Source: Cymodocea nodosa | Taxonomy: Eukaryota; Streptophyta; Magnoliopsida; Alismatales; Cymodoceaceae | Assembly: GCA_036874045.1 (NCBI GenBank) | Contig: CM072340.1 | Location: 3,053,001 to 3,117,000 of the forward strand | Length of the DNA stretch: 64,000 bases | Direction of reading: 5' to 3' | Program-made: the position numbers and the translations under genes | The notes under the pieces: model-generated | Database searches by the model: none | What the model saw: the letters and a program-made list of their open reading frames with translations, nothing else | Told to the model about the DNA's origin: nothing | Shown here: piece after piece, positions 1 to 64,000 of the stretch | Layout of the letters: every line of letters begins with the position of its first letter | Position numbering within the stretch: the stretch's first letter is position 1

Positions 1-270
1 AACGATTTTAAGTGATTTAGTCATATCCTTAAGAAACTAAGGACTGCACCAGTTAGAAGAGGAGATTTAATTAATGTACAAGAAATTAAAAAAAGTAGTG
101 ATAAAGCTAAAACTACCTTGTTAGAAATTATACAAAAAGATTTAAATTTATGTAATATAATTGAAGATTTAACAATAGATAGAAATATTTGGAAAAAAAA
201 GATTCATGTGGTCAATCTTACATAATGAGATTATAACTTAGATTGTTGTTGTTATTGTATCTTAATCTTA
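1..270 (+). mobile_element. 3' end of a plant LINE retrotransposon (decayed)
   Basis: The frame ending at the TAA at 223-225 reads TAPVRRGDLIN, then a lysine-rich stretch, then RNIWKKKIHVVNLT. This is the typical C-terminus of plant LINE reverse-transcriptase polyproteins. A Trp codon of the usual RWFGH motif is now TGA at 13-15, so the copy is dead. The GTTGTTGTTATT-rich tail at about 240-260 fits a LINE 3' end. The piece lies in the host intron upstream of the first visible exon. The identification rests on family motifs recalled from memory. Confidence 0.75.
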
Positions 271-765
271 AAAATCTGAGTGGGAAGTAAAATAGTAAAT
301 ATCCTAGTGTCTTGAAGAACAAAAATTACCAGATTTCTCTCAGCATTAGAGTGGAAGATGGATGAAGCGTGTATATCCTCAAATTGGCTCTGGGGAGGCA
401 GATATGATCAATCATCTTACACCATTATGCAGACATTTTTCAGAAACCTCGTTGTATTTGGTGATCAACAAAGTCATGTCTTTGAATTTCATAACTTATT
501 TTTCCCCATCTTTCTCCTTACATTGACTTTAACAGAAACCTCTATACATGTTTTCTCCGAAATTCTTACCTTTCAACATCCAAAAAAAATTGAAGCTTTT
601 TTATTCAACTCATTTCTGGTTTATTTTTCATGTCATGAATCATTTCCTATTCACTTGGTCTGCTTATACAAAAGCTATAATCTATCTTTATTATCTCAAT
701 AAAATTTGGGCACATAAATTAATATATACTCCTTAATTTGATGCTCTATTTTTCTGTCATTGCAG
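271..765 (+). other. Host intron sequence, no recognised feature
   Basis: AT-rich sequence between the LINE tail and the splice acceptor TGCAG at 761-765. The open frames at 358-736 have no recognisable motif. I see no further gene here. Confidence 0.6.
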
Positions 766-841
766 TTTTTTTTTTCATCTTGGTCAAGCAAGTGATGGCA
801 AAATTAATAAATCTAATACACATTATGAACCTAACGGAGAG
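766..841 (+). CDS. Host gene exon a
   Basis: Preceded by the acceptor TTGCAG (760-765) and followed by GTATGT at 842. After one leading base it encodes 25 residues, including [14 protein letters not shown] and ending PNGE. It is the linker that precedes the ankyrin part in the FYVE/ankyrin family. Confidence 0.75.
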
Positions 842-3800
842 GTATGTGATTGTCACTTTTCCTAAGATATATTACATGGGCAGAGACAGGAAGTGAGATT
901 GCAAGTATCCGTGTTGTATTTACTTTACCCAGGGTTTGAGAGAAGCTATAAAGAACAATGATATCTCAGCTGTCAAGAAACTTTTAACTGAGGTTTGTTG
1001 CTTCATGAGTCAGTCATGTACCCTAGCTTTACAATTTCAAATTAACTTTTTCGTGTGGACAGGGAGTGGATTCAAATTATTGTGACAAGCAAGGGCTCAC
1101 CCTACTACATTTGGTATGATTCGCTTAAGCCATTATCACATTAAAAGCACAACTTGGTTTCTAGGAATATAACTTTAATATAGTTTCACAAGCAACCTTG
1201 GGCTTCTTGCATGATGTTGATCTACTTTTTTATTTACATGTTTACACCTAATTCTAACATCAGTCAAGTGATGCTCCTCTAAGGATTCTTTTTTAAATCT
1301 TATTTATCTATTAAAAAAATTCACTAGTAGAGGTTATCCCCTTTACAGCTTGCCCCTTATCCAAATAAAGGAGAAGAATCAATGTTAAATAGACAACCAT
1401 CTGTAAAAACTTGTCAATATTCATGATTGCAAAACTGATAATTCATTGGAGTGTAACTCTCTTAATGATGCATTACATCAAACCACAGGTGTAATGAAAA
1501 GAAATAAGAGGAAAACATTACATGCCTTATATGTAACACTATTAAACAAAGGTCTCTATGACAATGTCCAAATGTAAATGAAAATAAGCAAGGGTTCTTA
1601 CAACTTAACGAAAAGGTGTAGGTAAAGAAGTTAGTTCAAAACACTAAAATTATGTTAGCAACTTAAAATATAAGAACTTTGACAAATAAGAGTATGAAAT
1701 TGGTAAATATAATGATAAGAAGAAAAGTTAACATATTATGCTTACAATAAATTAAATGGATGAGAGAAAAATTTAAGTTTATTGAAGATGGTGGTTTTAA
1801 ATTGTGATATACAAGAAAAAACAAGCCTAGGAATGAAGTTGGAATAATAACTATAAAAGTTTAAAAGATAAACTTATCAAGGCAATAAGGATAAAATATA
1901 ATATTATAATGATCCAAGTAGTTTTTGGTCTTCTTCTATTTCTTTTAGTTTCTTTTACACTAATTAATCCTCCTCTTTAACTAGTGCATTCTTTAATCTC
2001 CTAAGGATATAAGAAAATTTTCTCTTATTTTAATTAGTGCAACTCTTATTTTATTCCTAATAAAATTGTTTTTTAGCTTATCCTTTGTATTATTATCATT
2101 CATGTTGAATGTGTCTTGAACTATTGTATTTTATACTTAAGGGTATTTTGGTCTTTTGGACCATTAGTTGTTCAAACTATATAAGCTTGGACCTAGGGTA
2201 CTCTTTTGGTGCTTCTTTTGTTTCTCTATTTGAACTAAGAAGAAGAAAAACTAGCCTCCATCTGTGGACGTACCCGCAAGGGGAATCACATAAAATTTTG
2301 GTCTTTGTCTTTGTTTCCTTCTTTTCTTCATCATTCTTGCACTACAATTGGTATTAGAGCTAGGGTTTGAAAGGAAGATTTGTTGAGGGTGAAAAGGAGC
2401 CACCATACTTATCTTTGGTCCAACCGTGCACGTGAAAGCTTCGTCGGGAAGCTTCGTTCGCTTGCACATAGAAGACCGCACATTTGCCTGCACATGTCAG
2501 TCCATGTGTCCGTCTCTGCATGTCTCTGTGCATCTGCTTACGCGTGTTCATCTACACGTTAGTCCATGCATTTGTCTCTACGCATTTGCCTGCACAGGTT
2601 AGTCCGTGCGTCCGTCTCCGCACGTCTGCCTGCGCACGTCTGTCTGTGTGTTCGACTTCGTGCATCCAGATTTTCACAGATGGTAAGAAATACTTACCAT
2701 CAACTTTCGTAAATGCAATCTTACATTTAATTTACTGTGGATGTTTGGAGATTTCTAGATTTAAAAATTAGGGTATTCAACTGCATTTTAGTATTTTAGT
2801 ACTTACATTTGTATCGTTGGAATCAGTAACTTGTATTTTTGGATTTGTGTGCTAGTTATTTGGGATAGCAGTATTTGCATTTGAGTTACACTTGTGTTTC
2901 AGAATATTGGTGCATGTAAACAGAATTTCTGTTGACAACACCAGCTTTGAAAGTTGAGAAATTCAATGGGAAGAATTATTTTAGCTTGTGGCAGATTAAA
3001 ATGAGGGTCTTATTGAAACAAAGCATTTGGGCTCTTCTTAACAAGGAGTTAACATTAGACAGAAAATCTGTAGAATTTGAGCTACAAGAAGAAAAGACAC
3101 ATTCCATGATTTTGCTATGCTTGTCAGATGAAATGATTATTGAGGTTGCTAATGAATCAACTGTATCTGACCTTTGGAATAAATTAGAGTCACTCTATAT
3201 GATGAAGTCTCTCACTAACAAGCTGTTTTTGAAGCAAATGTTATTTTCTTTAAGAATGAAGGAAGGAACACTTTTAAAACAATATTTGGACTAACTCAAC
3301 ACTATTCTCATGGAGTTGAGAAATATTGATATTATCGTAGAAGATGAAGATGCAGTTCTCATTTTATTGGTTTTACTTCCACTCTCTTATGAGAACTTCG
3401 TGCAGTCTTTTGTGGTTGGTAAAGATACAATCCCATTAGAGGAGGTGAGATCAAATTTCTATTCAAGAGAATTGAAACATATGGTGACTCATGGTAGTAG
3501 TGATGCAAGTGGTTCTAGCTTGTTAGTGCACCATGAAGATTCTAAGGGATAACAATAGTAACAAGCATAAGGGAAGAAGTAAATCAAGAGGGAAATATTC
3601 TAAGGACACTTACAACTATTGTAAGGAGAAAGGGCATTGGAAAGCAAACTGTCTAAAGTTGAAATCTAAAGGAAATTTAGTCATTGTAGAAAATGAAGAT
3701 TCAACTTCTGATTGTGATTTCTCTTTTATAGTTTCATGCAGTGCTTACTTCGATCAAAGTTGGATTTTAGATTCTAGTGCATCATATCATATGACTTCTA

Positions 3801-6800
3801 ATAGGGAGTATTTCCAAACTTATGAAATAGTTGATGGTGGTCAGGTGACCTTGGTAAATGATGATGTTTGCCATAGAGTAGGTGTTGGTACAATTAGATT
3901 CAAGATGCATGATTGTACCGTAAGAACACTTGAGGATGTATGACATGTGCTTAAGTTGGGCAAAAACTTGATTTCTTTGATGGCACTTGACTCTAAGGGA
4001 TTAAGTATTCAGGTGGAGGAGGCAAGTTGCAAGTCTCAAAAGGCTTCATGATAGTGATGAAAGGAATCAAAGATGGACCATTGGATATACTATAGGGTTC
4101 CCCTATTGTTGGTTCAGCTGCAACAACTACTAGTGAAGATTAACAGTCTATTTCTACAATTTGGCACTCAAGGATGGGTCACTTAGGGTAGGGAGGAATG
4201 CGAAAGCTTAGTAGTTTGGGCAGATTGGATAGACACAAATTTATAAATGTTGATTTGTGCAAGCATTGCATTTTTGGCAAGTAGAAGCATGTACAATTTG
4301 GAAAATGAGAGCACACCACCTAAAGGACATTGAACTATGTTCATGTAGATTGTTGGGGGCCTTCCCAACAACCCTAACTTATAGGTTCTAAATACTTTCT
4401 TTCTATTGTGGATGATTATTCACGTATGAATTGAGTTTTTATTTTGAAGCACAAAAGTGAGGCTTTCAAGAGCTTTAAGCAGTAGAAGACTCTAGTTGAA
4501 AACCAAGTTGAGAGGAAGGTGAAGTATTTGAGAACCGATTATGGTTTAGAATTCTGCTCTCATGAATTTAATGTTTTTTACAAGGATGCAGGTATAATAA
4601 GGCATTACACAGTTAGAGGTACTCCACAACAAAATAGAGTTGCAGAACGTCTTAATAGGACTTTATTAGAGAAATTTAGATGCATGCTTTCTCACACTGG
4701 TTTGGAGAAGAAATTCTAGGTTGAGGCTATTAATGCAGCCTCCTATCTTGTCAACAGGTCGCTTTTAAGTGCAATAGATGATAAGATCCCGTATGAGGTG
4801 TAGATGAATAGGGTTGCCAATTACTCCAAGTTGAAGATCTTTAGTTGTTTTACATACTACTATGTGAACAATGGTAAGCTAGAGCCGCGTGCCAAGAAAG
4901 GTATATTTGTTGGATATAGAATGAGAGTCAAAGGATATACAATTTATGACAGAAACAAAGAAAGTAATTCACAGCTGTAATGTCACTTTTGATGAAGCTT
5001 CACTTATGCTGAATAAAGAGAAGCCATCAGTTTCAGATGTACCTAACACTCCTGAGTAGGTGGAGTTTGATTTAATATAGCCAACTCTCATTGATTAGAA
5101 AACTTCAGGTACAAATCAGCCTTGGAACTCCGATGACAACCGTGATGATTAGTTTGTGGAAGAATCTCAAGAGAGATGTGTGGTTAGGGATTGACCCAGA
5201 AGGATTCCCCAACATCTACAAAAGTATGGTTTCAGCAATATAATTGCATTTGCTTTGTAGGTAGCTAGTGAGGTGGAAGATGCTGACCCACTTAATTTTG
5301 ATACTGTTGTTAATGGACCAGAAGCTACACATTGTATGGGAGCTATGCAGGAAGAGCTTCAATTCCTACATAAGAATAAGACTTGGGAGTTGATGAAATG
5401 TCCCAAAGATAAGAATGTTGTTGGTTGCAAGTGAGTGTTTAAGAAGAAAATAGGAATATAAGGTAACTATGGAATCCAATACAAGACAAGATTGATAGCT
5501 AAATGTTTCTCACAGAAGGAGGGAGTGAACTTCAATGAAGTCTTTGCACTAGTGGTAAGACACACCTCCATTAGAGTCCTCTTGGCGATTGTTACAGCAA
5601 AGGACCTGGAACTTGAGCAATTGGATGTAAAGACAGCCTTTTTACATGGTAATTTAGAAGAAGAAATCTGGATGGAATAACTAACTGATTTTGTAGAAAA
5701 AGGTGGATCAGATCTTGTTTGTAAATTGTAGAAATCTTTGTATGACCTAAAACAGTTTCCTAGGCAGTGGTATAAAAGATTCGATTCTTTTATTACTCAT
5801 GTTGGTTTTGTTCGTAGTAACTTCGATTCATGTGTCTATGTTAAACCACTGAAAGATGGTGAATTTGTTTATTTGCTCTTGTATGTTGATGATATCTTGA
5901 TTGCTGTTAAAGATATCAATGAAATATAATTTTTGAAAGACACATTGAAATCTGAATTTGCAATGAAAGATTTAGGACTAATAGGTAAAATCCTTGGGAT
6001 GGAGATTCGACGTGATAGAAGCATTGGTAGGTTATTTCTTCATTAGCATAGTTATGTTCAGAAAATTTTGAGCAAGTTTGGCATAACTTCATGCAAAGTC
6101 ATTGGAACATCTTATAACAGGAATCTGTGATTATCAGCTACTATGACACCTCAAACGCAGTTAGAACAAGAGTACATGAAGAAAGTTTTATATTCACAGG
6201 CAATTGGCAATCTTATGTATGTTATGGTATGTACTCGTCTAAATCTTACTTATCCCTTTAGTGTTGTAAGCAGGTTTATGTCAAATCCAAGGAAGAGTCA
6301 TTGGTAGATCGTGAAGAGGATTTTCAGGTACTTGAAGGACACGTCTGATGTAGGACTGATTTATGGTGTAAAACATGGCTGTAATGTGACTGGATATTCA
6401 AACTCAGACTTTGCAGGTGATGTTGATCAACACAGATCTTTGACAAGTTATGTCTTCATAGTTGCAGATTCAATTGTTAGTTGGAAATCTACACTATAGT
6501 CTACTATTTCATTATCCACCACTAAGGTTGAGTATATGGCAATGATAGAAGCTGCAAAGGAAGGAATTTAGTTAAAGGGGCTGTTAGGAGACTTTAACTT
6601 GCATTATGACAAGGTTGATATATTCTGTGATAGTCTTAGCGCCATATGTCTAATGAAGAATAATGTGTTTCATGACCATACAAAACACGTTAATGTTAAA
6701 TACCACTTTCTCAGGACTAAAGATAGGATAAAGATTTCAAAGATCAACACTAGGGACAATTCAGTAGACATGTTCACTAAATGTGTCATTAAGAGCAAGT

Positions 6801-9800
6801 TCAGGTATTGCTTAGACTTGCTCAACGCCTATGCCTACTACTGATCATTCATGAGTCATTTAGATGGAGAGCTTAGTTCTAAGTGGAGTTTGTGATTCAA
6901 GACAAGGTGGAGATTGTTGAATATATCTTGAACTATTGTATTTTATACCTAAGGGTATTTTGGTCTTTTGGACTATTAGTTGTTTAAGCTATATAAGTTT
7001 GGACCTAGGGCACTCTTTTGGTGCTTTTTTTGTATCCCTATTTGAACTAAGAAGAAGAAAAACTAGCCTTCGTCTGTGGACGTACTCGTAAGGGAAACTA
7101 TGTAAAATTTTGGTCTTTATGTTTGTTTACAAGGAAAATTTCATATTTTAGCAACACTTACATTTTGCATATGGTCATGCTTTATCATACATATTCTATG
7201 TCCTAGTGTATGGCTTGGTGAATGATAAGTTTATAGAATTTTCCTTGTAATTGTAAAGGTACCTTCAATCACATAGCACCTTATAAGTATTTCTTTGCTT
7301 CATTCATCCTACTTTAATTTTATAAATAACACCCCATATAATTTTATCATTGTTCTTTATTATAGATCCTAAGTATTTAAAATTTTTTCTTTTATGATTC
7401 TTATGATCATTTAAGTATATACTTTCATTATCATTTTTATCTTCGTTGAACCTACATTCTATATATTTGGTTTTTTACCTATTCAATCTAAATCTCTTGG
7501 ATTTTAAAGTGTCTTTCCACAATTCTAATTTAGAACTAGTTCTTGATTTACTTTCATCAACTAAAACTATATCATCAACAAATGGAATACACTAAGATAT
7601 TTCTCCTTAAATTTCTTTAGTTATTTCATTCATAGTCAAGACAAATAGACACTTAAAAAAGACTTTTGGGGGAAACCAATATTTATTGAAATTTTTTTAG
7701 TTTTTTCTCTAATAGTTTTAATGCTAGTTACTATTCTTTTATAAATATCTTTCATAATATCAATATATCCTATTGGTACTTTTTTTTAAAAACCCACCAC
7801 AATAAATTTTTAGGTGTTCTATCATAGACCTTTTTGAAATCAATGAAAATCATATGAAATCCCTTTTTTTTAACTCTAAAATTTTTTGTTAGTTAATCGT
7901 CTAAGTAAATGAATAAGTTCCATTGTTGACCTACTTATCATAAGCCTAAATTGATTTTCTATGATGTTAGTTATTTGACTATCTTTATTTAATTATCCTT
8001 TCCTATAATATGGCTCATTAACTTAATACCATGATAATTATTACAATTTTTTATTTATGTTTTATTATTAAATGTAAGTATTACAGAACTCTTTCTCCAT
8101 TTATCTAACATTTTCTTATATTAAAAATTATATTAAAAGGCTTAGTTAATCCTACTTTACTTATGTGTTCACACTTCATAAGAATACCATCTAGTCCAAT
8201 AGTTTCCCACAATTTATTTTCTTAATGGCTTCTACCTTTAAACCACTAATTCTTCTAAAATAACTATAGTTTACATCTTTTGTATTAGTTCGTTAGTGAT
8301 TGATGACTAAGGTGGAGAGTGTGAGAGAGAGATTGGAATTAGATGTTTTTTTTATTATTCACAAGTTTACAATGTATATATATATCCTACAATAAATGGA
8401 TCCTTAAGCGAATTCGGCAACACTCCCCCTTAAGTTGAATTATAGATATCTAGTATGCTCAACTTATTACAAAGTTTTTCAAAAACATCTACATTAAAGC
8501 CTTTGGTAAGAACATTAGCAAGTTGATCTTTAGAGTGAGTGAAAGGAGTAGATATCACCCTCCTTAGAACATTGTTCTGGATGAAGTGACAATCAACCTC
8601 CACATGTTTGGTTCTTTCATGAAAAGTTGGATTGCTAGTAATATAAATAGTAGCTTGATTGTCACAATATAGAGGCGTAGGACTGCAACCATCAACCCTT
8701 AATTCTTGCATTAAGGCCTTCAACCAAATAAGCTTGGATGTGGCATTGGACATGACCTGATACTCCGCTTCAGAACTAGATTTGGAGACAATATTTTGTT
8801 TCTTGCACGTCAGGTAACAAGATTGCCACCAAAAAAGGTTAAAAACCTAGATGTAGATTTTTTGTCACTCTGATCACCAATATATCCTATATTAGTGAAC
8901 CTTTCAATTTTTAGATGTCCATGATCCTCATATTAAAGGCCTCTTTTAGGAGCCTTTTTAATGTAGGATAAGACCCAAATTGTCCCTTAGCAATGAACCT
9001 CATACGGAACATGCATAAACAAACTGAGAAGACTAACTTCATAAGAGATATTGGGTCTAGTGATAGTTAAATATATAAGCTTTCCAATGAGTCTTTTATA
9101 CCGCTTAGGATGACTATACATGGGGGTGTGTTCCTCTTAAAAAGAATGATTAGGTTCAATAGGAGTGCTCTTAGGTTTGCATCCTTCAAGTCCTGTTTCC
9201 TTTAGTAGATCAAGTGCATATTTCCTTTAAGATAAGGAGAGACGTTCTTTGGAGAATGTGAATTCGATATCTAGGAAATCTCGGGGTGTGTCTATATTCT
9301 TTGTAAAAAAGTACTAACAAAGGAAACACTTTGTCTCTTCAATCCCAACAGTATCACTACTAGTCAATAGCATATCAACATATACAGTAAGGATAACAAT
9401 GCCACGTGAGGTGTGTTTGATAAAAAGTGAGTGATCAACCTTCAACTATCAAACCCCCCACTTCATATATACTGTTGAATTTTTCAAACCAAGCCTTGGG
9501 GCTCTATTTGAGTGCATAGATAGTTTTATTTAGAGAGCACACTTGAGACTCCTCTTGAACAATGTATTTTGGAGGTTGTTCCATAAAAACTTGTTCATTT
9601 AAATCTCCATAAAGAAAAGTGATTTTAACATCAAGTAGAGTCAATGACCAAGATAGATGTATTGCCATAGAGAGAAGCATCCTTATAGAATCAAGTCGTG
9701 CAATGGGAGAAAATATTTCAAAATAGTCAACTCCATATTCCTGGGAGAAGCCTCGAGCAACCAATCGGGCTTTATATCTGTCCGCGGTTCTATTAATTTT

Positions 9801-12800
9801 TCTTTTGATAATGAAGACTCATTTACAGGAGATTACATTGGTTCCTTCAGAACATGAAACCAAATCTCAAGTGCTATGAGAGAGCAAGATATCCATCTCC
9901 CCATCTATAGTCGTCTTCCAATGAGGAAATTGAAAGGCTTTAGTAGCATTCTTAGGTAAATCCTTGGTAAAAATGACAAGGGCAAAATTACGAAAGAAAG
10001 GGTTAAGATTATCATAGGAGACAAAATGTGATAATGGGTGAAGGGTGCAATTGTGGGTCCCTTTTTGGAGAGTAATCGATAAGTCGTCAGTGGCTAAAGG
10101 TAGTGGATGCTCACATTTAGGCGCGGAGACTAGTTTGGGGGTGGTTGAGAACTCCTATTGAGGCAGACGTGGTTTGCGATTATACACCTGAAATAGTTGA
10201 TGTTGATGTTCATGTCCAGACATGGCATTAGTTACAGGTATAAGAAGATCACGATGAATCTCCATTGGCCTAAGAGTGGGAGTGGGGCAAGACTCAGTTA
10301 AAGGTAAAATAGACTCATCCTCCCCATCAAAGTAGCATTTGGTAAGAAGGCAACATCTATAGAAATATAATATCTAATGCTAGCAACTTATGTTGTGTAG
10401 TTAAGTCTTCTCTTAGAATAACCTTACAACCTTTTTTTAATCTATTTTTAAGTAAAAATTATATTTGACTAATGTTAGAGTTTTATGAATAAATGAATCT
10501 TTGTATGAATCTCTAGTAGTGTTATATGTTGTAAGTGGATTTTGTCTCACATTGCTTTTGATGTATTTACTCTATGTAGTTCCTATATATAGAGCCTTTA
10601 TGTTATCATAGTAAAATTAATTTATTTTCATCTATCTCTTGTATTCTCACGTAGTATCAAAACTTAAGTTTTAAGACTACAAAAATATTAAAATTCTAGG
10701 TAGATAGGAGAAAAATCCTAGTCAACACCTTTTTCTTAATTATCATCACCATCAACAATAGTCTAGGCCACCACCATCGACAAGAACTACCTCCCTAAAC
10801 CAATGTTGTTGCTTGTCATTGTGTTTTTTCCTTCATTACCATTCACTGCTTGCACCAATTAAGGTTGTAAAGGGAGAGATGAGTGATTGATCACTCCATA
10901 GGACAAAGTGAAGAGCTTTGCATTGATGTGCTTGATGTTGCAAAGATGATGTCCCCAGATTTGGCAACAATGGGAGCCATATTATGGGACAAAGAAGAAG
11001 GAGATGGTGATGTACATGAGATGAAAAAGAAAAAGGAAAGAAAAAGAGAAAAAAGGAGTAGGAGGAGAAGACACAAGATTGAAAGGAAAAAAGTAGAACA
11101 TGAAGAGGGGAGAGAGAGAAAAAAGGAAGAAAAAAGAGAGAAAAGAAAAAAAGAAAAAAAAGGAAGGGGGGAGAGAAAAAAAGGAGTAAGAGGAGAAGAC
11201 ACAAGATTGAAAGAAAAAAAGTAGAACATGAAGAGAGGAAAGAGAGAAAAAAGGAAGAAAAAAGAGAGAGAAAAGAAAAAAAGAAGAAAAAAGGAGGGGG
11301 AGAGAGAAGAAAAAAAAATATTATGGAAAAAATAGTGTTTAAAAAAAATGTTGGAAGTTTAAAAAAGAGAAGAAAATAAGATAAAAAAGAAGTGTTTAAT
11401 ACTCTATTATTAATCTTCAATCAAATTAGTTATACTTTTCTTGTGCAAGTCTCAACATTGTAGCATTAAAGTTTGCCCTCCATGAGATTAGTTTTAATAT
11501 TGGAGAGTGTTGTGTTAGTTACTTTTATTGGACGGTTGATGATGGTTGTATTAGTATTTGTATCAATGTTTACACCTATTAAAATGTGATCTACTAAGGT
11601 TTGATTATTGCACAACATTGCTGCTACTAGTTAACGTCTATTGTTATCTTGTTTATTTTGTTATAATTTGCTTTTGTATAAATTTGTCATAAGTTGGATG
11701 CTCTAGTTTGAGGAGTGTTAGAGTTTATGAATAAATGGATCCTTATATGGATCTCAAGTAGTGTTATGTGTTGTGAGTTAAGTCTCACATTGCTTATGAT
11801 GTGTTTACTCTCTCTAGATAGCCTATATATATAAAGATCTTATGTTATCATAATGAAATCAATCTATTTTCACCTATCTCTTTTATTCTCACAATTAGCA
11901 TTTGAACTACTTCTAAATATAATTAAATACTCTTCTCTTTTTCTAAAATAAGTGTTCACTACTAAAAGGTCACAAATGATATTATAGTCTAAAATTAAAT
12001 TTCCCTCTTCATTTTTATTACCAAAATCAAATTCTTAATAGTTTCTTTTATATCCTATATTTTACTCTCTTACATGATCATTTAGATCCCTTTCAATAGA
12101 AAGCTTTTCATTAATAAGTAAATCATGAACTAAACTAAACTAAACTATTTTTCTAAAATTTTTGTTAATAGCTTCTCCTAAATCTATTTGTGGAGTATAT
12201 GCAATGATTATATTAATTATCTTATTTCCTATTGCAAGCTTAATCATTATAATTCTATCTACCATCCTTATTACCATAACAACTTTATCTCTTAAATTTT
12301 TATCAATTATTATTTCAACCCTATTCATATGCTTATATTTTCTTATATACTATGATTTAAAACTACTATCCTCAATTATCCTAGGTTTTTCTCTTGCCCA
12401 TTTAATTTTTTGCAAGTATAGTATATTAATTTTTCTTCTTATCATTATATCCACTAATTTTATATTCTTATCAATCAAGGCTTCTATATTCTTGTTACTA
12501 TCCTAATTTTGGACTAACTTCTTTACCTACACCTACTAACTTCTTTACCTATTCATTAAAATGTGATAATTCTTACTTATTTTCATTTACGTCTGGATGG
12601 CAATGTAAAACCCTTAATTTAAAAACATTACACCCAGGGTGTGCAACACTTCTTGTTTTCTTTTCATTGCTTCTAAATTTCAGCACAACGTGTCACTTAG
12701 AGGATTGCACATTATTTTTAAGATTCATGTTCATAAGAGATTGACTAGTTTTCATAGTTGACTGTCTAATACTAGTTCTCCTCCTTTATTCAGACTTAAG

Positions 12801-15800
12801 ACTAACTATGAAGGAAAGAATTTTCACATGTAAAGTTGACTATAGATAGAAATATATAAAATAAAAGGATTCATATAGCCGACCTCATGTAGTAGGATTA
12901 ACATAGACTTTTGCTTATGTCTCCGAAGAGCATTTATGATTCTTGAATTTAGAAAGGATGTCAAATTTCTTCTTATGCTTAGATATGCATACTCATTTCT
13001 CTTTCTTGGGCAAATATTTTGCTTCAATGCTAGATGAAACCTTGTTGTGTTCTATGCTTGTGTAATTAAAATTAAAGTTCTAAATTTTTATGACATTGGA
13101 ATGAGGATTTCGAAACAGATAAGTGGAATTAATGGAAAGAAAGAAATGAAGGCATGTCCATGAATGGGTATGCGATTAAGACAGTAGAAATAACCTATTA
13201 TTTTTTATGCTTATAATCCACGGCACTCCATGAGGCGAGGAAGAAAAATGGAAATGTGCACGTCACAGCACTACTATACCCATTTTGCAAAACTGTGCAT
13301 GATAGTTGTAAATAATGAAAAAAAATAAAATAGAAGAAAAATTAAAATAAATACAACTACAACATCATTGCCATAACAATGGAAATGTAAAAAAATGAAA
13401 AATCCAACATAATAACAATTAAAAAATAAAAATGAAATGTTCCTGGCACTGTGTAAATGTCCCCTATCTTATTGATGTTGCTCATTTTTGTCATCCTTGC
13501 TGCAGGCTGCACTGTTTAATCATACAGAAATTGCATTCATTCTCATGGACTGTGGTGCTAGGCCAGATAGCAAGAATGCTCAAGGTACCTGTGCTTCGTA
13601 TCTGTTTGGAAACATTTTCATATGATTTAGGTTGAACATTGTAAATTCACATTTAAAGCTGGTAATAAACTCGCTGTAAATATGAACCAACCTTTCACAT
13701 GTTTCACATTGATAAGATCAATTTTCCAACAGAATTATATGTCAATTAGATTTTTATAGAAATGGTTGATTTTTTTTGAATAGTGAACTTCAGTTACTTT
13801 TCTTATCAAGTACTTATGAAATGGGGAAAGCCTACGTATGTTGGAGGTATATGTTGTCAATTAGTTTCTAGAAGCAGAAGGTTGTCATTTTTTGTGAATT
13901 ATGGATTTATTTTTCAATGCTGCAGAACAAAGTCAAGAAGTTATTTGAGAAAGGAAAAACTCATTGAAGTAAAGAATCTTGGAAAATGGGTGACAACTGA
14001 AAATACTGTTTTTCTGGACATTTGAGTCAATCTGCTTTAATGTTTTGTTCAAAATAATTCAAGAAGATTTGAAACTGCATAATCTAACACATCATTATTA
14101 AGGTGCCAAGGTGCTGGCACTTGGCACCTAGGTGTTGCCTAGGGCCCAATTTTTTATTTTCCTGAATATTTAGATATAGGCATTTAAGTTTTTATGTTTG
14201 ATTTTTTTTAACGTGAAAACATATGAGATGATGGAAGTTTGAGTATTTCATTAGCAAAGATGATGCTTCTATATATAGAGGTTATAAGGACATGATGAAT
14301 ACAACTCTAATGATATGAGGCTAAATCCATGACACAACCATAATAACATTTCTCTTCAAGCTAAAACATCTAACGTACAACAGATTTAATAACTCGACAA
14401 ACTTTAATATAATTGAAAACAACAAATACATAAAGAAACATAAGAATCAGTCGTAGCTATAGAAGCAACAAAATACTATAATAGTTGTTATAACGGAAGT
14501 AGCAATTAGAGAAATAATCTGACATAAATTTAGAAAAACTAAACTTAGGTAGTGTTGACACCCCATATTTGAGCATATATACATGCGATGGTGGAATTTT
14601 TCATTCAATACTTCAAGTGGTAGGGACAATTCAAAATAAGGCGAAATTTGCATTAATCAATGATTGGCACGTTTGAAATGTATTAGGAGTAGAGATACCT
14701 TACTTAACCTTGGAACTAGTTGCTGGAATAGTCAAGACACCTTACTTAACCTTGAAACTGGTTGTTGGAATAGTCAAGACACCTTACTTAACCTTGAAAT
14801 TGGTTGTTGGAATAGTCAAGACACCTTACTTAACCTTAAAACTAGTTGTTGGAATAGTTGGAATTCTGATACTATTTGTCAGTTTTTTCGATACTATTCA
14901 TTAGAATGTTAGACTAAGTCATCAACATTTTTGATCCAATAGTGGCCATTTGGTTTGGTTGTTTTTGATATTGTTCGTTGGAATGCTGACTAAGTCATTG
15001 ACATTTCTGATTTAGTAGTAGTTTGATTTTTTTTCAATACTATTTATCGAAATGTTGCATAAGTCATTAAAATTTTTGATTCCAATTGCTATCTTTTTAT
15101 TTTTTTTGATGAAGTTATCAAAATATTTGATCCAATAATTGCCTTTTTATTTTTTCTGATGACATCATTAGAATATTATCTAAGTCTTTAAAATATTTGA
15201 TTCTAATAGCTCTCTTTATTTTTTTTGATGATGTCATCAAAATGTTAATCTAAGTCATCAAAATATTTGGTTTTAGTAATTGTCTATTTTTTTTGATGAC
15301 ATCATCAAAATGTTAATTAGGTCATCAGAATATTTGATTTCAATAGTTGTCTCTTATTTTTCTGATTATGTTATCAAAATGTTGACTAAGTTATCGAAAC
15401 ATTTGATTTAGCGGTTGTCTTTGGTTTTTTTCTAATGACATAATTGATAAATTACCAATGAAAGTCCTGACTCTTTAACATTGCAAATCATTGACTGCCA
15501 ATTGGAAATTTTGATGGCTTACAACGTGGTTGAAGATTTAAGTATTTGTCTTGCATATGTCATTAGTTATCCAATAATTTCTTTAACTATTGACAAAGTT
15601 ATGACTTTTCAAAATCTTTTAAAAGAAATGGATCAACATAATAGCCTGTCACATCAAATTAGCTGTTGCTTACGTGGACCAATTGAGGATGGACATGTAA
15701 TTTTACGTTAGTCTTCTTCTAATAATTTTAATAGCTTGAAGTTTCTTACATCAAAGGCTGTAAATAGTAGGATGACATCTAGGAAGAAACAAAGGTTCTT

Positions 15801-18800
15801 GAAAGAGCAAGAGGTAGGGAGATCAATTGACTTGACTTGCTTGATTGCATTCTCCAAGTTTGAGATTTTTTGTAACATGAATTGCAACATTTGGTTAGGT
15901 GATGCAAGAATAGGGGGAATAGCAAGAGAGGCTGGAGAAAGAGTGGTATTGATCTCATATGCCTCTGAAATCGAAGGTATGACTAGAGTTGTCTAGGTAT
16001 CATTGAGCACCCTAGATGGTGGATATGCAAGAGGAGTTGAAACTATAGGAATAGTTTCAGGAATAGAAAACTTAACCAAATGAACTTCAACTTGTTCTTC
16101 TACATGCATGATGAGCATCATTTCGTACATCTACTACACAAGCTTGAATAGTAATTAGATCTTGCTCTTTATGAGGATAAAGCAATAGGAGAAGCCACTA
16201 TTGGTACTATTGTAGTTGAAACACTTGATGAGATAGCTGAGATCGTAGGATAAATAGTTTGAGAGGAAATTGGTCCTTGTTCTGTTAAAATATTGTTGAC
16301 CATAGGTAGCCCAACTTCTAGTTCCATACAAACTTGTGAAGTAAAAACCATTGGTCATGGAATTGGTTAAGAGACCATAGGAGGTCTTCCAGTTATTGTA
16401 GACAACTAGAGATGTAGAAACCACAATATCATCAATCATGGTGGAAGTAGAGATCTAGTGTGTTATTACTTTTGCTTTTGATCTAGTGATGATTAGATTG
16501 TGAGAAGTTGCTAGGTACCTATAAATAACCTATGATAAGACACATATGCATTTTTTATGTGGTTAAGTATAAACATCACATGTTTGAAACATGCTCTTCT
16601 TAATATTTTGTTTTAATCAAGATAACTTTATGGAGTCTAAGCATGTTAAAGTTTCTAATAGGATCTCTAGCAAAGTTATTAATTTCTGTAACTTTAAAAT
16701 TACAGAGCTAATGAGGGCCTCTATTGTCAAAGCTTTAATTCTTCTTTAAAAGAGAAGAAGAAGAGAAAGATAATTAAAGGAGTTACCACCTAATTTATTT
16801 GGAGAAAATTAGGAAAATCGAATTATGAGAAAAGCATTTTCCTTAAGAAATGGAAAAGCTAAGTTTGTGAACCATTAATTTGGATAAGTACTTAAAGTAT
16901 GCATGGGAAATGTGTTAGACACTCCATGTGTCTGATCATAGCTAACCTTTAGCTATCCTAATTATATTGTTAAAGCTCTAATTCTTCTTTAAAAGAGAAG
17001 AAGAGAGATAATTAAAGGAGTTGCCGCCTGATTTATTTGGAGAAAATTAGGAAAATCGAATTATATGAAAAGCATTTTCCTTAAGAAAAGGAAAAACTAA
17101 GTTTGTGAACCATTAATTTGGATAAGTACTTAAAGTATGCATGGGAAATGTGTTAGACACTCCATGTGTCCAACCATAGCTAACCTTTAGCTATCCTAAT
17201 TATATTTTAAAAGTATGTTCAAATATTATGTGAATGTTTGTAATGCAATCGTGCATGTGACATTTTGTTTAAACTTTATTTTAGGTATGATATTTATGTT
17301 CAAGAAATTACTTGATTTGTTGAATCATAAATTTAGTTAATAGAATCAAGTTGAATGAAGAATAGAAGAAGAAGAAAAAACACATCCTGTTTATCACTAC
17401 ATTTTGACTACATTGGAGGATCAAACAACAAGAAGAAGAATCAATGTTGAATTAAAGGAAACAAACCAAATCATACATTGAAAAGCCCTTCAAGAAACTA
17501 TATAGAAGTGAAGTTCACATAATTTGACATGAAAATTGATAATCGTGTGCTTAAACATGTCAAATGGGCTGCACTAGTGTAGGTCGGCCTGACCTAACCC
17601 ATAATGGGCTCTAGCTTTGTCTTGATTTAAAAAATCAAGTTGGGTTGGCCTATATAAATTTTCAATTTTGGCTTGTGGGTTGGGTTGGGCTAGCCTATGG
17701 GTTGAACATCTTGTCGTTCATTTTTCGAATGTGTAAAAAATGCATAAAAAATGAACAATTTTCAAACATTTTTCCTTTAGAAAAATGACCGTTTGAAACA
17801 AACATTTTTTTGAACGTTGAAAAACATTTGTTATGAATGGTTTTTGAATGTTTTTCGTTTGTAAAAAATGAATGTTTTTCAACGTTTGGAAAACAAATGT
17901 TTGTTTGATAGATGGATAGAGGGAGGGAGAGAGAAATAGAGAGAGGAGAAGAAAAATGTTAGAGTTTTTAAATAGGAGAAAATGGTTAGAGTTTTCTTCC
18001 CAACTTATACTTATTTAATATTCTCTCTTTCTTTCACAAAATATACAAAATTTTCAAATTTTAGACTTTCAGCTTTCAAATTTCAACTCTTAACTCAACT
18101 TTTATCTTCAATTTGCAAAAATGATGCACAACTTTTATGAGTTCAACTTCAATAATGTTGTTGACGTTGATAACGATTTTCAACATTTCAACTAGAATAA
18201 CACCCAGTCTTAAACTATGACATATGAAACATCTTTATGTATTGCTACTAAACCTAATAGAAGATTTACTTTATGATCAAAGTTTATAATAAAGATGAAA
18301 GATATGAGAGATGACATTATAGTGGAGAGAGTTTATTATAATATTTGCAATGCGGATTTCTCTTGCAAAACTTCAAGTGATATAAATAATTTATTTAGAC
18401 ATTTAACTAATTGTTCATTTAAAAATCTTGAAAAAAATTAAATGATTCAAATACAAAATTTTAACATTGAAGATAATATAACATTTGAAATGTTAGAAAA
18501 CTACATGGTAAATTTGTTGTTTAAAATTATCTATTAATTTTGGTGATACTCAATATTTTCAAAATTATATTTCACAAGTTTATTATCCACAATTTAAAAA
18601 AATTTCTAGAAATACAACTAGAGAAGACATTATTGATTTTTATAATAAACTTAGAATGAAATTAATTAATATAATAGGTTCTATTAATACATCTATCATA
18701 TATATATCTAATATTTGAGATGGTAGAACTAAAGTAAGATATATTGTTGTTATTACACATTTTATTGATGATAATTAAATTTTACAAAAAAGATTAATAG

Positions 18801-21800
18801 GATTTAGAAGAATAAATCATTCATATAATGTTCAAAATATTTTTTCTATTATTATATAAATTTTTGAATTTTATAGAATTAAAGAAAAAGTAGGTAGTAT
18901 TACATTTGATAATGCTAGTTAATGCAACTATCTCTATATTTAAAAATAAATTAACTCTATCAAATGATTTTGATTTATTTCATTAAAAATGTGTATGCCA
19001 TATAATTAATCTTATAGTTTAAGTAGATGTTGAAGAAATAAAACTATTTATAGAATTAAAGAAAAGTAAGTAGTATTATGTTTGATAATGCACCTAGTAA
19101 TAATGCAACTATCCCTATGTTTAAAAATAAATTAACTCTATCAAATGGTTTTGATTTATTTCATTAAAAATGTATATGTCATATAATTAATCTTATAGTT
19201 TAAATAGATGAAGAAATAAAATTTTTTATAAAAAATATTAGAGCTACATTAGCTTATATTTTAACCTGTGATAAACATCAACAAAATTTTAATCATGTAT
19301 GTGACTCTTTTGATTTATTACATAAGACATTTACAATAAATATTTCTTATAGGTGGGATTCTTTATATTTAATGTTAAATAATTGTTTAACTTATAAAGA
19401 AGTTATAAAAACTTATTATAATGGTAGAATAGATGATAGTATAATACCGTTAGATAAAAATGATTTTGTAATAGTTAATTATTTTATTGAATTTTTAAAA
19501 CTATTTTATAATGCAATAAAACATTTATTAGAAATATATTATTCTACCTTTATTTATGCAATACACCATTTATATAACATTGCAAGAGTTTTTAATAATT
19601 ATGGTAATTATTCATTTTTTACACCTATAATTTTAAAAATAAAAGAAATTTTTTAAAATATTGGAATAATATAGCTATTTTATATACATTAAGTGCTTGT
19701 TTAGATCTTAAGACTAAAATAAAAGTTGTTAAAAAATTAATAATTGTAATACAAAATTGTTTAAATGTAAGACTTAATGTAATAATTGAAAATATAAAAG
19801 AAAGTTTAAATAATATGTTTGATTTATATGTTACAAAATATGGATCACAACAAATACAATGTACATCTTATTTATTACAATTATCATCGTCAATATTAGT
19901 TTATGATTTTAGTATATTTGTTGATTATAATAATTTTAGCTCAACAAATATGTAAGAATTAATTAATTTTAATAATACTAACCATAACTATTTAGTAAGA
20001 AATAATCTTAATTTTCTAGATTTTAACGTAATTAATTGGTGAAAACATAAAAATATACATTTCCTATTTTATCTTTAATGACTAAAGATTTATTAACAAT
20101 TCTAATTTCTTTGTAATATGAGAACAAACATTTAGTGTTAATAGTAATATATTAGATAATAGAAGAATAAAGTTAAAAATGATAGTTTAGAAGTTTTAAT
20201 TTGTGTTAAAGATTGAGAATTTATTCGTGTTTATGGACAACAAAATAACTTTACAAATGAATTTGAAAATTTAAATATTTGAATGTAATTATGTAAATTA
20301 AATGTAAAATTATTTGATGTAATATGTCATTTTCATAATAATTATAATGTAATTTTAATTTTAATTCATAAATAAAATAATTTATTTTAATTTTATGTCT
20401 TGTATTTGAATGTGTTGATGAATCATGAGTGATGACTTGATATTAATTTGTTGATGTATCGTGTATTTATAAATGAAATAATTTATTTCCTTTATGTTGA
20501 TTTATTCAAATATTATGATTTAATAATACTTAAATTTAATATAATATATTTATTAAAAAAAATTTAAAAAAATTTCATGAGCCATTTAATAACTTTAACC
20601 TTTAGAAGAATTGATCGATTAGAATGTTATTTAACTTATTTGATTTTCGAAGTAACGAAGTTTACGATTCATGAAGTTTGCATATTTTTTAATTTTTTAA
20701 CTTATGAAGTTTAACATTCGGAAAAAATGAAGAATTGGTCGATCAGAACGTTACGTTATTTAACTTATTTGATTTTTAAAGTAACAAAGTTTACATATTT
20801 TTTTTATTTTTATTTTTTTAACTTATAGAGTTTAATGTTCAAAAGAAATGAATTGATCGAAGGTAAGTTTGCTTATTAATTTTATTTTTATTCATTTTAT
20901 CCTTTGATCTAACATGGAACACACAAACGGTTGAACCACAACTTTTTATTATTTTTATTTTTTATCCTTCGATCAGATTGAATGGTGACTTCTAACTGAT
21001 CTAAGTTTGGATGACTTTTTATTATTTTTATTTTTTATCCTTCAGTCAGATTGAAAGTTATCTTCGGTTTGATCGAAGTGTGCATAACTTTTTTATTTTT
21101 TTTATTCTTTAATCATATCGAAGATTAACTTCGATTCAATTGAAGTTTAGGTAACGTTTTTTATTTTTATTCTTCATTTGAATTGAAGATTAACTTTAGT
21201 GTAACTTTTTTAACTTCAAATTGAAGATTAACTTCAATTCGAACGAAGTTTGCTTAGCTTTTTTATTTTTTTTATTCTTCGTTTGGATTGTAGATTAACT
21301 TCTTGAAGTTTACATAGCTTTTTTTATTTTTTATTCTTCGATTCAGTCGAAGATTAACTTCAATTTGATTGAAGTATGCATAATTATTTTTATTTTTTAT
21401 TCTTTGGTTGGACCGAAGGTTAACTTCGGTTCGATCGAAGCTTGCTATATATATATATTAATGTATTATGTATTTATGTTTTTATGTCGAAATACACATT
21501 TTTTTAGATAATTACATTTTTGCTTTACATTTTCATTTTTTTTAGACACTTATGTGTTGAATCTAAAATATTTTAATTTCATAATTTTCATTTCATTTTG
21601 GGTACTTATTTTTTTTTTTTAAAATTCTTTAATTTTCAACTTCTTAGATATATATATATATTTAAGTATCTAAAATATTTTAATTCTCCATCTTGACTTT
21701 TGTTGATATATATATAACAATAATAAGTTAAAAATAATCAATAAATAAAAATATAATATATAAAAAAATGTAAAAATTGCAAACAATAAATAAAATAAAA

Positions 21801-21853
21801 TAATTATAATAAATGAATAAATAAAAAGATAATAGAATACTAACAATATATAA

Positions 21854-21884
<31 letters not shown>

Positions 21885-24800
21885 TAATGAACAAAATATT
21901 ATAATATATATTAATAATACTTAGATTTAATTGAATATATTTACTAAAAAATATATAAAATATTTTTTTTTTAAAAAAAATTATCTTATTACCATATGGG
22001 CAACCCTTAGGTTGGCTTGTAGGGGGTCCACAGGTTGGCCCAAGCTCAACATATATGGGTTGGGCCTACAACTTAGGTTGGGCTGGCTTGGAAAATTTTT
22101 TAAATTTTTTAGGTTGGCTCGTGTTAGGACCAGATGACTCATCAGAGAGGGAGTAAATAGTGATGTTAAAACTTATAGATACTATTTAAACTTTTATGAT
22201 CTGAGTTGTGATTTTAATTATGCAAAACAGGTAAATAAAATTATGCATGATGAGAAAGAAGAATGAAGATAGTAACATAGAAAATTTTACGTAGTTAACC
22301 TTTAATAATTAGTTCATCTTCAAGATACACTTTAAACTTTATTATCAATTTAACTTACACACTTACTTTTAGGTTAAAACAAGAAATAACCAATTACTTG
22401 AACTTTTAGATCAAAACTATAACCTACAACACTTGAAGTTTTCTAGTAGAAATTTCAACAAACCAAATAACAATAGAGCTCAAAGCTTTGAAACAATAGT
22501 GATAAGTTATTGCCAAAGGCATCATCTTCATCTGCCTACACTAGATGTTAAAGATCTAACCTATAGAGATTGGTATGTTGATGATGCTGTTATTATTTTA
22601 TGAATGTTGTCTAGTATGGAGTCATTTGTTGCTTGCAGTGTATCCAAGCTACATCTAGTTCGAGAGATGTGGGTTACTCTACGATAGATGTATGGTTATG
22701 AAAAAAACATATCCAAAGTTTTTCAAATTTATGAAGAATTATTTTATATCAGGGGGAAAGAAATTGTAAGATCATTATAGTGCATTCTATGGATTAATAA
22801 ATGAGTTGAACATTTATCAACCTCCCACTATGGACATTTCCACCTTTCTTCGATATCAGGAAGAACTTGTTGTTGCCTTTTATCTCACCAATTTGAATCT
22901 CGAGGTTGCTTCTCAAATTCGGAGACTTGTTTTGAGTGCTGATGATATGCTAGATTTGCATGAAACCTTTGCCAAAGCTTTGCATGCCTCTACTTAGTCT
23001 TCCTCTCACTCTGTTATCGATCAAGTTGCCCTTGTTACTTCTAGCAGTAGGGGGCGTGGACAAGGCTTTGGAGGATGTAGTGATTGCTAGTGTCCCAAAT
23101 GTCAATGGTGTGGTAAGTTGGGACATTGCTTTGAAAAATGTGAGACAAATTTCCTCATCTTAGGCCATCACTTTGCACATATTGCAACCTCAATTGGGAG
23201 GATAGGAGGTGTAGACTGTTCTAGCATACCTGGACCTACTATCACCATCCTATAGGTTGACTATGATCATCTTATTTAGACTCAATGGTTAAAATCTACT
23301 ACCATGAGTGCGCAGACTCTGTCTAAGCATCCTAGTATAGGTATTCCAAATGCCTTGATTGCTTTCATTGATGATTTCTGGATAATAGATTCGGACGCTT
23401 CATCTCATATTTTAGGTACTTATAGCCTTTTTAATTGGTTGATGTCCATATCAAATAAATCTTCTGTTACCATAGTCGATAGCCGTTTATGTCTTGTATC
23501 TAGTCACAGGGAAATATAGGCTTTCTTTTAGATATGATAGAACAATGTTCTTTACGTTCTCAAGTTTTTCTTCAACTTGCTATCCATAAGTGTCATTACT
23601 GTCTAATTGTTATGTAAAGCCACTTTCTATCATTTTTATTATACTTTTCAGGACTTACAGACAGGTTAGAGGATTGGTTTAGGCATAAGAATCTTAATGG
23701 GGCATACCTGTTGGTCTGTGATTATGTTCCTCGTGGCTTGATAGTATGCATGTCCAATGGAGACTCTTCTTTTATGTGGCATTGTTGGTTGAGTCACCCT
23801 TTTTTTAAGAAGTTTCATCAAACTCTTTCATAGGTGTCTGTATCTTCTTTTAATTGTAAGGCTTGTCAGTTTGGGAAGCACACCCATGCTACCTTTAATC
23901 ATTTGCGTCTTTTCTTGTCGTGCAACAAATTTGATTTAGTCCATTGTAATGTTTGGGGCCCTAGTCGGGTTTCCTTTATTAGAGGTCACAAATATTATGT
24001 TGTATTTGTTGACGATTATTCTCGTGTATCTTGGGTTTATTTGTTGAAAGGTCATCATAGTGTTGTCAGTGTTTTTAAAGAATTTCTTCTTGAAATACAA
24101 AATCAATTCTTTATTTGCTTTAAAATTGTGTACATTGATAATGCTCTTGAGTTTATACAAACCTCTTTTCAATCTATTCGTTCTTTTGGAATTGTGCATC
24201 AAACCACTTGTTTACATATTTCTTAACAGAATGGTATTGCAGAATGGTGTCCACATATATTGACACATTTTAGATGTAGCTCGGATTCTCATGTATGGAA
24301 CCAAAGTTTCTAAATACTTATGGTTCAATGCTATTTTCATTGCTACCTACCTAATCAATCGAATGCCCTCTTCCTCCTTAGGGGAAGAAATTTTTCTTCA
24401 TCGCCTTTTCCTTGATAAAGAATTATTTCCTATAACTCCCAAGATTTTTAGATGTGTTACATTTACTTAAGATTTATCTCTTGGTTTTGACAAATTATCT
24501 CTTCAAACGTTCAAATGTGTTTTTGTTAGGTATTTTCTAACCCAAAAAAGGTATCGTCTCTATCATTCTTTTACTAAGAAATATTATGTTTCTATAGATA
24601 TCACCTTTTTTGAATCCCAATTCTATTTTGACAATGTCAATGAATCTCCTCCACTTCTTGACAAACACCTATCCACCCTTACTCCTAGTCCTCTTGAGAT
24701 TAATCATGACTCTCCTACTTCTTCCATTGAGTTAGAGTCTAGACATACATACCATCAACAACCACTTTAGGTATATAGTCGAAGATTGCACCCACCTTCC

Positions 24801-27800
24801 GTTGAACATTCTGATGTGCCTAAGTCAACCTCCACTCCTGAATGTGAGTCTGCTTCCATTTTGCCTACTGATGACTTGTTGATTGCCCTTTGCAAAGGGA
24901 CTTGAGCATGCACTTATCATCCTTTATTCAATTTTATTTCTTATGATAACTTTAACTCTACGTTCTGTGATTTCGCTCTTGCTATTTTCATCGTGGATTT
25001 ACTTAGGAATGCTATAGAAGCTCTTCAAGTTCCTCATTGAAAGACAGCTATGGATGAAGAGATGGATGCCTTGTTGACTCGTGGCACTTGAGATTTGGTT
25101 CTATGTCCTGAAAAGACAAATGTAGTCTCTTGTGGATGGGTTTTCACCATCAAACGGAAGATTGATGGCATTGTAGATCGGTGCAAGGCTTGGCTGGTTT
25201 CTTAGAGTTTTTCTCAAGAGTATGAGGTAGACTATTTGGAAACTTTTTCTCTTATGACACGACTTGATTCTATACGAGTTCTTTTTGTGGTAGTTAATCA
25301 GTCTTGGTCTTTGACACAACTTGATGTGAAAAATGCATTCTTTTATGGGGATTTGGATGAGTAGGTATTTATGGACCAACTTCCTAGGTATGTTGTTTAG
25401 GAGGAGTCTCAGGTGTGTTTTCTTAATAAGGTCATCTATGGACTTAAATGGAGTCTTAAGGTTTGGTTTGAAAAATTCAACAATGTTATGTGGAATAAGG
25501 GTTTTGATAGTTGTAGAGTTGATCACTCTCTTTTTATCAAACATATCTTACAAGATGTTGTCATTTCTACTATATATGTTGATGATATGTTATTGACAGG
25601 TAGTGACATAAAGAACATTGATGAGATAAAGTGTTTTCTTCATTAGAATTTTACTAGAAAAGATATAGTAACACCTTAATATTTCTTAAGAATCGAGTTT
25701 GTATTCTCCAAGGGATGTCTTTCTTTATCTCAAAGGAAATATGCATTTGATCTTTTGAAAGAAATAGATCTTGAGGGTTGCAAACCTGAAAGCACTCCTA
25801 TTGAGCCTAACTACTTTTTTTAAGAGGAGAACACTCTTCTATATGATCAACCAGGGTAATATAGAAAACTTATTGGGAAACTCATCTATTTAAGTGTCAC
25901 TAAACTTGATATTTCCTATGTTGTTAATCTCCTTAGTTTATGCATGCTCCACATGAGATTCATTGGTAGAAGTAGTTTAGGTCTTATCTTATATAAAAAA
26001 GACTATTGTAAAAGGTCTTCTATATGGAAAGCATTGATACTTACAGATTGAAGGTTTTGTCGATGTTAGATATGCTAGTGATCAAATTGATAGAAAATCC
26101 ACTTTTCACTACCTAACATTTCTTGGAGGAAATCTGGTTACTTAGCGTAGTAAGAAACAGAACGTTGTCTTAAAGTCTAGTGTTGAAGTTGTGTATCAGG
26201 TCATGTCTAATGCTACATCTGAACTCATTTGGTTAAAGACCTTGATGTAAGAGTTGGAGATTGGTAGATGTGGTCCTATATCTCTACATTATGATAATCA
26301 AGCTATCATATACATTGCTAGTAATCTTACTTTTCATGAAAGGACCAAACATGTAGAGGTTGATTGTCACTTTATTCGAAACAATATTTTAAGAAGAGTC
26401 ATATCCACTCCTTTTACTCACATTGGAGATCAACTAGTAGATGCTTTGACAAAAGGACTTAGTTTAGGTGTGATTGAAAAATTCTATAACAATTTGAACC
26501 TGTTAGATATCTACAGTTCAACTTGAGAGAGTGTTAGTTTTGGTGTCCCTCTTTATCAATCCATTTACTTGTAAATGGATATCTATTTAGTGTAAGGTAT
26601 ATTTACCCATCTGTTATGCAATAGAAAGGAGGTTTCTTTCATTTTAAACTCCAACTATGGCTCAGTTGAAGTAGAACAAGGAGAAATGAGTATGTAAAGT
26701 TAAAGTCAAAGTTTGTCTATTTGTATCTGTTTCCCCTAACATTTTTACGAGGGTGATGGTGTTTAACACTACAAAGGTAGTGTGGGATTGATTGAAGGAG
26801 GAGTTTGTAGGAGATGAGAGGATAAAAGGTATGAAAGTTTTAAATTTAATCAAGGAGTTTGAGTTATTGAGGATGAAAGACTCAGAAACTATCCAACAAT
26901 ATTCCGATAAACTCCTAACTATTGCTAACCAAGTAAGACTCTTAGGATCTGATTTTTCAGATTCAAGGATAGTCAAGAAAATCTTGGTAACTGCCCTAAA
27001 AAAATACGAGGCTTCTATTACAACTCTTGAAAATACAAGACCTCTCTAAGATTACTTTGGCAGAACTCCAAAATGTCCTTCAAGCTTAGGAGCAAAGGAG
27101 GTTAATGCACCAAGAATCTGTAACTGCATGAGCCTTATTTGTGAATCATTATTTTTGGAAGAAATCAAAACAAAAGGGACAGAAAAGTCAGGAAGGAGTC
27201 AAGATAGAGTCTGGAATAGGGTCTAGTAAGAATAAGCAAAACAAAACCTATCCATCGTGTAAACACTGTGGAAAGAAGGGACATGCATCTTTCAAATGCT
27301 GGAAGAAGTCTGATGCCAAGTGCTCAAAATGCAATCAGATCGGTCATGAAGCTTTGATTTGTAAATCAAAGAATCGACATAAAGATACTGCACAATAAGA
27401 GGAGCAACGCCAAGAGGATGAGGAACTCTTCACTGCAATGGCAACTTCACTTATGAGTAACTATTCAAAAGGATCTTGGTTCATAGACAGTGGATGCACA
27501 CATCATATGACATCTGAAAAAAATACTTCTCAAGGATTTTTGTCAAATGCAAGGCACAAACATCAAGATAGGAAATGGAGACTTTATGAAAGCTAAAGGT
27601 AAAGGAAATATATTTCTACCAGTTCAGTTAGGTAGGAATCAATGCTCTCTATATTCCTAAATTTGATCAAAATTTATTAAGTATAGGGCAATTAATTGAG
27701 GAGGGTTTTAAAGTGTTCTTTGAAGATCATTACTGCACTGTATATGATTCAGAGAAATCTGAGATTTTCAAGGCACCTATGGTAGGTAGAAGTTTCTCTA

Positions 27801-30800
27801 TAACTGTGCAAGATGATTGAGCATCACTTTGCACTGTAAGTGCTAGTGAAACAGATTTATGACACAAGAGATTGGGCCATTCCTATTTGGAAAAAATGCT
27901 TAAAATGAGGACCCTATTCTCTGATATGTCAAAGGTTGAAAACAACCTAACTCACTATAATGCTTGTCATTTAGGCAAGATGTGTAGAAAAAAATTTCCT
28001 ACATCAATTTGGAAATCCACTCAAAAGCTCTAGTTAATTCATTTAGATTTTGCTCGACCAATAAGTGCACCTTCTCTGAATGGAAATGTGTACTATATTA
28101 TTTTCATTGATGACTTCACAAGATTTTGTTGGGTTTATTTCATTAAATCCAAATATAAAGTTACTGAAGTTTTTAGAAAATTCAAGGTTTCTGTAGAAAA
28201 TCAAAGTGGAATCTCCATCAAAACAGTGAGAATAGACAATGGCAAGGAATATGTTAATTCTGAGTTTGATAAAATATGTGTTGAGGTTGGTATTGAGCAT
28301 CAACTTATAGTCCCCTTCATTCCACAACAAAATGATGTGAGTGAGGAAAAACAGGACAATTATAGACATGGCAAGGTGTATGCTTCATGAGGGTAGAAGC
28401 ATGTAACACAGCTGTTTATATTCAGAATCGGCTACCTATGAAAGTATTGAAAGAAATCTTCCCATATGAAGCATGGTATGGCAATCAACCACATTTAAGT
28501 TATTTTAAAGTATTTGGTTGTGCTGTCTTCACCCAAATACCAGTTAGTAAACGTGATAAGCTCGACCAGAGGATTGATTTTAGAATTTTTGTAGGCTACA
28601 GTCAAGTTTCAAAAACCTATAAGGTTTACCAACCATCTACTGAGAAAATGATCATTTCTAGGGACATTAAGTTTCATGAAGACCAAGATAGGGATTGGGA
28701 CAAAGACTATGCACATCAATGAGCCATGTACAGTTCACAAAATCAGAAAATACAAGACAAAGATCTGTTGTCAAATGATGAAAATGAATCTGATATTGTT
28801 GATCTAGCAAGTGTAATTGATTATGTACCTATACGAGGTACAAGATCTATTACTGATATATATCACAGAGCTAACCTTGCTTTATAAGAACCTATCACAC
28901 CTAAAGATGCTTTAGAAGTACCATGTTGGAAAACTGCAATGTAGGAGTTTGATTTAATTCAGAAGAACCAGACATGAGAGCTAGTAGACAGGACTCAAGA
29001 TAAAAAGATTATAGGAGTCCAATGCATTTTTAAAACCAAATTCAATCCAGATGGCTCAATAAATAAATACAAAGTAAGGTTGGTAGCCAAGGGGTATGTT
29101 TAACAATATGGAATAGATTATTTTGACGCCTTTGCTCTAGTTGCAAGAAGGAGACAATTAGATTGTTGATGGCTGTTGCAGCTCAATTAGGTTGGATTGT
29201 ATTCCATTTGGATGTAAAGTCAGCCTTTTTAAATGGTGTATTGGAAGAAGAAGTCTATATTGATCAACTTAGAGGTTTTGAACTTCCAAACACTTCTAAC
29301 AAGGTTTATAAATTAAATAAAGCCTTGTATGACCTTAAACAGACCCTTAGAGTATGGTACAATAGAATTGATGATCATTTGATTAGAATGGGGTCTAAGA
29401 GAAGTCTCTCTGAAGTGACCCTATATGTGAAGCATCATGATAAAGAGCTATCATTATATGTTGATGATTTACTTTTGATAGGTAGCTGTTTTAATTTAAT
29501 TAATGATGTTAAAATCAGATTGATGAATGCCTTTGAAATGACAGACTTGGGTGTGATGACTTATTTCCTGAGATTAGAAGTACAACAAGAATCCTCAGGA
29601 ATAACTTTTTCATAGAAGTACTGTCAAGAAATCTTGAATAGATTTGATATGGAAAATAGTAAGCCTGTAAAGACTCCCATGAATCCTAAAGAATTGGTAA
29701 ATATATTGAAGCCAACAGAACCAGTTGATGAAAATCTTTTTAGAAGTATAGTTGGATCTCTAATATACTTGGCAGCTACAAGGCTGAACATTCAATATTC
29801 AGTAAACATATTGTCTAGGTATATGCATTGCGCTACAACCTTACATTGACAAGCAGCAAAGAGGATCCTTAGATACCTCAAGGGAACAGTGAACTGTGGA
29901 GTTAAATTCGCAAAATTTGGAGATTCATTCCTGACTGGTTACTCAGATAGTGATTTTGGTGGGTACTTCAAGGATTTCAGAAGTACCACATGTTATTGTT
30001 TCAACTTTGGAGCTAATGTATTCTCATGGTGTTCTAAAAAACAAAGTTTGGTGGCTCAATCAATGGCAGAAGCAGAGAATATAGCTACTAATGCTATTGC
30101 AAATCAATGTTTATGGTTGAGGAAAATCCTAGATGACTTGAATTTGAAGCAAGTTGGTGCTACAAAACTATTTGTGGACAACCAGGCTGCTATTGCAATC
30201 TCTTATAATTCTGTCTTCCATGGGAGGACAAAACATTTTAATATAAAATTATATACAACTAGAGAGATGCAAGCTAATGGAGAAATTTGCTTGAAACACA
30301 TTTCAACTGAAGATCAATTAACTAATGTATTCACAAAACCGTTCTCTATCAACAAATTTATTTCCCTACGTGAAAAGCTAAGAGTGTGCAGTCTCTAAAA
30401 AAGCAAGGATTGTTATATTTGAGTGTTTTTTATATCCTGCATGTCTTTGTCTAATTGGGAATGGCTCCCACGTTTTCCGGTGATGGTTGGAGAGAGAAAA
30501 TTGTAAGATCCTATTTACTAAGATCGTGGTGCCTTTTTGTAGGGTATGAAGTCATTTTTTTTTGTCCTGTTGTGTGAACTGAATAGAACCAGTCAATTAT
30601 TGATCAAAAGTTTTCCTCAGTTATATGGATTTTTATTAGGATCTAGTGATCAACCAAAAAAAACAAATCTAATGCCTAGGCACCCAAATGTCTAGGCAGG
30701 CACCTTAATAACCAAAATGACTATAAGCATCATGACATATAGTGGCAGCACTCAAGTGACACCCAGGCAAGCCAAGCACCTAGGTGCTTACCAAGCCCAG

Positions 30801-31377
30801 GCACTTATGCGCCTGAACGCCTAGGAGCACCCAAATGCCTAGGCAGGCACCTTAATAACCATGATCTAACAGAAAACATATTTATGTATTGGAATAAATG
30901 GAAAAAAAATCATGTTGTCGATACCAGTGGGGGTAAGGCATTCATTATTGTTGTTTTGGCTTGATATTTTGTTTAGTACATTTTTAATCAATCTAAGAAT
31001 TGTAACTTTTGGTAAAAAATGGTTTCTTAAAAAAAAGCAATTCCAAACTGGTATTTCTTCTAGAAGTGTGGTTTCGAACTATGGTTGCTTGATAATAAAC
31101 AACTTTTGGAGTTAGGTTTTTATTAAAAAATGAAATATGCTGTTCCAAAGCAATTCTAAAAGCACATTATATGCTTATGTAAGGATTGAAAAAGACATTG
31201 CAAATTAGTTTGAAATGCGTTTCCATTTTATAAGTAGAAATTTTTGAGTTGGAGTCAAGGTTATCTATCTAAATAATTAACAAATTATGTCTTCCATGAT
31301 CAGGAGAAACACCTCTGGATTGTGCTCCCACCATGTTGCAACACAAAATGCGGCAGAAAATTGATGAAGGTGCATGA
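766..31377 (+). CDS. Ankyrin C-terminus of a plant FYVE/ankyrin (VPS27-like) protein, five exons
   Basis: Join of 766-841, 933-992, 1063-1113, 13506-13584 and 31304-31377. The first base of 766 completes a codon from an upstream exon. The spliced frame stays open to the TGA at 31375-31377. It carries the marks of ankyrin repeats: [18 protein letters not shown], then [20 protein letters not shown], then a second helix pair ending [20 protein letters not shown], with a short basic tail. Plant proteins with an N-terminal FYVE zinc finger and this C-terminus are often labelled VPS27-like and are expected to bind endosomal PI3P. The FYVE part is not in the window, so that link is from memory of the family. 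Introns 4 and 5 are 12,392 and 17,719 bp and are filled with transposons. No frame damage is visible, so the gene is probably functional if the long introns are spliced. Confidence 0.8.
933..992 (+). CDS. Host gene exon b (ankyrin)
   Basis: Sixty bases, exactly 20 codons, phase 0 at both ends, flanked by CCCAG and GTTTGT. It encodes [20 protein letters not shown], the first helix pair of an ankyrin repeat. Confidence 0.85.
1063..1113 (+). CDS. Host gene exon c (ankyrin)
   Basis: Fifty-one bases flanked by GGACAG and GTATGA. It encodes [17 protein letters not shown], the loop and first helix of the next ankyrin repeat, with the typical G-x-TLLHLAA motif continued in the next exon. Intron 4 begins at 1114. 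Confidence 0.85.
1114..1489 (+). other. Start of intron 4, no recognised feature
   Basis: Intronic AT-rich sequence between the donor at 1114 and the first LINE piece. I see no coding or repeat signal. Confidence 0.5.
1490..1885 (+). mobile_element. LINE fragment L1, endonuclease N-terminal part
   Basis: From about 1656 the + frame reads [27 protein letters not shown], then IKWMREKF and [11 protein letters not shown]. These match the start of the APE-type endonuclease of plant LINEs. Three in-frame stops replace Trp or Glu codons. It resembles the minus-strand L2 5' end at 11894-12640 but lies in the opposite orientation. It breaks off at about 1885, where L2 3' sequence begins on the other strand. 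Confidence 0.6.
1886..2102 (-). mobile_element. LINE L2, piece 4 (3' end)
   Basis: Minus strand reads [20 protein letters not shown], then after frame slips [14 protein letters not shown], the tail of the LINE polyprotein. It continues the L2 reading that stops at 7129 on the far side of Copia A, so Copia A inserted into L2. Confidence 0.65.
2103..2346 (+). repeat. Copia A 5' LTR
   Basis: Begins TGTTGAATGTGTC and ends CACTACA, so it has TG...CA ends. It matches 6915-7128 closely over its first 215 bases. Confidence 0.85.
2349..2360 (+). other. Copia A primer-binding site
   Basis: TGGTATTAGAGC is one change from TGGTATCAGAGC, complementary to the initiator methionine tRNA. It lies two bases after the LTR, as usual in plant Copia elements. 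Confidence 0.8.
2932..3690 (+). pseudogene. gag: Copia A gag (broken)
   Basis: Reads [19 protein letters not shown] near the start, the typical Copia capsid N-terminus, then [24 protein letters not shown] at about 3292 and a frame shift near 3545 break it. The nucleocapsid knuckle reads [14 protein letters not shown], so the first Cys of C-x2-C-x4-H-x4-C has become Tyr. The start codon is TTG where an ATG is expected. Confidence 0.8.
3691..6843 (+). pseudogene. pol: Copia A pol: protease, integrase, RT, RNase H (broken)
   Basis: In order: protease motif [12 protein letters not shown] near 3761 (the usual D-S-G is D-S-S), integrase H-H-C-C region 4160-4290, integrase core with VDCWGP, TDYGLEF and [11 protein letters not shown] to about 4660, RT with YVDD at about 5880, and RNase H with [11 protein letters not shown] ending at the TGA 6841-6843. 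More than a dozen in-frame stops interrupt it, mostly TAG at positions where relatives have Gln (CAG) or Trp (TGG). The catalytic RT Asp pair is still present. Confidence 0.85.
6915..7128 (+). repeat. Copia A 3' LTR (3' truncated)
   Basis: Begins TGTTGAATATATC directly after the purine-rich tract CAAGGTGGAGAT. It aligns with the 5' LTR up to TTTGTTT and then breaks into LINE sequence. Confidence 0.85.
7129..8280 (-). mobile_element. LINE L2, piece 3 (reverse transcriptase)
   Basis: Minus strand, broken by frame slips, reads in order: [57 protein letters not shown] (RT active site, FVDD for the usual FADD), [16 protein letters not shown], then [14 protein letters not shown] and [12 protein letters not shown]. 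These are successive blocks of the plant LINE RT. The piece is bounded by Copia B on the right and Copia A on the left. Confidence 0.8.
8281..8422 (-). repeat. Copia B 3' LTR
   Basis: On the minus strand it begins TGTTGCCGAATTCGC just after the tract AAGGGGGAG (8423-8431) and ends near AATACA, where LINE sequence resumes. The left boundary is uncertain by a few bases. Confidence 0.65.
8430..10380 (-). pseudogene. pol: Copia B RT and RNase H (broken)
   Basis: Intact stretches are 9504-9764 ([20 protein letters not shown], then [22 protein letters not shown] fingers) and 8430-8753 ([20 protein letters not shown], RNase H end). Between them frame slips and stops are frequent. Confidence 0.8.
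10384..10472 (-). mobile_element. LINE L2, piece 2 (end of endonuclease)
   Basis: Minus strand reads [20 protein letters not shown], the last block of the plant LINE endonuclease. The RT linker that should follow is missing up to 8280; it was lost with the 5' half of Copia B. Confidence 0.65.
10473..10651 (+). repeat. Small LTR element, 5' LTR
   Basis: Starts TGTTAGAGTTTTATGAATAA, contains TATATATAGAG and ends near TATTCTCAC. It matches 11716-11893 along its length. Confidence 0.8.
10652..10663 (+). other. Small LTR element, primer-binding site
   Basis: TAGTATCAAAAC differs from TGGTATCAGAGC at two positions, both explained by G-to-A change. Confidence 0.6.
10980..11345 (+). repeat. Purine tract with 128-bp tandem duplication
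   Basis: About 360 bases that are nearly all A and G on the + strand. Two copies of a 128-bp unit begin at 11055 and 11183 (GGAGTARGAGGAGAAGACAC). Open frames on both strands here are a by-product of the composition. Confidence 0.75.
11716..11893 (+). repeat. Small LTR element, 3' LTR
   Basis: Starts TGTTAGAGTTTATGAATAAA after the tract GTTTGAGGAG and ends CTCACA. Confidence 0.8.
11894..12730 (-). mobile_element. LINE L2, piece 1 (5' end and endonuclease)
   Basis: The minus frame 12140-12328 reads [28 protein letters not shown] and [18 protein letters not shown], the central part of the APE endonuclease with its YAPQ-like motif. Upstream (12330-12640) are the W-N-x-R-T-L and CLQ blocks in decayed form. 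The + strand frame 12162-12506 is a shadow of this one. Confidence 0.75.
12731..13505 (+). other. End of intron 4, no recognised feature
   Basis: AT-rich sequence up to the acceptor at 13501-13505. Short frames show no motif. Confidence 0.5.
13506..13584 (+). CDS. Host gene exon d (ankyrin)
   Basis: Flanked by TTGCTGCAG and GTACCT, ending in phase 1. It encodes [20 protein letters not shown] followed by DSKNAQ, which completes the TLLHLAA helix begun 12.4 kb upstream. Intron 5 starts at 13585. Confidence 0.85.
13585..14081 (+). other. Start of intron 5, no recognised feature
   Basis: Sequence between the donor GTACCT and the hAT target duplication. An acceptor-like TGCTGCAG lies at about 13920-13926, but the sequence after it does not resemble the host protein. 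Confidence 0.5.
14082..14089. repeat. 8-bp target duplication, left copy
   Basis: ATCTAACA, identical to 30864-30871, directly outside the terminal inverted repeat. Confidence 0.8.
14090..14107 (+). repeat. hAT1 left terminal inverted repeat
   Basis: CATCATTATTAAGGTGCC, followed by the subterminal motifs TGGCACCTAGG and TGCCTAGG. Confidence 0.75.
14108..14552. other. hAT1 left arm and a possible LTR remnant
   Basis: Up to about 14200 is the hAT1 arm. At about 14208-14352, read on the minus strand, is a candidate LTR: it starts TGTTATTATGG after GAAGAGAAA and contains a CTCTATATATAGAAG box. I found no partner copy, so this is only a suggestion. Confidence 0.3.
14699..14866 (+). repeat. 42-bp tandem repeat, four copies
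   Basis: Units start at 14699, 14741, 14783 and 14825, a constant 42-base period containing CTTACTTAACCTT and GTTGGAATAGTC. Because 42 is a multiple of three, two frames stay open through it. Confidence 0.9.
14925..15445 (+). repeat. Diverged tandem repeat of about 70 bp, eight copies
   Basis: The block AATATTTGATTCCAATAG recurs near 14925, 15001, 15071, 15122, 15192, 15262, 15329 and 15399. Each is followed by a T-rich run and GATGATGTCATCAAAATGTT. One unit is short. Confidence 0.8.
16723..17206 (+). repeat. Tandem duplication, two copies of about 240 bp
   Basis: Copy 1 starts at 16723 and copy 2 at 16966. Shared blocks include TTAATTCTTCTTTAAAAGAG, GGAGAAAATTAGGAAAATCG and GCTAACCTTTAGCTATCC. 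They differ by few substitutions and short indels. Confidence 0.9.
17207..17574. other. No recognised feature
   Basis: AT-rich sequence between the 240-bp duplication and hAT2. Confidence 0.4.
18121..20292 (+). pseudogene. hAT2 transposase, BED and hATC domains (broken)
   Basis: BED zinc finger near 18340-18420 reads [19 protein letters not shown] (its first Cys is now Tyr). The catalytic-domain blocks are [24 protein letters not shown] and [19 protein letters not shown]. The C-terminal dimerisation block at about 20090-20220 reads [24 protein letters not shown] and LEVLICVKD. It matches the ZBED/RICESLEEPER class. Many stops and an internal duplication make it inactive. The longest open piece is 19372-19656. 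Confidence 0.8.
18872..19221 (+). repeat. Direct duplication inside the hAT2 transposase
   Basis: A unit of about 177 bp starting TATAGAATTAAAGAAAA at 18872 is repeated from 19049. Both copies cover the ITFDNA...H-x-CHIINLI part of the transposase. Confidence 0.85.
20943..21440 (+). repeat. Palindrome-rich minisatellite, about eight units of 50-73 bp
   Basis: Each unit is a run of TTTTTATTTTTTAT, then an imperfect palindrome such as CGAAGATTAACTTCG or TTCGATCGAAG, then TTTGCATAAC. It lies in the right arm of hAT2. Confidence 0.8.
22127..22540. other. Unassigned; LTR-like composition
   Basis: Contains GAGAGGGAGTAAATAGTGAT and AGAAGAATGAAGATAG-type blocks often seen in plant repeats. No paired copy is in the window, and no gene is seen. 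Confidence 0.3.
22545..26525 (+). pseudogene. Copia C gag-pol (broken)
   Basis: gag reads [20 protein letters not shown]. The intact knuckle [14 protein letters not shown] lies near 23100-23145. The protease motif is [11 protein letters not shown] near 23380 (D-S-G changed to D-S-D). Integrase runs through [11 protein letters not shown] and [16 protein letters not shown] at 23930-24230. RT carries [17 protein letters not shown] and YVDDMLLTG near 25576. RNase H ends with [12 protein letters not shown] and TGA at 26523-26525. Dozens of stops and shifts are present, many of them TAG. Confidence 0.85.
26532..26653 (+). repeat. Copia C 3' LTR
   Basis: Begins TGTTAGTTTTGGTGTCCC after ACTTGAGAGAG and may end ACTCCA at 26653, where gag-like sequence of Copia D starts. 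The right boundary is inferred. Confidence 0.55.
26744..27400 (+). pseudogene. gag: Copia D gag (partial)
   Basis: Reads [20 protein letters not shown] then [17 protein letters not shown]. After a frame slip it carries two intact zinc knuckles, [14 protein letters not shown] and [14 protein letters not shown], at about 27260-27366. Two knuckles mark a distinct Copia lineage. Confidence 0.85.
27440..30398 (+). pseudogene. pol: Copia D pol (broken, catalytic motifs kept)
   Basis: Protease [14 protein letters not shown] near 27480 keeps D-S-G. The integrase core has [19 protein letters not shown] and [11 protein letters not shown], and a stop ends that frame near 28390. RT has [20 protein letters not shown] and [11 protein letters not shown] near 29455. 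RNase H (29889-30398) has [19 protein letters not shown] and [11 protein letters not shown], ending CSL with TAA. Four to six stops or shifts break the chain. Confidence 0.85.
30411..30640 (+). repeat. Copia D 3' LTR
   Basis: Starts TGTTATATTTGAGTG immediately after the purine tract AAAAAAGCAAGGAT. Its right end is not certain. Confidence 0.65.
30676..30863. repeat. hAT1 right arm with duplicated terminus
   Basis: The block CTAGGCAGGCACCTTAATAA occurs at about 30692-30711 and again at 30840-30859. Many CCTAGG/AGCACC motifs lie between. The outer copy is the terminal inverted repeat. Confidence 0.75.
30864..30871. repeat. 8-bp target duplication, right copy
   Basis: ATCTAACA, identical to 14082-14089. 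Confidence 0.8.
31304..31377 (+). CDS. Host gene terminal exon e
   Basis: Preceded by GATCAG. It completes the split Gly codon and encodes [20 protein letters not shown], then DEGA and TGA. The phase matches exon d exactly after a 17.7-kb intron, which is strong evidence that the two belong to one gene. Confidence 0.85.
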
Positions 31378-32040
31378 ATTTGAAAGTGGTCCTAGGCTGC
31401 AAAATGTTCACTGGTTTCTTACTCCAGTTAATCCCGTTTTCCATTTGGAAGAGTCGCCATATATCAAGCTGATGGGAAAGGAGACTGAGTTTGTGAATTC
31501 TGTAACTTCATCTGTTGTTCGCCATCAGCTTTTTTTTTCGGGATTGATACAAGAAATATCTGAACGGTAAATCTGAATTTATTTGTATAGCTGATTACCA
31601 ATGACAGGTGATTAATGTACACGGAGTGCTGACGATTTGTTACTCAAGCTCGATTATAGGTTTTACGTGATGTAAAGAAAAAAGATTAGCAACTATAACA
31701 GGAAGAAGAAAAATAAAAGAATCTCAACTCATCTCCACAAAAGCTAGAGTTGCTATAGGTCTCTTGTTTAGATATCGAAGCATGTCATGATCTAGAGTTG
31801 ATATTGAGGTGAGCTCTTAGCCTTCCCTTACCTGGGGTTTGTGGTAAGCTTGTTTTTTGAAAGCTTGTTGAAAGAAGATATGAAATTAATTGGTAGAATC
31901 GGACAACTCTTTCTTACTCGAAATTAAACATTAGCATTCTTGAAAGCATTTTTGGAATCTTTTGTTTTTGCCTATTGACATTCTCTCTCTTCTATCTCTC
32001 CTTTGAAGTAAGCATGATTTTCAAAGATTTTGCTTTCATC
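31378..32040 (+). other. Host gene 3' UTR and flank
   Basis: Non-repetitive sequence after the host stop codon. The first good polyadenylation hexamer is AATAAA at 31712-31717. No further gene is seen before Athila sequence starts near 32041. Confidence 0.5.
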
Positions 32041-32225
32041 AGTCACTTATAAATTAAATTAAACTTAATAGCAAAGAAAAAAATTAAATCTAAATTGATC
32101 TAGTAGATATTATTATTACAAGAATTTGATTTAGAAACTAAAGATAAAAAAGATGTGAAAATGTAGTAGTATACTATTTATCGTTATAAATAGAAAAATC
32201 AAATATTAAAATTAATGATTTTTTT

Positions 32226-32230
32226 CTTAA
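32226..32230. repeat. Solo LTR target duplication, left
   Basis: CTTAA, paired with CCTAA at 33510-33514; the homologous site in Athila H reads CCTGA. Confidence 0.6.
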
Positions 32231-33509
32231 TGTTAAGAATTTTGTTTTGATGATGAATATTTTATTATAGTTTATAAATAAGTTTAAATAATTTTTTTTA
32301 AAATATAATAGTCATGTAATTATATGTTGACAAGTTATTTAAAAGTTTCATTTAAATTTTAGATAATTAACTTTCAAATAGTTAAGATTTTTAGATAGTT
32401 AAAGTTTTTGAAAAGTTAAATTTTAAATAATTAAACTTTTGGATGGTTAACATTTTGATTTAGTAGAAATGTTATGTTAAAAACTCGTATAGTTATTTAC
32501 ACGTGTTTTTAATGTTTTAAGTTTTCACACATTTTTCATGTACGTTTGATAATAAAAATCGAAGAGTTAGATAATTATTCGAGTTTTTATACGCATGAAT
32601 AAATAACTACGTGAGTTTTTAATTATTTTTTTATTCTAGTCACGTGTTTTGTAGGTGTAAGAACTCGAAGAGTTACAGATAAGTGTTTGAGTTTTTACAA
32701 GACTTAAATAATAAGTATTCGACTAAAGTGGTGACTTAAAAGATATTCTACAAATCTAGGAAGATAAAGTTTCAGTGGATCTATGATATAAAATTGTGGA
32801 AATTCAAAATGATAGTAGAGATAGTGGAAATTCAAAAAAAGAAGTAGACATTCAAAATAAAGTGGATAGTGGAAATTCAAAAAGATAGTGGAGATTGTAG
32901 ATAATTTGAATTTGAAATTAGTATGTGAGATTATGGATTAAGTGAATAAACATGCTGAACATGAAATTATAGTTTGACTATTATAAATAGAGGATACGAG
33001 CTGTACTACGATCATCCCAATCTCAAACACCAAGTTTGAATATTCAATTACATTCCAATCCCAATCTCAAACACTAAGTTTGAGTATTCAATCACATTCC
33101 AATTCCAATCTTAAACACCAAATCAAAGTATTCAATTCAAATTTTAAGTAATTTCAGAAAAAGAGCTACAACGCAAGAAGTCTAGGAAATTTGATAACTA
33201 GAGAATAAGAGATACAAAAGCTGAGTAAAAGGAAGGAAAAGGAGCTACGTGCATAAGGATAAGGTTTTATACAATTCAAAATAGTTTAGAATAAGAATTT
33301 TATTTTTTCTTAGAATTGTATTTCAGACTTTATTGTATCAAAACCGACAAGTAGAGAATTAAGCTGAAAAGAAATTGTAAATTCTTTCTTTAAAGTATAT
33401 AAAGATTAGAATTTTATTTACGAGTGTTTTGTGTTCTTGTTTTATCCGATAGTAATTTTAATTGCTAAAGGTATAATTTACCCTCCTCTTGTGATACGAC
33501 GATCCTACA
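32231..33509 (+). repeat. Solo LTR, 1.28 kb, Copia SIRE-like
   Basis: Begins TGTTAAGAATTTTGTTTTGA, has TATAAATAG near 32985, and ends GATCCTACA. It is flanked by a near-perfect 5-bp duplication. Athila reading resumes without loss on both sides (KSNIKINDFF, then the EQLMTI block). No internal region is present, so it is a product of LTR-LTR recombination. The SIRE-like label is inferred from length and composition. Confidence 0.7.
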
Positions 33510-34850
33510 CCTAATGAATAATTAATGACTATAAATACAATGCCTTAGTATGCAGACATAGTTAACTACTTAGTTACAAGTTTAACACCTAAAGATTGAA
33601 ATATACAGGATAAGAAATTATTATTTTCAAGAGTGAAATATTACTATTGAGAAGACCCATACTTATTTAAGAAATGTCTTGATTTAGTTATAAGGTGTGC
33701 TTCAAAAACTAAATATCATAGCATATTGTCTTTCTACCATGACCAAGTATGTGGAGGACATTTTGGTTTAAAGAAAATTGCTACCAAAATTTTGCAATGT
33801 GGATTCTATTGGCTAACACTATTTAAAGATGCTTATAAATACTACTTAAGTTGTTTGAGATGTTAACAAATAGGAAGGATATCAAAGAGGAATATGATGC
33901 CTTTGAATCTTATTGTTGAGGTTGAATGATGTGTGGGGAATAGATTTTATGGGTCCATTTTCTACATCTAATCAATTTAATTATATATTGTTGGGGGTGG
34001 ATTATGTATCTAAGTGGATAGAAGTTATTCCTATAAAAACTAATGATAATAAAGTGCTAATACATTTTATAAGAACTAATATAATTGCTAGATTTGGAAT
34101 ACCTAAAGCTATTATTAGTGATAGAGGAATTCATTTCTGTAATAGAAGTTTTGAAGCCTTAATGAAGAAATATAGAGTAAATCACAAAATTGTAACATCA
34201 TATCATTCGTAAACAAGTGGACAAGTAGAAAGTGCAAATAAACAAATTAAGTTAATTTTAGAAAAAGTAGTAAATCCTACTAGAAAAGATTGGGCTAAGA
34301 GACTAATAGATGCACTTTGGGTTTATAGAACTGCTTATAAAACAAGCTTAGGTATGTCACCTTTTAAGATAGTATATGGAAAAAGTTATCATTTACCAGT
34401 TGAAATTGAACATAAAGTTTATTGGATGTTAAAAACTCTAAATACTAATTTAAATCAAGTTACTGAAAATAGAAAGATATAATTAATTGAGTTAGAAGAA
34501 TTTAGGAATGAAGCTTATTCGAAAACTGTAATAAAAAAAGAGAAAATGAAGTTTTTGTATGACAAGAAAATTATTTCAAAAACTTTTGAAATAAGATAAT
34601 AAGTATATTTTTACATGACTAGACTTCATAACTATCTAGGGAAATTAAGATCTAAATAGGCAAGACCTTACCTAATTTGAAATATTTATTCCTATGGAGC
34701 TATTGAAATTGAAAATCCTAAAAATCAAAATATATTTAAAGTAAATGGACAAAGACTAAGACCTATTTTGAAATTTTTAAAAAGTTCCTTTAGAATTATA
34801 GAAGAAGTAAGAGTAAAGGCCTACTTGAGTCCTATTAAGTAAAAATATAT

Positions 34851-35552
34851 ATTAAAAACTATATATATAAAAAAATTATTATTATTATTTTAATATAGTA
34901 ATGGTCTAGTCGAAAGAAATTATTGATTTTACTGAAGTAGGAAATTAAAAGAAAAATTTTGTAATAGTCACACCAAAAGGATCTATCAATCTAACTGAAA
35001 CTAAAAAAAAAAAAATTTATATTAAGTAATGTGTTAGTTTGATCGAAACATAGTATTAGTTCAACCAAGTGTTAGAAAAATTTGTATCAAGGAAGTACAA
35101 CAGTTTGACCAAAGTTAAGAAAAGAGTAAAATCAAGAATCGATCAGACTAGAGATTCTTCGGTCTTGATCGAATGAAAATTATTATTATATTTATGTTTA
35201 TTAGTTATAACTTTACGGAAGGTCTGTTGAGTTAAGCTTAACTCAACGAACTTACTCCGTTGAGTCTAGGATAAGTTAACGAACTTAGTCTATTGAGTTA
35301 ACTGTATCTCAACGGAGTACTTAAGATAAGTCCACGAATTTAGTTCGTGGAGTTAACTGTAACTCCACGAAATAGTACGAGTTAGTAGTGATAAGTTTGC
35401 GTAGGAAATGACCCGATTACTTGCCAAAAACTTAAGGTTTATTTAAACTAAAACTTAGGATTTAGGGGCATTATCTGTAGAAATCATTTAGTACTTAGAA
35501 TAGTAAAGATCAGAGCTACTCCGTTTCGTTCAGTAACACCACGAAGGACTAA
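34851..35552 (+). other. Athila E spacer between integrase and ORF3
   Basis: Non-coding and AT-rich. It holds gapped palindromes such as GTTGAGTTAAGCTTAACTCA and GGAGTTAACTGTAACTCC at 35215-35365. It corresponds to 59701-60427 in Athila H. Confidence 0.6.
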
Positions 35553-35931
35553 ATTATGGGATTCAATCGACACTACAAGATTTCTTAGAGAATTGGAAGA
35601 GTGGCATACAAGGTAGAAAATTAGAAATACCACTAGAGAAAAATAGCTTGAAAAGGTAGAAGTTGACCTTTTTCATTTTACGAGAGTTTTAGTAGATTTA
35701 AATGTCAGAGTACCTGTAATAATGGAAATAAGAATACGAGTGGCAACAGAAACTACTATTAGTAGGGAGAGGAGAATCAAACCTAACAATGAGGTTGCCT
35801 TAGAACTCATAAGGAGGAAGTTACGACTATGGTTCATATGAAAGATAGCTACTCATGCAAGGATGCAACAAGAAAGAGAGCAAACTAAAGTGTTTGCAGA
35901 AGTAGAACAACAAGCAAGACCTTTAGTACCA
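35553..35931 (+). pseudogene. Athila E ORF3 start (broken, cut by H)
   Basis: Aligns with the start of ORF3 in H at 59700 downward. It is cut at 35931 by the LTR of H, so H inserted into this gene. Confidence 0.55.
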
Positions 35932-37876
35932 TGTTTGGCTTGTTAACTTCCGTTTGTAACTTAGTTAATTTATCTTTATGCTTATCAGTAATTCCTTTTT
36001 AGAAGTCAACAAACAATCTTTCACACAAATTAGATATTAATTTCAATTTGTATTTTAACTGCAAGTGCACAGTGTACATTGTATTTGTGTGCAAGTACAA
36101 GTCGATCCTATAGAGAATTGAGGTAGAACTGTGTACTGTTCCGTTTTTAATAATGAAATTTATATATTCAGTAAGCACTTTGTTGAGTTATAGCTAACTC
36201 AATAGACTAACCTCGTGGAATTGAAGTAACTCAACAAAGTTATCTATCCAGTTTATACTACTATTTATAGAGGAATTTGGTCAACCATTGGGTGGTTCCA
36301 CAGATTGCAAATAACATCAATTAAGCTTTATAATGCTAGTTAATATTAGATTTATCATTCAACAACACTAACATTCAGATATTTCAAACAGTACCCATTA
36401 AAATCTTTAAATATCAGGAACAATTCAATTCAGTAAATTGTAAAACTATTTTCTATTTTCTAAATTAAACAAACATGAAACATTCAAAACACTAATAATG
36501 ATAACATTAATCACGATACAAAACAAACAATATAACACTCAAATACTAACTATAAACACAGATAAGTTATTTTTGGTATTTTTGTTTTGATATGATCATG
36601 AAAATTGGCGAAAGGTGAAATGTAAAAGTAATCTTTATCGATAGTAAAACCTTCTATCACTACATGCAACGCGATTACACTACTGAAAACTTAATCACTT
36701 ACAATTCTACCTCCTCTTCCTATAGAATCGTGAGTCCAGAATTGCAAGATGATATCCTCTTCAGCATACTGGCATCAACTTGAAACCAAGGCTAGAAGCT
36801 TTACGTTCTCCTGAGATATGAGTCGGTGCTTGGTGAAAATGACTTCCCTTCCCGTGACGCGATCACTCCTCACAGTGGTTGTTAGACACTATGTTTGGCT
36901 CGGAATCGACCCGACATCAAGAAAGTATCCTCACAGACCTTCGATGGTTGGTGATTATGGTGTGATGGTTGTAGTTGTGGTGGTTGGTGTGGTACTTCAG
37001 GGAACTTCCCACGCTATCTGCAAATAGCTTGGTTTATCCTCCTCCGCACACACTGGCCACACCTCTTCTTCTTTTCTCCTATTCATTTATATTTCTTTAG
37101 TGGTAACTGCTTATGCTTAGAGGATCGGTTGGATTTCCTTCATTCATATCAACGATGGTGATTTCTTCTCCCTTCCACGAGTGAATTCTTACGTGATACG
37201 TGCAATCGTGGTTTTCCTTCGAATGTCCTATTTCTGTAACCGCTATAGTGGCATATTAGAAAATAAATGGTCCGTGGAGTTACAGATAACTCAATGGACT
37301 TACTTCATTGATTTAACTATAAAACACGTGCAATAAAGAAATAAGCTGCTAACCTAACACGTTACCTTAGTGTGTATTCATGTAACTCAACGCGTATAGT
37401 TATGCTAACTTAACGAGTTAAACATGTGCATCTCATGTGATATAATAAAGCATTTAAACTCAACACATGCATAATTCTAACTTAACGAGTTAAGATATAT
37501 AACTTAAGGTTTTTACTTGCTAACTCAACGAGTTCTCACGTGATCTTTTTATACCTTTAAACCTATAACTCAACGAGTTGTTACTATTCACCTAAATATT
37601 CTTTTAGTGTTTAAAACATAACTGTTCGGTACATTAAACATAACTCTCCAAAATAACAAAAAATTCGGATACTAAAGAATTAAAAACCACCAACTTACCG
37701 ACAGTTCAAAAATGTATTAAATTAACGCTAATTCCTTGAAATTATGCAGATTCTTTCATTAAAGCATATAACAGTGCAATTATAACATAATGACTTAATT
37801 CTCATACGATAAGCTAAATATTATTCAATTAACCATCATTTAACCGTTAATATTATACACTTTTTCATTCTAAACA
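35932..37876 (-). repeat. Athila H 3' LTR (1.95 kb)
   Basis: On the minus strand it starts TGTTTAGAATGAAAAAGTG and ends at TGTTTGG reversed (CCAAACA). It contains several GTTGAGTTA palindromes and, on the opposite strand, the open frame 36818-37027. Confidence 0.8.
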
Positions 37877-37890
37877 CTTCCCCCATACTT
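37877..37890 (-). other. Athila H polypurine tract
   Basis: Minus strand AAGTATGGGGGAAG directly before the 3' LTR; it primes plus-strand synthesis. Confidence 0.8.
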
Positions 37891-37898
37891 AAATGTTG

Positions 37899-37903
37899 CT
37901 AGT
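37899..37903. repeat. Element F target duplication, left
   Basis: CTAGT, identical to 52085-52089, directly outside the F LTR ends. Confidence 0.85.
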
Positions 37904-38568
37904 TGTTTAGAATGAAAAAGTGCATATTATTAACAGTTAAATGATGATTAATTGCATAATATTTAGCTTATCATATGAGAATTAAGCCATTATGTTATAA
38001 TTGCACTGTTATATGCTTTAATTGAAGAATCTGCTTAATTTTGGGGAATTAATGTTAATTTAGTACATTTATGAACTATCGGTAAGTTGCAGGCTGTGAA
38101 ATTCTTAAGTATCCGAATTTTCTGATATTTCGGATAGTTATGTTTAAATTGCCGAACAGTTATGTTTAGAGAGAATATTTTATTTCCTGATGTACATGTG
38201 TTGAGATCTAGTAGATTTACTTAAGTTATAACTCGTTAAGTTAGCATAACTGTACACATTAAGTTGTTATATTGAACATTAAGGTAACATGTTAGGTTAG
38301 CGTTATAAACTTAAGTTGTTATTTTTTGCACGTGTTTTATAGTTAAATCAACAAAGAAAGTCCGTTGAGTTATTTGTAAGTCCACAGACTATATATTTTC
38401 TAAAATGCCACTGTAGCGGTTGCAGGAACAGACAATTGGAAGGAAAAACCACGTTTGCACGTATCACGTAGGAATTCAATCGCGTAGGGAGAAAGAAATC
38501 ATCGTTGTTGATCTAAAGGAAGGAAATCCAACCGACCATTCAAGCATAAGTAGTTACTACGGAAGAAA

Positions 38569-38576
38569 TATAAAAG
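38569..38576 (+). promoter_or_regulatory. LTR TATA box
   Basis: TATAAAAG in a purine-rich stretch. The same box is at 50904-50911 in the 3' LTR. Its position in mid-LTR fits a retroelement promoter. Confidence 0.5.
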
Positions 38577-39394
38577 AAAAGAAGAAAAAAAGAAGTGTGT
38601 GATCGATGGACGACCAATGTATACAGAGGAGGAGCACCGAGCTTTCTACAGATAGTATTGGCGATTCTCTGAAGTATCACACCAACCATCGTTATCACCA
38701 CCATAATCACCAATCATCGGAGGTCTGTGAGGATACTTGCCTGATGTCGGGTCGATTCCGAGCCAAACACAGTGCCTGACAACCATTGTGAGGAGTGATC
38801 GCGTCGCGGGAAGGGAAGCCATTTTCACCAAATGTCGACTCATATTTTAGGAGATCGTAAAGCTTATAGCCTTGGCTTTGGGTTGATGCTTGTATGCTGA
38901 AGAGGAGATCATCTTGCAATTCTGGACTCGCGATTCTATAGGGAGAGGAGACAGAATTGTAAGTGGTTTAATTTTCAATGGTGTAATCGCGTTGCAAGTA
39001 GTGTCAGAAGTATTTACTGTCAAGTGAGATTACTTTACATTTCACCTTTCGCCCATTACATCAAAAACAAAAATACCAAAAACAATTTATCTTTGTTTGT
39101 ATGTTGTATTTGAGTGTTGTATTATTTGTGTTGTATCGTGATTAATGTTATCTGTATCAGTTTTATGATTACTTTATGTTAGTTTTAATTTTACAGTTTA
39201 CTGAAATTGGTTCGTACAAAACAACTTAAAGATTTTAATGGTTACTGTTTGAATCATCTGAATGTTAGTATTGCTTAATGATAAATCCAATGTTAACTAG
39301 CATTAAAAAGCTTAATTGATGTTATTTACAATCTATGGAATCGCCCAATGGTTGGTCGAATTCCTCTGTAAATAGTAGTATTATAAAGAAGAGA

Positions 39395-39500
39395 CAGGCT
39401 CGTAGAGTTAACTTAAGTCCACGAGGATAGTCCGTTGAGTTAGCCATAACTCATTGAACTTAGTCCGTTGAGTTAACTGTTAACTCAACGGAGTGCTTAT
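39395..39500. repeat. GTTGAGTTA palindrome cluster in the F 5' LTR
   Basis: Successive GTAGAGTTAACTTAAGTCCA, GTTGAGTTAGCCATAACTC and GTTGAGTTAACTGTTAACTC units. The same cluster is at 51720-51820 and, reversed, at 44960-45100. Confidence 0.8.
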
Positions 39501-39771
39501 TGAATATAAATTTGAATTGTTCAGAATCAAACATTTCTTAAATTCGTCAGCAATTCCCTATGGGATCGACCTATACTTGCACACTGATACAATAGACATT
39601 GTGCACTTGTAGTTAAAGTACAAATTGGAATTAATATCTAAATTGTATTAAAGGTTGTTTGTTTACTTCTAAAAGAAAGAATAGGCATAAAGATAAATTA
39701 ACTAAGTAAAAATAGAAGTAACAAATCCAAGTTTTTCTAGTGTAGTGTTGGGAAAACCCAAACAAGTTTTA

Positions 39772-39791
39772 TGATGTCGTTGTCGGGGAAT
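39772..39791 (+). other. Element F primer-binding site
   Basis: TGATGTCGTTGTCGGGGAAT resembles the Athila site TGGCGCCGTTGCCGGGGATT (aspartate tRNA) with a few transitions. It lies seven bases after the LTR. Confidence 0.7.
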
Positions 39792-39894
39792 TGAATTGAA
39801 CTGAATTGAATTGAATTGAATAGATATAAGTAATTGTTAGAGCTGTTTCGTTTTAATAGTCAGAGTTGTGTGTTTTCTTCTGTAATTGAGAATA

Positions 39895-41044
39895 TGGCAT
39901 ATGCTTATGCTCAAAGATTTCTAAAACCTTTAATTAGCTTATGTGAATTCTGCAATTCTGAAGGACACGACATTTCTGATTGTTTGAAATTGAGACATTT
40001 ACAGATTGTTAGATCCCATGAACAACAAATGAATTATCCTCAATATAATAGAGCCGAGTATGAGAATCCTATAGTTTACCCAACTGATGGTCAGTATAGA
40101 ATGTGTAATATGATGAGAGACACTGAAGTTTGGGATAGGTATGACAGACTGGAGCATAGTATAGAGCAAAATCTGGACAAACTAGAATACTTTGTGTGTC
40201 AACAATAAGAAGTCAACCGGTTAAACTATAAGGAGGCATATTCAGAACCTAAACATGATATAATTTACGAAACTGAAAAAGCCATAAAGAAAATTGATCA
40301 AAAATTGAATGCAATGAAATTATATGATCTGGAAACAAAATTAAAAGCATTAGACAAAAATGCAAGGAAAATACAAGTTTTGCAACAAGACAATGAAAAT
40401 TATAATGTTATAAACCTGCACAACTTGCAAAATATACAACAAATAGAAAACACTAATGTAAGAGAATTTAAAGAATGCACTTTAAAACTAAAAACAATTA
40501 AAGATCATAATCACAAAAATTATATACAAAAACATCATGAAAGTAACGAAAATCTGGAAGATGTATGTGTAAACTTAAGATCTGGAACTGATATACCACC
40601 AAGAACTCAAAATGAAAATGATATGAAGGTGGACAAGAGTAAAAATCAAAATGATAATGAAAATGTAATAGCTAAAAATTTAGAAATCACTGAAGAACAA
40701 TTTGAATTTGCAATTGAAGCTAAAAATGATCAAACAAATCAACTGAAAGAAAAAGAGTCTTTGAAATCAAAATCTTTAGCACCCTATCCTGAAAGATTAC
40801 AACAAACGATTCCTGAAAAACAAGAAAAAATCAGAGAAATTTTTGAAAAAGTACAAGTTAACATTCCTTTGTTAGATCTATTGCAGAATATGCCACCTTG
40901 TGCTAAATTTCTGAAGGATTGGTGTACTAAGAAAAGAGAGCGAAAAGTTCTTAGAAAGGTCTTTGTAGCTGAGCAAAGTAGTTCCCTATTTCTGCCACAA
41001 ATTCCTAAAATGTATCTTTCATCATATGTGTTTCATTTAATCTA
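39895..41044 (+). pseudogene. gag: Element F gag C-terminal/protease-proximal ORF, one stop
   Basis: Opens MAYAYAQRFLKPLISL, followed by a zinc knuckle CEFCNSEGHDISDC (C-x2-C-x4-H-x4-C, intact). One in-frame TAA at 40206-40208 (from CAA) interrupts it. After the stop the same frame runs on for 278 codons, with a charged coiled-coil-like middle, NLRSGTDIPP, and APYPERLQQTI...VNIPLLDLLQNMP. These recall the part of Athila polyproteins just before the protease. From 41008 the frame runs into the inverted block, so its last 12 or so residues are foreign. The capsid part is absent here. Confidence 0.7.
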
Positions 41045-41370
41045 GAATTCACATCTCAGCTCCTTTAGGACTTCAGATAATTTTCTGATTAAGCATTAAA
41101 TATTCTGATTTCATTTTAAAATCGTGAAACTGTTAAACTCATGAAATTCAGAAAAATCATAAGATACTATATCTAGATTTACATAAATAATAAATTCTAT
41201 AGCATCTTCTATAGCCTTCTAAATATAACATTCAAGTAGTTTATAAAAATTTTACAGTCTCAATTATCGAATAGTTACAGCAAGTTCATAAAAATTTTCA
41301 ATTTCCTCAAAACTTTGCAGTACCATTTTAATTCCTTTAATTAACAAACTTACATGGCTGTTACTTTAAT

Positions 41371-41388
41371 TACCTCCCCCCCATACCT
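41371..41388 (-). other. Internal second polypurine tract (left arm)
   Basis: Minus strand GTATGGGGGGGAGGTA preceded by ATGTAG. It resembles the true tract before the LTR. Copies lie at 49050-49067 and 53356-53374. Confidence 0.6.
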
Positions 41389-41820
41389 ACATTTTGCATT
41401 GTCCTCAATGTAAAAGATTTGACAATAAATATAGTAATTGTAGCAGGCATGAATAAAGTTTTGTTTAATTTAAAATTCAGGATAAGTAATTGGTTACATA
41501 CCTTGTTCCATTTGTATCTCTTTCTGCATATTCCGATTTTTGATTCTGAAAAACTTTTCATTCCTAGATAAATACAGAATATAAAACAAAATAACATTTA
41601 ACAGATATTAATAAATTAGTGTCTTGTGTGGAACCCAGGCTTCTATGCCTTTGGTGGCTCACAAGTAAGCCAATTAGTTTCCCAGAATAGATACCAACAA
41701 ACTGGATTGATATTTTTTTTTGTTTGTTTTTTTTTATAAAATGAACATGAAAAACTTCAAAATTCCTTTTTTTTTTCTTTTTCTTGTTTTTTTAAAAATA
41801 AATGTAGAATACACACGTTA

Positions 41821-42936
41821 AACAAATGGAACAAATATATCAGTCCAAGCAAACTTTTTAGGCATAGTTCTTCTTGCTATTAATTCTATTTTAATACAGT
41901 TCTTGTTCATTTTTAATTTGTAAACATGCAATATATTATAAATTCCAAATACGAGTATATTACCATTAATGATATGTAATGCAGAAAGGGATCCTTTTTG
42001 GTTCTAGGGTAATGTAGCAGTTTCTATTTCTACATCTATTTCAATATACACCTCTTACCACTTCCATTCATTCATGTCTTCCATAATCTATATTTGAAAT
42101 TTCATCAGTTCATCCCACCATCTTATTAGACATAAAGTAGGATCATCTTCTTCATTATACCACATTCCTATTTGAATTTCATTAAATTTTGCAGATGGTG
42201 GTTTAGCTATTTCACTCGGTATAGGTAAAATTTCTATATAATCATCATAACTGTCTATGCTTACAATGTATAAATCAGATCCATATGCTAATGATATCTC
42301 CATGACTAAATAGATATATCCATCAAATATGACATGTGTTTGGTTAATTAATGATTTCTGTCCTAGATATATTATAATGTTTTCATTCCAAGATCTGTTT
42401 AGAAAATTATACACACTTAAGCGTAAATCTTCACCCTAATTTCCTGTAGGTCTCCAATAATATAATTTTTCAGAAATTGCAGAATTTTTATCAGAAAATA
42501 TTAAATTTCACCCATAATTTACAGTTGATGCTTCAAATCTATTAGGTCTTCCTATATTCCATTCTTCTCCTGTTATAAGATTTCTTATCAAAATATCAGG
42601 TAATGATAAACTTGCATACCTTGGTCTCGTCTTGTATATGATTAATCCTTCATCTATCCCCATAATATGACTCATTCCTTCTAATGCATTGGGTGGAATT
42701 CCAGTAGTTTCTTCCATAGCAAGATATTCATGGGTATTTGAACTACGATTAAATGACCTCCATATGAATCCATCTCTAATCTTAGTCATTTTTGCAGCTT
42801 GTAGTCCCTTAAAATATTTTTCTTCAATACAGTCTTTAATTTCCTTTGATACACAACACACCCTGCACAGATCTTTAGCTGACAAGTTACTTAGTATTTC
42901 CCTTTGTGCATCCAACGGTAATTGCATTAATTCCAT
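41821..42936 (-). pseudogene. F-box gene copy 1 (broken, 3' end missing)
   Basis: Starts MELMQLPLDAQREILSNL at 42936, an F-box (LPLDAQREILSNLSAKDLCR, then VSKEI). A substrate-side part resembling F-box-associated domains follows, with LPDILIRNLITGEEW, SDLYIVSIDSYDDYIEILP and LCLIRWWDELMKF. It has about five stops: one or two near 42450-42510, one near 42440, and others near 42090, 42060 and 42020. The last ten or so codons are replaced by unrelated sequence. F-box proteins link SCF ubiquitin ligases to targets; that role is inferred from the domain only. Confidence 0.75.
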
Positions 42937-43079
42937 TTGTTGATTCTGTAAAACACAAATAAAAATTTAGTAGAGACAAAAAACTAACATAACTACTGCA
43001 CACCCTTGTGGAGTTAAGGCATAACTCAACAGACTAAGTTCGTTGAGTTAAAAATTAACTCTACGATACTATTAACTTA

Positions 43080-44483
43080 AAATAAAACATATATACATAC
43101 AAATAGTTGCTTCAGATTTGCTGCTTCATTCAACTGCCCTCCTAGAAGAGGTATCAATTTCATTAACTGTTCTATTGACAGGATTAGGTATAGCTTGAAT
43201 TGGCAATCCTCTAGTAGGTCTAACTTCCATTGGTTCCTTCTGTCTAAGTGATATATTTCTATTCTGATTTTGAATTGCAACATTTCCAAATATAAATTTT
43301 AGACGATTGTTTACTTGTTGGATTATCTTTTCTAATTTCTTTATTCTAGCTCCTTATTCAATTAATACTTCATAACTTATGTTCTTCTCATTTATATTTT
43401 CTCCTCCCTGGAAATTGTTGTTTCTCCAAGATAAATTCGGGTGATTTCTCCAATTAAGATTATAAGAATTTCCCAAGTTATCTCTCTGGTTTCTAGCATA
43501 AATAATATCTAAGTCATTTATGTTTGTATTCTTTTTTGCTAGCTTTTGATTTAATGATAACTCTTCTATTTTTTTTGTTAATTCATTTAATTTCACCTCA
43601 AGCATAGTATTTGAATCTATTTCATGCATTCCTCTTGGCAATAATCTTTTATCTGCAATAGCTTCAGCCGAATTTTCCCATTGTGTAGTTCTTTTTGCAA
43701 AATTTTCTAAATATGCCCATGCTTCTTCACTACATAATTTTAAAAATCCATTTTGACAAGTAGATTCTAGTAAAGATTTCGTTGAAACATCTATGCCTTC
43801 ATAAATTATGCCTTCATAAATTATGCCTATTAATTGTGCTTTACTCGTTACATGATGTGGACATTGAGTTAGTAAATCTTTAAATCATTCAAAATATTTC
43901 CAAAATGATTCACCCTATTTTTGGCTACACATTAATATTTCTTTCTTCTTTTTAATCATTTGATGTGTTGGATAGTATTTTTCCAGAAAAGAGAGCAAAA
44001 TTCAGTCCATGTAGAAATTGAATCAAGCGATAGAGTATATAACCATCTCTTAGCTGTATCTTTTAAAGCAAAAGGGATATATCTAAGTTTAATAGCATCT
44101 ATACTCATGTTCGGCATTCTCATCATTTGATAAACTTCATTAAATTCTCTAAGGAAATAATAGGCATCCTCTCTTTATAATCTATGAAAATGTGGCAATT
44201 GACTAATATAATTAGATTTTAGTTCAAACCTATCTCCCTCAAAGTTTGGCAATCGAATACATAAAGGTTCATCAATTAATTCAGGATACAGAATCTCTCC
44301 TAATGGTTTTTCTACTGGAGCAGCCATCTCTATGTTCTCTTTTAAAGAAAGGTTAGCTACACCCCAAGGAATTTCGTTAAAGTTCAGTTCAGAAAATTTT
44401 TCAATACTCCTCTACAATGAAAATTCCTAGGTAGGTGTTCTTACTAATCGTTTAGTGCTTAGAGAATGAGTTCATGTGCTCAT
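43080..44483 (-). pseudogene. gag: Athila-type gag upstream of F-box copy 1 (broken)
   Basis: Reads PNFEGDRFELKSNYISQLPH, then IDAIKLRYIPFALKDTAKRW and STWTEFCSLFWKKYYP, the capsid of Athila gag. It ends with NLNWRNHPNLSWRNNNF and a linker with PRGMHEIDSNTMLEVKLNEL. A TGA replaces the Trp of the fourth codon, and several TAG/TAA stops follow. A 15-base duplication repeats IIYEG. The stop lies shortly before the intron-like segment. Confidence 0.75.
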
Positions 44484-44698
44484 AAATAAATAGCAGAAGA
44501 TTAATTACATACCAGTCTGAAGCTTTCCATTCTATAAATATTTGTTGTCGGATGAAGGTTGAATCAACTACTTCTCCTTCCAGTTCCTCCAATGCTTTCT
44601 CCTTTCTTTTAAAAGTGCTGGTAACTCGTAAATAACATTCTGTTTCATATATATACTGCGCATCCACATCATGCAATGAGTAAAACACAATTAATAGG

Positions 44699-46589
44699 TG
44701 TTTGGGTTTTCCCAGCACTACACTAGAAAAACTTGGATTTGTTACTTCTATTTTTACTTAGTTAATTTATCTTTATGCCTATTCTTTCTTTTAGAAGTAA
44801 ACAAACAACCTTTAATACAATTTAGATATTAATTCCAATTTGTACTTTAACTGCAAGTGCACAATGTCTATTATATCAGTGTGCAAGTACAGGTCGATCC
44901 CACAGGGAATTACTGACGAATTTAAGAAATGTTTAATTGTGAACAATTCAAATTTATATTCAATAAGCACTCCGTTGAGTTACAGTTAACTCAATGGACT
45001 AAGTTCGTTGAGTTACAGTTAACTCAATGGACTAAGTTCATTGAGTTATTGCTAACTCAACGGACTATCCTCGTGGACTTAAGTTAACTCCACGAGCCTG
45101 TCTCTTTATAATACTACTATTTACAGAGGAATTCGGCCAACCATTGGGCGATTCCACAGATTGTAAATAATATCAATTAAGCTTTTTAATGCTAGTTAAT
45201 ATTGGATTTATCATTAAGAAATACTAACATTCAGATGATTCAAATAGTAACCATTAAAATCTTTAAGTTGTTTTGTACGAACCAATTTCAATAAACTGTA
45301 AAATTAAAACTAACATAAAACAATCATAAAATTGATACAGATAACATTAATCATGATACAACACAAACAATACAACACTCAAATACAACATACAAACAAA
45401 GATAAATTGTTTTTGGTATTTTTGTTTTTGATGTAATGGGCGAAAGGTGAAATGTAAAGTAATCTCACTTGACAGTAAATACTTCCGACACTACTTGCAA
45501 CGTGATTACACCACTGAAAATTAAACCACTTACAATTCTGTCTTCTCTTCCTATAGAATCGCGAGTCTAGAATTGCAAGATGATCTCCTCTTCAGCATAC
45601 AGGCATCAACCCGAAGCCAAGGCTAAAAGCTTTACGATCTCCTGAAATGAGTCGGCGCTTGGTGAAAATGTCTTCCCTTCCCGTGACGCGATCACTCCTC
45701 ACAATGGTTGTCAGGCACTGTGTTTGGCTCAGAATCGACCTGACATCAGGTAAGTATCCTCATAGACCTCCGATGATTGGTGATTATGGCGGTGATAACG
45801 ATGGTTGGTGTGATATTTCGGAGAATCGCCGATACTATCTGCAGAAAGCTCGGTGCTCCTCCTTTGTATACATTGGCCGTCCATCGATCACACACCCTTC
45901 TTCTTTTTTTCTTCTTTTCTTTTATATTTCTTCCATAGTAACTGCTTCTACTTGAATGCTCGGTTGGAGTTCCTTCCTTCAGATCAACGGCGATGATTTC
46001 TTTCTCCTTGCGCGATTGAATTCCTGCGTGATACGTGCAAACGTGATTTTTCCTTCCAACTATCTATTCTTGCAACCGCTACAGTGGCATTTTAGAAAAT
46101 ATATAGTCCGTGGACTTACAAATAACTCAACAGACTTTCTTTGTTGATTTAACTATAAAACACGTGCAAAAAATAACAACTTAAGTTTATAACGCTAACC
46201 TAACACGTTACCTTAATGTTTAATATAACAACTCAATGCGTATAGTTATGCTAACTTAACGAGTTATAACTTAAGTAAATCTACTAGATCTCAACACGTG
46301 TACATCAGGAAATAAAATATTCTCTCTAAACATAACTGTTCGGCAATTTAAACATAACTATCCGAAATATCAGAAAATTCGGATACTTAAGAATTTCACA
46401 GCCTGCAACTTACCGACAGTTCATAAATGTACTAAATTAACATTAATTCCCCAAAATTAAGCAGATTCTTCAATTAAAGCATATAACAGTGCAATTATAA
46501 CATAATAGCTTAATTCTCATATGATAAGCTAAATATTATGCAATTAACCATCATTTAACCGTTAATAATATGTACTTTTTCATTCTAAA
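44699..46589 (-). repeat. Inverted LTR inside element F
   Basis: A nearly complete minus-strand LTR of the F subfamily. Its 3' end TGTTTGGGTTTTCCC (plus strand) starts at 44699. Its other end stops at CATTCTAAA, two bases short of CATTCTAAACA, at the junction with the right arm. No primer site of the Athila kind follows it. Confidence 0.85.
44960..45100. repeat. GTTGAGTTA palindrome cluster (inner LTR)
   Basis: GTTGAGTTACAGTTAACTCA occurs twice, then GTTGAGTTATTGCTAACTC and GTGGACTTAAGTTAACTCCA. Each can fold into a hairpin with a stem of 8-10 bp. Confidence 0.85.
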
Positions 46590-47293
46590 TAATAGGCATA
46601 ATTTATGAAGGCATAGATGTTTCAACGAAATCTTTATTAGAATCTACTTGTCAAAATGGATTTTTAAAATTATGTAGTGAAGATGCATGGGCATATTTAG
46701 AAAATTTTGCAAAAAGAACTGCACAATGGGAAAATTCGATTGAAGCTATTGTAGATAAAAGATTATTGCCAAGAGGAATGCATGAAATAGATTCCAATAC
46801 TATGCTTGAGGTGAAATTAAATGAATTAACAAAGAAAATAGAAGAGTTATCATTAAATCAAAAGCTAGCAGAAAAAAATACAAACATAAATGACTTAGAT
46901 ATTATTTATGCTAGAAACCAGAGAGATAACTTGGGAAATTCTTATAATCTTAATTGGAGAAATCACTCGAATTTATCTTGGAGAAACAACAATTTCTAGG
47001 GAGGAGAAAATATAAATGAGAAGAATATATGTTATGAAGTATTAATTGAACAAGGAGCTAGAATAGAGAAATTAGTAAAGATAATCTAACAAGTAAACAA
47101 TCGTCTAGAATTTATATTTGAAAATGCTGCAATTCAAAATCAGAATAGAAATATATCACTTAGACAGAAGGAACCAATGAAAGTTAGACCTATTGGAGGA
47201 TTGCCAATTCAAGCTATACCTAATCCTGTCAATAGAACGGTTAATGAAATTGATACCTCTTTTGGGAGAGCAGCATATCTGAAGCAACTATCT
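46590..47293 (+). pseudogene. gag: gag C-terminal part in the right arm (partial)
   Basis: Begins inside gag at IYEGIDVSTKSLLESTC. Open piece 46766-46999 has PRGMHEIDSNTMLEVKLNEL and NLNWRNHSNLSWRNNNF, then a TAG and PIGGLPIQAIPNPVNRTVN. A deletion of about 14 bp removed the usual gag stop, so the frame runs up to the intron-like donor at 47294. Confidence 0.7.
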
Positions 47294-47448
47294 GTATGTA
47301 TATATGTTTTATTTTATGTTAATAGTATTGTAGAGTTAATTTTTAACTCAACGAACTTAGTCCGTTGAGTTATGCCTTAACTCCACGAGGGTGTGCAGTA
47401 GTTATGTTAGCTTTTTGTCTCTGTTAAATTTTTATTTGTGTTTTACAG
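47294..47448 (+). other. Intron-like segment before F-box copy 2
   Basis: Begins GTATGTATAT and ends TTTGTGTTTTACAG, canonical plant splice signals. Nine bases later comes the F-box ATG. It contains a GTTGAGTTA palindrome. The same arrangement precedes copies 1 and 3. Confidence 0.5.
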
Positions 47449-47457
47449 AATCGACAA

Positions 47458-48597
47458 ATGGAATTAATGCAATTACCGTTGGATGCACTAAGGGAAATAC
47501 TAAGTAACTTGTCAGCTAAAGATCTGTGCAGGCTGTGTTGTGTATCAAAGGAAATTAAAGACTGTATTGAAGAAAAATATTTTCAGGGACTACAAGCTGC
47601 AAAAATGACTAAGATTAGAGATTGATTCATATGGAGGTCATTTAATCGTAGTTCAAATATCAATGAATATCTGGGTATGGAAGAAACTACTGGAATTCCA
47701 CCCAATGCATTAGAAGGAATGAGTCATATTATGGGGATAGATGAAGGATTAATCATATACAAGACGAGACCAAGGTATGCAAGTTTATCATTACCTGATA
47801 TTTTGATAAGAAATCCTATAATAGGAGGAGAATGTAATATAGGAAGACCTAATATATTTGAAGCACCAACTGAAAATTGTGGGTCAGCTTTAATATTTTC
47901 TAATAAAAATTCTACAATTCCTGAAAAATTATATTATTAGAGACTTACAGGAAATTGGGGTGAAGATTTACGCTTAAGTGTGTATAATTTTCTGAACAGA
48001 TCTTGGAATGAAAACATTATAATATATCTAGGATAGAAATCATTAATTAACCAAACACATGTCATACTTGATGGTTATATCTATTTAGTCACGGAGATAT
48101 CAATAGCATATAGATCTGATTTATACATAGTGAGCATAGACAGTTATGATGATTATATAGAAATTTTACCTGTACCGAGTGAAATAGCTAAACCACCATC
48201 TGAAAAATTTAATGAAATTCAAATAGGAATGTGGTATAATGAAGAAGATGATCCTACTTTATGTTTGATAAGATGGTGGGATGAACTGATGAAATTTCAA
48301 ATATGGATTTTGGAAGACATGAATGAATGGAAGTGGGAAGAGTAGTATATTGAAATAGATGTAGAAATAGAAACTGCTACATTACCCTAGAACCAAAAAG
48401 GATCCCTTTCTGCATTACATATCATTAATGGTAATACACTCGTATTTGGAATTTATAATATATTGCATGTTTACAAATTAAAAAGGAACAAGAACTGCGT
48501 TAAAATAGAACTAATAGCAAGAAGAACTATGCCTAAAAAGTTTGCTTGGACTGATACATTTATTCCATTTGTTTCTACTTTTCAATCATGTTCTTAA
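47458..48597 (+). pseudogene. F-box gene copy 2 (five stops)
   Basis: Full span of 380 codons from MELMQLPLDALREILSNL to FQSCS and TAA. The F-box covers residues 5-45 or so, then FBA-like blocks LPDILIRNPIIGGE, FLNRSW, SDLYIVSIDSYDDYIEI, LCLIRWWDELMKFQIW and MPKKFAWTDTFIPF. Stops at about 47634 (TGA for Gly), 47938, 48034, 48343 and 48388 (TAG). Length and blocks fit a plant F-box/FBA protein. The family assignment is by motif; no named host gene is recognised. Confidence 0.75.
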
Positions 48598-50374
48598 GTT
48601 GTGATTTTGTGTGTTTAACGTGTGTATTCTGCATTTATTTTTAAAAAAAAAGAAAAAGAAAAAAAAAAGGAATTTTGAAGTTTTTCATGTTCATTTTATA
48701 AGAAAAAAAAAAATAAAAACAAAATATCAATCGAGTTTGTTGGTATCTGTTCTGGGAAACCAACTGGCTTGCTTGTGAGCCACCAAAGGCATAGAAGCCT
48801 GGGTTCCACACAAGACACTGATTTATTAATATCTGTTAAATGTTATTTTGTTTTATATTCTGTATTTATCTGGGAATGAAAAGTGTTTCAGAATCAAAAA
48901 TCAGAATATGCAGAAAGAGATACAAATGGAACAAGGTATGTAACCAATTACTTATCCTGAATTTTAAATCAAACAAAACTTTATTCATGCCTGCTACAAT
49001 TACTGTACTTATTGTCAAATCTTTTACATTGAGGACAATGCAAAATGTAGGTATGGGGGGGAGGTAATTAAAGTAACAACCATGTAAGTTTGTTAATTAA
49101 AGGAATTAAAATGGTACTGCAAAGTTTTGAGGAAATTGAAAATTTTTATGAACTTGCTGTAACTATCCGATAATTGAGACTGTAAAATTTTTATAAACTG
49201 CTTGAATGTTATATTTAGAAGGCTATAGAAGATGCTATAGAATTTATTATTTATGTAAATCTAGATATAGTATCTTATGATTTTTCTGAATTTCATGAGT
49301 TTAACAGTTTCACGATTTTAAAATGAAATTAGAATATTTAATGCTTAATCAAAAAATTATCTGAAGTCCTGAAGGAGGTGAGATGTGAATTCTAGATTAA
49401 ATGAAACACATATGATGAAAGATACATTTACTTTGACTGATTGAACTTGTAGAATGATTTATGTGTAGATCTTATTAAACTACAGATAAAGTATGAGCTT
49501 ATTGTTATGGATTCATATTTTTAGTAAATGATAGAAGCAGGATTATATGAGATTGGTGTTTTACTACATCTGTATTAATGAAATACGTGCATATACAGTA
49601 TGTGATTAATGCTTTGTTTTGTGTGTGCATTTATTTTTAGAAAAAAAAAAAGAAAAAAAGAAAAAAATAAAAGAAAAGAAAAAGAACTTTGAGAGTTTAT
49701 TGACTTGTTTGATCACGAGCCTTTTGTACTTGAGCAGATAGGTATGTAAGGATTGTTGACCTGAAAAAGGACTCTGAAAATCTGGCAACCTAAGATCCTG
49801 ATCAGATCTGGGATTGTTGACTGAAAGCTCATTACATGGGTACATTAGAAAACTCTTGTATGATTAAAGCTTGTTAAATTAACTTTTAAAGTACACAAAA
49901 AAAAAGAAAAGATATAATGTTCTGAAAAGATATTAGTGTTTTGTGAAGTACAGATATTTTATGAATCGAGTATATTTTTTGTTATCTAGAATTGCTGAAA
50001 TATGAATTTGGAATTGACTTTTGAAGTTGTTTAATACAATTCTTTATTCTACTTGTCTTAATTAGATTGAATTGGATAGTAATTTGATTCGTATGTTGTT
50101 GAAATTTCTTCTAGAAAACTTATTGGAAAATTCAGGATTACAAATGATGAAAAGAAGAACAAACGATAATATAATTAACACCTATATGAAGATGATATAC
50201 TTTGTATGTAATTTACATATATTCTAAATATTTTTGCAGGTTGATTACTGAAACATACAGAATATATGTTTATGCTAAACAGAAGAAAAAAAACAAAAGG
50301 GGAAGAATTAATTCGAGCACTTTTTGAAAGGCCAATTAATTAGATCTTAGTTTGTTAAGGGACTAGCAAAATTT
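48598..50374 (+). other. 3' non-coding region of element F
   Basis: Has an internal polypurine tract at 49050-49067 and a possible small exon 48892-48935 (acceptor TGTTTCAG, donor GTATGTAACC). An acceptor-like ATTTTTGCAG lies at 50230-50239. The 75-codon frame at 48840-49067 is also open in the left arm (41370-41597) but is broken in H, so I do not call it a gene. Confidence 0.5.
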
Positions 50375-50388
50375 AGGTATGGGGGAAG
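50375..50388 (+). other. Element F polypurine tract
   Basis: AGGTATGGGGGAAG immediately before the 3' LTR. Confidence 0.85.
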
Positions 50389-52084
50389 TGTTTAGAATGA
50401 AAAAGTGCATATTATTAACGGTTAAATGATGGTTAATTGCATAATATTTAGCTTATCATATGAGAATTAAGCCATTATGTTATAATTGCACTGTTATATG
50501 CTTTAATTGAAGAATCTGCTTAATTTTGGGGAATTAATGTTAATTTAGTACATTTATGAACTGTCGGTAAGTTGCAGGTTGTGAAATTCTTAAGTATCAG
50601 AATTTTCTGATATTTCGGATAGTTATGTTTAAATTGCTGAACAGTTATGTTTAGAGAGAATATTTTATTTCCAGATGTACACGTGTTGTCTGTATTTTAT
50701 TGAGTTATCTGTAACTCCACAGACTATATATTTTCTAAAATGCCACTGTAGCGGTTGCAGGAACAGATAGTTGGAAGGAAAAACCACGTTTGCACGTATC
50801 GCGTAGGAATTCAATCGCGTAGGGAGAAAGAAATCATCACTGTTGATCTGAAGGAAGGAAATCCAACCGACCATTCAAGCAGAAGCAGTTACTATAGAAG
50901 AAATATAAAAGAAAAGAAGAAAAAAAGAAGAAGTGTGTGATCGATGGACAACTAGTGTATACAGAGGAGCACCGAGCTTTCTGCAAATAGTATCGGTGAT
51001 TCTCTGAAGTATCACACCAACCATCGTTATCACCACCATAATCACCAATCATTGGAGGTCTGTGAGGATACTTGCCTGATGTCGGGTCGATTCCGATCCA
51101 AACATAGTTCCTGACAACCACTGTGTGGAGTGATCGCGTCGCGGGAAGGGAAGCCATTTTCACCAAGCGCCGACTCATATTTTAGGAGATCGTAAAGCTT
51201 TTAGCCTTGGCTTCAGGTTGATGCCTGTATGCTGAAGAGGAGATCATCTTGCAATTCTGGACTCGTGATTCTATAGGGAGAGGAGACAGAATTGTAAGTG
51301 GTTTAATTTTCAGTGGTGTAATTGCATTGCAAGTAGTGTCGGAAGTATTTACTTTCAAGTGAGATTACTTTACATTTCACCTTTCGCCCATTACATAAAA
51401 AACAAAAATACCAAAAACAATTTATCTTTGTTTGTATGTTGTATTTGAGTGTTGTATCGTGATTAATGTTATCTATATCAGTTTTATGATTGTTTTATGT
51501 TAGTTTTAATTTTACAGTTTATTGAAATTGGTTCGTACAAAACAACTTAAAGATTTTAATGGTTATTGTTTGAATCATCTGAATGTTAGTATTGCTTAAT
51601 GATAAATCCAATGTTAACTAGCATTAAAAAGCTTAATTGATGTTATTTACAATCTGTGGAATCGCCCAATGATTGGCCAAATTCCTCTGTAAATAGCAGT
51701 ATTATAAAAAAGAGACAGGCTCGTGGAGTTAACTTAAGTCCACGAGGATAGTCCGTTGAGTTAGCCATAACTCAACGAACTTAGTCCGTTGAGTTAACTG
51801 TAACTCAACAGAGTGCTTATTGAATATAAATTTGAATTGTTCAGAATCAAACATTTCTTAAATTCGTCAGCAATTCCCTGTGGGATCGACCTGTACTTGC
51901 ACACTGATACAATAGACACTGTGCACTTGCAGTTAAAGTACAAATTGGAATTAATAGCTAAATTGTATTAAGGGTTGTTTGTTTACTTCTAAAAGAAAGA
52001 ATAGGCATAAAGATAAATTAACTAAGTAAAAATAGAAGTAACAAATCCAAGTTTTTCTAGTGTAGTGCTAGGAAAACCCAAACA
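50389..52084 (+). repeat. Element F 3' LTR (1.70 kb)
   Basis: Starts TGTTTAGAATGAAAAAGTGC and ends GAAAACCCAAACA, followed by the target duplication CTAGT. TATA box at 50904-50911. It lacks about 165 bp present in the 5' LTR. Confidence 0.9.
51720..51820. repeat. GTTGAGTTA palindrome cluster (F 3' LTR)
   Basis: GTGGAGTTAACTTAAGTCCA, GTTGAGTTAGCCATAACTCA and GTTGAGTTAACTGTAACTCA in a row, as in the 5' LTR. Confidence 0.85.
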
Positions 52085-52089
52085 CTAGT
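52085..52089. repeat. Element F target duplication, right
   Basis: CTAGT, identical to 37899-37903. After it, Athila H internal sequence continues. Confidence 0.85.
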
Positions 52090-53822
52090 CCCTTAGCAAA
52101 CTAAGGTTTAATTAATTTGTTTTTTTTATTTACTAGATTTAATTCTTCATTTCGCTCTTCTTCAGAATAATAAATTAGATTACTATTTATATATTCTGTA
52201 TGCTTTAGTAATCTGTTTTAACTTTGTTTTCTCCTCTTCAACCTACAAATATATTTAGAATATATGTAAATTTCATACAAAATATATCATCATCACATAG
52301 GTGTTAATTATATTATCATTTTTTTCTTTTCAACATCTATCATCTTGAATTTTCCAATATGATTTCCAAAATAAATTTCAAGTACATATGAATCAAAACA
52401 CAATCCAATTCAATATGATTAAGACAAGTAGAATAAAAAATTGTATCTCAAATAAATAACTTCAAAAGTTTAATCTAGATTCATACTTCAGCAATTTTAG
52501 ATAACAGAAAATATACTCGATTCAAAAGATATCTGTATTTCACAAAACACTTGTATCTTTTCAAAATAGTATATGCATATTTGTACTTTTAAAAGTTAAT
52601 TTGACAAGCTTGAATCATACAAAAGCTTTTTAGTGTACCAATGTATCGAGCTTTCAGTCAACAATCCCCAATCTGATCAGGATCTTAGGTTGCCAGATTT
52701 AAAGAGTCCTTTTTCAGGTCAACAATCCTTACATACCTATTTGCTCAAGTATAAAAGGCTCGTGATCAAACAAGTTAATAAACTCTCAAAATTTTTCTCC
52801 TTTTTTTCCTCTTTTTTTCTTTTCAACACAGTATATGAACGTATTTCATTAATATAGATGTAATAAAACACAAATCTCGTATATTCCTGCTCTTATTATT
52901 TACTGAAAATATGAATCCATATCAATAAGCTCATACTTTTTTTGTAATGTAATAAGATTTACACAAATCATTCTACAAGTTTAATTAATCAAATTAAATG
53001 TATCATTGATCATATGTATTTCCTTTAATCCAAAAATCAACATTTCAGCTCTTTTAGGATTTCAGATAATTTACTGAGTTTCAGTTAAACATTCTAATTT
53101 CTTTTTAAAATCGTGAAATTGTTAAACTCATAAATTTCAGCAAAAACATAAGATACTATATCTAGATTTGTATAAGTAGTAAAATTGGTAGCATCTTATA
53201 TAAGATTATAAATTTAACATTTTAGTAGTTATAGTTCTTTAAAAATTTTTGCAGTTTCAATTATCGGATAGTTATAGCAACTTCAATTTCCATAGAACTT
53301 TTGCAGTACTATTTTAATTCTTCTAACTAACAAAATTACATGGCTGTTACTTTAATTACCTCCCCTCATACCTACATTTTGCATTGTTCTTAATGTAAAA
53401 GATTTTTTAGTAAATACAGTAATTACAACAGGCATGAATATTGTTTTGTTGACTTAACACCTAACTCAACGAACTTAATTCGTTGAGTTAATGAATAACT
53501 CCACGAACTGAGTTTAAATGTAAATTTAGGATAAGTAATTAATTACATACCTTGTTCTTTTGTATCTCCTTCAATATCTTTCGATTTTTGAATCTGAAAA
53601 ACTTTTCATTCACAATTAAAAGCAAAATATATAACAACAAAACATAACTTGTTACTTAGTGGCTTGTGTGGAACCTAGGCTCCTATGCCTTTGGTGGCTC
53701 ACAAGCAAGCCAGTTGGTTTCCTAGAACAGATACCAACAAATTAGATTAATATTTTGTGTTTTTTTTTTTCTCTAAAAATAAATGCAGACTACACATAAC
53801 ATTAAAAACACAGAATCATACT
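52090..53822 (-). other. 3' non-coding region of Athila H
   Basis: Reverse complement counterpart of 48598-50370. It keeps the internal purine tract (53356-53374) and the small exon-like block with donor GTATGTAATT near 53550. An open frame on the opposite strand (52633-52857) matches one at 49606-49845 antisense to element F. Confidence 0.6.
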
Positions 53823-54905
53823 TTAAGAACATGACTTAAAAGTAGTAACAAATGGAATAAACGTGTCAGTCCAAGCAAACTTTTTTGGCATAATTTTTCT
53901 TGCTATCAATTTTGTTTCAATGTAGTCTATTTTCCTTTTTAATTTGTAAACTTGCAGTATGTTATCAATACTAAATATAAGTATATTTCCATTAATGAAA
54001 TGAAATGCAGAAAGAGATCCTCTTCTATTCCAATATAGTGTAGCTGTTTCTATTTCTACATCTATTTCAATATATTCCTCTTCCCACTTCCATTCATTTA
54101 GGTCTTTTATAATCCATATTTGAAATTTCTTCAATTCATCCTACCATCTTATCAGACATAAAGTAGGATCATCATATTCATTATACCACATTCCTAATTA
54201 TATTTCTATAAAATCATCATAACTGTCTATGCTTATTATGTATAAATCAGATCTAAATGCAACTAATATATCTATGACTAAATATATATATTCATCAAGT
54301 ATGACATGTATGTTGTTAATTAATGATTTCTGTCCTAAATATATCATATTGTTTTTAGTCCAAGATCTATTCAGAAAATTATACACACTTAAGCATAAAT
54401 CTTCATCCCAATTTCTAGTAGGTCTCCAATAATATAATTTTTCAGAAATGGTTGAATTTTTATCAGAAAATATTAAAGCTGACCCACAATTTTTATTTGG
54501 TACTTCATATCTATTAGGCCTTCCTATATTCCATTCTTCTCTTGTGAGAGGATTTCTAATTAAAATATCAGGTAACAGAATTGCAAACCTGGGTTTGGTT
54601 CTGTATATAATTAATCTTTCATCCATCCTCATAATATGATATATTCCTTCTAATTTATTGGGTGGAATTACAATAGTTTTTTTCATATTCAGATATTCAT
54701 AGCTAATTGAACTACGATTAAATGACTTCCATAAAAATCCATCTCTAATCTTAGTCATTTTTGCAGCTTGTAGTCTATGAAAATATTTTTCTCTAACACA
54801 ATCTTTAATATCCTTTGATACACAACACAATCTGCACAGATCTTTAGCTGACAAGTTACTTAGTACTTCCCTTAGTGCGTCCAATGATAATTTCATCAAT
54901 TCCAT
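53823..54905 (-). pseudogene. F-box gene copy 3 in Athila H (best preserved)
   Basis: Starts MELMKLSLDALREVLSNLSA at 54905, with CVSKDIKDCVREKYF completing the F-box (residues 5-45 or so). FBA-like blocks LPDILIRNPLTREEWNIG, LYYWRP, FLNRSW, SDLYIISIDSYDDFIEI, LCLIRW and MPKKFAWTDTFIPF follow, ending FKSCS. The frame is open for the first 236 codons. A deletion of about 57 bp near 54198 (between short GAAAT repeats) and one TAG for Trp near 54142 are the only visible damage. Protein identity to copies 1 and 2 looks like 75-80 percent, so this is an older, separate lineage. Confidence 0.75.
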
Positions 54906-54916
54906 CTGTTGTGATT

Positions 54917-55067
54917 CTGTATGACATAAACAAAAATTAACAGAGACAAAATTAACATAGCTACTACACATCCTCATAGAGTTAGGTCATAACTCAATAG
55001 ACTAAGTTCGTTGAATTAAGTAAACTTACATATTTTTTTATATTTTTTTCTACTTACTATATTATAC
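54917..55067 (-). other. Intron-like segment before F-box copy 3
   Basis: On the minus strand it starts GTATAATATAG and ends GTCATACAG, twelve bases before the F-box ATG. The donor is weaker than in the F copies (GTATAA for GTATGT). Confidence 0.45.
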
Positions 55068-55090
55068 ATAGTTACTTCAGTTATGATGTT

Positions 55091-56438
55091 TCATTTGGTT
55101 ACCCTCCTAGAGGAGGTATCAATTTCATTAACAGTTCTGTTAATAGGGTTAGGTACTGCTTGCATTGGCAATCCTCCAATAGGTCTAACTTCTATTGATT
55201 CTTTCTGTTTAGGGGGTATATTTCTATTTATATTTTGATTTTGAATTTCAGCATTTCCAAATACAAAATTTAAACGATTGTTTAATTGTTGAATTATCTT
55301 TTCTAACTTCTCTATTCTAGATCCTTGTTCAATTAATGCTTCATAATTTATATTCTTGTCATTTATATTTTCTCCTACTTGGAAATTGTTATTTCTCCAA
55401 GATAAATTCGGGTGATTTCTCCAATTAGGGTTATACGAATTTCCAAAGTTATCTTTCTGGTTTCTAGCATAAATAATATCTAAGTCATTAACGTTTACAC
55501 TTTTTTCTGCTAGTTTCTGATTTAATGATAACTCTTCTATTTTCTTTGTTAATTCAGTTAATTTAACTTCAAGCATAGTGCTTGAATCTATTTCATGCAT
55601 TCCCCTTGGCAATATTCTTTTATCTACAATAACTTCAGCTAAGTTCTTCCATTGTGCAGTTCTTTTTGCAAAGTTTTCTAAGTATGCCCATGCTTCTTCA
55701 CTATACAATTTTAAAAATCCATTATGACAAGTAGATTCTAATAAATATTTTGTTGAGACATTTATGCTTTCATAAATTATACCTATCAATTGTGCTTTAC
55801 TCATTACATGATGTGGACATTGAGTTAGTAAATCTTTAAATCTTTCAAAATATTTCCAAAATGATTCTCCTTGTTTTTGGGTACACATTAATATTTCCTT
55901 TTTCTTTTTAATCATTTGATGTGTTGGATAATATTTTTCCAGAAAAATAGAGTAAAATTTAGTCCATGTAGAAATTGAATCAGGCGATAGAGTATATAAC
56001 CATCTCTTAGCTGTCTTTTAAAGTAAAAGAGATATATCTAAGTTTAATAGCATCTATACTCATGTTCGACATTTTCATCATTTGACAAACTTCGTTAAAT
56101 TCTCTAAGGAAATAATAGGCATCCTCTCTTTCTAATCCATGAAAATGTGGCAATTGACTAATATAATTAGATTTCAATTCAAACCTATCTCCCTCAAAGT
56201 TTGGCAATCGAATACATGAAGGTTCATCAACTAATTCAGGATACAGAATTTCCCCTAATGGTTTCTCTACTAGAGCAACCATATCTTCGTTCTCTTTTAA
56301 AGAAAGGTTAGCTACACCCCTAAGGATTTTGTTAAAGTCTAATTCAGAAAATTTTTCAGTACGTCTCTGTGTTGAATAATTCTGTGTAGTTGTTCTTACT
56401 AATCGTTTAGTGCTAGGAGAACAAATCCATGTGCTCAT
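55091..56438 (-). pseudogene. gag: gag of Athila H (one frame shift)
   Basis: Starts MSTWICSPSTKRLVRTTTQN. The capsid has PNFEGDRFELKSNYISQLPH. A loss of two bases near 56010 shifts the frame. The second part reads GESFWKYFERFKDLLTQCPH, WAYLENFAKRTAQWKN, NPNWRNHPNLSWRNNNF and PIGGLPMQAVPNPINRTVN, ending RRVTK and TGA. This is an Athila-type gag, but it lies downstream of ORF3, not at the 5' end of the element. Confidence 0.75.
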
Positions 56439-57447
56439 AAACCCTTAACATAAAATAAGATAGTAGAAGATTAATTACATACCAATTTGAAACTTTATAT
56501 TCAGTAAATAGTTGTTGATGGATAAAGTTGAATCAACTACTTCTCCTTCCAGTTCCCCAACGAATTTTCTTTTCTCAAATGTTGGTAACTTGTAAACAAT
56601 ATTCTGTTCTATATTTATAATGCACGTCCATAAAGCATATGAATCTCGTTGCAAGAATGTGACTTGTAACGTGTAGTATGGTTCCTACTTTTATGGTACG
56701 TGTGTCACTTCTAATTTCAAATTTCAGTAACCGCTAAACCCACGAAGTTTCATTCGTGGCTAAAAGAATAACTGTTTAGCTTAATCCACGAACTAACCTC
56801 GTTGAGTTATAGATAACTCAATGGAAAGTTGAGTTATAGATAACTCAACGGAATAGCATCGGTTACTGCTACTAACTCCACGGACTAACTTCGTTGAGTT
56901 ACAGATAACTCAACGGAGTGACCTTATATTATATTATTGACCTCGTGGAGTTAAGGTTAACTCAACGGACTTACTTCATTGAGTTAACACTTAGCAGATT
57001 TTCTAAACTTACTCCTCGTATTAACTTCTATATATAAATTTCTCTCCTACATTCTTTTCAACTTAAATAAAGTTAAATATATGACATTAATGCACTGTTC
57101 TAATTAAAACTCATTTAAATCTGAACATTATATAAATATTTAACTTGCAGTTCATTTCATGTTATGTAGAATTTAAATTTTTCTTTGTAGCATGTAGATA
57201 TTTTCAAGCATTAATTAATTATCGTGCCTTTAATCTTGTCATTTAGTAAATTTGCATATCTTTTAAACAATCTTGCATTTTGTTCAAACCATTATATAAT
57301 ATTCAATATAGTTCATCCATTTCATCATTCTCAAACACGAATGAAAAATACATTTGAAAAACACACATTCATTAATATGAATAGTATACATTACAATAAC
57401 TCAAATATTTTTCATACAAATGTACACAAGTAGACAAACAATACAAT
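56439..57447 (-). other. Leader of the gag/F-box module and Athila spacer
   Basis: 56439-56640 matches the leader between the inner LTR and gag of element F, with a conserved donor GTATGTAATTAA at 56482. Beyond 56640, where F has its LTR, H instead has spacer sequence leading to ORF3. 56740-57000 is a dense palindrome cluster. Confidence 0.5.
56740..57000. repeat. GTTGAGTTA palindrome cluster (Athila H spacer)
   Basis: At least five units, including GTTGAGTTATAGATAACTCA (twice), GTTGAGTTACAGATAACTCA and GTGGAGTTAAGGTTAACTCA. Confidence 0.85.
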
Positions 57448-59700
57448 TTAATCTCTTCTCCTAATTTCATCTACTTCCTTCTAGAGTCTTTCCACTTGTT
57501 GCTCTAATAGGTTAATTCTTTTTACAGCTCTTGTAACTCCTCTAGAAGGTTCAGCAATTTCTACAACAACATAGTTTTGGTACTCTTTCACTGAAATGGT
57601 TCTTGATCTTTTCCTTTTGGATGCCCATTTCGTGAAATCAATACTATCCACCATCAATAGTGGAATCAAATCTCCATAAAATAATTTCTTCTTTATTGCT
57701 TTCAACTTGGAGATAAATACTTTGTACCAATTAACTTGAATTATGTTTACAACTACATAAGTAGCCCACTTGACAAATTGACTAAGTTCAATGTCATGGC
57801 CTTGTCTTTGATAAATAGTTTTTACTAATATGATTGCGACCATGTGTGCCTTTCCATTTAAGTACTTCAATCTATTCAGTAATGGCACACTAGGGTTGAT
57901 GGCTATGCACTGTTTAATTTCCTATTCAGCCCATTCCACTGCAGTTGTTTTTTCTAAAATTTCAATTCCTTCATTTCTCAGTCTGAAAATATTGTGGAGA
58001 AGCTCTAGTGTTATCTGTACATCAACTTTCTCCACATTGGAAATTAATCCTCTTTCTCCTTCTCTCAAATTTGCATAAAAGTAGGGCACTAAATTCTCAT
58101 ATACTGCATGCCCTCTCTATTGAGAAATAAACTATAGTAGACCTTGGAACTCAAATAAATCCTTAATTTCTTACATCCCATCCTAATTTATTGGTCTACT
58201 GTAAATAATATCATAACCCCTAATCTTTTGGTATTTGTTATAAGCTTCCTGACTCCAAAAGTATACTTCATTTAAAACTGTTGCCTCTGTAGGGTCAGGA
58301 ATATGAATTTGTTGCTCTAGAGGGGTTTGTTCTTGAACTTCCTCTTCTAAATGCTGAACTTGGACGTGTTGAAAATGCTCTACGGATTCCTGAATATTTG
58401 CTTTTGCTTCTATCTGTGGTGGAGAGCCGGCAAAACTCTCCACTCTGTCTTGAATACTTTCCAAAAATTGCTGAAGAGTTTCTTGCTCTTCAATGGAATC
58501 TGTAGAGTCATTTCTTTCCATATATACTTGTTCAGCTTCTTGTTCATTTTCTATTCTTTCTTCTTCCTCCTGACTACCAATCTGCATTGTAACTGTTCTT
58601 TCTAATTCTGTGGCAGATTGGGATGGAGTTACGGGTAAATTAACTTCTGCCCTAATTTCTATTTCTTCTTCTTGTACAGGTTGTAGACTAGTTTCAGCCT
58701 GTTTTTCTTCTTCTATTTGCTCTTGCTGCTGCTGCTCCTACTCCTCAGATTCGGATAGCAGGTTTACAAAATTTAGCTCTACAGGCTCTACTGACATTTG
58801 TATTTCAGTTTTAATCTCCTCGTGATATTCAGACATTATCTCTTTTCCTTTCCTTTTTCTGATTAATTGTGTCTGGTCTTCCTCTTCGTCTTCCTCATCT
58901 GAAATTAAATCCACAAAAATAGGCTCTACAAACATTTGAGCCATAGGTATTGGCTCTTCCTATTTAATTCTTTCTATAATTATTGGTCTCGAAGGACCAG
59001 CTTCATCTCCTTTTGTAGCAGGTTTGGCAGTAGCTTCACGATGTTGTTCCACTTTGATTCTATATTGGGCTTTCAGCTTTTCTGCAGCCCTCTTTTTGCA
59101 TCGTGCATCAAACACCAAATGTGCTATAGCTACTACTAATTCTTCTGGTTCTCCTTGGTCTCTTCCTATTTGAACTAGTTCTTGAAATTCTCTTTTTTCT
59201 TCTTCAATAGAAGGCCCCAAAATTACTGCTCGTTCCATCGGCCTTGGTGGTGGAACTGAAGGTCCTAGCTGCTGTTCCTCAAGAACAGTTTTTTTAGCAG
59301 TTGGTTCCTCTTGTTCTTGAGTTGCCTCTTCTTCTCTTTCTTTCCTTTCTTACTCCCAGATTGCCCATTTAGCTCGTCCATAGATTCGTCTTTTGAACCA
59401 AAGCTGGGACTTACGTTAGATTAATTCTAGGGCAACTTCGTTGTTTGGCCTTATTTTTTTCTCTTTGCTTACAGCAATTTCCGTAGCAACCTTTATTCTT
59501 ATTTCTACTATTTGAGGTATTTGTATACCCAAATCTACTAAAACTCTTCTGAAGTTGAAAACTTCAGATTCTACCTTCTGTAGTTCTTTTTCTCTTGTCG
59601 TATTTCTGATTTTCTGCCTCGTGTGTCATTCCTCTGATTCTTTAAGAAATTCTGAAGTGTCAACCGCATCTTCCTAGAACTCGAGTGTCATCTTCCTCAT
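57448..59700 (-). pseudogene. Athila ORF3 (env position, broken)
   Basis: About 750 codons from the ATG at 59700 to the TAA at 57448, with six or more stops. The middle is very acidic and glutamine-rich. The C-terminal third has LVPYFYANLREGERGLISNV, LNRLKYLNGKAHMVAIILVK and ELSQFVKWATYVVVNIIQ, which recall the plant transposon protein found after integrase in Athila elements. No signal peptide or membrane segment is clear, so an envelope role is not supported. Confidence 0.65.
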
Positions 59701-60427
59701 CGTGGAGTTACACAACAGCACAGAGTCGCTCTGATCTCTACTATTCTAAGTTCTAAATGATTCTATAGATAATGCCCCCAAAAACCCTAAGTTTAAGATA
59801 AATAAGCCTTAAGTTTAGGCAGGTAATTGGGTCATTTCCCACACTAACTTTCGCTCTCTCATCTATGGAATTACGATTAACTCCAAGGAATAAGTCTGTG
59901 GACTTAACTACAGTTCTCCGTTGAGTTATAGTTAACTCAATGGGGTAAGTTCGTTAACTTATCCTAAACTCAACGGAGTAAGGTCGTTGAGTTAAACGTA
60001 ACTCAACGGACTTCCTGTAAAGTTATATCTAACAAAAAATACTTAAGATAATAATTTTTTCTTCGATCAAGACCGAAGAGCTCTAGTTTAACTACTCTTA
60101 CTTTTTCCATATTTTTAGAATTATTCAGTCAAACTGTTATATTCGTCGGTTGAACCAAAATTAAATATTTTCTTTCTTTCTTCATTTTTTTTACCGGTTG
60201 AACTGATACTATGCTTCGGTAAATCCAACATTTTCACTAAATAATATATATATTTTTTTATGTTTTTATGTTTCAGTCAGACCGATGGATCCTATCGGTT
60301 GAACTACAACGATTTTTTGGTGCTTCGGTAAAATCGATAACTCCTTTCGGTTTAACCGTAACTATATATAAATAATATATATATATATATATATATTTAT
60401 TTTTTAATAAAATAAAATAATTTCTTA
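59701..60427 (-). other. Athila H spacer between integrase and ORF3
   Basis: Non-coding, counterpart of 34851-35552 in E. It holds a palindrome cluster at 59865-60015 and TCGGTTGAACCG-like motifs at 60130-60360. Confidence 0.6.
59865..60015. repeat. GTTGAGTTA palindrome cluster (Athila H)
   Basis: Includes GTTGAGTTATAGTTAACTCA and GTTGAGTTAAACGTAACTCA. Confidence 0.8.
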
Positions 60428-63400
60428 CTAAGTAAAGCTCGTGTAGTCCTCTACTCTTGCTTCTTCTATAATTCCAAAAGAATTTTTTGGTATATTCAAA
60501 ATAGGTCTAAGTCTTTGTCCATTTACTTTAAATATGTTCTGATTTTTAGGGTTTTCAATTTCAATAACTCCATAAGGATAAATATTCCGAACTATGTAAG
60601 GTTCTGCCCATCTAGATCTTAATTTTTTTGGATGGTTATGGAGTCTAGTCATATAAAGATATACTTCTTGTCCTATTTCAAAGGTTTTTGGAATAATTTT
60701 CTTATCATGCCAGAACTTCATTTTCTCTTACAATTTTCGAATAAACTTCATTCCTAAATTCTTCTAATTCAATCAATTGTAATTTCTTATTTTTAGCAGC
60801 TTGATTCAAATTAGTGTTTGAGAGTTTTTAATGCCCAATAAGCTTTATGTTCAATTTCAGTTGGTAAATGACAACTTTTCCATATACTAGCCTAAAAGGT
60901 GACATACCTACGTTTGTCTTATAAGCAGTTCTATAAGCCCAAAGTGCATCTATCAATTCATTAGCCCAATTTGTTCTAGTAGGATTTACTACTTTTTCTA
61001 AGATAAACTTAATTTATTTGTTTGCACTTTCTACTTGTCCACTGGTTTACGAATGCTATGATGTTGCAATTTTGTGGTTTACTCCATATTTCTTCATTAA
61101 GGCTTCAAAACTTCTATTACAAAAATGAGTTTCTCTATCACTGATAATAGCTTTAGGTATTCCAAATCTAGCAATTATATTGGTTCTTATAAAATGTATT
61201 ACCACTTTGTTGTCATTAGTTCTTGTAGGAATAGCTTTTATCCATTTAGATACATAATCTACCCCCAACAATATGTAATTAAATTGACTAGACATAGGAA
61301 ATGGACCCATAAAATCTATTCCCCACACATCAAAGATTTCAACCTCAACAATAGGATTAAGAGGCAGCATATTCCTCTTTGATATTCTTCCTATTTATTG
61401 ACACTTTAAACAACTTAAGTAGTATTTATGAGCATCTTTGAATAGTGTTGGCCAATAAAATCCACATTGTAAAATTTTGGCAGTAGTTTTCCCTGAACCA
61501 AAATGCCCTCCACAAGCTTGGTCATGGCAGAAAGACAATATGCTCTGATATTCAGTTTCTAGAACACACCTCCTTAAAACCAGATCAAGATATTTCTTAA
61601 ATAAGTATGGGTCTTCCCAATAGTAATATTTTACTCTTGAAAAGAATAATTTATTATCCTGTCTATTCCAATATTTAGGTGTTAAACCAGTAACCAAGTA
61701 ATTTACTATGTCTACATACCAAGACATTGTTTTGATGGTCATTAGCTGTTCATCAGGAAAATTATCCTTAATTTCAATATTTAATTTTTCTATTCGTAAT
61801 CTTGATAAATGATCTGCTACTACATTCTCACAACCCTTTTTATCTTTAATTTCTAAATCAAATTCTTGTAATAACAATATCCATCGGATCAATCTAGGTT
61901 TAGTCTCTTTCTTTGCTATTAGGTGTTTTAAAGCTGAATGATCCATGTACACTGTCACTTCAGATATGATCTAAACTTTTCTAAGGCAAACACAACGGCT
62001 AACAACTCTTTTTTAGTAGTTGTGTAATTGACTTGAGCATCATTTAAGGTTTTGTTAGCATAATGAATCACTCTAGGAGATTTTTCTATCTTCTGTCCTA
62101 ACATTGCTCCAACAGCAAAATCAGATGCATCGCACATTAATTCAAATGGATGGCTCCAATCAAGTGCTTGTATTATAGGAGTTGAAATTAAGCTAGTTTT
62201 AAGCTTGAAAAATGCTTCTCTGCAATTTTTATCAAAGTTGAATGAGACATCTTTTAATAGATTAGTTAAAGGTCTAGCTATTTTGCTAAAATCTTTAATA
62301 AATCTTCTATAAAATCCAGCATGTCCTAGAAATGATTTAATATCTTTTACTGATTTAGGTTCTAGTAGATTAGAAATTACTTCTATTTTAGTTTTATCTA
62401 CTTCCAACCCCTTCTTTGAAACAACATGTCCCAAGACGATTCCTTGATTAACCATGAAGTGACATTTTTCCCAATTTAGCACCAGATTTTTTTCCACACA
62501 GCGTTTTAATACTTGATTTAAATTGTTTAAACACACTTCATATGAAGTTCCATAAACAGTAAAATCATCCATAAATATTTCTAAAAAATCTTTAGTCATT
62601 CCAATGAATATGCCCTACATACACCTTTGAAAGGTGGCTAGTGCATTGCATAATTTGAATGACATTCTCTTAAAAGCATAAGTTCTATTAGGATAGGTGA
62701 AAGTTGTTTTCTCTTGATCCTCTAATGCTACTAGAACTTGGTTATATCCTGAATACCCATCTAGGAAACAAAAATATTCTTGCCCTGCTAATTTCTCTAG
62801 CATTTGATCTATAAAAGGTAAGGGAAAATGATCTTTCCTAGTTACAACATTCAACTTTCTATAGTCTATACACACTCTCCAGCTTGATAGAATTCTAGTA
62901 GGTATCAAGTCCTAACTTTCATTCCTAATTACTGTTAATCCTGATTTCTTTGGAACTACATGGATTGGACTAACCCATGAGCTATCAGAAATCAGATAAA
63001 TTATGTCATTATCTAACTATTTCACTATTTCCTTCCTGACTACTTCTTTAAGGTTTGGATTTAATCTCCTCTTAGGAATTCTAACTAGTTTAGCATTCTC
63101 TTCTAAATATATGTGGTGATAGCATAAAGTTGCACTTAACCCTTTTATATCAGTCATAGTCCATCCTATTGCTTCTTTATAAGTTTTTACTACATCTTTT
63201 AATTTAGCAATTTGATCCTCTTTTAAATTTGAAGCAATAATGATTGGACATGTTCATTTTTCTTCCAAACATATATAGGCTAAATCAGGAGGTAAAAGTT
63301 TTAATTCTAACTGTTGCCCATCAGAAGTTAGAGCTCCTAATTGGGCATCATTAATTTCTTCTTGATCTCCTTCTACATTTATGCTTTCACTTTCTTCTAA

Positions 63401-63690
63401 AATCTCAGAATTAAGTTGCCTATTTAATTCTTCTTGAATCACATCATCTTGCATATCTCCTTCAACCTCCAAAAAGTCTATAGTATGTAAGGATATTTCT
63501 AGCTCTTCAAACTTTTCTGGTTTAAAAATGTTTAATTGAGTATCCTCATTACCATATGCTAACTTCATAATTCCAGTTTTACAATTTATAGCAGCCCTTG
63601 ATGTTGCTAAAAATGGTCTTCCCAAAATTAAAGATGTATCACTATTTTTATGCTTAATTTGTTGGGAATCCAAAATTACAATATCAATAG
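60428..63690 (-). pseudogene. pol: Athila H pol: protease end, RT, RNase H, integrase (broken)
   Basis: Protease C-terminus FIYPIDIVILDSQQ and LILGRPFLATSRAAINCKTG at 63690-63570; its active-site half is gone. RT has CIDYRKLNVVTRKDHFPLPF, FLDGYSGYNQV and EIFMDDFTVYG (active FMDD, about 62580). RNase H has FELMCDASDFAVGAMLGQ and [19 protein letters not shown]. Integrase has [32 protein letters not shown] and SGQVESANK, and a C-terminal chain ending 60428 with GQEVYLYMTRLHNHPKKLRS. The order and motifs are those of Athila. At least eight stops or shifts. Confidence 0.85.
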
Positions 63691-63728
63691 GATATATGAA
63701 GTTTTTGATTTTAATTAATAGGATATAT

Positions 63729-64000
63729 GAAGTATTTGTATTTTAACTGCAAGTGCATAATGTACATTGTATTTGTGTGCAAGTACAGGTCGATCCCACA
63801 GAGAATTGAGGTAGAACTGTGTACTGTTCTGTTTTTAATAATGAAATTTATATATTCAGTAAGCACTCCGTTGAGTTATAGCTAACTCAACGGACTAACC
63901 TCGTGGAATTGAAGTAACTCAACGAAGCTATCTATCCAGTTTAATACTGCTATTTATAGAGGAATTCGGCCAACCATTGGGTGGTTCCACAAATTGCAAA
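63729..64000 (-). repeat. Athila H 5' LTR, U5-side part
   Basis: Matches 36055-36320 with few changes. It is truncated at the inner end and joined to protease sequence. It runs off the window. Confidence 0.8.

Follow-up and report, generated by a model that had tools for sequence, protein, structure and literature searches.

An F-box gene beside an unusually placed capsid gene in copies of an Athila-like LTR retrotransposon family

Plant LTR retrotransposons of the Athila/Calypso/Diaspora group, in the portions of PMC1142308 used here, carry a tRNA-Asp-like primer binding site (PBS) a few bases past the LTR, a CX2CX4HX4C zinc knuckle, RT, RNase H and integrase in this order, and an extra ORF after pol. 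The single ORF of Diaspora contains the gag core, zinc finger, protease, RT and integrase (PMC1142308). Additional ORFs of plant LTR elements are mostly without known function. According to the abstract of PMC7264820, transduced genes occur in one or few copies; a remark of this review that similar genes are absent outside TEs concerns antisense ORFs. Orchid Ty3/gypsy elements carry a cellular-type domain, an m6A demethylase-like 2-ODD, as an additional ORF through several replication rounds (PMC9289625). When 25,565 consensuses of 121 angiosperms were screened with RT as the anchor, 15 extra domains emerged; F-box is not among the nine named in the relevant section, and the term does not occur in the main text (PMC9289625). 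In the accounts of polerovirus P0 considered here, an F-box-like motif is carried by an RNA-virus protein.

The family described here resembles the Athila/Calypso/Diaspora elements in all four features listed above and in the absence of a second RNase H from an open 512-aa frame, which in copy L033 contains only RT_RNaseH and integrase domains. Unlike in Diaspora as described in PMC1142308, however, the capsid gene lies 3' of pol and the extra ORF (eORF), and an F-box gene follows it. As with the additional ORFs covered in PMC7264820, the F-box gene is a sense ORF between pol and the 3' LTR in most sampled copies. It shares with the orchid elements a cellular-type domain, which is F-box here and 2-ODD there, and with P0 an F-box motif in a plant genetic parasite, a likeness at the level of the motif.

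The window (the whole 64-kb stretch of Cymodocea nodosa DNA that was analysed) contains three F-box frames, with coordinates and strands as originally predicted:

41821..42936, minus strand: F-box frame of element F, inverted copy; five stops
47458..48597, plus strand: F-box frame of element F, direct copy; five internal stops
53823..54905, minus strand: F-box frame of element H; two stops, about 18 aa deleted

A Pfam profile scan found the F-box domain (PF00646, cut-off 20.5 bits) in all three frames (E = 1.8e-9, 8.7e-11 and 8.7e-9) and in all ten copies of a later scan, bearing out the F-box claim. However, the F-box-associated blocks also claimed were not established: FBA_1 was matched below its cut-off (E = 0.092, 13.1 bits versus 21.1) and FBA_3 at E = 1.5, each in one of ten copies, and neither PF07734 nor PF08268 exceeded its cut-off among the ten. 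In database searches with the F-box protein, 1750 candidates included none at E ≤ 0.001 and, in a second search, 7220 included none at E ≤ 10, so that capture from a host gene gained no support from them; a capsid query found five relatives. The single PDB match (E = 0.035) was taken as chance, and an AlphaFold model with a pLDDT of 36 was set aside. As a correction to the original prediction, all three reading frames are broken. The predicted protein identity of 75–80% between the H and F copies was found to be 75%, and the two F copies are 90% identical to each other. The three frames are real, but two of them form an inverted duplication within one element, so that the window represents two insertions. 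One stop is common to both F copies, which indicates that the F-box gene of the F lineage was truncated before its duplication.

The outer insertion, element H, is organized as follows:

35927..35931, no strand: TACCA target duplication of H; partner beyond the window, in L040
35932..37876, minus strand: 3' LTR
37877..37888, minus strand: polypurine tract (PPT)
54917..54968, minus strand: acceptor-like block with a terminal AG, 11 nt upstream of the F-box ATG
55094..56444, minus strand: capsid gag (PF03732), two overlapping frames
56801..56986, minus strand: hairpin repeat array before the capsid gene
57484..59349, minus strand: eORF, in pieces, between integrase and capsid
60431..63742, minus strand: pol, with protease-like, RT, RNase H and integrase parts, in broken pieces
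63734..64000, minus strand: part of the 5' LTR, continuing beyond the window

Element H is one insertion with paired LTRs (93.6% identical) and the 5-bp duplication TACCA on both sides, and it holds pol, eORF, capsid and F-box. The last part of its 5' LTR and the stretch between LTR and protease are missing. The eORF had no Pfam match above cut-off and the protease-like part of pol none at all; the latter is presumably a protease, judging from its motif.

Element F sits inside element H:

37899..37903, no strand: CTAGT target duplication, left
37904..39764, plus strand: 5' LTR
39772..39789, plus strand: PBS, like the tRNA-Asp 3' end, five mismatches
39894..41042, plus strand: 5' ORF; CX2CX4HX4C zinc knuckle and gag-protease linker, by eye
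41008..44698, minus strand: inverted capsid/F-box module
44699..46591, minus strand: solo LTR within F, flanked by an ATAGG duplication (44694-44698 / 46592-46596)
46597..50377, plus strand: direct capsid/F-box module and 3' UTR
50378..50388, plus strand: PPT
50389..52084, plus strand: 3' LTR
52085..52089, no strand: CTAGT target duplication, right

Its paired LTRs are 95.6% identical and flanked by the 5-bp duplication. The 5' ORF has one stop, ends at the inverted module and showed no Pfam capsid match. The PBS was identified in F, L022 and L035 with what we take to be the tRNA-Asp 3' end, at five, three and two mismatches, respectively; the exact pattern with up to three mismatches allowed had no match in the window. 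An Athila-type gag had been predicted upstream of each F-box frame: PF03732 was found there in H (55094-56017, minus strand, E = 1.3e-16) and sequence homologous to the H capsid region upstream of both F copies, but this is the capsid part only, and it lies after pol.

The host genome contains at least 147 matches to the F-box gene (81–100% identity, E ≤ 2.2e-139), of which 13 belong to a single amplified block of contig C2. Unlike the transduced genes in the abstract of PMC7264820, a recognisable cellular domain is thus present here in at least 147 matches. Genome context was read in 19 picked copies: a capsid frame (PF03732) lay 214–225 bp upstream of the F-box gene in 17, pol-derived pieces, eORF and capsid followed one another in 11, and the pieces present were in canonical order in all 19. 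The element order in the sampled copies is LTR, PBS, zinc knuckle/protease/RT/RNase H/integrase, eORF, capsid, F-box, PPT and LTR. The F-box 3' region, PPT and LTR are contiguous in F, in L042 and, apart from nested F, in H, confirming the predicted PPT and LTR downstream of the frames. The gag/F-box pair assigned to the env position is present, but that description was incomplete, as pol, the eORF and the displaced capsid precede the F-box gene. At all four junctions read (F, L022, L035 and L036), LTR, PBS and zinc-knuckle ORF followed one another with no capsid between, and the Diaspora-type joining of capsid and zinc knuckle upstream of pol (PMC1142308, in the portions used) was found at none. 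The capsid is therefore located 3' of pol, separate from its zinc knuckle, and the family is called Athila-like and not filed as typical Athila. This order across sampled copies implies that the F-box gene is a standard gene of the family. One of the four capsid places read (L045) has kept the capsid and lost the F-box gene.

The H and F copies have the same neighbours, with noncoding divergence of ~16–17%, and two LTR subfamilies, ~82% identical to each other, both retain the gene. It is strongly supported that the family already possessed the F-box gene when the F and H lineages diverged and that the gene has been propagated along with the element from then on, in agreement with the predicted inheritance within Athila-like LTR elements. 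Three observations had been named that would speak against the original prediction, and none was made: the F-box hits are significant, the three frames match no Pfam Athila ORF family, and 17 of the 19 copies lie in element context.

We favour the explanation, with a probability of about 50% as a whole, that the three window frames are decayed copies of a standard, moderately constrained gene of the family, expressed from a spliced RNA and encoding an SCF adaptor directed against host restraint. From its domain, the F-box protein would bind host SKP1, and the C-terminal part would recruit a substrate for the SCF ubiquitin ligase. This substrate would most likely be a host factor restraining the element, speculatively by analogy with polerovirus P0. 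The biochemical partner of the domain in this ORF, SKP1, is defined, so that the role of the ORF is directly testable; the protein would be the equivalent, on a transposon, of the F-box proteins of viruses. Counted against this explanation were the broken window copies, the truncated F lineage, the F-box loss in L045 and, as detailed below, a marginal 26-copy test, weak Ka/Ks evidence and a conditioned simulation showing no replacement deficit.

Substitution patterns gave an omega of ~0.5 (0.51) for the F-box gene and 0.34–0.36 for the capsid. In codons common to both F copies, compared with H, there were 64 replacements where 94.8 were expected (a value this low was reached in 0 of 3000 simulations) and one stop against 9.4. 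When the simulation was conditioned on total changes, the replacement deficit was absent (86 versus 92.3, P = 0.23). Simple Ka/Ks was 0.55–0.58 in the true frame and 0.59–0.61 and 0.83–0.85 in the wrong frames; it was not relied on, as the ratio of one wrong frame came out nearly equal. The proposed dN/dS comparison of the H and F lineages thus points to moderate constraint through omega, with simple Ka/Ks as weak evidence. Private and shared variants were also compared in 26 F-box and 25 capsid sequences, copies that are not all independent. Among the F-box copies, stops made up 20/229 private and 8/222 shared variants (P = 0.031), and the replacement/synonymous ratio was 2.73 versus 1.82 (P = 0.059, marginal), or 2.82 versus 1.63 without F and its inverted copy (P = 0.02); wrong-frame controls gave 2.39 versus 1.80 (P = 0.23) and 3.36 versus 2.78 (P = 0.48). 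These sequence comparisons support, with moderate strength, that the F-box gene was under moderate constraint, weaker than that on the capsid, and mostly open while the lineages were active. The weaker constraint, the marginal replacement test and the state of L045 would also fit a passenger gene, acquired in a single capture and transmitted because it is part of the transcribed unit, without serving the element. We consider this the next most likely reading; however, the deficits of stops and replacements and the retention in two LTR subfamilies argue against it.

For the favoured SCF adaptor, expression is suggested by the acceptor-like block, whose AG is kept in 24/24 alignment rows (41 minus 17 duplicates) and whose identity is 94.7%, against 90.9% for the rest of the spacer. 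From this conservation, the F-box ATG would be the first ATG of the last exon, and the gene probably has a spliced transcript of its own. A GT occurs at the capsid end in 21 of 24 rows; a capsid/F-box splice fusion through it was rejected because the joined frame of the H lineage, read by eye, stops just after the acceptor. The near-constant capsid/F-box spacing would also suit an F-box protein directed at proteins of the element itself, for instance one that keeps down the level of the neighbouring displaced capsid. We consider this rather unlikely, and the adjacency may reflect only joint relocation.

With its displaced capsid, the element deviates from the usual gag-pol order, which poses the question of how enough capsid is produced. 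We tentatively suggest a rebuilt element genome, in which the capsid was split from the nucleocapsid and moved 3' beside the F-box gene, the same hairpin arrays lie between the ORFs, and capsid and anti-restraint SCF adaptor would each be produced from a separate subgenomic RNA, as in complex retroviruses. Element F in the window, with capsid and F-box but without RT or integrase, might suggest that the gag/F-box pair is a separate non-autonomous element supplied with pol by another; this is very improbable, being contradicted by H, where matching LTRs and TACCA on both sides enclose pol and F-box, and by 11 of the 19 copies, in which pol-derived pieces, eORF, capsid and F-box share one order. 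Plant F-box genes are numerous, but retrotransposon insertions into ordinary F-box genes or pseudogenes of the host are the least credible explanation, contradicted by the abundance of similar matches and the shared element neighbour in 17 of 19 picked copies.

Hairpin arrays similar to that before the H capsid gene occur at 59920-60007, 54990-55018 (weak), 53448-53504, 47330-47386 and 43008-43064, and also in the LTRs.

The F-box frames of the window belong to an Athila-like LTR retrotransposon family in which an F-box gene and a capsid displaced 3' of pol are part of the standard gene set. The three frames lie exactly where the original prediction had placed them, and they fall in two insertions, F and H:

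41821..42936, minus strand: F-box frame of the inverted copy in F
47458..48597, plus strand: F-box frame of the direct copy in F
53823..54905, minus strand: F-box frame of H
37904-52084: insertion F, LTRs 95.6% identical, CTAGT at either end
35932 to past the window edge, minus strand: insertion H

Each frame starts with an F-box (Pfam PF00646, E = 1.8e-9, 8.7e-11, and 8.7e-9; cut-off 20.5 bits). The remainder of the frame is conserved (75% identity between F and H, 90% between F and its inverted copy) and contains no further Pfam domain above cut-off. The F-box-associated (FBA) label proposed for this remainder was not upheld, as the best FBA_1 match (E = 0.092) occurred in one of ten copies and was under the cut-off. 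All three frames are broken, and a stop at residue 311 is common to both F copies and not found in H.

Insertion H contains protease-like, reverse transcriptase, RNase H, and integrase pieces, followed by an extra ORF (eORF), the capsid, and the F-box. Its 5' LTR and a matching TACCA duplication were found in the flanking stretch L040, and its LTRs are 93.6% identical over 1828 positions. F sits inside H, no more than ~15 bp from the polypurine tract of H. Within F are a 5' ORF on the plus strand that carries a zinc knuckle, two capsid/F-box modules (the first inverted, the second direct) and, between these modules, a solo LTR flanked by an ATAGG duplication of its own. The LTR distances correspond to ~1.75 million years for F and ~2.6 million years for H, at a substitution rate of 1.3e-8 per site per year. 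The two modules of F form a large inverted duplication (41008-50377) with arms ~94% identical, a divergence similar to that of the F LTRs; it is possibly a template-switch product. H was apparently inserted into a related plus-strand element, of which the integrase and spacer, ~80% identical to H, lie at 33510-35805.

The genome (374.6 Mb, 28 contigs) was searched with the F-box piece of H and with the capsid. The F-box piece gave at least 147 scored matches on 21 contigs (from 6114 first-look candidates), all with E ≤ 2.2e-139, and the capsid gave at least 128 (from 6709 candidates); the listed matches represent 253 distinct places. Eight of the 147 listed F-box matches, including H, are stop-free across the matched region. 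Among the matches listed, 22 of 128 capsids have an F-box match within 1.5 kb downstream. Four capsid places without a listed F-box were read, and the F-box was in its usual place in three and lost in one (L045). Thirteen of the listed F-box matches cluster in a single block of contig C2 (~8.75-9.71 Mb). Each has one TAA stop, and six of the 12 intervals separating them measure 59-63 kb; they are probably one amplified unit carrying one element.

Gene order was read for 19 F-box copies, hand-picked from the list for spread over contigs, over the 10 kb preceding each. In all 19, the pieces on the F-box strand were in canonical order, and in 17 a capsid lay 214-225 bp upstream of the F-box. The capsid was accompanied by the eORF in 13 picked copies, by pol-derived pieces in 12, and by both in 11; the pol remnant of one copy (L037) comprised only the protease and zinc-knuckle ORF. 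The two exceptions to the 214-225 bp spacing are L039 and L034. In stretch L039, the picked F-box copy comes after an LTR, and the capsid and eORF were counted from a second capsid/F-box pair there. The copy in L034 (G000:C13:8431000-8440999) has no upstream capsid; unrelated sequence starts there immediately 5' of the acceptor block described below. At all four junctions read (F, L022, L035, and L036), a tRNA-Asp-like primer binding site comes after the LTR, then the zinc-knuckle ORF, with no intervening capsid. In another stretch (L038), the zinc-knuckle ORF and protease share one frame, the protease matching Asp_protease_2 below cut-off (E = 0.017). These junctions, together with the sampled gene order, therefore place the capsid (PF03732) 3' of pol. 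The predicted gag upstream of the F-box is present, but it comprises just the capsid part and lies 3' of pol.

A pyrimidine-rich block ending in AG precedes the F-box ATG. The AG is kept in all 24 rows (41 minus 17 duplicates), as CAG in 18, TAG in five, and AAG in one. This acceptor-like block shows 94.7% identity vs 90.9% in the remaining spacer, and the first ATG past it is the F-box ATG in the rows read. Spliced env-like messages have been reported for barley Bagy2, according to PMC7264820.

The capsid replacement/synonymous ratio was 3.91 for private and 1.33 for shared variants (P = 3e-5). This contrast is stronger than in the F-box, which argues that the displaced capsid was the working one. 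However, capsid stops (12/147 vs 13/180, P = 0.84) are as frequent among shared as among private variants, which counts against this reading. For the F-box, codons common to both F copies were compared with H under a neutral spectrum taken from the LTR and 3' UTR. Replacements numbered 64 vs 94.8 expected (none of 3000 simulations was that low), synonymous changes 28 vs 21.1, and stops 1 vs 9.4, with an omega of ~0.51. A conditional simulation counts against this constraint: replacements showed no deficit (86 vs 92.3, P = 0.23), and stops did (1 vs 8.9, P = 0.0015). So do simple Ka/Ks, with its wrong-frame values, and the private-vs-shared test on 26 F-box copies, which was marginal (P = 0.059, or 0.02 when F and its inverted copy are left out; P = 0.031 for stops). 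There is moderate evidence that the F-box gene was kept for function while the lineages were active.

As its domain suggests, the F-box protein would act as an adaptor of the SCF ubiquitin ligase, reached via SKP1. Our guess, by analogy with the polerovirus protein P0, is that it might oppose a host restraint. Among the open-access titles and abstract openings listed, none describes an F-box gene as belonging to the gene content of an LTR retrotransposon family, a coverage that does not prove absence. The main texts of PMC9289625, PMC7264820, PMC11963269, PMC11728184, and PMC1142308 do not contain the term "F-box".

Palindromic repeat arrays with the unit CGTTGAGTTA-nnnn-TAACTCAACG and a period of ~33 bp occur in the LTRs, in all three inter-ORF spacers of H, and 3' of the H F-box. 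Their positions include:

36182-36235, hairpin repeat array
37274-37574, hairpin repeat array
39402-39489, hairpin repeat array
53448-53504, hairpin repeat array
54990-55018, hairpin repeat array
56801-56986, hairpin repeat array
59920-60007, hairpin repeat array

The window holds 39 exact half-sites vs 0-2 in ten mononucleotide shuffles, 37 of them between 35226 and 63923, and the folding z-scores of four arrays were -5.7 to -6.8. The spacer before the F-box has only two imperfect half-sites in H and four in F. Elsewhere in the window, two 1.7-kb stretches (8419-10128 and 24830-26535) are inverted to each other and 72% identical, and the frames near them appear Copia-like by eye.
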